From contig CP099842.1 in the NCBI GenBank assembly GCA_030062745.1, positions 31,472,901-31,536,900 of the forward strand: 64,000 bases of DNA, written 5' to 3'. This document shows, in pieces, positions 1 to 64,000 of the stretch. This DNA is from Capitulum mitella. Taxonomy: Eukaryota > Arthropoda > Thecostraca > Pollicipedomorpha > Pollicipedidae. The translations under genes and the position numbers were made by a program. Under the pieces are notes generated by a model, which ran no database searches, was not told the origin of the DNA, and saw only the letters and a program-made list of their open reading frames with translations. Every line of letters starts with the position of its first letter. Position 1 is the stretch's first letter.

Positions 1-2604
1 TTACAATGGGTCAGACTCACAGCATGACTGAGAAGGTTTGATGCGTTTGGTCCAAGTCGCAGGTGCAGTTTTTTCTGCGGAGCATACTGAACAATGTGCG
101 ATATAAGTGACATACAGTGTCACTCATGACCATGAAATCATGGTCTTTGCCACGAAAGCTGGACCAAGCCAATGACATGCCTGACATTTCTGCTTCCTGA
201 ATTGGCGTTCAGTCTGGCGGCTGATGAGCTGTGTCACAGAGCCATGAAAACACGGACAAAGCCTACCGCCTTTAACGAGAGCAGCACTGTCCTTCCGGCT
301 TAAAAGCTCATGTTCGCACATACCGAGGGCGCCGAGCAAGCCAGCGCTGGGCTGTTCGCCGATCGAAAGTACGAAGAATTCATTTTTGTGAGAAGCCAAT
401 TGGCCGGCGCCTGTGCATCTCGTTGGCGTCCCCCCGATCCCCGGCCAAGGGTCGGGCGGGCGTCTTCTCGAAAAAAAACAGTGCCTCGGACCTCCTCAGC
501 CGCCGCCGAAAGATTCGTCTGAGAACTACCGTCGCGGCAGCTCGCACTCTAGACGCGCTATCACACATTAAGTGGCCTAGCCTCTTCTGCTTTGGCCCCT
601 GTTTGATGTCTTCCAGGCGCGTCCAGTGCGGACAAGAAACCATCGCGGGCAAAACGGATACCATGTCCAAGTGCATCGGATCTCGAGCCACTGCCGCGCT
701 ATGGACGATCCCGGGCGTGCCGAACAGGTGCCTTATCTGAAGATCGCCGCCAACCGCCTGGGTGGCGTAGGCGTCATCAGAAGCTGCAAGATCGGCAGCA
801 AACGGTAGTTCGTCTGAACCTACCGGAGATCGAGCAGAACCCGGTGTAAACTGCATCAGATATCGTCATTGGCGGCCGTATGAACAGAAGAACATTATCA
901 TCCATAATTTCTTGACTCTTGACAACGTGCAACGAAGAAAAGTGATAGCGATCAAGTGGCGTTTGATTGTATGTTAAAGAATAACATGACTGCACAATCC
1001 TCCATACTTTTTCCGTGGTATTGTCTTTCCTCTGAACAGATGGGTTGTTCATTTTGCTTAAAAATGCCTTCAGTGTGATGGTAGATGATACGAACACTTA
1101 ATTGCTTGTACTTTGGCCCATTACCAAGGAACAGAGATGAAATAATGGTATGTAGTCAGAGACGCCGATGATTCCTGCAGAATGCTGAAGATCCTGCCAA
1201 AGAGCAGATCCATCGTGCAACGGAGCGCATAGTTCATCGCATCGCCGTAAGCCACCTGACGTCGGAGGCCATCCAAAGCGCGCCTGGTAATGTTTTTCAA
1301 ATAATATCTTGAAACTCATTCGAGCCGCTAAACCAAGTGCTATGGCTAATTGCTACTTCATGCACCTATTTAAATTTGCATATCGCGGCTAGAATCACGA
1401 CTCCTGCAGTGACGGCAGGATCTGTCGTGATCCTGCCGTCATGATGAACTGTCTGAAATACAGACTTTGGTTGCTTCGGCGTCCCAGTGGGAGAGGTGTA
1501 GTGGAAATGTTGTAGCCTACGACGCCCGTTCCTTTCTTTGGCGTCCAGCCGGTCTGCGGCCAAGGGTCAGGGGGGGGGGGGGCGCAACGAGATGGAACAG
1601 TGCCTCAGGCCGCCCCAACCGAGTGCTTGTTCTCAGTCAAATATACTGGCAGCGCTGTCAATAGATTCGACTGAGTACTACCGTCGTGTTCGGACGCACA
1701 ACGAAAAGTTACCACACACTTTGCATCTTTCGCGATCAGTCTGACCTACAGGTCATGCGGCAGTTTTGCTGTTCTTGCATAGATATATGGATATCATGGA
1801 AACAGAACGTTTTTGAAAGCATGGGATCCGGATGCCTGGGTGCGATAAATGGTTCCTTCTTCCGTGATGAAAACCGGTACCCACGCTCCCCGGTAACAGT
1901 CCCGTTAAAGCTTCCTGAAAAGAAAGGCCCTTCGCCTCAGGGTGGTGGACCAATGCCCCGTAGCCCATCAAAATTTAGATCTCCCCAGCGTCCATACCGC
2001 CGTGCGCCACGTAACGTTCGTTCATCGGAGAGGCCTCGCTCTACCAAACGCCTCGTCTGTCCGGAAAGACCGTCTGGCTGAGGATGTTCCCGTGTGCCTC
2101 GGAGCGTCTTCTGTCTGCGTGTGCCGCCTGCCGCCAGACAATGCCAACCTCTGTCTGGAGATGCCGCCGTCTGCCCGAGAGAGGGAATGCCCTCCTTTGT
2201 CCGGGAAGCGGGGGGAGGCACTGCGTCCCAGCCGCAGCCTGCCCTCTGCCGCCCAGATGCCGGCGCCGAGCACGCAAGGCCGACGCCGGCCGATTGCCGG
2301 TCGTTGCGGCGGCGAGCGGCGGCGGCGATGGCAATCGCGGAAAATGAGCGGGCGCGGAACGAGTTCTCTCGGTCGGAATCCGGTCGGAAGGGCCGGCGCT
2401 GGCCGCCCGCCTCCCGGAAAAGGGAAGCTCAGGCACGGAAGGGCTCGCCGCCGCCACACACGCCGTGGCATAAGGCTGCTGCTGCGGACCAGGACGGCGT
2501 CCACGCCGGCTCGGAGGCAGCAGCGGCGGAACGTGTTCCGGCAAGGTTTTTTCCTTTTTTATTATGTTGTCTTTTTTACTCCTCGAGCTATTTCTTTTAT
2601 GCAG

Positions 2605-2700
2605 TACCATAGGATTTATGTTAAATTTCGTCAGTTAAGGGGAGACACTTTGCCCCGCTGCCCCCTCCCCCCGCTTCCGCCGCCACTGTTCGGAGGCCAC
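2605..2700 (+). repeat. Dispersed repeat, GTTAAATTTCG.CAGTTAAGGGG type
   Basis: TTAAATTTCGTCAGTTAAGG is followed by GGAGACACTTTGCCCCG and a C-rich tract ending CGCCGCC. The same order is seen at 32.24 kb. Confidence 0.65.
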
Positions 2701-3037
2701 CGAAGCTTCCAGTAGATTGGGTGGACGTCACAAGGTGTTTTTGGCTTCAATATATCACCGTGTCCTGTAAGCAACTTATGTACGTTAACGCATGCCTGAA
2801 GATGAAACCAAATGCGCTTTGAATAGCAACTTCTTCCAGCTTAAGTCGCTTTGATAAATACCGCCGCCAGAAATCGACTTCGTTAGTACTGAGAGCGTTT
2901 TAGTGTGGTCGTTTTGAAGCTCACTGGCGATGAAAATTGGAGTTTACTGTTGCCTCTCATTTTCGCAGGCTGATTTCTAGTTTTACAGAAGGACCAGGAA
3001 AGAATGGGAAAGAGGAAAGTCGGACATCGTTGAATGA

Positions 3038-3090
3038 CAGAGAGAGAGAGAGAGAGAGGGCAAGACAGGGAGAGAGAGAAAGAAAAGAAA
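3038..3090 (+). repeat. Short (GA)n-rich microsatellite
   Basis: An imperfect GA/GGGAGA run of about 50 bases. Confidence 0.85.
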
Positions 3091-4361
3091 AATATGCCGT
3101 GTGACTGTGCATTTAAAAAAATAACAAATTCCGCTCCTGTGGTGCATGACATGATCCAACACGGAGTCAAATCCGAAGCTGAGAATTGCGAATGAAGCGC
3201 GGATTGTTGGAGCGTAGCCGTGGGAACTGACATTGACCCGCCGAGGAATAAAACTTAGAGCACCGCCGCTTTCTGAGACGACCGATGGAAAAGATACTCC
3301 GAATCTGGAAACTCGCATGTGGATTTTCCCCAGAATCGGGCTGCCGCCCGTTTAATCCCCTAATCCTGCCGGCAACACAGTCGAGACACGCTAAACTAAT
3401 GCAGCCATTTTTGGACGACCACAGAGCGGCAGCTCTGCTGCTAATGTCATAACGTGTTTCGGCTTAAGCTGGACACTGATAGTGTTGGCAATGACAGATT
3501 CTATGACAATGGAAGCAGAAGATTTCTTTCGCCAAGATTTACCACGCGGATTGAGTCGCATTGTTCTCGGACATTACACGCTGAGAAACTGTCATGTCTG
3601 CAAAAAAGCTGACAGCTTCTGTTGGTCATTTGCAAAATCTTTAGCGCCGGTGAAATCTTTGATGGAAACATCGCGGCTAACATGCATTACACAGAAATCC
3701 GCCACACCGCAGCTTATTAATGGTCTTATACTAAAATTTTGTCATCTCACCATGAAGACGTCATAAGATGCCGCAGAAAACAAGCGTTGAATCTCCACGC
3801 TCTCGTGGAAGTCTTGTCTATTGAAAAGGACGCTGTAATCGATATGCAATTAGTGCAATGTCAACAGACGATATAAGCCGATTAGTCCGTAGTGACGGTC
3901 ATAATGGTGTTTTTTTTCGGGGGGGGAATCACGGATTGCAAGGTAAAAGGAAACAAAAGCACGATGTCGTTCAATGAATAACGTTCAAAACATCTGAGTA
4001 TGGTGTGGCATGATTGATCATTATGATTTGCGGAGTCAGTTATCTAAAATTTCCACAGCGGCTTCGTGTAATTGCCCAATCTAATCCTTTAATGGATCAT
4101 CGCATATTAAAAATGCTTTCTTAAAAATCAGCAGTGACGTGTCGACGGTAAAAACACAACTCCGCGGAGGTGGCCTGTAAACAACTGTATCATGGCTAAT
4201 AACAAAAGCCTCTCAGGAAGACATACAAGGTCATTCGGACGCTTATCCCCCTCTTCATCCGTTTTGATGGACAAGCCGCGATTCGCCGGCACGTGCGGAG
4301 TCTTCCGACGTCACGCAACACAGCGGACGGGAGCCCGACAAAGGCGGCTGCGCCCGCTCCC

Positions 4362-4840
4362 GCCCGGCGCAGTCTGACACCGCTCCCGCCCGGCGCAGTC
4401 TGACACCTGTCCTGTCTCTCGGATCGCCCGGCGCAGTCTGACACCTGTCCTGTCTCTCGGATCGCCCGGCGCAGTCTGACACCTGTCCTGTCTCTCGGAT
4501 CGCCCGGCGCAGTCTGGCACCTGTCCTGTCTCTCGGATCGCCCGGCGCAGTCTGACACCTATCCTGCTCTCGGATCGCCCGGCGCAGTCTGACACCTGTC
4601 CTGTCTCTCGGATCGCCCGGCGCAGTCTGACACCTGTCCTGTCTCTCGGATCGCCCGGCGCAGTCTGGCACCTGTCCTGTCTCTCGGATCGCCCGGCGCA
4701 GTCTGGCACCGCTCCCGCCCGGCGCAGTCTGACACCTGTCCTGTCTCTCGGATCGCCCGGCGCAGTCTGACACCTGTCCTGTCTCTCGGATCGCCCGGCG
4801 CAGTCTGACACCTGTCCTGTCTCTCGGATCGCCCGGCGCC
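4362..4840 (+). repeat. 38-bp minisatellite, about 13 units
   Basis: The unit core is GCCCGGCGCAGTCTGACA, joined by CCTGTCCTGTCTCTCGGAT. Most units are 38 bp; a 26-bp short form with CCGCTCCC lies near both ends, and one unit lacks one base. Because 38 is not a multiple of three, all minus-strand frames read as repeated Arg/Gly/Asp-rich peptide; these are not genes. Confidence 0.95.
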
Positions 4841-6010
4841 GTCTGCAGCTTCACTGCAGACGGCACGGCCTGGGCCGGCCGCTGGGACAACACCGCAACA
4901 GTCTGTCCAGCCCCGAGGCCTCCGACCGTTCGTGAGAGCAGGCGATTCTCCCGGGCTTTCCTGCCTCTTCCGATCCCGTGCGAGAAGACCGCACCGAAAA
5001 CGTGCTCTGCCTTCTTCAGCGAACGAAGACGGGATGAAAAGGTACCATTTCTTTCAGCACTGCTACAAAAAAATGCGGGTTACCAACCGCGTGTTATGTC
5101 ACTTTTCGAAATTAAATGTCGATTTAACCACATCTGTAACAGACATTCCGTTAACTCCCGATGGAACACAGACTGGCGCCATTTTGCGTCCGATCCTGCG
5201 TTGACCAAGGTGAAGTGTTGCGTCATCCAAGTCCCGTTCAGGAACTGGCCTGCGAGGCCCACACGTTGGCCTAGATTGGCACATTCTGCCAAAGGACGTT
5301 CATACACTAACATGAGACGTGTCACATATATATCGACAGGCACACCCAGCTAACCCGCAGTTACTTTGCCTGGCGCCGAGGTAAGTCCCCGGTAAGTATG
5401 GCGACCTCCATGCGAATCTCAAGCAATCCGCACGCCAAGTTACACGCGCCGTGATTCTTCCGAAGGCAGTGATTCCTCTCGGCAATGCGAACGCCAGAAT
5501 CAATAAAGTTCAAGTAGTGTCCGAGAACAAACTTTACAGCATTGCACCAGGGCCGATGTCGGTAACCAGCGAAAAAGAGGCTCGCGAACGGGGTTCTGGG
5601 CACTATTTTGCTGCGCCGGAAACTCGGGACACGACGTTTACTAGATGAAGCAATAACACGTCTCGGTCGGCAACGGGGCCAATACAAAACGGGAACAACC
5701 GGAACTCCATCGGAATCCAGCGGCATGCCTGGTTTAGACTGGCCTGGTAACAGGCCCGCTACGAACACTCAGTAAGCCATGGCCACGCAATGTGTGTTGT
5801 GTCGCGGAGAACACAGGCCAACTCCTTGTTGCGATATACGATATTTGAGCAGGCCTCTCTGCCTCGACGTGTTTTTGCAGCGAGCGTGTTAACAGGGAAC
5901 ACAGTGACGAAAGCGTTTGACCTGGGGTTTTTGCTTCTCCCATTTCAACGTCTTAATGTTCTCGACTTCCTCACGATGACGCGACGAAGCAAGAAGTTCC
6001 TTCAGTCCGA
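4841..6010. other. Unassigned DNA downstream of the CNDP2-like gene
   Basis: I see no gene, repeat or transposon signature. Short overlapping open frames have no recognisable domain. Confidence 0.55.
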
Positions 6011-6016
6011 TTTATT
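6011..6016 (-). terminator. Poly(A) signal AATAAA of the CNDP2-like gene
   Basis: A canonical AATAAA on the minus strand lies about 230 bases past the stop codon, a normal distance for a short 3' UTR. No transcript evidence is available here. Confidence 0.55.
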
Positions 6017-6246
6017 ATAATCAAAGCCTGTAAACAAGAGCGCGCTGATCACGCAGCATAAATGGGTAATCAAAAACAGTTCACCGCGTAACCAGAGGAC
6101 CCCCACGCGCCCGCTCCGCGATGCCGGTTCCGAGTCGGCCCAGCGGCGGCGGCCGGTACACAGCGCAGTCACTCGGCGCCGATCCCGACCGGAAGGCTCG
6201 GTCCAGGCCGCCTCCCTGGACGGCCGCCGTTCCGCCGGACGCTGCG

Positions 6247-6297
6247 TCACTCCTTGATCTGGGCCACCTCGTTCATGTACGAGCCCAGCACCTTGAT
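6247..6297 (-). CDS. CNDP2: CNDP2-like terminal exon (residues 452-467)
   Basis: The acceptor is CCCCCAG|ATC. It encodes [16 protein letters not shown] and a TGA stop at 6247-6249, lining up with the C-terminal helix of CNDP2. It is only 16 codons and phase 0 with the preceding exon. Confidence 0.9.
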   Translation of the reverse strand: MKVLGSYMNEVAQIKE

Positions 6298-9200
6298 CTG
6301 GGGGCACACGGCGCGTCACAGAGTCACAGAGCGTCACAGAGCGTCACAGAGCGACTGGAAAGAGGCGGGGAGCCGGCACTGGCCGCGGCTGGCGACGTGT
6401 TCGCGGCCACAGCGGCGTCTCTGAGAGAGGCTGAGCCGCCATCTGCGCCCTGTGTAACCGATAATGGCTCAGCTGCTTCGGTATCAAACAACATTTTCAG
6501 TCATTTATACACATATATACACACATATAATATATGTATATGGTCTTCATATTATTCCAAATAATATAAGCATTTAGCATGACTAGCATTACTACTTTTC
6601 CGTTGCCATTACTTGTTTTTAACTGAAAAAACAAAAATTGAACAAACAAATAAACTCATGACAATGTTTGCAGTCTTAGTAATCACCTGAAAAAAACACA
6701 GCAGACAAAACGCCGAAGAAATAAAACACAACTCCCGGAATAGTTTGTGGACAAAACGGCTCACAGGCCGACGCACTACGGATGGAAATGTAAAACTCTG
6801 AACGACATAAGCTATCCTCTGATGAAATATGCACGGTGTAGTGTCACGCGGTTGCAAACTTAGCATAAACCTGTAAAGCACGTTACGGTCAGCTGGATCA
6901 CCGTTCAATGTAACGTTTTCTGATCGCTGAAGTAAGACTCATTGGGCCTCCGGCCAACCTCGTAGTCATGATCAGCATGCTATATACTTTGTAAATGGAA
7001 CGCGTGGAATGTCGAAAATCACCTAAGACTTCACATTGCATTTCTCAGCACATCACGAGCCCAGATCCCTACTTTCGTCAGATAATGTCCCGTTCCGCCA
7101 GCGTTTCTGTTAGGAGTCTCCGGGATTCCGGGCCGCTCAGTGACGGCCGCGTGCGTCCAGTGTCCGCGTGCGTCCAGTGACCACGCGCGTCCAGTGACTG
7201 CGCGCGGCGCCGGCCGGCCCGGTACTCACGCCCTGGATGTAGTTGCGCACGTTGATCTTCTCGTTCTGAGAGTGAGCGCCGTCGTCGCAGGCGCCCACCG
7301 GCAGCAGCATCACGTTCTTGCCGGTGACCTCCTGCAGACGGCCGGGTCGGTGTCACACGGCGCCACGGCGGGCGGCGGAAGGCGGCACGGGGACAACGGC
7401 AGCACGGCCGCACACGACCATGCAGTGGAGCGTTAGTACAAAAGGCTGGGTGTTCGCCATGAGTTCGTGAAAAGCTCACGAACCGCTGTTCGTTTGTGTT
7501 GGTGTTCGTTCGCGACGTCGGCCGCCGGCCGGCCAGATGTTGACGAACACGCCCTGTTCGCGAACAGTTCGTTGGTGTGCGTTTGTTACTCGAAGCTGGC
7601 AGACGCCCAACATTGCTAACACACGGTATGGTGTGTGGCACACCGAGGCCGAACGAGGTGCTGTATCCAACATATCCCTTTCCAATGACGAGTAATGCTT
7701 AGAGCATATCGTGACGCCATTACCAACCGTCAAAAGCACCAAAAAAACGCCGATGAGCCTAGAATCAAAAACCTTAACGCGCCCTTTCCGGCTTCAAATC
7801 ATGCCACATTACTTCTCGGTGAATCACTGAGCGCCGGCACTGAGCGTCGGGTTAACGCCAGGCGAGTCGCGCGCCTCTGTGTAGCCGCCGGCGTGCGGGC
7901 AGCGCAGAGGCGCGGGCGACCGCCGGCCGCCCTACCTGGAATGTCAGAGTGACGGGAATGCTGCCGCCCTCGCGGGTCAGGTCGGGGTTCACGCCGAACA
8001 CAGACTTCATGGCCTTGACGCCAGCCTGGTAGTGCGGGTGGTGGGGGTCCGTGACCCAGCAGCGGCCGCCGTGGAACATGTACGCCTGGAGCAGGGAACA
8101 AGGTCACATCAGGGTAACAGCGGTCCGACACGGTAACACTACACCAGCTGCAGCCTCTGTGAAATATGCAGGTTCAGAGGTAAATGGCAAGGTGGTCACA
8201 GCGTCCCTCCGAAGCGCGAAATCCCGCTTCGCGCTTGCGAACTGGACTAGTTTCTCTTTCACCGTGAAAACGGCAAGAAGGGCATGTCTTTTGTACCAGG
8301 GCACCTGTTGGGTTTAGTTGTCCGAACGGGCAACATGTGCATGTGTGCCCAAAACAGACCAACTGGTAATGACAACGGCTGGGTCAGTGTGGTATCACAA
8401 TGCTTGAGACGGTCGCAGTGAGAAATCAAATCAAAAACAGAACTGGTGCCCGCGGAACGCCACAATCGGCGAAACCTTCCACCAGTCCTAGTCACAGGCA
8501 CTTAGTCACAAGCCAGATAATATGTGCAAACAGACCACTTCAGCATGCAGATCAAAACAAAGCTCTCGACCACTCAGGAAAACGACGGATCACTTCCTAC
8601 CACGAGAGGCATCGGCTAATCAAAACGACGAGGACGTTTCGGACAATGGAGGGAACAGTGAGGGTTTGGCTGGAATTTTTTCGTTCAAATGCATTCAACG
8701 GTACCATCGACGTAGCTATTAACGGCTAACGGATATCCCATATACCAATAACGACACAAAGTCCTAGCAACCAGCAACATGCGCCAAACGACGGAACCTT
8801 GATGGCTTGGACGACAGAAGGATGTAACCGTATGTAAATAAATACAATAAATAATTAATGAATTAACAGATAAAGAAATAAAACAAAAAACCTTGCCAAA
8901 CAACCTGTCATTTGCAGCAATAGTGACAGGAGTTCCTCACAAAAGGAGAATCCTCCCTAACCCCCCACAACTTCCCCGCTGCCTCGTGCGCGCACCTTCA
9001 TCTCGTTGGGGCTGCCGCGCTTCGACCACTGCTTGTTCAGATAGTCGACGACGCACTTTTCCACCGATTCGGGCGTCTGGTTGGGCACGATACGCACCGA
9101 GAACTTGCCCGTCACCTTCATCGGGATCACCGTCTTGGCGCCGGCCTCAGAGAACGCGCCGTGGATGCCGTGCAGCGACAGCGACGGGTGGCGCCACCGG

Positions 9201-12200
9201 TGCATCAGTATCTCTGCCTGCCGACAGATGGTAGCAAGGTCACGGTCAGGCGCCGACCGCGCCCGACGTGGTTCCACGCGCCAGCCACGTGCCAAAGGGG
9301 CACCAAGGAATAAAGACAGCAGTGCTGTTTCACGAGCCAAATTAGAAGCAGACGACCACTTCCCTTCCGTCCAGTCGCTGAATGTGGAACTAGTCGCGTC
9401 CCTGTCGGCACGGTTTGAACCGAAGCCACCTTTTCGGAGGGCACCGTCGCCCAGTTCTATCGCCCCCAACCGTGACGCTTGCCCGGGCGGCAATGGATGC
9501 CGTACAGCCGTACCTTGTCGCCCTTCTGGATGCAGCAGTTGGTGCCGATGTCCCTGCGGTAGTCCTCCGGATCGAAGTCGATGTCCTTGTACAGCGCGCG
9601 TTCCTGCGGTGTCAGCGGCGCCACCTGGTCGTAGATGCCGTCCACCAGGATCTTGCCGCGCGCGTCCACCAGCGTGTTCATCAGGTATATCAGGTCGGCC
9701 ATCGCCTCGTGACTGGCGGCACGGGTTATGGAGGTCAGCTGACGCACTGTGAAAAGGATCTAAGATGTGACTTTTGGTGCCTGACGCCCTCGCAAGAATT
9801 ACCAAATAAAATTTCATAGCGGCAAGTTGCGACAGGTTCAAATTTCAGGAGGAGCACACAGGAGAAACGTTGCACTGATAACCAGAATCATTTTTAAAGA
9901 ACCGGCAAACAGCTTTTTGAGCCCGGCCTTAACAGCTATAATACATGTACGAGAATGAACGATTTCATTCTTTCCAAGAAACGACTTCATGCTATGTCTT
10001 ATACGACAAAATGTCCCAAAAAGAAATTCGTCAGAGCCAGGGACCATACCCATCCCTGGATGTTCCGTCGCACTCGCCACGGCCGTCGACGCTTACACAG
10101 TGCCGCCGAAGATGCCGCTGTGAAGGTCCTGCTTGGCGCACTGCACCTCGATGAAGAAGTAGCAGACGCCGCGCAGGCCGTACGTGATGCACGGCTTCTC
10201 CTTGCCCAGCCAGTAGTTGTCCGAGATGCAGACGTAGTCGACGCCCTTGAGGAACTTGTCCTTCTCGGCGGCCAGCAGCTCGTCCAGGCCCTCCGAGCCG
10301 GACTCCTCCATGCCTTCAAACACGAACTGCGAAGGAGAACCTGTTACAGCACACGAAGAGCAGATTTCAACGTCGTCAGCGCCGGTGGGCAGCGGTCGAA
10401 ACCATGAACACGGCGGGACCGTGCTCCTCTGGGCTCTGGAGAAAAAGGAGCACCACGGACAACGCCGTCACAGTGGAGGGAGCACTCGTCGTCCCGCTGC
10501 ATCTGTAGTGCATGTGCTCCCGTAAGGACACCACAATGTTCGCGTACGGACACGACTGTCTTCACTTTAAATTTGCTTTACTTGAACAACATGCTTGTAC
10601 GGGCACCTGAAGCATACTGAGCAGAATATCTTACCTTTAATATGTATGCATTTTGGGCTGAGATAGCTATGTTGTAGCATATAATAATGAAAAACTTCCA
10701 GTATGAACCGTCTTAAAAATCCATATTTACGGACTTTCAAAAAAAAATTCCCGTGAACATCCTGTGCCCTGTCTATACGTACCCTTCCGTTTTGTCCTCT
10801 GATCTATCCTGCGAGACAATACGAGAGGGCAAACACCAATGAATGCAAAAAACTGGTCGTACTGCATATCATCAATGCGTGATGTCCATACCTAACTATG
10901 ATTCACTGCGTTTTTGACGATACCATGCATTCCTGAGAAAACGAAATGAGAGCCAAAAACGTGACCAACAACAGTTTTTTAGACCAGCCGAATCCATTCC
11001 TCAGAACAAACAAAGACGCCGTATTACTCGTCAACAGAACAGGTCAGGCAACAAGAATAGGTCAGAAGGTCTAGCGTTCAACATTGTCACATCCTAACTT
11101 AACTACACCGGAAGAACTAGTTACTCCGTCCCAAAAACTTGCCCCTCACTCGACAGCTGATTGTTCTTGACCCATGCTGGTGTCGTCAATTAACAACATC
11201 TAACCAAGGTAAGAGGCATTTCAACATTTTTTCTGCCAACAGTAACAGACAGTGGATCGCAATACGAAGATGAGACGCACAGCAGAAAAAAACACGTTAC
11301 CATGTAGGCTGTTCAAAATGCGGCACATTCCTTTCCGGATTTATGAACGACAGAACCCATCTGCTTCTTCCCTCTTCCCCCTTTCCCCTCCCACCGCAAC
11401 GATGTGCCACTCGTGCACGATTCGTGGCGGATCTCGGCAGTTAAGTCCAAACGCGGCGCGTCAGTCACCCATTTGTCTCTCAACTGGGGCTCACGGGCAC
11501 ACCGACCGCTTCCGATCACAGGCGCCCGGCACTTCACCCACCTTGATGTTGACTGGGATCTTCTGCTTGGTGGCCTGCAGGGCCTCGATGGCGTGCAGCC
11601 AGCAGAGCACGGGGCCCTTGTCGTCCGTGGCGCCGCGGCCGAACAGCTGACCGTCCTTCTCGATCAGCATGAACGGCTCCGTGTTCCAGCCGTCCTCGCG
11701 CTGCGCCGGCTGCACGTCCAGGTGGCCGTACACGCAGAGCGTGCGCAGCGACGGGTCGGCGCCCAGCTGGCCCAGCAGCACCGGCGGCAGCGGCAGCTTC
11801 TCGCCCGACGGCAGCTCCTGGGCAGCCGGGCGCTCCGGTCAGGGCCCGAGGGGCACGATCATGTGTACGGCACCACATGGAGCCGGCTCTACCAGTCCGC
11901 GGACATCAGCCCACTGCGTGAGCACAGTTTCACAGCCGGCGTAAGTGGCCTTCCAGCTGTTTGCACATTTTAATACTTCTATATTTTTTTACCCTATTTG
12001 TACTATTAAACCGCATCTATTTCATCATTCATTTTTTAAGCCAGCCCAGTTCAGTGAGTGCGAAGCGACAACTCCGCGGCCGGAGAAGGCGGCGACACGA
12101 CCGAACAGCGTCCCTCCTCCAGCCAGTCGGAATTCCGATCCTGCCGTCCCGACGGCCCGCTCCGAGCGGCACGCCGCCGCTCCCCCTCCCCCCCGGGGTG

Positions 12201-13803
12201 CAGGTTTCATCAGCCGACAGACCGCGCGGCGGCCGGAGCTCGCCGCCCGGTCCACTCCGCGCGAAGGCCGCTCTCCAGTGCGCCAGATAGCCGCCGCCGA
12301 CCGGCTCCTATCGCGCCGGCCCGGAGTGGCACGGCAGGCCGATAGCGCCGGGAGAGAGCGGCCTCCGGCGGAGAGACGACCGGTCGGCACGGATCACGCC
12401 CGACCGCACGGCCCGGACGGGAGACCACACCGACCGGACGGCGGCACCGCGATGATATTCTCTCGAGCTCACAGAGGTGCGGGGACAACCCCCCTCCTGA
12501 TGGCGACAATGAAATGATTTCTCCATCTAGTGTTGGTGTAACGTAACCGTCAGGAAAACGCATGGCACGATCTCCACGACCTCTACAATACAGGGGACAT
12601 TGTAAACGATTTGGTGCGCCCGGAGTGAACTGTACCCGTGCAAAGCTAAGTGCAATGTCCATCGCAGGAAAGCCGACGGTTACTTTGCCAAACGGGGATA
12701 GAAAGTGGGCCAGCTGTCCACGCCATGGAGAAAAGAAGAAACTTCAGCCCAAAGGTATGCTGTCATAACGCTACACGGCGGTGACAAAATGACTACATAA
12801 ACGTTCGTCAATTCAGGAAGGGAATGACATGATATCAGTATCTTGTGACCGGATACCATGCGGTACCACCATACCACCATACTCATGCATGAAACAAGAA
12901 TGTGGGGAGTCTTGCCAGATGAGCGATCTTACACTCGTACAATAACATAATTACTCTCTTCTCCTGGGAGCTTCTCGAACGATCCGAACAACCAATCCGG
13001 CCACTATGGTATCTAGCACCGTCATACATGGCTAAAAAACCTATATCAAGACAGAAGACGGTACACCCTGCGTCCTCTTTTTACGCATGACAAAAACACG
13101 TTCCAGCTCAAGAACAAAAACGGCGAACTCAGGTAGTTACCGGCCATTTTTGCTCTCCGCCAATGTGCGCTGGTAAAAACAAGCACCAGCCATTTTCATT
13201 TTCTGGTTTGGCGTTTCGCTGTATCATCCCCGCAGTCTCAAAGGCACCAGCCGTACATTTCGGAACAACGCCAGGCACAGTGGAAGTCTCGACAGGGCAA
13301 GCTAGCCATCAACACGATGTCCACTCCCCAAATAAACACAATGCATTTCACAATACACGACTGCTGGTTCGACTGGCTACACTGACTTGTGTGACATTGC
13401 AATGGCGTCGGAGTATCGTAAAAAGCCCGGGAGCCAATGACCGATTTGGAAGCAAGCTTTCATACAGAGTCAAATGTCAACGTGTATAAAGTCGTGCAAA
13501 AACGGCGACCGCGGTCCTCTTGCACGTTCCTCCCTGACGGATCCCCCCCCCCTCCCGGCACAGTCCATCCCCTCGGCCCCTGCCGCGGCGGAGAGCTGGC
13601 CCCTCAGCAGGGCCGCCAGACCGCTCACCTGTTGTCCGACATCGCGGTACTCGACCGAGGCGCCGAGCTTCTTGAGCCGGTCACCGACCCAGTGCACCAT
13701 GCGCACGATCTCCTGACGCGTCTCCGGCCAGGCCGAGACCGACTTGATCTCGACGGCCTGGCGCAGCAGGTCAACGTAGTGCGTCTGATGCTCGTCCACG
13801 TAC
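6247..13803 (-). CDS. CNDP2: Cytosolic non-specific dipeptidase (CNDP2-like, M20 family), eight exons, first exon missing
   Basis: Gene-level entry joining 13629-13803, 11542-11817, 10097-10326, 9514-9712, 8996-9217, 7936-8085, 7230-7331 and 6247-6297. All junctions have AG acceptors and GT donors in compatible phase, giving 467 residues that align end to end with animal CNDP2 from about its residue 10; the known protein is about 475 long. CNDP2 hydrolyses dipeptides such as Cys-Gly in the cytosol using two metal ions. Visible motifs in order: [15 protein letters not shown] (metal His and catalytic Asp), GATDDKGP (bridging Asp), [10 protein letters not shown] (catalytic and metal Glu), ISDNYWLG (metal Asp), DLHSG (His from the lid domain), [15 protein letters not shown] and DGAHSQNEK (last metal His). 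No catalytic residue is lost and no stop or frameshift is seen, so the gene looks functional. The start exon was not found; it should lie above 13.8 kb. Codon use is GC-rich. CNDP1 (carnosinase) is secreted and less similar, so CNDP2 is preferred. Confidence 0.94.
7230..7331 (-). CDS. CNDP2: CNDP2-like exon (residues 418-451)
   Basis: This exon is 102 bp with acceptor CTGCAG|GAG and donor GGGC|GTGAGT. It encodes [20 protein letters not shown], then [14 protein letters not shown]. The His of DGAHSQNEK is the last metal ligand. It is too broken up by flanking noncoding DNA to show as a clean open frame, and was found from the motif and splice sites. Confidence 0.93.
7936..8085 (-). CDS. CNDP2: CNDP2-like exon (residues 368-417)
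   Basis: This exon is 150 bp and phase 0, with acceptor CTCCAG|GCG and donor TTCCAG|GTAGGG. It encodes [19 protein letters not shown], then [20 protein letters not shown] and VTLTFQ. The REGGSIP stretch is a signature of this dipeptidase family. Confidence 0.95.
8996..9217 (-). CDS. CNDP2: CNDP2-like exon (residues 294-367)
   Basis: This exon is 222 bp and phase 0, with acceptor CGGCAG|GCA and donor ATGAAG|GTGCGC. It encodes [18 protein letters not shown], then [13 protein letters not shown], then [14 protein letters not shown] and SPNEMK, matching the lid domain that contributes substrate-binding residues across the dimer. Confidence 0.95.
9514..9712 (-). CDS. CNDP2: CNDP2-like exon (residues 227-293)
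   Basis: The acceptor is CCGCCAG|TCA and the donor is GACAAG|GTACGG. The first base completes Val, then [37 protein letters not shown] and CCIQKGDK. This is the start of the dimerisation (lid) domain. Confidence 0.94.
10097..10326 (-). CDS. CNDP2: CNDP2-like exon (residues 151-226, last codon split)
   Basis: The acceptor is TTCGCAG|TTC and the donor is ACTGT|GTAAGC. It encodes [17 protein letters not shown] with the paired Glu of the active site, then [13 protein letters not shown] with a metal Asp, then [18 protein letters not shown] and [10 protein letters not shown]. Two bases of a Val codon are completed by the next exon. Confidence 0.95.
11542..11817 (-). CDS. CNDP2: CNDP2-like exon (residues 59-150)
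   Basis: This exon is 276 bp, phase 0 at both ends, with acceptor GCCCAG|GAG and donor ATCAAG|GTGGGT. It encodes [12 protein letters not shown], then [10 protein letters not shown] with the first metal His and catalytic Asp, then [11 protein letters not shown] with the metal-bridging Asp, then KIPVNIK. These are the two most diagnostic M20 motifs. Confidence 0.95.
11818..13628 (-). other. CNDP2-like intron with a CpG-rich core
   Basis: Nothing coding is recognised. Bases 12.05-12.45 kb are strongly GC- and CpG-rich, which could be a CpG-rich regulatory island or simple composition drift. Other introns of the gene (10327-11541, 8086-8995, 7332-7935, 6298-7229) show no recognised element. Confidence 0.5.
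13629..13803 (-). CDS. CNDP2: CNDP2-like exon (residues 1-58 of the visible protein)
   Basis: The acceptor is CTCCAG just above 13803 and the donor is CAACAG|GTGAGC at 13629. The exon begins with one base completing a codon from a missing upstream exon. It encodes YVDEHQTHY, then [12 protein letters not shown], then [13 protein letters not shown], matching the N-terminal helix and first strand of M20 dipeptidases. Confidence 0.93.
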
Positions 13804-14314
13804 CTGGAGCACACGGGTGCCGCTCCTGAGCGCCACACAGAATGTGCCTGGCCGGTGAATCGCTTGCCTGTGTGCGACAGGCCTGTAACTGTTCCTTGCA
13901 ACCAAATGATTGGGTTATAAAACAGGCATTCCATAAAAAATATGTTTGGCTCATGCTTGAGAAACAAATTTTCTGCACACAGAGATCTCATCCGAGAATC
14001 CAAGCTGGATAATGTTGGGCTGTTTGATGCTATTGGATACTGTCATTGTTGAACCTGCTTTAGCTGCAAGAAAAATACATTCAATCTACAGAAAGGTTTC
14101 CACAAAAGCACTAACTAGAATTCAGCTTTCCAAACCAACTAAAGTAGCCAATGTCTACTATTATTAACCAATATATCAAACACAGCTGCAATTTCAATCT
14201 TCACTGTGAGCACAGAACTATGTGAAAGCTATATCAGCCCTTTCTCCACAGAGGCAGACAGAGACAGAAAATCTTATGGCTTCAGAGTGTTTAGATATAT
14301 ACTGACATATTTTC

Positions 14315-14356
14315 ATGTATGTATTTTCATGTATTTTCATGTATTTTCATGTATTG
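14315..14356 (+). repeat. Tandem repeat of GTATTTTCAT, four units
   Basis: Ten- to eleven-base units in the CpG-free block upstream of the CNDP2-like exons. Confidence 0.85.
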
Positions 14357-14844
14357 TAAGCAGAAAAATAGGTTAACAAACTGTGGAGTTTCCAGAAATC
14401 CCACTTATGAGGAATTGGCACACATTGGCTCCTCAGTACCTGGAATCCACTACAAAACTATGAAGAGATTTTGCATGAAAACAATTTGCAACCTGCATAT
14501 ACAAGAGCATACACTGCCCCATGATGACATCACACAGACATTCTGTATATATAACACATGCATGAAGCTCCATTTCAAGACCGTCATCTTCCACCAAGAT
14601 AAAAATCAGAATGTTCCAGGTCAAAATGGGTCCAAAGTAAAGCAGCAAAAGGCAAAAGGTTATTACTTAATGGGGTTCATCACAGGGTTTTGGACAAAGA
14701 AAACTGTGCCTGACAACAGTGACAGTGTCATAAGTTCTGATATCAGTGTAGAACTGGGAAAAATTTCAATATAGCAAAATAAATCCATCAGACCTTAAAA
14801 TGTGATACTGATAACTTATTTAAAGAACTCTTCTTTATAAAACA

Positions 14845-14908
14845 GGGGGTCATGTGGTGTAGTAGTTACCATGCTCACCTTGTGACCAGAAGGTGCTGGT
14901 CCAAGTCC
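14845..14908 (+). repeat. tRNA-derived SINE head (decayed)
   Basis: TGTGGTGTAGTAGTTACC resembles a Pol III A box and TGCTGGTCCAAGTCC resembles a B box in which GTTCGA has become GTCCAA. The spacing is tRNA-like. It lies in the CpG-free block, so loss of the CG in the B box fits the local decay. Confidence 0.5.
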
Positions 14909-15655
14909 ATGTAATGGAGAATGTCATTAAATAACCCAGTAGTTAACTAACCAATACTTCATGAATCAAGAAAACATGAGAATGAGCCAAAATATTGGTA
15001 TGGAATTACATACCAATAATTTCCTCTGATATGGAAAGCTCCATACTGACTTTATATAAAGTGATGCCTCTGCATTCAGACCATGACAGTTTGAGTCCAG
15101 GCTAGAGCTTCTGTCCAAAAGCAAAGAAGGATATAATGCCACAGAGGAGTCAACATGCTCTTGTTTTCCTTTGAACAGCAGAGGGAGAAGACATCTTATT
15201 ACCATTTTCCTTCCACATGGCTGTGGGATAATGCTACATTTGCTCTCACCAGATGGTAGGTTATTTGCCCGCTATCCCAATTGTTCCCACAACAGCTGAG
15301 AAGCTAGAAAATATGCATTCAAATGCATCTGGACATTACCAACCAAATACATACATATAGATATATAGGGTGATGTGGAAAACTTACAATTTTTCTTCCC
15401 ACTTCAGATACCTAGATGTGACTTGTGTGCCATGATCATAACACTAAATCTCAAAACCCTTCTAACTGAGCAACTCAAATAATTAAGGAGCCTGCAGTAA
15501 ATCTTAACCAAATCCATAAAATCAAATATACTCACAGCAGATAAAGATGTATATACATATACAATGTCAAGGGTGCCAATGGACGATAATCCCCAATAAA
15601 TTTACTTAGTTGCATACATAACACAGGAATATATGTATATATATGCATACGTAAC

Positions 15656-16515
15656 ACAGGATCAGGGCTCAGCACGTTTGAAAACTTTGAAGTAATTGTA
15701 AAAAAATGGAACCGAGTGCCTTACTTGAAGAACTTGACGAGATCCATCACTGTCGTCGAAAGATGCTCGAGCGAAGCGCCACCCGATTACACCCCCTTCC
15801 GAGAACAGTGAGCAACTGGCCGGTTTTGTCGCAATGTCGCCAAGAAACCTCTCCTGATTCGCGTCACTTCCCATCTGCTCGATACAGGACGATTTGGCTC
15901 AGGTGTGCAAGTACATCCGTCTATTGATTGGCTGATTCAAAACAGACTTGAAGACATTGGCTGTACTGTGATGATACTGTCAGTGGCGCTTCGCTTCGAT
16001 CACTATGTTTTGACTGACTCGACCTCATTACGAAGGCCTGAGGACTCCTCGATAAAAATGCCGGCAGCGAGGCGGTCATTGCCCGAAAGAGAGAGTTGTG
16101 GTGTCATCTTGCAGCAGACGCGTCACAGCTAAACTCATTCGATGAGATATTAGTGGGATACTGGTCACTATGCCTACTGGGAGACGAAAAGCTTCCATGC
16201 CGTTGTGTTCGTACAGATTCTGGCTCATGGCGGTAGGCTTGCACAGCATAAGCATGCTCCCCTCGTTGCGGACGAGATCACCGCATTGTCGACTATGAAA
16301 TCGAATATAGTTCGACGAATGAAATGATGGTTGTTGCGCTGCAGCGGGAGGAGACAAATCTTCATCTGCTTCATCCACTTTTAACCAAACTTACCCTGAT
16401 TCTGATTTTCCCTGGATTTTGGTCATTTTGTCCCGCTATTTTCGGACATCAAAAGGCCTTTTTTATGGTTGGGGAACGAAGAAGCACACTTTTCCGTCTG
16501 GTAAGGGGGTCAGAA
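15656..16515. other. Unassigned DNA
   Basis: Normal CpG content returns abruptly here. No gene or repeat was recognised. Confidence 0.5.
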
Positions 16516-16800
16516 GACATGTTGGCCCTCCCTTTTCCAACGATTGACTCCAATGCTCCCTCCTGGATTGGGGACGTTGGAACGGGGGGACAAGGGACAG
16601 CTGCCCCGTTACCTTGGGCAACACTTCACTTGTGCATTTTTCCGTCCGAGTACACTTCTCTGTCCGAAAAAAGTGTCAAAGACATGTTGGCCCTCCCTTT
16701 TCCAGCGAATGACCCGAAGGTCCCCTCTTGGATCATGGGCGTCGGAACGGTGGGGCAGGGGGCAGCTGTCCCTTGACTTTGGCCAGCATGGACTTAACGT
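16516..16800 (+). repeat. 165-bp tandem duplication
   Basis: GACATGTTGGCCCTCCCTTT occurs at 16516 and 16681, followed by matching blocks (GGACAGCTGCCCC and GGGCAGCTGTCCC). The right copy ends in the CATGGAAAGGAACGAG block shared with the dispersed repeat seen elsewhere. Confidence 0.75.
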
Positions 16801-17499
16801 TATGGTGTTGCATGGAAAGGAACGAGGTTAATGTCACGTTTGCCCCCCCCCTCCCCCATCTCAATAGCCTCCAGTCTCCTGCCCTGCATCCGCCAGTGGC
16901 AACGATGCATAAAGTCGAGAAGCTGGTATGTAACGCAAACCAAGAAGTTTAGAGGACCATGGTTCGGGTGGTCCCTCTCAGACTCATTGTCTTAAGCCCA
17001 TATTCCATCATGTGAGTACCTACGTGGTGAATGGCTTTAATCCTCGCCCAACCGGGAAGGGGGGAATGGCGTTTCGACGTTCCGCAGGACGTTTGGTGAC
17101 AGAAAAACATCCCGTGCAGCGCGCTGAAATTTCCAGTATTTTTCCTTACATCCTTTGCGCATATCCTGTCGAATTTTCAACTTCCGGTCGTGTTAGGCCA
17201 TTCGCCTAGGTCAAGTTAAAGAGGTCAGCCTCCAGTCTTAAAAAAGTCTTCTACAAACCACGCCGTGCGGTCGATGCACCTGAAACTTCCAGACTAGTAT
17301 GCTATGCCTGGAATAATCTCCTATAATCCCCTCGACTATAGTCGAGGAAATTCCTAAGAATGTGCCATGTCGATTTTTATACAGGTCAAGGTCAGTGATC
17401 TGAGTTCAGCCCAATGTCCGCCCTATTTCCCTATTTCTAACGGTTTTGAACCGTTGTCCGGCTTATTGATGCCTGAAATGCATTTTTGGCCCAAGGAAG

Positions 17500-18060
17500 T
17501 CACTAAATATGACAAATAATGTTGACCCCCCATGAAGCGTCATGAGCTCAGGTCAGGTCACGTGAACTGGAAAAAGGAGTCTTAAGTCCCGTCTTTGATG
17601 ATGCTTTGGGATAAAAATACGCAATGAAGGCAATTTTGAAGTCCAAAATTGCACCAAGACGCTTCCAAGTTGTGAAGTGACCGTAGACTGCCTGAGGTCA
17701 TACTAGGTCACGATGGTAAAACCTGGAATGTATTTCTTGGCCTCTGAAATACATTCCCGAGCCAATCAAATCACTTTAAACACAACAAATAGTGTCGACC
17801 CACATGAAAGATCATGAGGTCAGGTCATGTCTCGTTTTGGATGAACTAGCAAAAAGGAGTCTAAAACCACGTTTTAATGGTTCCTGAGGTTAAGGTAGAT
17901 ACCGAAATCGGCTTCCCAGTCCAGATTTCCGCCAAGGCGCTTCCAAACTGTGAAATGACCTTAGGCCACTTAAGGTTATGCGTGGTCGCCGTGGTAGAAG
18001 CTCAGTTCATATCCAGGTGTCCAGCTTTATCTTGCGGGTTATTTCATGAGTCAATGGCAG
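17500..18060 (+). repeat. Two diverged copies of a ~280-bp unit, AGGTCA-rich
   Basis: AAAAAGGAGTCT recurs 280 bases apart (17571 and 17851). So do ACAAATA.TGT.GACCC with CATGA and AGGTCAGGTCA, and AAG.CGCTTCCAA with TGTGAA.TGACC. The order of blocks is the same in both. AGGTCA and TGACCT hexamers recur here and through to 21.07 kb. Confidence 0.65.
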
Positions 18061-18581
18061 ATCTAGGCATAAAACAATAAAATCCAAGCGTGCTCCAAAT
18101 CAGGCCATGTACCTCCATCAGGTCGTCATATGACCCAGCTTATATAGCACCCTACTGATCACGGTTGTGAAACCCAAGGAGTTTTAATCCAAAGGTATTC
18201 CTTTCCCACTTGTTTGCATTGTTATTGGCCCTCGACAGAACAATAAACAAAGCAAAGAAAACGACTGAATGTTAGGTCACAACACCATGTCAGGTCATGC
18301 CGGGTCATTGGCATTCTGTTCTGTTGGTATTTAAAAAATTGCCGTTTTAGAAGCGTACACATACAACATCTCACCAGCAATATTCAAAAACCTCACAAAT
18401 GTAGCGAAATGAAAAATGTGGGCTATATCTGGTCACGTGATGCGATATATGATTATATGCATGTTATCAATTATATATCAATGTAATCTGCATTGTGCTA
18501 GCTTTCCATTGGCATGCTCCTAATTGTCTAGCTTTAGTAGGAAGGGATCTAGAGCTCTTCGCAAAAAGTACTACGCTTTAA

Positions 18582-19784
18582 CCCTATTCCCGGCAGGGGG
18601 CTGAATCCGCCCCCCTCGGGTTTTTTGCTTGCCAATTCCAGGCTTTTTAACGCAGCTTCACGAAACTTGGTGACTTTTCCTAGCTATTTTTTCTACGTTC
18701 TGTGAGAAAATTTCACAATTCTTCTTTGCTCAGGAGCGGAGCCAGGCAACGTTTTTGGGAGGCACCTCAGGCCAGTTTTGGCCATGTTGAGGGTACAAGG
18801 AAAATGTCTGCCAAAAACAGAGTTTTTAAGCTAGAACTTAAAACTTTATATGGATGTATAGCTGAATAGTTGGGCAATGTGCACAAAAAATTTTGTTTAT
18901 CTGAGGTCACTTTACAAGGTCAGGTCAAGGTCAAAAGTCATTTTTTTTTTACAATAATTTTGGCGCAGTTTTTTTCAAATGCCAAACCCGGAATATATAT
19001 TATGTAGAAGGATGCCCTCTACTTGTGTGCCAAGTTTCAGTTTGATATCAGGTCGGGTCACGGAGCTATGACCTAAAATATCAGTGCGCGTACCCTATAT
19101 CGCAATAGCCATAAAATGAAATTTTTGGAATAGAGTGAATTCAAATGATTTAAAACGCTTACAGATAATATCAAATGCACACGAAATCATTCCAGGTGAC
19201 CCCAAGGTCATTGGAGTTCATTTAAGGTCAAAGGTCACAAGTTGATCTGAAGAACGTGTGACCATGATAGTTCCCCCTTTTTCATGTCCCTGGAACCGCC
19301 TATGCTAACATTATACAAACATTGCAATGCGATTTGTACTTCTTCAGCATAGCATGACTAGCAGAAGCCAAAAAAGCGTTTTTACCTTTTTTGTTCTTTC
19401 AGTTGTTAGAAAACTAATCCTCCTATTTTTGAAACCCTGTGAACGCCCATGAATTCTTCCCAAAATTTCAGATTTGTGGACCCGTGGTAAAAGCCCTATC
19501 CATAATCTTTCGATTCATGCCAGTTTCATTGAAATCGGTCGAAAAACAACGGAGTTATAAGAAGTCCAAAAGTACCCCCCATTTTGACATTTTTGCCTCC
19601 CTGCATCCACAAATTTCGAAATTCTGAAAATTTATTTTTATAAAAATGTAGTTCACGTCACGGCAAATCGATTGCCGTTTGTTGCGATGGAATCGGACAG
19701 TTCTCGAGATCTCAGAGGGGGCCGAATTCGCCCCCCCCCCCCTGCCGGGAATCGACCATACCGTCTAGCCGTCCGGGAATAGGG
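18582..19784. mobile_element. Non-autonomous piggyBac-type element (1203 bp, TTAA target duplication)
   Basis: The left end is TTAA|CCCTATTCCCGG and the right end is CCGGGAATAGGG|TTAA: a perfect 12-bp inverted repeat flanked by TTAA on both sides (18578-18581 and 19785-19788). A second motif, TTCCCGGCAGGGGG, sits at the left terminus and is repeated inverted about 20 bases inside the right end, beside a long C tract. No transposase is encoded. The interior carries AGGTCA-rich sequence. TTAA duplication with CCC-starting ends is the hallmark of piggyBac. Confidence 0.82.
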
Positions 19785-19991
19785 TTAAAGATATGGACTA
19801 AAAAGCTACATCTTGTGCAGGTTTTTCCACAAATTTTGAGTGCCTTGGAGCGTATTCATGGCAAGCTTTCCGTTAATATACATTTAGTTTTTCTCGGACG
19901 TTCCGTTCGCGAGACGGATGAGGACGTCGACCCCCCTTCCGGCGGGCTCCGGTCGCCCTCGTCAGGGGGCTGGTTGAGCAAGGGTTGACAG

Positions 19992-20253
19992 CAGGGACGT
20001 AGCCAAGGGGGCCATGGGAGCCATGCCCCCCGAGCCAAGCGATCTACACTAGATATATAGCGATTTCGCAGAAGTGCGCAATAATAATCTTATATATGCT
20101 GCAAAAGTAAACATTTATATGTTTTCCCGTGCGTTAGACATGACGTAAACTATATAAAATTACTGCCCTTTTCCTATAAATTTCGTCATATGCCAGTGGC
20201 ATAACAAAATTTGACATTTATCCCCCCCGAGGAAAATCCTGGCTACGTGCCTG
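19992..20253. mobile_element. hAT-type MITE, copy 1
   Basis: The ends are CAGGGACGTAGCCAAGG and CCTGGCTACGTGCCTG, inverted with respect to each other. The flanks GTTGACAG and GTTGGCAC match at 6 of 8 positions, consistent with an aged 8-bp target duplication. The interior is AT-rich and noncoding and shares AAATTTCGTCATATGCCA with the other copies. Confidence 0.72.
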
Positions 20254-20554
20254 GTTGGCACGTGTTCAGGTGGGGGTCAATTTGACCCCCGATGTTTCTT
20301 TTAAATAGGCCCTGAACGGCGCGGCACAGCCGCACCAAATTTGGCATAGCTGTATGAAACTAAATAAAAGATCTTTTGTTGTTCAAAATGTCAAGGTAAT
20401 TCAGGAATACCGAGTTAGAGCACGTCAAATTCAGGTCATCGCCGTCAGAAATTGTCATTTTGACGATAAAATTCAAACTGCTGTCATGCATAGAGTTTTA
20501 AACACAGACTTTCAAACTGTTATAGGTTCACAGATAACTAACTAAAAGATACGA

Positions 20555-20790
20555 AACGAGTTTAGTTGATCTGAGGTTACGAGGCCACGAGATCAAGTCA
20601 AGGTCAAAAGTCACAAATTATTTCCGAATATAGAACTTTTATTGTAATCTTCTCAGCGAAAAAACAAAAACAAAAAACGAGCATATGTAAGAGACCACTT
20701 TATCTTCTACTGGTGTACCAAGTTTCAGGTCGATGTAAGGTCAGGTCGCAGACAGATGACCAAAAATGTGTGCGCGTTTACCCGTTTTCT
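20555..20790 (+). repeat. Diverged copy of the interior of the piggyBac-type element
   Basis: The order of short blocks matches 18880-19090: GATCTGAGGTTAC, AAGGTCAAAAGTCA, then TGTACCAAGTTTCAGG, then GTGCGCGTTTACCC. This suggests a second, older member of the same repeat family. Its terminal repeats were not found. Confidence 0.6.
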
Positions 20791-23526
20791 GTAGTGGCCA
20801 AGCAACGAAACGCCGCCAGTTTCTTGTGCATTGCCTAATTCAAGGTTAAAACGATACGAAACAAAAAGGTACAATGCGTGCTCGGTCCGGGACGACCGAG
20901 CGCACGTTCCGTTAACTTTGATCTCGTGCAGGTCATCTGAGGTCACGGACTTTATTGATGACTTTATTGAAGAACTTTATTGATACTGATGCACCTTGAT
21001 GTAAAACCTTGCCTTTCGAGACCAGTTTAGGTCATTGACCTAGGTTGACCTCAGATGACTAGGTTACCTTGATTAAAGAATTTTGATCTGTGAGATATTT
21101 TTGAGTGCTAAACTCGAATTCAGCGCCAGAATTTACTTCGAGAAACTACAATGCAAGTTATATGACACTTCGCAAAATTGTAGCCTTATGGCTTCCGTTG
21201 AACTGAAACACTGCTTTAAGCATAAGTCCTGACCCAAGCACCCCATATTACATGAGATTTATTCCGGTTTCGTGTGCCCTGCAAAATATGACCCGTGCGT
21301 TTTGACGTCGTGACCAACGATTTTCACGATGCCAGCGAAAGTCGGGCGAGCCGCATTGAATTTGACCCCGTTTGACCTCTTAACTTGAACGTGACATTCT
21401 AAGTCGCACTCGAGAAACGTCACACAGGATAGTTCTTTTAGGGCTGCATCTGCCCCACAGATATGGTGGCTGTAGCCCGTTAGTTGTCCAGATCTTAGGG
21501 GGGGGGGCAGCCCATCCCATCGCGTTATATTTGACCGGCCGCCCGTGCAAATGTTAGGGGCTTCCTGAGACCTACCAAATGTTTCCCACTTCAAATGCAG
21601 TAAGAAGAACCACTAGGGGCGAATCCAAGGGGGTTGGCGAGGGGCCATCGTCCCCCATGAAGCTGCGAGGCCTCCCGAGGGGTCCAAATGGACCTCGGGC
21701 CGATCTGCTTGTCATCATGATTTTTCTCGGCCTTTAGCCTGAAGGGTCGGTGCGCGTACTCCTGGCCATGCTGATCGCATCCTTCGAACAGGGCTGGGAA
21801 GGCCTCGCAGGCTGGCGCTCAGGACCTTTGTGCGAATAAGATTACTCTGTTTTACCGTTGCTCAGATTGGACTGGTTCATGTTGGGATTATGGCCAGATT
21901 CAATTGGTGCGGTGTTCCGTAATTTCATCCGGCACAGATTTCTAAGCCAGTCTTTACTTGCACCTTCCGACGCTCCTAAGACAGACTGGTTCGTCTCAGG
22001 TGATGCATGCCTCTTATCGCAAGCTGAGCAAACCTAAAACGGCTTTTCAAAAAGTGGGGGTCCCCGTCCCTTCCGGAGTGGCCTCACTTCGTAGGGCTCC
22101 GAAAAAATAAATCTCCTTTGAAGTAATCTTGGATAAGCCCTGAGAGCCATGATATCCGCCATGATGGCCATCGCTTGGTTGAGCGGTCAGTCGTGAAAGT
22201 TGTGGGTTTCGCCTCCCAGTGACAGCGCCGTGCGTTGCACTAACGTCCAGGTCGGTAGATGTCGCTGCATGCTGATTCAGGCCTCCACAGGTGTCGCAGC
22301 ACGGGAGGCACGGGCTGTTGCGAGGTACGGGTCTCCACAAAAAAAAATGGTAGGTATCAGGCTCCGTGACAATATCAAACGTATTTCCTGTACCTTAGGT
22401 AATATATCGTCACATCTGGTTGCAGTGCTTCGCATAGTTCTAAACAGATGCGCTCATTTGCATTGTCTCAGTACTGCTAAAATTTTACAAAATAATGTTT
22501 TTTGTTTCATTCGTCGGAACTTTGACCGCCTCCTGCTGGATGCGTCCCTGCTAGTTACGACCCTTCGCTGACATGTGGCCGGTTGTCTCGGCAACGTGTT
22601 TAGAGACTGCCTTTCGTAGGAGATCGGACAGGTGTTAACACGCCAACCAGTGAGGGATGTGTTTCGTGCGCCGTAGGAGGGAGGAAAGGACCGGCTTCCC
22701 TATGATTGGCGTAGTGGCTAGATTCCAAACGACTTGGCCAACACAGCCGTGCTCTGCACAGCGTTCTCGGATGGCCGAGTGGTATTAGGGTTCAAGCTGA
22801 AATGGGTGATACGGAGCCGCGAGTTCGCGTCCATAAACAGCCGTTTCGTTTTTTCTCTCTTCCATTCTCATTTATGAGTACATGAGTTGCATGGGAACAC
22901 TGGGATGCAGACTCTGTGATTCATACTGGAAACACACGGAAACACATACGTTGCACACCGCGATGACACCCAGCGACTGGAAATAACCCATCATTTGTAA
23001 ATAGTGATGGGTCAACCTTGGGGAAGGCATAAAGCCCATCCTAACCCAAACCGGCATGGTCAGCAATATCTTCAGCTTTGATGTCATGCAACGGTATTTA
23101 GGCTACCCTGGAAGAGACAGAACCCTATTTTTTTAGCATGCCGTGAAAAACAATGAACTCCTGTCGTGTCCTGTCTTGCAAAATGTTTGCAAAGTTAAAA
23201 ATGCTGGACACGCCAGGCATCTATCTTGGTTGTTACCTTCATGCGTAATTACGCTGAATAAACAGCTTGTATATATATGTTTTTGACACGCGCCGTAGAG
23301 AGCCTCTGGAAATTACGCGCAGTGGAGGAGAGGCGCAAAATCCTCCACCCCCACCCCCCTTTAACGTCAGAAACCAGTTAGAGACACGAAATTTTCAATG
23401 TCGGTGGTAGGCTGTAGGCAACTAGATTTGTCCAAATTTCGTGACCATAGGGCAATATCTTCGAGGTCAGAACGGGTCAAGTGCTCAAAATTTTGTCGAT
23501 CTGACAGTTTTTATGACTCCTTTCGG
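20791..23526. other. Unassigned DNA between repeat fields
   Basis: TGACCT/AGGTCA motifs continue to about 21.07 kb. From there to 23.5 kb I recognise only the tRNA-like site at 22.76 kb. Confidence 0.5.
22764..22835 (+). repeat. tRNA-like sequence (SINE head or tRNA pseudogene)
   Basis: GGATGGCCGAGTGGTATTAG (A box of Leu/Ser type) is followed 45 bases later by CGCGAGTTCGCGTCC (B box). The acceptor ends do not pair convincingly, so it is not called a functional tRNA. Confidence 0.5.
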
Positions 23527-23570
23527 CAGGCGCGGATCCAAGGGGGGACGATGGGGATGATCGCCCCTCC

Positions 23571-23815
23571 TGAGGCCCGATAAGGGGTCCGACGAGAGAG
23601 ACCCCAAAGGGGCCCCTCTCGTCGGACCCTTTATCACGTCGGACCCCTATCTCGTCGGACCTCCTGAGGCCCGATAAGGGGTCCCACGAGAGGGACCCCG
23701 AAGGGGCCCCTCGTGGGACCCTTTATCACGTCGGACCCCTATCTCGTCGGACCTCCCGAGGCCCGATAAGGGGCCCGACGAGAGGAACCCCGAAGGGGCC
23801 CCTCTCAGACTCAAA
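23571..23815 (+). repeat. Tandem repeat, 92-94 bp unit, about 2.5 copies
   Basis: Each unit starts CTGAGGCCCGATAAGGGG (near 23571, 23665 and 23757). Each contains an inverted pair built on GGGTCCGACGAGAG and CTCTCGTCGGACCC, so each unit can form a hairpin. Confidence 0.85.
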
Positions 23816-25345
23816 AAAGGCCTGAAAGGCGCTGGGGTCCCTCTGAAAACGCGACGGGTTCTTGATGCAATCAGGGAGGCTCGGGACGGTTGGATAACCC
23901 CTGAGACTCATAGAAGGGCCCTTGGGGCCCACAAAGAGCCCCTGAGACCACAACAAGGTCCCAACACGGCAGATTGTCCCTGAGACCGTCATAAGGGTTG
24001 CAAGGCCCCTGAGACGCCCAAAATGAGGACTCAGTCAAAATGGACGTCATAAGGTCCCTTGGAATGCCATAGGGATCCTGAATGGATTTCACGGAACTGT
24101 GTGAAAAACTGAAGGTTCCTGATACAGTCAGAGGTCCTCCGGGAGGGTTAATGAGACCTTGAGATGGCAAGATGGTCCCTAAGATGGATAGAAGGGCCGT
24201 GAAACTCTCCAAAAGTCCCTGGGACCGCAAGGAGGCCCCAAAACGACGAAGGGGTCCATGAGACCGCTAAAAGTGCCAGAGACGACCCGAGACGGGAAGA
24301 ACTAAGGAGGGTGCCTAACGCGACATAAGGAGACCCTAACCAGCCAGAGGGACCCCCTGAACAGGTATTCATCAGTGGCCTTCTCAACCTCGAGAGGGGC
24401 CTTAAATGAGCTCCACTGCTCTTTTTGAAAACCTGAAGGATTCTTGATGCAGTCAGGGGGCACCGGGAAGCTCAGCTGGGTTCTGAAACGGCAAGATGGG
24501 CCTCTATACGGCAGATGGCCCCTGAGACCGCCAAAAAGGTGGGAGTGAGGCAGACAATAAGGAGACCTCTGAGACCGCTGGGGGCCCTGGACGGCCAGAG
24601 GGTCACCGAGTGTGTAAGGCGTCTCCTGGCTTGGAAAAAGTCCTCCGGCGACCCCCAGTGAGGCCCCTGAAGCGCCAGCAGAGGTCCCTGATACGGCTAG
24701 AGGAGCCCCAAGACTGTCAGGTATACCTCATTTTACAAAGGAGGATCACTTACACAGCCATGGAGACCACGGGAGACGTTCAGAGGGCCCATGACACTGC
24801 GTAGGGCCCCTGAAATCGTCAAAAGGTCGTTTGTAACTGCCAGAGGGCCCTTGAGACGGCAAAATTGTTCCCCAGAGACGATAGGAGGATAGCAGAGTCA
24901 TGTCATAACACAATTAACCTAGGATAACAGGAGGTCCACTTAGACTACTAGAGAGGGGCCTTTGAGACTGCTAATTGACAGTCTCTAGCAGTAGGAGCCC
25001 CAAGACGACCAGAGGAGCCCCCGAAACTACTGAATGTTGAGACGAGAGACTTATAGAGGGCCCTTGTTGCGGCCTGAGGGGCTCCTTAGAGGGCAAAAAT
25101 TGACCAGGGACGAAAGGAGGAAACCCGAAATGGCTTAAGCATCCCTGAAACTGTCAAATGGGTCTACGAAACTGGTGCCCTGAAACTGGCAAAGGAGGGC
25201 CTAAGACTTCCTGAGGTGTTACACGTGGAACTGTAAAAGGAATCTGAGATCACTAGAGGGCCCTGACACGGAGGACGGCCCGTGACCACCCAAAGTCCCC
25301 CTGTAAATGCAAGAGGGAACGTCATCTAAGCTAGTAAAAAAGTAT
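23816..25345 (+). repeat. Degenerate minisatellite (CCTGAGACNGC / AGAGGGCCC motifs)
   Basis: About 1.5 kb in which variants of CCCCTGAGACCGC, AAAAGGTCCC and AGAGGGCCC recur roughly every 30 bases with heavy drift. There is no gene in it, and any open frames are by-products of the repeat. Confidence 0.75.
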
Positions 25346-25685
25346 CCAGAAATTACGACAGGATAGAGGGTCTACTGAACCACATACAGACATTTGAAAT
25401 GGAGGGAGGGACGCAGCCGCCTAAAATACCACCGTTGTTGTCATATTTCGGACACTTTGTACGGGAACAAAACGCAAAATGTTCTCAAATAAGGCTACGC
25501 ACTTGACTATTTTTGGTTACTTTGTATGGTAAAGAACGCAAAATTATATGAAATATTTTCCCCTGAACCCTAGAAGATCGACGTTTTTTCATATCTGAAG
25601 AACGAAAAAGTGGGGCGAAGGCCCGGCCGGGAGGGGGCGCTGACCATTCGCCCCCCTCTTTGGGGAAATCCTGGATCCGTCCCTG

Positions 25686-28600
25686 CTTCCCGGATAGTTA
25701 CCATAGTTGACCAAAAGTATGGCAAAATCAGACATCCCTGTTTCATGGGTGATCCACGATGGCTGGCAAGTAGAACACAGCAGTTAACATCACTCGAATA
25801 TCATCTAATACCGCCGTTGGTAACGTATGGCGGATGGGGGGAGGGGCGATCGGCTGGTTTTGCTGCTCTACAGTGGACTTGCAGGGACCATATCTCCAGA
25901 AACGTCCGGCTAATTTTCCGTTTTTTTACCCCTGACGACGCTTTAGATATCAATTTAAAATGTCTAAAAATAGGCAATCCGCGACAAACAAGGGGTCGGG
26001 GCGGGGATGGATTTCGCCCCTCCACTGGATTTCGACCAAAGATTTCCAGCGAGAGGACTTCTCAGAACTAATTCTCATTTCAGGCTAGCCCCGCGAGAAC
26101 ATTTTACACTGTCGCTATTCTGAAGAATGATTAATATTTACGCCATATGAAACGAAACATCTTTGCCGAACTCAACCACCCCTCCCCGTCAGTCCCTAGT
26201 CAGCAAAAAATTGACCCCTGCCCTCCCCCCTTATGAAACTACGCCCCTGCGGTCGTACCGTCTACTACTACTGTATGCTTATCTCACGACACATGGTCAC
26301 CCCTTTCATTCGTTACGTTGAAATGATGCATATGCAAAGGCATGCATATCATGAACAACTGGTAATCTGCGTGAACAGTTTAAGCCTAGCCAGTTCAAAC
26401 CTAAACCAAACCTGCATTTGCGTGAAGCCATTCAATAGAAGACATCGGTGATATGTTATTGGTGTCAAAAGTTACGCTCCGACTGGTCATCCCGGGCCCA
26501 TCGGACCGGGAACTAATAGCTGACCTACCATTTGCTCTTTTCTCTTCATATTATCAATGACGTCACTGGAAATGTCTGATATTGGTAGGGTATGAATGTA
26601 CATGTTTTCCAACATTGACAGCACGAATGCGTACGCTTGTTTAACCTTTGCCGGAAATGCGGGGTAGACATCCCCTCGCCATTTAGGCCCTAATGGAGCC
26701 AGCGCCTCAGGACAAAAAGACATCGATGGCCTTATGCCTAAGGAATCCAACGGCACCCATGTCGACCCCGTCAGTTCAGCCAGTGGCCTCCTAGGTTAGG
26801 TTAAAGTTTATGGTTGGGAACTATAAATCAATTTTCCTCACTTAAAAACGACACATTTGGGGCCAAATAGGCCTGAAATCGTATCCTTTATTGTCAAAAA
26901 AAAAAAAATGGCATAGCGACGTTCTAAGGTCAAAAATGGTCATCTAAAATTATTGAATTCGTTTGACTCTGGAGAGATCATTGACCTATCTTAAATGTGC
27001 ATGCCCATTGCCCTAAATCAGTAAAAAAAAAACGACATTTGGCGCAAAAATCGCTCTGCACGCCTTCAGTAACGACGTCATAACCCAGTGTCCTGAGACG
27101 ACATCGGGTCATTTTTTCAAAACATATGCAATGAATGTGTCGTCAGCTATGCCAGATTTCACGGTGCTGTCGTACGCCGTTTTGCCGTGGTCCCGGAAAC
27201 ATTGCTTAGGAGGTGACATCCACCCCTTCGTCCGGCAGGGGTTAAGTTCGTATCATTGCGAACTGATAGAGCATTGGGTGTATTGGGGGGGGGAGCAGCT
27301 CAACATCGGGAGCCAGCTGAACATTGGGGGGCACTTCCCTTCCAAAGGATACAGAGTTCCACCCCTGATAATGTGCTTGCATGTAAGCCAGAATATATTC
27401 AGGCGAGTGAAGTGCCCGCATGTACATAAACATAGTATTTGTCCGTTTAATCTCGTGTCATTGCTATTAATCTGCACTAGCAATGGTATTCACCAGTAAT
27501 TATCACAAAAGGTTCTTCTGTACACAGAATGAGTCGTTCATTCGACAGTAAGTCATTTCCAACGCTTTTGGTTAGAAATCGCTCAGCCGTCATTGCTCGG
27601 GTCACACGTTCACATCCAGTCAGGTGAAAAACTACATGTTTGGAAGGGACTGCGGGTTGGATAAGGCCCGGGCAGTCCCCGCAACACCCTCACAGCCCTC
27701 CGACAGGTGATCAAGACGGGCTCCCTCCTCATAGCCTCTACCCAGCATCTCATTCACAACACAACTGATCTTATCAGTTTGACAGGTTAGCGCATTGGCA
27801 GAACTAAAAAACCTGCTCAACGGCCCCGCCTACCGAGGCTAAATATGGTTTTCTGTGTTTTTAGGGATGGAATTAAAATATGACACCCAGGTTTAAAGTT
27901 GTTACGGGTACTGCTACGTCGTAGCAGCTAGCTGCTCAACTTACATTACATTAGCACCATAAATACCGGAGCTATGGTCGGTTTACCACAAGGACTCGAA
28001 TACCTGCCATTACTTTTGCGGAGAGCTGTACGTCCTGGCAAAAATGGATAGCTCTGACAGTCCGCGCACGAACCGAACGTTAGAAGCAAATGAATGGCAG
28101 ACGAACACTGCTGGATGCTTAGTGTGCATGTATCTCATGCTGAACCTCGCCACCAACTCTTCGAGACGAGCATAGTTGACATTCGTATCGGTCACACGAG
28201 GTGTTCCTGTCAGGGAAAGACGCTACTGTGTGACATACTTCGAAACGTTCAATAGCGATGAGGCAGTGGCTGATCCGGGAGAGGGAAGCATCTGGTCCCC
28301 CTTCCATTGGAAAAGTGTTGCTCAAGTTGTCCTTTGCTCCCTACCCACCATTGCCGGACGGAGAGGTGTATCTTTTGCTTTCGTAACATTTCTTGAAATA
28401 CACGCTTATTTTTCGAAAATTGCAGCCAGAGTGGCCGAAATCCGGTGGGAAATCAACATTTCGCGGCAGGTTAGGTTACGCGGCTGGAGATTCGCCCTTC
28501 CCTCCCTCCCTCCCCCCCCTACTCCCTCCTTTGGCGCATGGCCTGGATCTGCCCGTGGATGACGGTTTACAGGTATCATCAATGTCAGGAAAAACACGGC

Positions 28601-30370
28601 GACAGTCCTAATGTTTGCTGAGCGCTGCAGGATGCCGACCGAGCACGTTATGACTCAGAGTCCTGAGAAGCCCAGCGGTGGTGTCTGGGAAATACCCCGC
28701 CACGGAGTCTGAGTCATCCGGGCCATGTGCCTGTCGGAGTTCGTCTCCGCAGCGCCGGCGCTAGACCGAGAACTTCAGCGGGGCGTTCGAATCCGCCGAC
28801 CATACGAAACTCCAGATCTTATCGTCTGATCACCAGGTCAGACCACGTGATCGCATCGGATTCGGGCCCTGAGGCACGCTAACGGATAAGGCAGCTGTGC
28901 TTCAGAATGTGGCTTGCGGCATGCAGGTTTCCGATAGACGGTTCTGCGACGAACTGGCCGTGCTGTCGCGGTGAGATGTGACGTAGCGTTACGCTCAGCA
29001 AGCAATTATACCCCGACGGGAAAATCAGCCGGAGCACTGAGCGGACGTGCTGCGCTGATGTTCATATTCCTTGTTCATGATGACCATCCGATATGCGGAC
29101 ATTGCCCAGGCAGTGTCAGTTCCACTTGAACTGGGCCTGAAAACGGAGAAATAATTAACGCTTGCAATTCATATGTCTTGCATTGTTTATATGGAACTCC
29201 CCTAACAATGCATCATACATTGCATTACGCATAAGGAACTTTCGGTTACGGCAGACAAACGGAACTAGTTGTTTCGTGGAACTGAATTGCATGGAATATG
29301 GACCTATTCTGTTTCAGGTTAGCACTAATTGAGACTCTGGAAAACTGTTGGTTTTGCCAGGGACAGTTTCTTGTCCATTATCTCCAACCATTAACATATG
29401 CGTATTATTGATATGTTGCTAAATTATGGACTGATCAGTGTTGCATTAGCGACGTCTAGAAATACGAGTTCTCTCAAGGCCAATAAACATCAGTCTTTAT
29501 AGCTGCGTCTTTCTTCTCTTTTAAGGCCTTTTTGTCGCTACTCTGTATCGTCCAGATTGCAAAGATCTTGAAACAATTCGATAGAAAAAATGTGCCAGTT
29601 AGTTCCCGTTTCCATGCGATCCGGAGCCTTTTCAAAGCTTTCCGCTCGTCGTCATACGAACGATTCACAAGGTGCTAGTCTTTTGGGGCAACTATGGACT
29701 TGTTAAAGATACATCGCTCTTAAAAGACTGATTTTCCCTCAGCGCAGCTACACAGCTGTGCAAGACTTATTCCGTACTGCGCCGCCGCCCCCCCCCCTCC
29801 CTTTACCCATACCGAGTAACGCATCGTAATGAACGTTGTATATTATGAGCCACACATTCACCTCGCAGATATTCATAGCACATCTTACATATACTCACAG
29901 CACCACACTAACCCCGATCACTTGTCCTTATCGAGCGGACTCGGACCAGTTGCCCGTTCCTGGAGACATCAGTACTGATCGTCCCCAAAGCGGCGCATCA
30001 CCGCGCCGACGACTGTATGGCTGCATCGTCTCGCCGTCGCGTGACCACTGCAGCGCAGCCAAACGGCATTCCATTTTGACGCCGCGCGACCGCGCTTACG
30101 GAACCCGGGAAGTGACGGACTGCGGGCGGCCGGGAGTTCCGCAGGGGAGTCCCGCAGGCGGCGGCTGGGGGGATCCCGGCGGCCGCCGTCCGGGCACGCT
30201 CAGATCATGTCCCGAGGACGCCTGCCGGGCCGAGTCTCGCCGGGCCGCTCCGTCAGACCGCGCCTCGGGTCGCGCCGTCCCGCCGCCGGCCGCCGTCCAC
30301 CGGCACAGCCGTCCGCCGTCACCCAACGAGCGCCGCCGGTGCGGCCGGCGAGGCGGGCCGCTCGTCACCA
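25686..30370. other. Unassigned DNA and 3' flank of STING
   Basis: Apart from tRNA-like sites near 28.73 kb and a degraded CTACGCCCCTG end near 26.24 kb, nothing is recognised. The STING 3' flank at 30.1-30.37 kb is very GC-rich. No AATAAA or ATTAAA was found on the minus strand within about 0.9 kb of the stop. Confidence 0.5.
28733..28801 (+). repeat. tRNA-like sequence (SINE head)
   Basis: The 5' GTCGG pairs with the 3' CCGAC, and GGGGCGTTCGAATCCGCC forms a T-arm with a perfect GTTCGAATCC B box. The D-arm and A box are poor. It sits in a composite that continues to about 28.96 kb, where CTAACGGATAAGGCAGC looks like a second A box. Confidence 0.5.
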
Positions 30371-30877
30371 TCAGTCGTCATACGCCCCCGGCGCGGCTGG
30401 CGGGTCAACGGCGGAGAGACTGTCGATGCGTCCGAACTCGAGCTCGGAGCTCTCCTCCGGCAGGCGGGCCGGGCTGGCTGTGGAGCCGGTCGCCGCCAGG
30501 CTGCCGGCCTCCTCCAGCCGGGCGGTCAGCAGCTCCGGCTCGGCCGGCTCGCCCTCCAGCTCGCGCAGCGCCCGCAGCCGCTCCACCACGGCGCGGCCCA
30601 GCTGGTCGGCGCTGTCGAACTTGACCAGCTCCAGCTGCCGGCCGATCGCCGGCTTGCTCTGCAGGATCTCCTGCAGCTTCGGCAAGAACCGGCGCGCGAA
30701 CTCCTCGAAGTCGGCGTCGCTGAAGTCGACCTGCGCGTCCTCGACGGTCTGACCGGCCGTGCGCAGCGGCGAGGCCAGCTCCATGGCCAGACGGTACGGC
30801 CGGCCGTCCTGCACCACCTGGTACACCGACGTCTCGCCGTACTTGCGGCCGTTCACGGTGGCCGCGCTGCGCAGCGC
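30371..30877 (-). CDS. STING1: STING exon B: rest of the cyclic-dinucleotide-binding domain and C-terminal tail
   Basis: This is the terminal exon, 168 codons plus a TGA stop at 30371-30373. The acceptor is CTCTGCCCGCAG|GCG, preceded by a CTGAC branch-like motif. It encodes VNGRKYGETSVYQVV, YRLAMELASPLRT, DFEEFARRFLPKLQEIL and VVERLRALRELE, which align in order with the second half of the STING ligand-binding domain. The last ~58 residues hold many Glu, Ala, Ser and Pro, with no PLPLRT-type TBK1 motif and no L-x-I-S motif. Read alone the exon is hard to recognise; pairing it with exon A makes the assignment. Confidence 0.83.
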   Translation of the reverse strand, partial: ALRSAATVNGRKYGETSVYQVVQDGRPYRLAMELASPLRTAGQTVEDAQVDFSDADFEEFARRFLPKLQEILQSKPAIGRQLELVKFDSADQLGRAVVERLRALRELEGEPAEPELLTARLEEAGSLAATGSTASPARLPEESSELEFGRIDSLSAVDPPAAPGAYDD

Positions 30878-31785
30878 CTGCGGGCAGAGCGGACCGGGTC
30901 AGGGACGGACGACCGCCCGCTCGGGTTCCGGCGGCACGACCCTCGGTGGGCCGGTCATGCGGTGAGCTCAGACTTACAAAATACGGCAGTGGACGATTCG
31001 AGGCAGTCGAATTCGTGCTCTCGTTACGGCATGGTCGCTGGTCATCCTTGGACAGCGGGAAAAACACGAGCGAGGTTTTAACCTTGTCACACTCAGCATG
31101 TATAGCGCACCGCATACTCCACATCGCCGTTCACAATCAAACTACATGTCACGAAAACGGCTTTTGTGCCCCTGAAATACACGCTGCTGCGATCATGAAT
31201 GTTTATTTTCACCGAAAGACGATGGCACAGCGCATCGACATTTACATACAGACTGCATAAGCACTAGGGCTGGGAATTCGGATTCGAAAGATCCGAACAT
31301 TCGGATCCGGCGGTTGTTCAAATTCTGGTCTCAATATTCGAATATTCGGCGAATATTCGGTTGGCTATTTTTCCGTCCGAATCTTCTTCGGATATCCGAA
31401 TGTCAGCTGAATACTCTGGTCTTGTTTTGAATTTGATTACAAAATCTGGGAATCTATTCGCGCCAAACTGTGCAGAACCAAGCATGACACTAGCTGGGAT
31501 ACTCCCCAGCGTTTTTGCGGCTTCTGCAAACCCTGCGATGAACAGAAGTCCGCGGCAGTGTCGATGAAATACCCTCTTCGCCCTGGCACTAATTTGCGCC
31601 CAAATTTCGACTGATGCGTAGCCCTGCAAGTGACATCACGCCTTAGCCGTGTCTGGCCACGACTGGCAGAAAGCCCTGGTTGGGATTAGTCCGTGAATGG
31701 AGCTGGACGCTACCGGAAGGTAAATACCGGCCTGGTTACATCGTCTACTTTGCTGAATATACACATACACACGCACACATACACA

Positions 31786-31840
<55 letters not shown>

Positions 31841-34800
31841 CTATTTACACATGTTTGACTGAAAACGACCGCTAAAAAACGAACGCATTCACTAACTTTT
31901 GGATACATCGCTCGAAGTTTCTAGTTTTTGTCTTCACAGTATCATTCAGGTTACAAACTGTTCGTACAGAATCACTCACATGCTCGTCGATGTCTTAAAG
32001 TCCAACGTTTTGAGACCATATCTCATCGCTGCAGTAAACTAACTAGCACAAAATATCAGTTTTGAGTTTTTCAAGACAGAAGCTGCGCAACTACATCATT
32101 ATGGCACATTTTAGTACGGAGAGAGCAAATAATCCTGTGGTGATGCACACTAGGGGAGGAATGTGCGCCGGCAAGGGGGGCGGGGCACCGAGTACTTTCC
32201 AAGCCATTTCTTTTCATGCAATGCCATATGGCCAACGTTAAATTTCGCCAGTTAAGGGGGGACACGGTGCCCCGTGCACCCCCCCCCTTCCGCCGCCTAT
32301 GGTTATGCAGATATCGTTTGAATACGTTTCAAATACTTAGGCAATGGGAAAAAGTACTAACCACCAATATAATGAAACAGACACAGACGCAATCACAAAT
32401 AAAATCACATCAACAGTATTTCGAGCCCAACATCCAGTAACTCAAGGTTGCAGAAGAATTTGACTATTTCCTTAAGGCTGGGGACGATTCATTGATGAAT
32501 ATACTTCTCCATATCAGGAGGCATTTTCTGTCGTTGCATGTCCGAGATGTCAGTGTCGTCGGTCAGCTGCTATCGCGTTAATGTCCTGTCATGTTCGTGT
32601 CGCATGTGCTCCGTTGGTGCCCCGTCGCCTAAATGCAATGTCAGACGTGAGAGTGTCGTGGTTACACCAGTGTGGTGTATCGAAGTTTGCAGCCTCCGAG
32701 ATTACATTTGAATTGCTGTGCTATATCGGTGCACATTAGTATGTCGCGTTTGTCAGAGCTATTTGTCTCGGGAATGTCAGGAGATTATTCTGTTGCGACA
32801 GTACATGATAACGTCTATTTTGCGTTCGTTCTTGTCTTTTACGTGTCGAGAGATTTATCGCATAGAGATTACGTATCCCGTACAGCTGTTTCATTTCGTT
32901 TTCATACAGAAAATGGCATCTGATTTTGATAGAGCATTCGAATGTTTGGACGTTTGTCTTTCTTGGTTCATTGTCAAGGTGCCTTGTCATATGTCGTTGT
33001 GTTTAGCTTTCAACGTCAGAATCTGAGAAAAAACATTGTTCACCAAGATCTGTCTGATTCCTACTTCCTAATTCTGAATGCAGTCCTGTTCAGTCAGAAC
33101 AATGTTTAAATGCACGAGTGAGAAACGAACGTATAACGCTAATCTTGTAGCGTCCAGGACATACACTGTCAGCGTTTCAGCACCGCCCTTTGTTAGTTTT
33201 ATCTGCTGCCTTTATGTAGGCGATATCTTTCTGCATTTGAGAAATAAAGAGCAACTAGAGCGCCTGACAGAGCGAGACATATTTGAACAACGGTCTGACT
33301 TCAAATCCACAAAAGAGCTATGTGATGAAAATGTAATCCCTTTTATTGACGTGACTGTTGATGGATACGGACACCGATATACAAAGACTGTGTACCGTAA
33401 AAAGACCAACAATGGACGATGCTTAAACGCTGACAGTGAATGTCCTGGCCGCTACAAGATTATTGTTAAAAGGCCATCCTCAGACGTGTATTTAAACATT
33501 GTTCTGACTGGACAGGACCATAACCAGAACTGGGACGGATCAGACAGATCTTGGTGAACTGGGTTTTTCAAACTCTGACGTTGACGGCGAAATACAGCGA
33601 CATCTGCCTACAATCGAGACGAAAAGGCTTCACGGGAAATCATCTCTCGATACGTAAAAGGCTACGACGACTGAAAAGTAGACGTTATCGTTTTGTTTCG
33701 GTAATGCATCATGAGCTCAAGTTCGTTGTCTCTTGCCCTACTGTCACGTGTCTGCGTACTATATCTTTTATCACTTTTTCGTCCGTTTTGTACGCTGGTA
33801 TCACCTGATTTCTCTAAAACACTGATTACGTTCTTGTTGTCCGTGCCAGTCTTCTTATGTACCAGTGTCCATGTATGGTCTGATTTCTTTCCCAACCGTC
33901 GCGTCTGTGTAGCCGTTCCTCACTAGTTTGTTTTAGTCTGTCGAGTTCGGAGTCAAGCAACAGCCAGTTGGAGCAGTTACGGAGAGCACGTCGGATGAAG
34001 GCCTTAGCGACGATGACCTTATACCGTCGCTATAAGGTCATCTGTTCCGGGCACTCACTGTCGGCGGACATACACCGACCTTCATCAGTCGCCTTTCGAT
34101 ACAGTGTCGTTCGGCATGAGCCATCGCGTACATCAATGTTCACATCAAGAAAAGGAATCACATTGCCCTGACTCATTTCGTATGTAAACATGACGCTTTT
34201 TCGAAGTCCGCCTGACGCGTCTTTAATTGACTTTCGTCGCAAACTTCAACAAAAATGTCATCAACGTAACGGCAGTACACGTCAGGTTTGTCAGACTTAA
34301 TGTCACGAATTACTTCTGCCTCGACACTGCCCATGTAGTATGACGCGTGTCGAGGACCCGGTGGAGAGCTCACATATACTCAGTCGATCTGGCGGTAGAG
34401 CTGGCCACCGGGACAGCACAACAACGTCTCAGTGGTACAGGCCGAAACAGCATCTTTAATTACTGATCGCGATAGCTTATGACGCGGAAGACTGGAATGG
34501 TTGTGCGCACGCTCAAAGATGTACTCAGTCGTCTCCTGAGCAGGTACTCTCCGTAATGTTACATTCCGACAGTGTTCCCAAATTCAACCAGTTCGGTGTC
34601 AAGGATGTAGATGTTCACTCATGCTACTGGATTCCCCTGTTGTTAGGCTTCCTTGCAGCTGCAACGTTCCTTATCTTGTCAGAGATCGTCAATCAGCACT
34701 GAGCAGAGGACGCTGCCAAACCGGTGTCTAACTGTCCCAGGCAACACAAATCGGACGGGCAGGTCTTGATGCGCGAGGGATGCAAAGGTCAGTGGAGACG

Positions 34801-37800
34801 CAGCCAATTAACAGAGGAGGCGATTCAGAACCACGGCAGGAACAAGTCTGATAACTTAAATTTCAATCTACATCCTTGTTATCTAACTGACTGAATTTGA
34901 ACACAACGTGAAGGAAAAGGGCCCTTGAGCCTGAAGCCACTGACACAGACTTTTTGACAGTCCTGGGCCCTTTTGAAAACTCACGAACGCTTTGGTTAGC
35001 TCATGGGACTTAAGGATCAAGAAGCCCTGTTGACAATCCAAAAGCATTTGGATCTCTCCGGACTCTATTTGGTCGTTGACCTCACTACTGGGTTGCCTCT
35101 AACGCGGGTGTGGCAATAGAGATCTGTTTTACACGCGCAAAACTCGTCGAAAAAGGACCTCTAAAGTCAGGAGGAAGGGAGGCATTTCCCCGGCACCTCT
35201 TGATAACGTCTTTGGTAGGGCACTGCTAATGATGAAAGAGATTTTTAGGGGAATTAAAGGAAAACGTCTGCCGATCTCATTAAAACATGAATGGAAGGTA
35301 ATTGTCAGCTCACCAAATTTCAATCATGTCCCCTCGAATTTACTGATCGCCTCACTGTTTTGCTAAAACCTCAATGTTTTCCCCATACGTTCACCGAAAC
35401 TGCTGATCCCTGTTCTTTTTTCTCTTATTCGTTACGTCCTCCATGAAGCATATTCTAACAGCTTTGAATTGATATGTGGCATGCTTTCACATGCTGGTGT
35501 AAAAATTGTGGGATACTTTTAGTTATGACGTGGCACACTGATCTAGCAGCTGTGCCCCTCGCGTCCAGTAATGACAGCGTTAGTGGATTGGGCAGGGAAC
35601 AGGAAGGGAAAGCTGTTTTTGTGTCTCGGAAAAGTCTGATACCCATCAGTAGCGATTTGGTACCGTTTGGATTTTACTGTTTCCACATAGCATTTAAAGT
35701 GAAAATTCTAATACCAGCCAGCAGTGGCGGTATCATGTATCAGGCACCAGATCAACATTTTCGAGTGCTTTTCCTGCACCACCATCCGGATGATGTTTAA
35801 TTTTTCCAGGCCAGGGGACAACAATCCCTGCTACTCCTCCTCTCCGAATGGTGCCGCCGATGCAGGACAAAATATCATGTGGCGGAATATCGAATGGAAA
35901 ATATCAAAAGCAAGACATCAAACGTACAGCATCGAACAAGATAAATGTCGACAAGTATAACAGGAGACATGTTAAATGACAAAAATGTCCATCCGGGATG
36001 AATATCGGAAGAGTAAAATATCCACCATGCAAAACATGCGATGGCGAAATAATGAACTCCAAATACGGGACAAAAACGAGTAGGTTAAACATTAACATGT
36101 TTTGTGCCAAAACAATGAATGAAAAATGTGATGAATGGATTAAAAACGAGCCAGGTAATTACTGTAGAGTAAAATGACAAACGCATGGTCAAATTCTGAT
36201 AGAGCAGTCAAAGTCGTGCGGCAGTACTGCTTGTCCCAGAAAAAGGCACCTAACCTAACCTTACCTGACCTGACCTGACCTCATCTGACCTGACCTGAAT
36301 GGCCTGACATAACCTAATCTGACCTGGCTCCTACGTTAGGCCAATTTCTACGCCTAAGGGAAGCCGATTAGTATGTCTATGGCAAACCGATTACTACACC
36401 TAAAGTAAACCGATTACTTTGCCTACAGCAAACCGGTTCCTATCCTGCGGCAAACCGAGGAAGTGGCCTTAAATGCCCACTCCTGTACCACGCCCTTCGA
36501 TATTTATGGCGATGTTTTGCTATTCGATCTTTCACAGTTTCTCTGCTAATCCTGGTCAATACGTCTGTCCCTCGGTATTTTTTGCACGTTGGTTTTCAGT
36601 AAGATATTCTGTCCGAAGATATTTCCCCATTTCCATATATATTCACATTCTATATTTACGGGAAGCTGCGCCATGGACGCCACCCTACCTAATTGCGCCA
36701 CCCTATTTCATGGCACATTTCAGTGCAAGTTTGGAATAATTTTCTGACTTGTGCTACCTGTGTATACCTGTGTTGTTAATACCGTGACGCAACACTTCCT
36801 CTACAGTGCCTCCGTTGTGGAATTACGCTTCCCATTTAAGCAGAATACGGATGATACGTTTGGGCGTTTTTTAACCGCGGCTATTTCTGTTGCGCCATTC
36901 GTCAACCTTTCCGCCATTTGTCGAGCCTCATTGCACCAGTAGGACAATCGGTACAGGACTAGCTAACGGTGTGCGGATGGCTGATCCAGTGTTTCGCACG
37001 TTTCTGGGACCCAATTAAAGCGATAATCACGGGGGGAGGTGGGATTTCGGCTGCAGATGGGACACCTTGAGAGTAAGGCAGAAACGTCGCCAGAACTTTC
37101 TTGGAAGGGCTGCAGCCCTTAGCCCTCTCCCCCCTCGCGGAGCCCGTTCAGCCCCGCCGTCTGCTGGCCGGGGAAACCAGTGTAAAACACCATTTTTCTC
37201 ATTCAACACGAAATCAGCGCCCCAAGTCTCGCAGGCAGCCCCCAGGCCGAGAGTCCTAGCGACACCCTAGGAACGACCTCCTATCAATCTCGCTGGTAAA
37301 TGTGTTTCAGATTTTAGCCAATTCATTCAGAGGGGGTGGCTCGCCGCTGGCCACACTCACTGTGCCCTAAGGAAACAGGTGACCTCGCTGTGCCCTTCTC
37401 CATCGATTAACTTCGTAGCCAGTGCAGGAATCTGTTCCCTAACTGACACGTTAAAATGGACCCTGAAGGACACCCTTTCCACCCTTCTGCACCCTTCTCA
37501 CTTCCTAAACCCCTTTTGATTCCGGTGACCTTACTTCGACGTTTAGGGAGAAACAGTACTATTCCATTTTCGGGTTTAAGAAGAAAACATTTTCGGATGA
37601 CAAGAGGGGCATGGACCCTATCCCCAATGGGTGCGCCTATGCAGCCACCTCCATGCGATGCCCAGCATGTCGTCGGGATCTGGGCACTTCTCCCAACCTG
37701 TTTGCAAGTATCAGCAAAAAAATAAAAGTGAGACTTCTCTGGTGGCGCAATTATGCACATCATGTGGCACAAACATGGCGCGGTTTCTTTAATTGCGCCT

Positions 37801-39219
37801 TTTCCAGCATCTTGCTAGAAACTGAATAACAAATAGTAGGCCAGTTATCAGTCATCTTAGCGCGGCCGGTCGATATTTTGCTCTCGACAATTTTCTATTC
37901 GGCATTCGGCCATATAATATTTTGTTTAAACCGGCATTTCTCCTGACGCGATCGCGCTGATACCGATACCGAATACTAATTCTGGTGATCAAATGAGCAA
38001 TTTTGGTGCGTGAATGGGAGGCTTGATCTATGTCTGTCAACACGCTGGATCCAGAAGGGGTGAGGCATGAGCAGAAACGGTGATGGGAGTAGTAAACGCG
38101 GTGATCGATAAATTCGGTGAGGGAAGAAGTAAATTCGGTAAGGTCTGACCAGAATCCGGTGGGACAAAGAATTACTCTCAATATAAATAAGGAGCCAGGA
38201 CTTCATCCATTCATGGGAGCATGGAGGAAATTATGGGAAAATGTGTGAACGAGACGGGATTTCCTCTAATTCACACCTTTCATGTTCTGAGTTATTCTTT
38301 GGCTCGCCCTACCAGAGCGCATGACCTTCTTGCAGGCGCGCAGTTCGGATTTCGCCAGGAAGGGAGCCAGGACAAACGTAGCTCTCTCAAAACTGAAAAC
38401 CCTCGGATTTCGACCATTTTACTTTCCTATTCCGGACGTGTTTGTTTCCATTTTTCATGTGTAAGGGAACGCTGATTTTTTACCCCAAGGGAAGGGCCAA
38501 GTCCCCTTGCCCCCTTTCTTAGCAACGCCCCTGGCCGCTTCCACGCACGACATTGTCGTCTCGCCTACGGACACAGCCTTCAGCATGCTTACCCGCTCCT
38601 TCGTGACGCTGGCGTCGTTCTCATGGAAGTCCTTCTCAGAAAGCATAGCGGCGCGGCGCATCGGCACCAGGATGAACATGCGCCGGCAGTAGGTGTACCG
38701 CTCGCTCTCTCCACGGATCTGGTTGCTTGATATGTAATCGCGCATACGCTTCTCGAAGGGCAGGCCATGCTCGCCGAAGATGATCTCCAGGTAGCCGAGG
38801 AAGAAGATCCAGGCGGCGCCCTCGCTGTAGCTGGTCTTGGTCACGCGCAGTGCGTCCATGAGCTCGGCGCGAGGCGTGCCGCCCAGCTGGGAGGCCAGCG
38901 CCAGCATGGGCGCCGTCAGGGCCAGGTACCAGTGCTCGGCTACCAGCCACAGCGTGGCCGGGCTCACCAGGCACAGTACGACGACGGCCGCCACCATGGC
39001 CAGAGACATCAGCACGGGGCGGCTGCGGTAGCGGCCGGTCACGTGGGCAGGCCAGCCGAGCCGCCAGTCCTGGTAGACCTCTTGCAGCGCGCGGCCGACA
39101 CTTACGCTCAGCACGCTCAGGCAGAAAAGCGTGGCCAAGTCCCAGGCATCGTACGTGAACAGGTAGGCGGCGAACACGACCGTCGGTAGCGCCAGTGTCA
39201 GCCCCTGCCGTGGGTCCAT
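30371..39219 (-). CDS. STING1: STING (stimulator of interferon genes), two coding exons across a 7.7 kb intron
   Basis: Gene-level entry joining 38593-39219 and 30371-30877, both phase 0, for 377 residues; vertebrate STING is about 379. STING is an ER membrane dimer that binds cyclic dinucleotides and signals to TBK1, NF-kB or autophagy. Four hydrophobic segments lie near residues 6-23, 27-43, 69-95 and 97-112. The binding domain follows: EGAAWIFFLGYLEII (residues 133-147; Trp137 and Tyr143 match human Trp161 and Tyr167), MFILVP, then across the junction GRKYGETSVYQV (Arg220 and Tyr222 match human Arg238 and Tyr240), AMELASPLRT (Glu242, Ser245 and Pro246 match Glu260, Thr263 and Pro264) and FLPKLQEIL. 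The spacing between domain halves fits known STINGs within a few residues. The tail after about residue 318 is acidic and Ser/Ala/Pro-rich. I chose the ATG at 39217-39219 because its context is strong and the length fits; the frame stays open back to a possible acceptor at 39321, so an upstream start is possible. Confidence 0.85.
31788..31837 (+). repeat. (TA)n microsatellite
   Basis: About 50 bases of alternating TA, preceded by a CACACATACACA stretch, inside the STING intron. Confidence 0.95.
32150..32305 (+). repeat. Dispersed repeat with GGGGCACCG ends
   Basis: The left part GGGGGGCGGGGCACCGAGTA and the right part GACACGGTGCCCCGTG are inverted. Between them are TTTCTTTTCATGCAATGCC and TTAAATTTCGCCAGTTAAGG. 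Related pieces occur at 2.6, 16.8, 41.4, 43.5, 46.9 and 51.3 kb. Confidence 0.65.
33160..33560 (+). mobile_element. Penelope-like retroelement fragment (reverse transcriptase), plus-strand copy
   Basis: One open frame encodes LYVGDIFLHL, then ENVIPFIDVTVDG, then KTVYRKKTNNGRCLNADSE and CPGRYK. This order (YxDDIF, PFLDV, YRKPT, N..S.HP) is typical of Penelope-like elements. The catalytic YVDD is YVGD at 33213-33224, so this copy cannot be active. It is a fragment with no visible upstream or endonuclease domain. Confidence 0.78.
33660..34700 (-). mobile_element. Penelope-like retroelement fragment (reverse transcriptase), minus-strand copy with frameshifts
   Basis: Reading down the minus strand across several frames: ETTEYIFERAHNHSSLP, then GGQLYRQID, SSPPGPRHASYYMGSVEAE, DVYCRYVDDIFVEV (YVDD at 34257-34268), GNVIPFLDVNIDV and LYRKATDEGRCMSADSECP. 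This matches the fingers and palm of Penelope-like reverse transcriptases. At least one frameshift separates the YVDD and PFLDV parts, and a stop interrupts the RQID...GSP region. The start above 34.58 kb and the end below 34.0 kb are approximate. It points toward the plus-strand copy, so the two are convergent. Confidence 0.78.
38593..39219 (-). CDS. STING1: STING exon A: four membrane segments and start of the ligand-binding domain
   Basis: This exon gives 209 residues from the chosen ATG. The donor is GAGCGG|GTAAGC at 38593, a near-consensus site, after which the open frame reads on into unrelated sequence down to 38455. The segment ARG/hydrophobic alternation, the EGAAWIFFLGYLEII block and YCRRMFILVP place it as the N-terminal half of STING. 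Position 139 is Phe where human STING has Tyr163. Coding may begin further upstream, since the frame is open to a CAG acceptor at 39321-39323. Confidence 0.86.
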
Positions 39220-39415
39220 CACCGACGGCCAGACGCCGCTCCGCGCCGAGAACCCAGCGCCACTCAGCGACGACAGCGAGAACTCAGCGCCGGGAACCGT
39301 GCCGGACACCCCACACCGCTCTGCGACACAGACAGAACCAAAAGTGGTTACTCCCGAGCAAGGTCAGAATTTCACTTTTGCGACCTGGGGCTGATGAGAA
39401 CAAAATGAGAAAATC

Positions 39416-41240
39416 GGAACAGAAGAGAAGAAATTCACACAAGTGTTTCACATGCACAGGCATAAATTGAGAAACAGGCTCACTAGGAAGTGGGACTTTT
39501 GAAGGAAATCTGATTAATAATATACATACATATAAACTGAGAACTTTGACCTGTGCCATCATCATCATAGCCTAGTTCTCATATGGTGGCCAGGAGTACC
39601 TTCCCGTGCCCCTGTAATCTGCCTACATTAGTATCATGTCATTGCCACCATGATGTTTAGGCATGTTGACACCACCTTTGGATTGCACACTCCACTGGAT
39701 TACAGTACTTCCAGCTACACTGCATTTCAAGCAAAGCAAACATATGGCTTGAGATTTATGGGATTTGCAATCTGGTGTGACTCTCATCACACACAGTGCA
39801 ATCAAAATGCTACAGGTCTACATTTGGACATTTCACCTAAACACAGGCCAAGTCCCCAAGTCACCACAGTCAACTGCCAAGCAACCATACAAAACCAAGG
39901 GCAGGCACCCAGCCACTGCTTCCCCCTTCCACTCCCAGAAACAACAACTGGCACAGACTGCCACACATGCCCATAAGTCCATGCATTGCTTTTGGTATCC
40001 ACATCCCATAAAATCAGTGGCAATGGTGGACCATCTGCATTCCAGGTCCCAACCATGCTTCAATCCATATTGCATACCTTACTCACAACCAACCATTTCA
40101 TTACAGTTCAGAACAACTGGAAAGTACCAAAATCACTGACATGAAATAAAGAACACACCAGATCACAAAGTATGAAGGGGTGGGGTACAAGGAAACAAGT
40201 TGCCACACTCATACAAGGGACTGATACAAGGTGTTTTTTCTACCTACTTAAACATCACCCTACCCATTTTGGGTAGGGTCACACCACATGATTTGTTAGG
40301 CAAACCATTTTTCACATTAAAAAGGCCCTACTTTAATTTTGAAAACATACAGGTATGCTATTTCATGTGCATTATCTCATGTTTGCTGCAAATGATATGT
40401 TATAACTACAATGTAGCATAAATGATTATACAAAAATATGCAGCCTTCCTTACACTAGTACAGACTTGGGTTTACATGCAAAAAATGGATATAGTACCAA
40501 AGGCTCTTTGTTTACATATTTGCTAATATATACATTCTCAAGTGTAAACCTAAGACTCCCCAGTGTAAACAAGGCTGCATGTTTTCATAATCATGCCTTA
40601 TGCACAGAAGCCTATACCAAGGCCAGGAAAAGTGTTTTTTGTGCTGAAGAACACCAGAAAATGTGCTCCAGAAATATTTTATACTTCAAAAGTATGATCT
40701 TGTGCCTCCATCAAAGAGCTGCAATATATAAATGTTGCCAAATTTCCAATTCTGCAAGCAAATTACTCTGTCTCCATTTGGTACGAAGTACGTATGACAT
40801 CATACCTGACTCCAAAACAAAATTGTTCTCTGACAGAACAAAAACAAATTTTTCAAACCTGGCCTGTACAGACCATTCAAGGACAAAGCCAGAATTTTCC
40901 TTGGGTGGGGATGAAATGCCAAATTTTGTTATATGCCACTGGTATAAAATGAAAATTTGAGCCAAATCAGTAATGGACTCATATTTAACTCAAAGGAATA
41001 CATGTTTGCTTCTGCAATGCATATATCACCATTATGGACCCCTTGACTTGGGGCATGACACCCATGCCCCTTTGGCTACATCCCTGAGACCATTTTTCAC
41101 TTCACTAAGCAGGATAAAAATAATCCATTTTCAGCTGTATCCCCCAGTCATAAAATTCTGGCTACATACATGGTACAAAACAAAGCAAAAATCAAAAATC
41201 CCCCCAAACCCAACTCCACATAGGTCAAGCTGCTACTAGA
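39416..41240. other. CpG-free block 2, 5' of STING exon A
   Basis: About four CG dinucleotides in 1.8 kb, with sharp return to CpG-rich sequence on both sides. It contains MITE copy 3 and otherwise no recognised feature. It begins about 100 bases upstream of the acceptor of STING exon A. Confidence 0.85.
40878..41086. mobile_element. hAT-type MITE, copy 3, in the CpG-free block
   Basis: The flanks are a perfect 8-bp duplication, AGACCATT. The ends read CAAGGACAAAGCCAG and TTTGGCTACATCCCTG. Compared with copies 1 and 2, the CG dinucleotides in the ends have become CA. Interior blocks TTTTGTTATATGCCACTGG and GCAATGCATATATCACCATT show the relationship. Confidence 0.8.
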
Positions 41241-41397
41241 ATATTATGACGTAATGAAGTGCATAACACACTATTCAGAAGTAGCCATTACAGGGAAAGA
41301 AATCTGACTGAGATTAAGTAAATGACTCAAAATGGTCAAAGCAGACCCACCTCCCCAATATTCCATGGAAATCTCCAGCAACTGCGTCCACTAGGAA

Positions 41398-41515
41398 CAG
41401 ACTGTGTCCCGGCAACGGGGGGAGGGGACAGCGGCTACTTTTCGAGTCATTTCTTTCCATGCAACGCCATAAGGTTAGTGTAAAATTCCGCCAGTTAAGC
41501 GAGGGACCGGAGTAC
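41398..41515 (+). repeat. Dispersed repeat, same family as 32.15 kb
   Basis: TCATTTCTTTCCATGCAACG, CCATAAGGTTAGTGTAAA and TTCCGCCAGTTAAGCG occur in the same order as at 32.2 kb. Confidence 0.6.
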
Positions 41516-41573
41516 TCTAGGAGCAGGTCTCCCACTTCTCAGAACTGCAGAAATCCGCGTAGTTACCAAACTA

Positions 41574-43151
41574 TATTGGTGTCTAACGACGCGCAATTAA
41601 AAACATAGCCCACTTACATGCATTCAGTGCCTTGCCACCATCCCAACTCCCTCACAAGAATCTCTTGCAGTAACTCAGCCACATATCGCCTCAAGGCCTC
41701 AACAACTAGCACGGGTTCCAAGCACGGAGCATCCCTGCAAGACAGATCAACACCATCTTTTTGGCGTTGACCGTTGACAAACGTGCCGTGAAATATGACG
41801 TCACTGAAAGACTTATCAAAACGTGGCCGTCTCGAAACCCGAAATTTGCTGAGACGGTGTTGAAACGGGACAGGGGGTGGACTGGGACTGAACAATGACA
41901 GACATGAGTGCCTGGGAAGAAGCAGGGAAAGACCAGGGAAACTGGGACAGTCATAGAGGACCTGCATGAGGTTAGGAGAGAGATGAGGACCAACGGAACG
42001 GGCATGGAAGGGTATTAGGACAAAATGGTAAAAAGGGACTGGGCTTGGAAAGGAACAAGCAAGAGGGTGGGGCTATCAATTGCGGTTTGAATGAGTCGAA
42101 TCGTGCGGTTGATTCTCGAGATACACAGGGCCGGGGTGTTTAAGACCCCCAGTCTGTGGAAGGTGATGAAATGCCCCAATAAATGCCGGGGTAAAGTTGT
42201 CTTGCAACATCCCATCACTGCGCCAATCCCGTGATTCAGTCCGTATTTGTTTTTATCCCTTCATTGTACCCCGCTTTTGCCTCCCCCCCTCCAGGTCTCC
42301 TCCCGCAGGGGAACGGTATGGAATAGGACTGAGGAAGAAGGACTGTAAAGATTGTCCCATCCCGGTCTACTCCTTGTCCCTGTCCCGCTGCAGTTCTCCT
42401 TCCTCAGTCCTATTCCACATTGTTTCCCAGCGGGACGGGAACGGGAGGAAGAGAGGCAGAAAGAGCAAACAAGGATCATGGAACAAGAGCAAATACGGAC
42501 TGAAGGGGGAGTGACGTAATGATGGAACACTAGACAAGACCGTGAACCAGGCAGTGACAGGGATATTTCATCACCTTCCACAGACTGGGGGCCTTAAACA
42601 CCCCGGCCCTGTTTATTTCCAGAACCAACCGCACGATTCGACTCATTCAAACCACAATTGATAGCCCCATCCTCTTGCTTGTCCCTTTCCAAGCCCCGTC
42701 TCTTCTTACCATTTTGTCCTGATACCCTTCCATGCCCGTTCCTTTAGTCCTCATCTCTCTCCTAATCTCATGCAGGTCCTCTATATCTCTGTATAGTCCC
42801 AGTTTTCCTAGTCTGTCCCTGCTCCTTCCCAGGCACTCATGTCTATCATTGTTCAGTCACAGTCCACCCCTCTGTCCTGTTTCAACACCGTCTCAGCTTA
42901 TTTCGGGTTTCGAGACGGCCACGTTTTGATAAGCGTTTCAGTGACGTCATATTTCAAGGCACGTTTGTCAACGGTCAACGCCAAAAAGATGGTGTTGATC
43001 TGTCTCGCAGAGATGCTCCGTGCTTCGAACTTGTGCTTGTTCAGGCCGTCGTTGGCTGAAGCGATTCAAGAGATTATTTTCAGGCAACTGTGATGGAAGC
43101 AAGGCCTGCAATTGAGCTATTTTTTAGCTGCGCACCTTTTGCTACCAATAT
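41574..43151. mobile_element. Foldback element: long palindrome with ~770-bp arms
   Basis: The sequence from about 41574 to 42346 recurs as its reverse complement from about 42395 to 43151. Matching blocks include GTTGACCGTTGACAAACG with its complement at 42968, TGGAAGGTGATGAAAT with its complement at 42567, and GGAATAGGACTGAGGAAG with its complement near 42400. The outer ends are TATTGGT and ACCAATA, followed by GCGCA..TAAAAA. The unpaired centre is about 45 bases. Short open frames in both arms are mirror images and not genes. The arms have diverged, so they are not a cloning or assembly hairpin. Confidence 0.82.
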
Positions 43152-43210
43152 GGCTTAATAACTGTGCGGATTTCTGGAGTCCTGAGAAATGGAAGGCCTG
43201 GTCCTAGAGT

Positions 43211-43484
43211 CAGGCACGTTGCCAGGATTTTCTTAAGGGGGGAGGGGGAAATGTCAAATTTTGTCGTAGGCCACAGGCATATGACGAAATTTACAAGAAA
43301 AGGCAGCAATTTTAAGTAATTTATCTCATATTTAATGCACACGAAAACACAAAATATTGGTTTTTGCAACATATATATGATCATTATTACGTATTCATGC
43401 GAAACCCACATGTATCTAGTGTAGACCGCTTGGCTCAGGAGGGAGGCCATGGCCCCCATGCCCCCACCCTTGGCTACGCCCCTG
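43211..43484. mobile_element. hAT-type MITE, copy 2
   Basis: The ends are CAGGCACGTTGCCAGG and CTTGGCTACGCCCCTG. The flanks CCTAGAGT and CCTAGGGT match at 7 of 8 bases. The interior shares the GTCAAATTTTGTCGTAGGCC and CATATATATGATCATTAT blocks with copies 1 and 3. No coding capacity is seen. Confidence 0.78.
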
Positions 43485-43858
43485 CCTAGGGTACCGAGGC
43501 ACGGTGCCCCGTGCACCCACAGCCCCGCCGCTTATGACTGTGTTCCATGTGACAAAGTAGCAGTGTAACTAAAATGTTCGCAAACACAACGTTAGTATCG
43601 TAAAAGGTTCGAATCTGGCAAGGTTCGTATCGGGAAACGTTGGTTCCGGGTTCGGGCCGAAGACCCAATCCCGCACCGAAGGCGCTGTATAAGATACTGG
43701 GGGCCACAGGCCAATAAAGGGTGCGATCGGATTTGGCTGGCTCAGCAAAGAGGTTAGGTTTGGTTAGGTTATGCTAGGTTACGATTTTAGGGCCGTTCCT
43801 GTTGCGAAACCAACCATTTCGGATACCAGCTTTTTTACCACGCTTTGATTAAAAACCA

Positions 43859-44027
43859 CAGGCGCAGCCAAAGGGAGGACCGAGGGGCCCAGGCTCCACA
43901 CCCTTAGGCCCGCATTTTTGGTGAAAACCAATGTACATCGTCTTCCAGACATACGGTTTTCGTATGATCTCAGTTCACACTGAGCTTCTAGCCCCTTACC
44001 CTTTGGAAAACCCTGGCTACGTCCCTG
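43859..44027. mobile_element. Probable MITE with hAT-like ends
   Basis: The left end is CAGGCGCAGCCAAAGGG and the right end is CCCTGGCTACGTCCCTG, inverted relative to each other. No convincing 8-bp duplication is seen. Confidence 0.5.
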
Positions 44028-45996
44028 TTAAGGACATTTTGTATTAAGAGCCTTTTCTCATTCCAACCGTTTCCGTACGAATCTTTTACAGTGCGAACGT
44101 AGCCCAGAACGCGGTCCGTAACCTAATACCGCTCTTCGCGCGACCTGACCTCTGTTGGGCAGCACCAAGTCCTACCGCACCCTTTTATCGGCCCCCAGAC
44201 TGGCACCCTAAACCACGCCTTTGGCGCGGCGTTGCGCCTACCGCGCAACATCACACCCCATGAACGTCCCTGCAGTCAATGAAAAGTGGCGGCATACCAG
44301 TACGTTAGTGTGGAAAACGAGTCTACACGTCCTATAGTTCCACGGCCACCACCCGTGGCGCCACTGTAGCAGGCGACGAGCTATTCGGGTGAGTTGACGC
44401 CTGCCAGACTGTCACGGGAAATGTGTGCCTGAACTACGTCTCGCATCACGAATGTCAGTCTGTAGTCTGCATGTGCTGTGAAATAGCTATGGGTCATCTG
44501 CAGATATTACATCTGTTTCTGGTTTGCCGCGCCATGAGAAAGTTGTGCTCCTTCCATAAGGGCAGTGTACCTGTTTCTAGGGTGCATGGGCAGCCCCAGT
44601 AATCTCGAAACTGAACATTGTGCCTGTGGGCGTTGCATGAGAAAATGGACCTAAAACCTGGTCGAGTTTCTCTGTCAGCATTTTCATAAAACTGCATTTA
44701 TGGTCCTCTGTGATTTCTAAAGTAATGAACTTTTAGACTAGTCTGTGCTGGTAAATGGTGGCATACTATATTGTGTTCTGTTTGGATATTATCATAGCAT
44801 TCAAATCGTAACCAATGTGATGCTTTCTAGTTTTCACTTACAAGTCTATGATGATTGGTCTGACCAGCAGCAATCTTGGTTTACTTCAAAGGTATGCTTT
44901 AAGGATATGGACATTTACTGCATGGAATTGAATAGGCTATGCAAAGTGCAGAAGCCTAGCCAACAGTGTTGAGTAGCCATCATGACAGTTTTTATGTCAT
45001 GCTTGGAGTTGAATTTACAGCTGAAATATTAAGCAACATTTGGTTTTGTTAGATTTTCTGGCAGTTGGTTTGCAATATTCTGTCCAATTTTTCCAAGAAA
45101 TCAGTGCTATTTCCAACCGATTTCCGATTCGGAAATGGGAAAACCTTGGAAACGCTAGAATTCGGATTCCGATAACTAACACCCCGGCAGCTGGACGCCG
45201 CTGACGCTGACTAGCGAGTGCAGCTCGTTTTTTTGCATGCGGCTCGACTGCAAGCTGGTTGAAGCAAGACTGTGATATGGGAGATGAGTGTTTTGTGCCA
45301 GGGCTGGCTGCCTCGTTGAGAGCGCCTCCATTGCCTGTTGGCTCCGTCCGTCCTTGGTGTGACCTGGCCAATGGCCGTAATGTTTCTGACTTACCTAGGC
45401 ACTTTGTGAGCTCTATGCGCTGTGCGAATCGTATCGCACCATGCGTTTCAGAACGGACAACTGTTTCCCTGTGCGGTCCTTTCTTTGGTAACTGGCTAAC
45501 TTGTTTGACAGGTACTTGTAATTTTAACTGTTGCTCCGCCAAGGACTGCGCGGTTACTTTCAAGCAGTTAAGTATGGCTGCATATTTGTCTTGTTTTCAA
45601 TCGCATTGCGTTGTTTTTACCTGGAATAGCATTTCACAGTTTGCGTGTGCGCGAGACCCTATTGGAACACCTTGGTCGTTTACAACCGGACAGGCAAATT
45701 CTTTAGTCCCAGTACGGTATTACGACGTATTCACGCCTCTGGGGAGCACTGGACATGAGACCTTGCAATCTCAGTAGACTACAGATCTCAGGCAGTGGCG
45801 TCACTTACGCAAATCCAGGACCACTGGGGAATTCGGTCGGCACCTGTTCTTCACGTCCCATGCCCTAGATCCGCGTCTGCCGGCGAAGGTCAAAGCCGAC
45901 CGGGAACCGAGGAGCGATTGCTCGGGCAGGGGACTAGGGGCCAGACGGAGTTTGCCATTACCAGCCTGCTAAGCGGGGCCTACACCACTCGCCCAA
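44028..45996. other. Unassigned DNA
   Basis: No gene recognised. A short CpG-poor stretch lies at about 44.70-45.11 kb. The open frames at 45.0-45.8 kb overlap on both strands and show no domain. Confidence 0.5.
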
Positions 45997-46637
45997 GGGT
46001 GCATTCGCGGCGCGCGTGGAACACTATTCTGCGTGACGTCACGTAAAAGCTTTCCCGGACGTCTTCGCAGCGTGCCAGTTTTTTACAACTGTGTTACGCT
46101 GAGCATCGTGCATCGTTTCCGAACCCACTGTACTTCACGAGTTCGAACAGACAGAGAATTCACAGAGCTCACATTGTTCAAACGCAGTTACTTGCGGCTG
46201 CCGGGCGGGGCAATGTTATAATTTGTGTCCCCTTCGATTCCTGTTTTCCCTGGCAGGTCCCTTCAGACATTGGCCACGTCGCTATATACATATATACGAT
46301 AACAGATTAACCCATTAGTCCTGTCACTGCCTGATCTGCATTATTATTTAACAGTCCTGGTTCGCTTGTACTCTGCCGCAACCCCATGGAACAGAGCGCA
46401 AAGAAACCAGTTTGTACATGAACCCGATGCGCCATTTCTGTCTAATTTTGACCAAGTAACGGAAAATATTCTGCGCGTCCGGCAAAGATTCTACGTGACG
46501 TCACGTAGCATCTTTGTCGTCCGGGTCGCTGCGAACACCAAAACGCGCAGAACCTTCGGGGTATGACGTCATGGATGACGTTGACGACGACGACCTCATG
46601 TAGATTCTACGTCGTCCGGGTCGCTGCGAATACACCC
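45997..46637. mobile_element. TIR element, family A, copy 1 (640 bp)
   Basis: The left end is GGGTGCATTCGCGGCG and the right end is CGCTGCGAATACACCC. Subterminal TTCTGCGTGACGTCACGT sits at the left and TACGTGACGTCACGTAG inside the right half. CAA flanks both ends, a possible 3-bp target duplication as in PIF/Harbinger. No transposase is encoded. Confidence 0.68.
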
Positions 46638-46639
46638 CA

Positions 46640-46720
46640 AGCCTCGGGCTGAGGCGACGATCTGGTCGGCAGCGCTCAGGAAGAGTTGACTGGGGACTGT
46701 CGCGCGACGACACCGTGCCG
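46640..46720 (+). repeat. ~75-bp GC-rich unit, single copy
   Basis: CCTCGGGCTGAGGCGACG, GGTCGGCAGCGCTCAGGAAG and GACTGGGGACTGTCGCGCGA follow the right end of family A copy 1. The same unit is repeated at 51.45 kb. Confidence 0.6.
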
Positions 46721-46929
46721 GCCTGGCTGCGCGTGCAGGGTCGATGCTCAGCAGACAGTTGGCTCAGACGACCGACCGACGCCTGTCTTTAGAAGGCCCA
46801 CATCAAACGGGAGGGGGGGGGTCAGGGCGCTCACAAAAGGATACCAATCGACATCCCTGACGGACAATACCGGCCAGCTGCGCCGATTCGTATTCTTCTG
46901 CGGGGGTCATGTCCCCGTAGGCGGCGGAA

Positions 46930-47030
46930 CAGGGGTGCATGGGGCACCGTGCCCCCCTTAGCATGGAAAGAAATGGCTCGAAAAGTAGTCAGTCGGTGCC
47001 CCTCTTGCAGGCCGACGTTCCGTCCCTATT
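46930..47030 (-). repeat. Dispersed repeat, same family, opposite orientation
   Basis: GGGGCACCGTGCCCCCC, then GCATGGAAAGAAATGGCTCG, then CGGTGCCCC: the reverse complement of the 32.2 and 41.4 kb copies. Confidence 0.6.
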
Positions 47031-48117
47031 GCATGTCCCCCACCCCCTAATGTTGGTCTGGGCCCTTCCAAAGGTGATTTTTCCCTCCCCCCACAATATA
47101 TTTTTTTGCTAACTGTAGCAGTGGAACATCGCTGGTATTCTGTAAATATCACTAATAAAAATAAGCAAAAAGTGAAAAATTGCTGTCGATTAAAATCAAG
47201 TACACTAAATCCATTGTGAAACCCATACATGGGGAAAGTTAGGTTGTCAGGCCCTCGGCTTGGCCCCTCATTCATTTACAGAAAACGACACCTCCGGTAA
47301 ATGGCAGTACACCCGTTACACGGGATCCGGCTTCGCCACCGCAGCGTGACGTCAGAGGTGACGATAACGAAACCGCCGTAGTGGCGGTGGTTTCTCGATG
47401 TTTCTCTCGGTCGACTGCAGCTTGGCAAACAGTCATCAGTGAAGCGATGCTTTCAAAGTTAAAAAACAGAGCCTTTTTGAAAAAAATCCTTCCGAGCTAC
47501 GCCACAGCGCTAACGTTAAATTTCTTCAAAGGTGAAGGGGCCGCTGGCGAGTTGACATGGCCACCGCCGAGCCCGCCATCAGATACTGCAACTAACCAGA
47601 CAGTGGCGTCGACGGCGGACTGCTCAGCGGCTCCCCATCGTGCCGTCGTGATATTCGCGACCATAAGCTGCGCCACGCTGAGCCGCGGAGCGGGCCCGCT
47701 GACGGCTGCCGCGGCCCGACGGCGCAGACCGGCGACTAACCGCCAGGAGGCGGCCCGTCCCCGCGCCTGCCGGGCCGGCGCGTCCGTCACTCTCGCGGCG
47801 TCAGGGCCCATCTGAGGACGAACCCCCGCCCGTCGCGAAACCATGCTGCGAGGGGCGTCTGACCCGGCACGGTGACTCAGTCGTCTGCGTCTGTAACCTG
47901 GCGGCCCGCGCCTGCAGCCTGTGACGTCATCCCGTGGCGACTGCTGGGCTCACTTTCACCGTGATACGACGACGGGAGCAGGGCAGAGAACGACCGCTGG
48001 GACGGGCTCAGCCGTCCCGGGAACCCGGCGACGTCCTTCCTGACCAGTGGTGGCGAGTGGTGACAAGGCTAGTCCATCGTAGCCTCCTGCAGTCAGGCTT
48101 GTGCCTGATTTACCTGA
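47031..48117. other. Unassigned GC-rich DNA
   Basis: Bases 47.55-47.95 kb are CpG-rich with overlapping Arg/Ala-rich frames on both strands. No domain or splice structure is seen. Confidence 0.5.
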
Positions 48118-49260
<1,143 letters not shown>

Positions 49261-49302
49261 ACATTCATGTAGAGCAATAGCTACTCAATAGCTATCGGAC
49301 CA

Positions 49303-49492
49303 CAGGGGCGTAGCCAGGGTGTCGCCAGGACAAAACTAACCCCCCTCAAAACAAAAAATATTCCTTGAATTTCGACCACTTTATTCTCGAGTTTCGGAAT
49401 TTTGCTCCATTTTTATTTTTGGTGCGAAAGACGTGTAATGTTCAACGCCAAGTAGGAAGTCATGTCTGGGGACCTCCTTGGCTATATCTGTG
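49303..49492. mobile_element. Probable MITE with hAT-like ends
   Basis: The left end is CAGGGGCGTAGCCAGGG and the right end is a degraded CTTGGCTATATCTGTG. No target duplication is visible, so the boundaries are approximate. Confidence 0.45.
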
Positions 49493-50759
49493 CCGGGTCG
49501 CCAGGCGCAAATCCGGAGGGGTACCTATGGGTCAAAGGCATCTCTAATGCTGATGAAATCTAATAAAAATGGACAAAAGATAGAAAAACTGTGATAAAGA
49601 AAACGGAAAAAAGTGATTCCCAAATGTAAGTATCCCCCCGATTCATGCTCCCCTCGGTAGATTTCTGGATGTACTCCCTGAGGATTATAAGCCATAGACC
49701 ACCAAGTTCAAATTTTATTAAGTGTGCCTTATTACGTCCTCCTTCGTTCAACACTGATTAGCTTATTAGTGTATTTTTACCTTTATTGTTTGAGGGAGGG
49801 AGTTGCTTGGCTGCACCGTCTCTTCATGAGCAGGTAAATGTCAACGTCAGTTAGGCAGAGAGAGGAGTCAAAAGACTGATTTCCGTACGAGCACATGCTC
49901 TTAATTGCTACGCTTCACTAACAGCAGTGTTTAGTCAAACCGAAATGTTTTGATGTTAATTGTTCAGTTCCTTTAAAACAACTGCCCTTCAGTGATTGAG
50001 CAGAGCTTCAGCTATTCGCTTCATTCGGGTTTTCATTTTCCTGTTTTTTTTTCTATCATTTCATTGTTTCAACATCGCAATTCCGCCCAAAAACATCGTG
50101 AGCTCGGTTTCTTCACTTAAAAAGCAGTTTCAAGTCGGGTCGCGCGTTGCCTTCTTTCCGACCCTGGCATAATATTTTGCCCACTAACGACATCAGCTGA
50201 CCAACGGCCGTCTTAACGGTATCCACCTACAGGCGGGGCGCTGATGATGGTTGCCAGATCGTGGCATGGAAAATGTTTCTAGTTTTGTAGGTAAAAGCCG
50301 ACATGTCTGGTTAAAATCTCATGAAATTAAGACGCGTACGACTAAAAGGAATGAAGCATTTTTATGGATTTACAAATTGGGTAACAGTTAAAGGAAGTTT
50401 TGTTATTAAGGAGGTCTACTTATGTACTTAAATCATGTATGTTCTCCTCCGTTTAAGGGGGTCGTATTACGCGACCCAAGCGACCCTCTGGATACTGCAT
50501 TACATTCACGACATAAGTGCCAAATTACGTACAGAATTCAGAATGACGTACAGCCATGCTAGAAGACAAATCAGCACGTTTTGGGCTGTTAGCCATGACG
50601 TATCACGTTATGTCAAACATCTCGAATATTAGGACCAGTCAGGTAAAGGCGAAGGAACCGGCGCGGGGACCACACCCCATGGACGTGGCCAAGGGAGGGG
50701 AATGAAGGGGCGGTCGCCTCCCTCCCCTTGCCTTCTTGGGGAAAAGGTAAAGATGGAGG
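49493..50759. other. Unassigned DNA
   Basis: No gene or transposon signature was recognised in this stretch. Confidence 0.5.
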
Positions 50760-51180
50760 CCCCGGAAAGGCCTCCATTTTGCCTTTCAGGGTCCCCTTTG
50801 ACCCCCTATGACAGCTAAAGGGATTTCAAATATTGTCCCTGCGGCCATAGCGGATCCTCCAGACCCTCTTGTGCTATAGGAGACCCCACTGAAGTTACAG
50901 AAGGCCCCCTGAATGGTATAGGAGGCCCGCTTGATGCTATAAGAGACCCTTGAAGCTATAGCAGGCCCTTGTTTTCTAGAATATCCCCTTCAAGCTATAG
51001 GAGGCTCCACTGATGCTATAGTTCGCCGCCTTGTACTACAGGAGGCCTCCTTGAAGCCATAGGATGCCCTCTTGTGCTGCAGAAGGCCCCCTGAAGCTAT
51101 AGGAGGCCACCTTGAATGTATAGGAGGCCCCTTGATTTTACAAGCCTCCTCGATGCCACAGGCTTCCTTCATGTTTTAGG
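50760..51180 (+). repeat. Degenerate minisatellite (GCTATAGGAGGCCCCCTT)
   Basis: Variants of GAAGCTATAGGAGGCCCCC recur about every 25-35 bases. The layout resembles the 23.8-25.3 kb field but the motif is different. Confidence 0.75.
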
Positions 51181-51390
51181 AGACCTCCTGTGGTTGATAT
51201 GTCCCTTTTTAGGCCATGAGGTTACTACAGCTATGGTTGGAGATTTTCGAAAATTATTGGTGAGGTCCATACAGGGTCTCACACCGTTTCTTTCTTGCCA
51301 ATGCCATAAGCTTGGTGTTATAATCCCTGAATACTGGGGGGTCAGAAACCTCCCCCTGGATTGCTGGCCATGACCAAGCCGCTTTTTGTT

Positions 51391-51446
51391 GGAGCTCCCT
51401 TGGCCTGAGGAGGCCGCCTTAAGAGGATCCCCCTGGCCGACTCCTG
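51391..51446 (+). repeat. Repeat shared with 54.29 kb
   Basis: GGAGCTCCCTTGGCCTGAGG, AGGCCGCCTT and CCCTGGCCGACTCCTG match 54290-54340. It ends before the GGCTACGTGCCTG terminus seen there. Confidence 0.65.
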
Positions 51447-51450
51447 AAGC

Positions 51451-51605
51451 GGGAGTTCGATCGGCAGCGCTCAGGAAAAGCTGACTGGGGACTGTTGCGC
51501 GACCGCACCGTGCCAGCCAGCCTCGGGCTGAGGCAGCGGTCCGGTCAACAACGCTAAAAAAGAACTGAATGGAGCCTGTTGCGCGACCGACCACGCAGAG
51601 TCGGT
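51451..51605 (+). repeat. ~75-bp GC-rich unit, two tandem copies
   Basis: GATCGGCAGCGCTCAGGAAA with CTGGGGACTGTTGCGCGACC is followed by a diverged second copy beginning CCTCGGGCTGAGGCAGCGG. This is homologous to 46640-46720. Both loci lie beside a family A end, so the unit may belong to that element. Confidence 0.6.
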
Positions 51606-51739
51606 CTGTCTCACGCGTTTTCCCATTGACAAGCGGGACATCGCAATAATACAGTCCACTCCTGTCTGCATTCGACATTCATCCCCAGATACGCATTTAT
51701 CGTTATTCAATAAGCGATTTTCTTCCTCAGAAACTCGAA

Positions 51740-51774
51740 AAACTAAGAATGTTCTAAGCACGCTGCGAATACAC
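51740..51774. mobile_element. Right end of another family A element, abutting copy 2
   Basis: AGAATGTTCTAAGCACGC and GCGAATACACCC lie just before CTA and the start of copy 2. Two ends of the family therefore meet head to head in one palindrome. The other end of this element was not found. Confidence 0.55.
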
Positions 51775-51776
51775 CC

Positions 51777-53409
51777 CTAGGGTGTGTTCGCGGCGTGCGC
51801 AGAACATTCTATTCTGCGTGACGTCACGTGGAATCTTTCCCGCACCTCTTCGCAGCGTGCCGGTTTTTTTTACCAGTGTGTCACGCTGATGAAAATAACT
51901 GCGCATGCACATCACTGTGTTTGGCTAACAGTAAGTTTCTGCCCGACGAAATCGCAAACAACGCTTTGTATAATTGCCACCAATGTAAAGAATGTATCAT
52001 CCTGTTTCTAACCGTACTTTCCACTACTTGATTTTCTAAACAATAACAACAAAATCGTAACGATAACATACGACTCAGTAATACCGTGCTGCAGTCGACT
52101 GGCGGAGAACAACATTATTCCGCGGCGGAAAATGTAGTGCCGCCAAGGTTAAGGTTATTGACATCAAGGACGTGTAGATCCTGCATGCATCTTCAAGCGA
52201 TTAATGACGTCATATATAGGAAAATTCTATTCTGTTGCCAAAAACTGAACTTGGAAAAACTGCTGTATTATTACGCCGTTATATTATTGTATTAGATAAT
52301 TGTTGGGATGTCTGATATCAGTATTATTACATTATGACATTTAATACTCGTTAGATTAGGTTGCTAGGTTGGGTTGTGCTGGGCTAGGTTAGATAAGGTT
52401 AGGTTAGGTTAGGTTAGGTTAGGTTAGGTTAGGCTAGGCTAGGCTAGGTTAGGTTAGGTTAGGTTAGGTTAGGTTAGGTTAGGTTAGGTTACTATGTTAG
52501 GCTAGGGTAAATTTTTATTTATTGTTTTATTTCACTTCCTAATATTTTCCAGTTTTGTTCCGTGATTTCTTGTGCTGGGCTACGTTAGGTTAGGTTAGGT
52601 TAGGTTAGGTTAAGTTAAGCCAGGCTAGGCTAGGTTAGGTTAGGTTAGGTTAGGTTAGGTTTGGTTACTATGTTAGGCTAGGGTAAATTTTTATTTATTG
52701 TTTTATTTCACTTTCTAATATTTTCCAGTTTTGTTCCGTGATTTTATTTTAGATATTTTATTTCACTGCTTTTTGTTTTTTTGTATTTTTCAAATTGGAA
52801 CTACGCTTTGCCATCTTTGTAATATTTTTACTTTTTTATTATTCTTGTTTATTATTATTATTATTATTACCGTTATTATTACTATTATTATTACTATTAT
52901 TATTTTTACAACCGTTAACTTCTTTATTTTAAAGATAATTTATATCGCATTAGTTATCCCCCAAAACTTTTTTATTACTCTTGATTGGACCTTGAGTCCG
53001 ACCGACGACCAATCAGCGTCGAGATCTCACGTAAACAAACTATTTAACGCAGACACGTCAAAAATCCCTACGCGAGCGTCTGGCGGTTAGCATACGAGTG
53101 ACGACGCAATCTGTTTCGGGGGAAATAATGTGTGTTTCAGGTTTTTCCGGCTGAAATCGTAAGTAATACTTATCAATATTGCGTTTGAAACGCCATGCAA
53201 CCACTACTACGATTATTTTCCCTGGAAGTAAGCGCTCGGGCTGAATCTTACTGTTGACCCCCCTTTTGGTTCCTGTTTTACCTGACGGGTCCCTTCACAC
53301 ATTGGCCACGTCGCCCTCACAATGACACATTAACCCATTAGTCCCATTAACAGATTAACCCATTACTGTCACGTAGATTCCACGTCGTCCGGGTCGCTGC
53401 GAGCACACC
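51777..53409. mobile_element. TIR element, family A, copy 2 (1.6 kb), carrying TTAGG arrays
   Basis: The left end GGGTGTGTTCGCGGCG is followed by TTCTGCGTGACGTCACGTGG. The right end is TCGCTGCGAGCACACC. Internal blocks TTGGCCACGTCGC and ACAGATTAACCCATTA are shared with copy 1, proving family membership. The 3-bp flanks are CTA and GTA. It contains about 1 kb absent from copy 1, including the TTAGG repeats and an ATT-rich stretch. Confidence 0.65.
52375..52745 (+). repeat. Interstitial TTAGG telomere-like arrays within a duplicated unit
   Basis: Two runs of GGTTA (about 52385-52490 and 52585-52663) include some GGCTA variants. Both are followed by the same sequence ACTATGTTAGGCTAGGGT and an AT-rich stretch ending TTTGTTCCGTGAT. 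The unit period is 176 bp measured between the shared flanks. TTAGG is the ancestral arthropod telomere repeat. Confidence 0.88.
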
Positions 53410-54164
53410 GTAGGAAACAGCCTGATCTATCCGTACACATCATCTAGAATTCGAACATAATAGACGCGACTTTTACCGCCGACAGCCCTGGGCCCCGTAA
53501 TCAGTTCACTGACCTGTGTGGAGTTCCCGCCTGTCCGGTCTCGCAGTCCGTCTGCCGGGGCCCCGAGTGAGGTCCTGCTTCAGCTGAGAGCGCCCCTGCC
53601 CGACCCTACCCGCGCCACGGCACAGACGAGTGTGGCGCTGCCGACCGGCGTCGCAGGGCCCGTTCCCTTCGTGGCGCTGACGCCGGCGCAAGCGCAGGGC
53701 GCACCGTCCCGGCGCCAAGGCCACCCCTTCAGAGGTGCGCGGGCTATTTTGTAGGACACCATCCCAGGAACTGAGACGTCATCTGGCTGACCGTCCGGCG
53801 CGCGACCTATTTTGGCGGTGGTTTGCGATGTCCCCGATATAGCATGTAACGAACTGCGGCTTTGGTGGTGAGGAAGCTTCTCAGCTCGCCGGTGATATCT
53901 GCACTACTTGTTTCGTTCGGTCTGATGGATATGCTGCGATAGGATGTTGTTCAGATGTTGAAGCTGAATGTGATCCGTGAATAACGTGGGTACACGGTGT
54001 ATTCTGCGGGTCCTTGCCTTGCAACGCTTCGGACCAGGGGCGTCGATTTAAAATTCCATGCATGACGTTGTTTAAAACTCTCTGCATGACAGTAGTTTGA
54101 ATTTCATCCTCAAAATGGCAATTTCTGGTGACATTGACCTGGCTTTGACGCGCTCTAACTCGGA

Positions 54165-54353
54165 GATCCTTGAATTACCTTGAGAGTTTTAACAACAGAT
54201 CCTGAATTACCTTGACAGTTTTAACAACAGATCCTTGAATTACCTTGGACAGTTTTAACAACAGATCCTGAATTACCTTGACATTTTTGGAGCTCCCATG
54301 GCCTGAGGAGGCCGCCTTTTGAAAATACCCTGGCCGACTCCTGGCTACGTGCC
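54165..54353 (+). repeat. ~36-bp tandem repeat next to a hAT-like right end
   Basis: Four units of CTTGAATTACCTTGA plus CAGTTTTAACAACAGATC run to 54285. They are followed by GGAGCTCCCATGGCCTGAGG and the terminus CTCCTGGCTACGTGCCTG. The matching left end was not found. Confidence 0.75.
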
Positions 54354-56232
54354 TGTCATCATCCCACTTTTTTCGAAACCCTTCGCTAGCCAAGGGGCAA
54401 AAATAGGTGCCACACACACTTTTTCAATGCTCCTGCTCTCCTGCAGTTAGGTATCCTCTGATGTGTTTTGGCTGAGACTGGTTCAAAAATGGCTGATGTT
54501 TCAAGAATAATGAAAATTAAAAGCTCAGCAGTTTGCTCAATTGGTAATCAGCATCGCAATATCCGATATCCCAGTCCTAATAGCATTAAACAATATATGT
54601 ACATACAATGTACATACAACCTGCCACGAATGTAATGCGTCTTAACGCTTTACGCCATCCACGAACATGTCTGCAAATAAAAAGTCGGTAGCCATCTCTG
54701 GGATATAAGTTCCGTTTCTATGACACTAGCAAATCCGGATTTCCCTTGAGATCCCGATTTCAGTGGTCATGGAACATTTCTTATAGCATTAAATCTGCGA
54801 ATCCAGATTGAAAAAGATTCCCCGAGAAAATCTGGATTGCCCGTGAATTGAAAGCATGTGGCAGCATGAACGCCGCATTTCTTTTGGTGTCCAGCGAAAT
54901 GGGAGCTAGCGCCGAACTCAATTTCTTGTCCGCTGGCAGCTCGTTGACAAAACACGATAAACTGTCACTACGACGTTTTCAAATCTCACACATCACCAGT
55001 CCGTCACAGCAACTCAGTCCATTCGGTAATCTACCATGCAATAGATTTCTGTACGCTCTGATGGGAAGTATTTCCCTTGATACCTAACAAACATCCCACC
55101 CCCGTGTGACATCACAAATGCGCCATAATTGGCAGCAAATCCGAGATTTCCCGAAGTAATCCGCACTCGGAAATCTCGACTGTGTTCAGGATTTCCTGAG
55201 TATGGTCACTTGAAATCCCGGTTGCCCTCCTGAGGCAATCCGACTTGTAATCCAATCCTGTCACGGAAACGGGACTACAGCCCCCACCCGACGCCGCTGT
55301 CTCGGCGTTGGTCAGAACTCACGCTGAGAGCTCAGGTCATACCTTCGTCAGGGCCCGGGCCACCACCCCCGTCCAGTCCCGCGTCTGATAATGTCCCCAC
55401 ATAGCCCGTGGGGCAGCCCCGCTCAGCCCGGACGCAAACGTCATGCTATGCGGCCAACGGCCAACACGTCATGCAAGACGATAGCCGGCGCGCGTTCATT
55501 GGTCGGCGCGACCGGCCGGCGCCATGACGTCACCCGTGGCGTTATGGAGGATGTCGGCGGGGGAAGTCCCCTGTACGGAACCGCGCAGGCCTGACCGGAA
55601 CCGCGATGGTGTGCAACACAGCGTGCGTGTTGCACACCATCAGGTACCCGAGAGCATTGAGATGTTTAGAAGGTGGTCAGGGCCACGGGAGAAAGGGATA
55701 TTCGGACCTGCACTTTCTATTACGATTGCTTCTCGGAAGACTTGGATCGTGCATCCGCGTAAGTGTTGCATGCGCATTAAGTCTTGGTGGAGGTGATTGC
55801 AACAAGGCGTTACTGATCTCGACTAACGTGAATACCTAGGAAGCTTCATGTATCTGAACCTCCCACGGGTTAGTATTGTGGTGCTCATAAGAAGACAGGC
55901 TCGTTTGTTTTAACCGACATATCTCCCTAGAGGTGTTAAACTGAGACTTCAGCATCATTATTTTAAACAGAGCAAGTCCAGAAACGCGCAACCTTCATAC
56001 CATGCTGGACGAGCTTAGCCCGGAGCAGCTGGTGGGCAAACCCACTCATCTTCATCCAGGGGCGCCAATTTCTGTAAATGATTGGGTCCGAGCGGTCGGT
56101 CAGACAACCTTACCTTCCCCCAAATGTAGGTTTCTCAATGGATTTAGCCCATTTTATTTTGGTCAATGGAAGTTTTTGAGTTTTTTCGGGATTATTTTTT
56201 CAAATAAAAATGTATATGTCTTATGTTAAATA
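54354..56232. other. Unassigned DNA
   Basis: A short inverted pair, GGTGTGCAACACAGCGTGCG and its complement GTTGCACACCAT, lies at 55607-55640. GATTTCC/GGAAATC variants recur at 54.7-55.25 kb. No gene recognised. Confidence 0.5.
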
Positions 56233-56240
56233 GGTATATA

Positions 56241-56307
<67 letters not shown>

Positions 56308-56310
56308 TTG
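56233..56310 (+). repeat. (TA)n(TG)n microsatellite
   Basis: A TA run of about 50 bases passes into a TG run of about 18 bases. Confidence 0.95.
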
Positions 56311-56442
56311 TGTATATAGAAGATAGGAAGATAAATTGGTACATCACTTTATGCCTTATTCTGTACTTTTTGCCTGTATTTTATCTGTTGCAGCCGTTTC
56401 TTTCGTTATTTTTGTCCAATGGCCTTTAAAACAGGCAGAAAA

Positions 56443-56508
56443 TATTGGAGGGGCCCAAACCAACATTGGAGGGGTCCAAATCAACATTGGAGGGGCCAGG
56501 GCCCCTTC
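56443..56508 (+). repeat. Short tandem repeat, CAACATTGGAGGGGCC, three units
   Basis: Three ~20-22 bp units immediately precede the 5' truncation point of the LINE. A similar CTGAACATTGGGGGGC motif occurs near 27.30 kb. Confidence 0.7.
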
Positions 56509-56539
56509 GGAAAGAATATAAATCGACACTCCTGTCCTC

Positions 56540-58920
56540 ATCCGACGCGTAACGTAGTGGACCTGACTGTAACCAATGAAACCGGTCTCATTAACTCGGC
56601 CAGGGTCCTAACCGAGCCCATTGCTGACCACCAGCCAGTCTTGTTATGTGCTGCGGTCCCGAGAGAGCGGCGGCGGCCATCCACGTTTACCGGACGACCA
56701 TGGAGACGTGTTGACTGGGATGCCCTTTCGCTGGACCTGTTCGTTAGCACCGTTGATGAGAAGGTCTCTTCGTTCACAAAGATCTGGAACGAGACAGTCT
56801 ACAGACACTGTCCACTCATCACGGTGACCTCGCGTAGATCGAGCTGCCCGTGGCTACGACACATTCCAGAAGTGACAACTGCGATGGAATAAAGAACTGA
56901 AGCCCGGAAGACCTGGGAGCGTCAGCGTACCCCTGAGTCCCGCCGCGCGTATCAGCAGTGCCGGAACCGCGTCAAAAGCCTGTTTGCAGCCGCGCGACGC
57001 TCGTTCCTGTGCGATGGCCTTCTGAATGATGGGCGAAGATTCTGGGACCGCCTCAAACGGTTCGGCCTACAGCCCGCCCAGAAGCCAACCGATGTTGACA
57101 CAGCCGACAGAAAGGACGGCTTGAACGCGCATTTCGCTGCTGTAGGCCCCCCGATCGCGGCCGAGGCAGCGGCAGTGCCTGCCGGGACGGTGGCGTCACC
57201 TGCCGTGCCTCGACCCCACCGTGTCTGTGCGGCAACACTCACCCTTCGCCCGATGACGCTGCTGGAGCTATCGGCGGCTGTCGCGCGCCTAAGTCGGACC
57301 AAGGCTGTTGGCACTGACGGCATTTCTTTGTTTGCCTTGAAGAAATGTTTTTTTTTTTGTCATCGGGCCACACATTCTGACCACGGTTAATTGCTCGATC
57401 ACAACTCGAACTTTTCCTGATGCCTGGAAAATTGCCCGAGTCACACCAGTGTACAAGTCAGGCGACAGATCCGATCTCTACAACTATCGACTCATTTCTG
57501 CCTTACCAGTAATGACAAAAATTACTGAAAAATTCGTGTGCACCCGACTGTTTGCGTACTTACTTAGTAACCATGTACTATCACCGTTTCAGTATGCCTA
57601 CCGACCCAGTCACTGTACGGAGGACACCGTGCTTGACGCGGTCATATGGTCAGCGAAGATCATTGATGTCGGTCATGTCGTGTCTCTTACAACAACTGAC
57701 CTGATCAAGGCCTTCAACAGTTGATCACGGCACCCTTCTGAACAAGCTCGAGTGGTACAGTGTTGAGTCGGACTGGTTCGCCAGTTACCTGAGTGGCCGG
57801 AGACAGGTCGCTGGTGGCTCGGCTACCTTACCCTTGTCCCGTGGGGTGGCCCAGGGATCCATCGTTGGCCCAGTCCTATTTCTAATCTTTATGTACGATC
57901 TACCCAGTTTTCTTCCTTATGGCCGACTCCTTTCCCATGCTGACGACACCCATCTTCTCGACCACGCCTCACCCGACACCCACAGTCTATCATGTCTCAG
58001 GACCCGAATCGAGGATTCCATCTCGTTCCATCTTCAAGACTGGTTTCGGCCCAGCAGTCTAAAAATAAACCCAGGAAAAACGGACTTCATGCTCGTTGGC
58101 ACCAGAGTCTCCATAAGATAGACGAAAAATTTTCACATGGACGTTTCGGGTTCTGTTCTGATTCTAAAAAAAAGTCTGTGAAGGTACTTGGTGTAATCAT
58201 CTACCGACATCTTACTTGGGAAGAGCACATATCCACCATTGTTCGGCGTCGTAATAACATCCTTGTCTCACTATTCACAACTCGTTTCTACTTCACTCCC
58301 GACGTCATGAAGCTCCTCGTCCACTCCCACGTCTTCCCTCACATCCTTTACTGTATCACTGAGTGGGGAGGAGCCGCCGGTTTCCAGCTGAGCAGAGTGC
58401 GACAGGTGATGAACTTTGCTGCCAGGTTGGTGACCGGGGCGCGACGCGGGGACCACATTACCCCGACTCTGGAAGCCTTGGGGTGGAGTCGTGTGGAGTC
58501 CCTGGTCAGAACGCGTGACCTCCTGAAGGTCTACAATGCTTTGCGCTCCCACACGTGCCCGTCCACTGTACGTACTCTATTCCCCATGCGTGCCCAGGTC
58601 TGCTGCCGCCGCACCCGTGCGGTTGCTGTTGGCATAGGTGTCATACATTTTTCTCGCGTGCGGCTGGCGGCGACCTAGCGGCTCTTTTTCTACCGAACCT
58701 CAGTGGCCTAGAACCGCCGGCCTCCGGCAGCCTCGAATGTCACCCCGCGGGCTTCGTTTTTAAAACATTTGGAATATCTGACACTGTGAATACCGTTTGT
58801 GTTCAAATGAGGGCGTTTTGCTTCACCTGACAAGTGACTGTGTATCATCGTTTTTGTAATGTTGACGAGAGGGCACAATAGCCATTGCGAGGACGCCTTC
58901 AATACATACATACATTTGTA
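56540..58920 (+). mobile_element. 5'-truncated, decayed CR1/L2-like non-LTR retrotransposon
   Basis: The 5' part encodes the end of an apurinic endonuclease (VLTEPIADHQPVLL). It is followed by a linker and the reverse transcriptase in changing frames: KAVGTDGIS, VYKSGDRSDLYNYR, PFQYAYRP, DLIKAFNS, SRGVAQGSIVGPVLF and HADD in place of YADD (57936-57947), then INPGKTDFML. The thumb region ends with AARLVTGARRGDHITP. Frame changes occur near 56.9, 57.35 (after a long T run), 57.72 and 58.0 kb, so it is dead. The 3' end has ACATACATAC repeats near 58.90 kb, as expected for a LINE tail. The clade call rests on the ARLVTG...LEALGW block. Confidence 0.85.
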
Positions 58921-58984
58921 TTGTTTTGTGAGGGCCCTGCCACTCTTCCCACACCGTGCTGATTTCCCCCATGTTGGTTTGGGT

Positions 58985-59480
58985 AGTACGGCGTTGCTGC
59001 TACTCCTACAATGTTAACGACATTGCTGCTCCGACAGTATTGCTAATGGCATAACTGCCAACGACGCTGCTGCTAACGACAGTAGTTCTACACGACACTA
59101 CTGCTAATGGCACTACTGCTGCACAACACCACTGATAAGGTCAGCACTACTGCACGACACTACTGCTAACGACAACAGTACTACACGACACTACTTCTAA
59201 TGACACCGTACTACTAACACAGTACTTCTGCACACCACTGCTACACGTTAATGCTGCTACCGATGTTACTGCTACCCGACATTACTACTACTGACAGTGC
59301 TTCTATACACTACTACTACAAGTCACTAATGATAGCGACATTTTTGCTGACGACAGTACTGCTACTGACATAACTACTACACGACGCTACGGCTACCGAC
59401 ACTATTGCTACTCGACACTACTGCCAACAGCACAACTGACACTACACCCCTGCTTCTGACATTACTGCTGCGCGACTCAA
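58985..59480 (+). repeat. Degenerate trinucleotide-based minisatellite (CTACTGCTAACGACA)
   Basis: About 500 bp of drifting units built from CTACTGCTA, ACGACA and CACTACTGCTA. It starts just past the LINE 3' end. No gene is seen. Confidence 0.75.
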
Positions 59481-60679
59481 CTGCTACTGACAGAATCCCT
59501 ACGTGACGCTCTGTTAACAACAAAACCGTTGACGACGAAACTGCCGCTGTTGCCATGGGTTTGGCTTCTTCCCAGTATCTCACGAACAGACTGCGTCAGA
59601 CACGTAAAACTTTCATTGACTTAATGAATACCTAAGGTACCCGGCAGGGGCACGGGAACTCCTCTTCATTTGAGGGGGAGGGAGAAGCATTTTGGGTCAA
59701 TTCTTTCCAGTCAACACCCAAAGGGTCTACGTTGAATTTCAAAAAGAAAAAAATGGGGACTGAAGCCTCCTGGCCCCATGGCTCCCGTGCCTATCGTATC
59801 TGGTGTGAACATTTGAGCGTGCGGTCCAGCCTATGTCATGTCATTAAAACGTCATAAAAAATCGCCATTTTCAGGACCCCGTAGTCGTCTTCTGTGGCCT
59901 GCGCCATGGTTGGGAACATGCTGATGGGTTGAATTACGTGCCATGAAACTGTGGGGGACATCATTAATGACTTCAATCGAGGTCATCCTAAACCAAATAT
60001 GTAGTATTCTGGAGTTGCAAATATTGGCCATCTGCGGTTCTTCAGTGTGATTTGAGACCGTTTGAAGGCTTCAGAGACCAGATGCGAAGTTATACCTGAT
60101 GTACTCTTTCGATAATGTGGCAAAAAGCAACCCGCAAGCATACAGGTATTGTACATCTTCAGCGGAAAAATTAGAATTTGGCTTTGGATTTACGATCTTG
60201 CCGTGACCTCGGCCTTCCACGACACGGATTGTCTGTTTACTCTTTCGTGTGTTGCCAGCTTCCGGCACATTTTGGCATACACATTTTCAGTTTTATGATG
60301 CCTATGTTCAGTTTATGAGGGTCCCTTCAATTTTCCTTGCAAAACCTAAGTATTTTCGCCTGACCTGTCCAATGACGTCATCGGTGACCTGCAAACCTTC
60401 ATAAATGATTTCCCCAACCAAAATCCTTAAGCCATCCACTGCTGTTCCAATCAGTGTGATCCGCTGGTTGAATGGAAAGATATCAACGGGGCTAAAAAAA
60501 ACTCCCGTGAGTCGCGGTATGAAATACGCTATATTAACTGCTACGTTGAAGCCAGTTGGCAGAAAAACCCACCACTTGACAGTCTCCGGACCGGATCACG
60601 GTCCTAAATAGCAGAACTGTGAACGAAAAAATAGTTGCAATGTCTTGACACAAAAGGATGCGAACCTTAACCGGACCTG

Positions 60680-60835
60680 TGCTCGATTCCAGCGGAATCA
60701 TAGCCGAATCCGGATCCGCTTCTATTTGGACCGCAACTGAATTCGGAATCGATTCAGCTAAAAGTTGTGTTGAGTCGAATTCGGAATTGATTTAGCTCGT
60801 CTGCGGAAACACTGGAGTCGGAAGCGAATCAAACG
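60680..60835 (+). repeat. GAATTCGGAATCGATT-type repeat
   Basis: Two or three units of GAATTCGGAAT.GATT.AGCT and CGAATCCGGATCCG, related to the 48-49 kb field and to 31.27-31.39 kb. Confidence 0.55.
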
Positions 60836-60984
60836 CGAAATGTCCTATTTCGTTTCGCACTTTAATTCTGTTTTTTTTTTTATTTCAAAATACGTATAAC
60901 CACTCACGGTCATGCATGCGCCGGGTGCATTTGGTTCTGGCTGTTCTCACCATTTTCATGATTGTAGTTATATAGCATAGATAT

Positions 60985-61780
60985 TCTTCAGTCAAGGTCC
61001 AGATAGTAGTTACGTACGACGACATACGGACATGTTTCAGCTTCTCGTTCGATGTAGCTGCTGTGGGCCTCGATGACGGCCTCCACACGACCTCGAAAGG
61101 AGCGGCAGATGTTGACGATGTAGGTCTCATCCATTCCGTCGAAGGCCTCCGCGATCTGAGCATTGAGGGACTCCTGGCCGGGATGAGACATTCCTTGGAT
61201 TCCTTCCAGCAAAACGCTCCTCATGGAGTAATCCAGCGTGTTAAGGTCTGGGCACTGAGAGATCACGTCTCCTACCGTCAGAAATGTGGCTCCCAGTTCC
61301 TCCGTCAGCTTCTGCTTCGTGACATCGGCGATGTGTGCGGTTGTCCCGTCCTCTTGGAACACAAAATTGCCATCCGGGTAAGTCTCTCTGATCCTGGGGA
61401 TAACCTCCGTATCCAACAGACACTCGTACATCTTCTTGAAGATCTTCTCGTTGGCGTCCAAGAAGATGATGGGGCACTTTTGCCGTCAGAATCGACCACG
61501 CCGAGGACCATAACCTTCTGTGGATGCTTGTTGACTGGGTTAAATCGAAATCTGAGGTTAACTTCATCCACAGGGCTAGGTCATACAGGTATCTGAAATT
61601 GTTCCTGCTCAGCTGGGCGTCCACGTGGAACAGCTTCTCCTCGGAAGAGATCCTGATAAAGTTTGACGTCCTCTTGTCCTTCCCGACGTTAAGGAGGCGT
61701 TTGCTTCTTTTCAAATGACTCAGACGGGCTGCCTCGGTCAAATGGGGTTTGTCCTGGATCATCCTGGACCTCATTTGCAT
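60985..61780 (-). mobile_element. Decayed mariner-type (Tc1/mariner superfamily) transposase
   Basis: Three frames join to one transposase: RISSEEKLFHVDAQLSRNN, then PQKVMVLGVVDSDGKSAP, then IFKKMYECLLDTEVIPRI, DGNFVFQEDGTTAH and CPDLNTLDYSMRSVL. Frameshifts lie near 61.57 and 61.47 kb. The second catalytic Asp (QEDG, 61348-61350) and the third (LDY, 61231-61233) are separated by 38 residues. The usual first Asp (SDEK) reads SEEK here. The N-terminal DNA-binding domain is absent or unrecognisable, and terminal inverted repeats were not found. Confidence 0.8.
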
Positions 61781-62039
61781 ATCCTCCGCACTTTTTGGCT
61801 CGTTGTGCGGGCGTCCCCTTTACGCCACGGGAAAAACGGTTCAAACATCTCTTAAACCCGATCCCCATTAAATGCCGAATACGGGGAGTTCTCCTTTTGT
61901 TTTGATTGATTGAGGGAGGGCCTTTTTAAATCTTTAGCAACCATCAGCCTCTAGGCGCCCCCCCCCCCCTCCCCCTACGCATTGCTCAGCCACTCCTCGA
62001 GGACACGCCGCGCCTTACATGTAAGCGCTGTCGTTCAGA

Positions 62040-62760
62040 CCAGGCAACGCTGAAATGCCCGGTACCCCATGCAGGCCAGGCGCCTCGTCTTCTTCTTCCG
62101 ATGAGAGGCCTCTGAAGACTTTGGCTCCCCTCACAAAGCAGACACGTCTACGATTCAGGCGCCCCTAACAGGTCAGGCGCCCTCCGTGCAGATCAGGTGC
62201 CCTCGGGGGCTCGGCGCACTTGGCGAGCGTGGAGCCACGTACACATCACGGCGTCTCTTCTGCACACCAAGCGCCCGCACGAGGCACCTCAAAGACCAGA
62301 CACATCTACGATACGGTCGCCCCTTACATGCCAGGCGGTACCCGTACTGAGCAGGCACCCCTCGAGTGCTCAGCGCCATTGGCGAATGAGACGCCCCGAA
62401 CACATCGAGGACCCTCATATGTTTGGCGCCCTCTCTACAGACCAGGTGCCCGTACGGGACGCCTTACAGACCAGACACGTGTACTATGCAGGCGCTCCTT
62501 GCACGCCAGGCGCTTCCCATACAGATCAGGTGCCCTCGGGGGCTCGGCGCCATTCGCGAGCAAGGCGGCCGTACACATCAAGCGCCCCTCGTATATTAGG
62601 TGCCCCTCTAAAGGCTAGGCGTTCGTACGGGACACTTTGCAGACCAGACACGTCTATGACGTGTCTTTGCAGGCGCCCCTTGTTGGAGGCGCTGACCTCC
62701 ACCCCGTTCCTAAAGATAACACGCCCCTCAAATATTTGGTGACCCATCTATAGACCAGGC
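62040..62760 (+). repeat. Degenerate minisatellite (AGACCAGGCGCCC / CACGTCTACGA)
   Basis: Units such as CAGACCAGACACGTCTA, CATGCCAGGCG and GATCAGGTGCCCTCGGGGGC recur. Some combine into longer repeats: the GTGCCCTCGGGGGCTCGGCG block occurs at 62199 and 62530. Open frames here are repeat artefacts. Confidence 0.75.
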
Positions 62761-64000
62761 GCTCGTATGGGACCCGTACATGTATCTAGATCAAACCTGC
62801 ATTGATATACATGCCTTTAAATCCATAAATACATAAGTAACTACCAGGTTCGTTCTGAATAGATGACGCCCTTGCTGGAGATCGGCGTTCCCCTTGGAAA
62901 ATGGCGCCCCTGGACGAATGGTCCCCCCACTTTTCGTCGCGCTGTTACACCTTTGGGTAGTGTTAGTTATTAGTTATTAGGCAGTTATACTGCCTCCTTT
63001 ACTTGTTTTTACCGCTTCACAGATATGATTGTTTGTGGGTTTAAACACGCAGCCTCTTGAGCTCAGGTGTCCAAAGACTTGCGTCAAGTTGCGTGTGTCG
63101 TCAGGCCCCAGTCAGTCGTCTGTTTTGGCGACGAATGTTGATTCTTCAGGTATGTCGCAAGAGCACTTGGATTGTACATCGTTAATAGTGCGAAAAGCTA
63201 AGATTGATGGATTTCACACGGCATGCCTCCTTTCTCTGTTCGATATCTTAAAAAGTAATATTATTGAGAAAAACATTGGTCCTCGTCCTTCCTACCCAGA
63301 CGTATACGCCTCCGTCTTACTCGAAACCCTATTAAATTAAAAGGCTTTCGTTTAGTTAAGAAAGTACACTCGACAGGCTCGCACCTCAGATCAGCAGACC
63401 CCGACAGACATACCGTCCGGCAGCACCATTTCTGGCGAGTTGGAGGATGGTCGTTCAGCTCCACTGCTTTGAGACATCACGCACGTTGCTACTTCTCATC
63501 GCATATAGTATTTAAATGCGCGAATGCCGTTCTGTTTGCATTTGTATGCGTGTGTTTGATGGCTTCACTTTAGGTCGCAACTAGTTTCACTGTCCTGCTG
63601 TCTGAATGACAACACAAACGCGCTGTTATTACCGAAGAGACTAAATGCATTAGCCATGACCGTATCGCACACTGTAGTGAGCGTAGTTCAAATAATCTTC
63701 AAAAGATAACGTTTCGCAACAAATTATCGGCAGCACGCCACACCTCTTTTAGCAGAACAAAATGCGGCAACCTGTTTATTTTTTAACCGATCCATCGATA
63801 GAAAACGGTGGGACGGCATCCACTCCTTGGTAAGAGATCTGTCGACTCGCTATAGGTAAAAACATGAGCAGTTAAGAAACGGAAATACAAAACGCAAGCA
63901 CTCCTACACGACAGAAACAGCTGAGCCACGTACACCAGTTGGATGGAACAATGTCGTCGACCCGAGACGAAGAAAACATTCAGTCGAGAGTGGTAGCTCC
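62761..64000. other. Unassigned DNA at the window end
   Basis: Nothing recognised. The longest open frame (63029-63340, plus) has no identifiable domain, although a partial exon of a gene outside the window cannot be excluded. Confidence 0.45.

Follow-up and report, generated by a model that had tools for sequence, protein, structure and literature searches.

A predicted two-exon STING gene in Capitulum mitella and further STING loci in the same genome

Organization of the locus

The stretch of DNA analysed in our study (the window; 64,000 nucleotides of Capitulum mitella, C4:31472901-31536900) contains on its minus strand two coding exons separated by a long intron (Table 1), which, judging from the sequence, very probably make up a protein-coding gene for STING (TMEM173), an innate immune receptor that is widespread among animals. 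Exon A encodes N-terminal hydrophobic (membrane) segments and the beginning of the ligand-binding domain (LBD) of STING, exon B the remainder of this domain, a tail of about 60 residues and the stop codon. Both exon lengths are multiples of three, and joining them in phase 0 results in a protein of 377 residues. The donor reads CGG/GTAAGC and the acceptor CTCTGCCCGCAG/GCG (slashes mark the exon boundaries). The GC content amounts to 0.657 in exon A and 0.730 in exon B compared to 0.464 in the intron, with GC3 values of 0.88 and 0.95 for the two exons, respectively. A first-pass annotation of this DNA had described a split STING gene; its exon coordinates, frames, phase 0 junction and length of 377 residues were all reproduced, and the motifs it had named were found in the exons to which it had assigned them (AWIFFLGYLEII in exon A, GRKYGETSVYQV and MELASPLRT in exon B).

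Table 1. Features of the STING gene in the window (window positions) and of the STING loci on other contigs (contig positions)
Feature	Position	Strand	Description
Coding exon A	38593..39219	-	start Met, residues 1-209, 627 bases
Coding exon B	30371..30877	-	residues 210-377, 507 bases including stop TGA
Intron	30878..38592	-	7,715 bp, GT-AG, phase 0, GC 0.464, some repeats
Donor read-through	38455..38592	-	45 extra codons, then stop; 254-residue frame if the intron were retained
Candidate 3' splice site, upstream non-coding exon	39321..39336	-	seen by eye; TCTGTCTGTGTCGCAG/AG
STING domain, L001	C15:8911458-8911949		one open frame without stops
STING domain, L002	C11:1943080-1943610		one open frame without stops
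STING domain, L003	C8:29410123-29410674		one open frame without stops
Tandem STING frame on C15	L001 1384-2661 = C15:8911341-8912618		425 residues, ATG directly after an in-frame stop

Identity of the encoded protein

The joined protein matched the Pfam profile STING_LBD (PF15009) with an E-value of 1.9e-23 and a score of 83.2 bits (cut-off 27), and the assignment to the TMEM173 family is thereby confirmed at profile level. Taken separately, exon A scored 28.4 bits and covered positions 2-50 of the profile, while exon B scored 49.2 bits and covered positions 76-168; the score of the joined protein exceeds the sum of both (77.6 bits). Since the two profile ranges are complementary, the exons represent parts of one domain. 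The earlier view that neither exon is obvious on its own did not hold: both clear the Pfam cut-off by themselves, exon A only just, and each is therefore visible to a profile search.

Among PDB sequences, the joined protein matched 78 distinct entries at E<=1, the best 60 of which were all STING or STING fusions, with 4yp1 at the top (1.2e-12). With exon B alone, 64 distinct PDB entries were matched at E<=0.01 (the best 60 of these 64 all being STING), and exon A alone matched none at this threshold. Protein searches were carried out with the whole protein, a two-row profile and the LBD region (7997, 7996 and 311 candidates scored, respectively), and the sole relative returned by these searches was Tmem173 of Amphibalanus amphitrite (P0001, 391 aa), which shows 42% identity over 88% of the joined protein. 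The alignment is colinear, running from Met 1 through the junction into the tail. Both proteins have a similar N-terminal layout. Four N-terminal transmembrane helices are characteristic of STING; the hydropathy of the window protein exhibits three N-terminal peaks above a simple threshold (residues 7-25, 27-45 and 68-86) and no fourth one exceeding it, that of Tmem173 four. The tail of Tmem173, in contrast, is longer and bears repeats. An AlphaFold model of Tmem173, for which pieces of the two window exons served as alignment rows, was too poor to use for judging the V-shaped dimer fold of STING (mean pLDDT 39.6, pTM 0.24). The reading as an invertebrate STING, put forward in the first-pass annotation, is thus upheld by the profile match, by the colinear barnacle relative and by the top-ranked junction against that relative described below.

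Splice junction and alternative gene models

For the choice of the junction, 17 GT and 44 AG sites, giving 748 pairs in both open frames, were combined and each product was aligned to Tmem173. The junction 38593/30877 ranked first of the 748 pairs with a score of 523, followed by 515 for the next one. Against the mouse STING domain it ranked fourth of 748 (158, tied with the fifth), and the acceptor at 30841 in combination with the same donor scored higher (164). The latter result would fit a STING gene using another acceptor, e.g. 30841 or 30866, by which the lid region would be altered by at most 12 residues. With Tmem173 as reference the order is reversed (523 for 30877 versus 492 for 30841, same donor), and 30877 is preceded by the more pyrimidine-rich stretch, CTCTGCCCGCAG, so that we regard a different acceptor as improbable. 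The donor at 38593 is well supported; the acceptor at 30877 rests mainly on the barnacle relative, because the mouse STING domain ranks this junction only fourth.

As 45 codons beyond the donor can be read without a stop, the functional product might also be the 254-residue read-through ending at 38455, i.e. a truncated STING without most of the sensor domain. The additional codons, however, contribute no STING similarity (28.3 bits compared to 28.4 bits for exon A), whereas exon B has an intact frame with pocket residues, shows a GC3 of 0.95 and is recognizable as STING even when searched alone, which makes such a truncated product very unlikely. A tblastn search of the window with Tmem173 at E<=10 returned the two exons and one chance match (E 4.9); thus, no competing 3' exon is visible in the window. 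The two-exon model with the junction 38593/30877 is likely right, and the window gene is an ordinary new member of the STING family.

Intron content and neighbouring features

The intron had been described as filled with transposons. Repeats are indeed present, but transposon coding was not confirmed, the best reverse transcriptase match (E 0.027) failing to reach the cut-off. In a self-comparison of the window, 4 of 31 self-match rows of at least 60 bp touch the intron. The repeats comprise an inverted pair (33402-33606 with 33200-32988, 77%), three self-match rows near 32148-32297 shared with other places in the window, a stretch of (TA)24 (31789-31836) and short tandem arrays (36248-36326 and 36344-36458). 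Reverse transcriptase-like frames were noted by eye, and the open reading frames of the intron may be Penelope-like, to judge from their appearance. Pfam searches were performed with 10 open reading frames of the window at E<=0.01 and with a second, partly overlapping set of 10 at E<=10. In the first set, an M20 peptidase was matched once and a reverse transcriptase once, the latter below the cut-off, and the second set gave only matches below the cut-off; three open reading frames of the intron had no Pfam match at E<=0.01.

Outside the STING gene, several other features were observed. A 1.7-kb stretch at 41514-43210, which shares 79.5% identity with its own reverse complement, forms a foldback-type element just upstream of the gene. 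LINE-like reverse transcriptase frames lie on the plus strand at 56335-58675 (RVT_1 at 57341-57721 with 28.2 bits, the cut-off being 29.6), and a minus-strand stretch at 60991-61819 looks by eye like a mariner-type transposase and had no Pfam match. The minus strand also carries, at about 7900-13900 (outer limits set by eye), exons of a CNDP2-like cytosolic non-specific dipeptidase. The exon at 10096-10467 matches PDB 2zof (4.8e-40) and that at 11494-11838 matches Pfam Peptidase_M20; for three frames of this region, Pfam returned nothing at E<=0.01. Interstitial TTAGG-type repeats (TAGGT/GTTAG), which we take to be of the arthropod telomere type, are present at 52385-52744 in a 176-bp unit of 1.9 copies, and a minisatellite with a 38-bp unit (12.4 copies) at 4387-4845. 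A tRNA scan and Rfam at gathering thresholds found no match in the window.

Further STING loci in the genome

The PF15009 profile was also searched against the 477-Mb assembly of 16 contigs. Five matches were found, all above the cut-off: the two window exons and three further loci on C15, C11 and C8 (Table 1). The same profile gave no match in 14 control genomes, a result of little weight. A protein search with the C15 frame returned the frame itself, C11 and exon B of the window and missed C8; the sensitivity is thus limited and the four loci have to be taken as a lower bound. The C11 protein comprises 363 residues from its likely start and the C8 protein 300 residues, both with hydrophobic N-terminal segments in frame with the LBD. 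Of the four loci, the window copy alone has an LBD interrupted by an intron. This intron may have been gained in the window copy, or alternatively the other loci may have arisen as retrocopies.

The LBDs of the four loci are only distantly related, with identities of 19-36%; the first domain of C15 and C11 share 36%, C11 and C8 30%. The window LBD is 49% identical to that of Tmem173, which shares 18-19% with the other three loci. Several STING genes in one animal are also found in the coral Stylophora pistillata (PMC9980059). The seven STINGs reported there have domain identities of 54-75% and a uniform layout, whereas the four loci of our genome differ much more strongly (19-36%) and one of them carries two domains.

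Ligand-binding pocket and C-terminal tail

The pocket was compared in an alignment of seven LBDs (mouse, window, Tmem173, both domains of C15, C11 and C8). Compared to vertebrate STING (e.g. 4yp1), the window LBD is 26% identical and retains the residues corresponding to G166, Y167, R238, Y240, E260, P264 and T267. In window numbering, G142, Y143, R220, Y222, E242 and T249 match human G166, Y167, R238, Y240, E260 and T267. The residues at human positions G166, Y167 and R238 do not vary among the seven domains. Position Y240 is occupied by Tyr or Phe throughout, and E260 by Glu in six domains and by Asp in C8; none of the six non-mouse domains has retained R232. Unlike vertebrate STING, the window protein has Ile at the S162 position and Ser at the T263 position and lacks R232. 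Tmem173 differs from the window protein by Thr (window Ser) at T263, Phe (window Tyr) at Y240 and Ser (window Thr) at T267. The aromatic stacking pair (Y143, Y222) and the lid arginine (R220) of STING are therefore present in the window protein, and these are termed universal in STING in PMC9980059.

With regard to ligand preference, two floor positions of the pocket deserve attention. We take human T263 to be equivalent to the Thr/Ser floor position of the coral study cited in the next sentence. In that study, floor positions including human S162 and a Thr/Ser position are linked to ligand linkage, and in coral STING3 the Ser at the Thr/Ser floor position is tied to 3'3'-linked ligands (PMC9980059). 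By analogy, the Ser at the T263 position is a weak hint that the window STING might accept 3'3'-linked ligands. Against this speak the Ile at the S162 position, which has no precedent in the material compared, and the Thr that Tmem173 keeps at T263.

The C-terminal tail of vertebrate STING carries pLxIS and PLPLR[ST]D-like motifs. A motif search for L.IS, P.PLR[ST] and PLR[ST] after residue 300 found none of them in the window protein or in Tmem173; the L.IS or PLR[ST] tail motif is thus a further difference from vertebrate STING. The two tails have the motif PEESSE in common (window residues 349-354) and are otherwise divergent; a shared stretch of this length occurred in 8 of 2000 shuffles of both tails. 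The tail of vertebrate STING evolved in vertebrates, and the signalling mode of invertebrate STING is called unclear, according to PMC8592570. For the window protein, a mode of action can be outlined as follows. The N-terminal helices would be placed in an inner membrane, two copies would pair via their LBDs, and the cleft could bind a cyclic dinucleotide from a cGAS-like enzyme or from bacteria. Closure of the lid and rotation might then lead to assembly and to signalling without the vertebrate C-terminal tail.

With three further STING loci in the same genome, the window gene could also be a decayed or inactive copy, but its intact exons, canonical splice sites and conserved pocket core, and the fact that it is the copy closest to barnacle Tmem173 (49% over the LBD versus 18-19%), render this highly improbable.

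A predicted tandem-domain STING copy

The protein encoded on C15 contains two STING_LBD stretches with 96.5 bits in all (Pfam). The codon-position GC of its frame (0.793, 0.548 and 0.932) follows the same pattern as in the window exons. Its top 19-residue hydropathy of 1.37 lies below the values of the four other proteins (1.97-2.57, the value of 1.97 belonging to a peak of C11 that falls in the LBD, with 1.93 for its best N-terminal peak), and no strongly hydrophobic segment is present. An upstream membrane exon was searched for by tblastn with the N-termini of the other copies, which gave only matches with E 1.2 or worse in 8.5 kb of DNA, 7.8 kb of them upstream. A hydropathy scan of plus-strand frames of at least 70 codons found one frame with two peaks, which by eye is not STING-like. 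Shorter or more distant exons would escape these scans.

Y167, R238, Y240 and E260 are conserved unchanged in both domains of the C15 protein. In its first domain, however, T263 and P264 are replaced by Ala and Ser, respectively, and one half of a shared pocket would therefore be altered. The protein ends with CCIL, a CaaX-like C-terminus for which the chance is 0.2-0.8% given its own composition. A 31-bp near-repeat flanks the stop codon, so that the CCIL end may have arisen incidentally through a small duplication. Alternatively, prenylation of this end may hold the C15 protein at the membrane.

By pairwise score, the first domain of C15 is nearest to C11 and the second one to the window gene, and the two halves may thus stem from different STING lineages. 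In the alignment of all seven LBDs, however, the second domain shares 24% identity with the window LBD and 23% with the first domain of C15. A tree of the 7 domains was weak, with no starred branch. Grouping of both halves together was not rejected (p-AU 0.173), and an internal duplication is therefore possible, too.

STING acts as a homodimer around one ligand, as stated in PMC9980059, and the tandem protein could therefore be a single-chain dimer. From these sequence features we tentatively propose that the genome harbours at least four divergent STING loci, of which C15 would encode a single-chain STING whose two LBDs form an internal, asymmetric dimer for one ligand, with a CCIL end that is perhaps prenylated and with halves perhaps derived from different lineages. 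We consider this proposal as a whole plausible, while stopping short of calling it probable.

Significance of the STING set

The window gene is a further STING similar to barnacle Tmem173. Among crustaceans, the function of STING in shrimp has been described (PMC12928593). Searches of the open-access literature for tandem, duplicated, multi-copy or crustacean STING gave only work on bacterial STING and on non-nucleotide STING agonists, and a paper on barnacle STING was not found among the matches listed there, which is no proof of absence. According to PMC9980059, most animals encode a single STING, and for a crustacean to have four loci with domain identities of only 19-36% would therefore be unusual.

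If the reading of the C15 copy is true, nature would have produced a tandem-domain STING that unites the known homodimer in a single chain and is useful for understanding how asymmetric ligands are read. An origin of its halves from different lineages, if true, would furthermore be a hint that STING heterodimers exist. It is this divergent set with its tandem copy, rather than the window gene, that is of wider interest, and both deserve a study of their own.

The surfaces to which barnacle larvae attach bear bacterial films. In mussel larvae, the response to bacterial c-di-GMP is reported to involve STING (PMC11190208). Considering both the bacterial films met by barnacle larvae and this response in mussels, a non-immune role of STING in barnacles would be worth testing.
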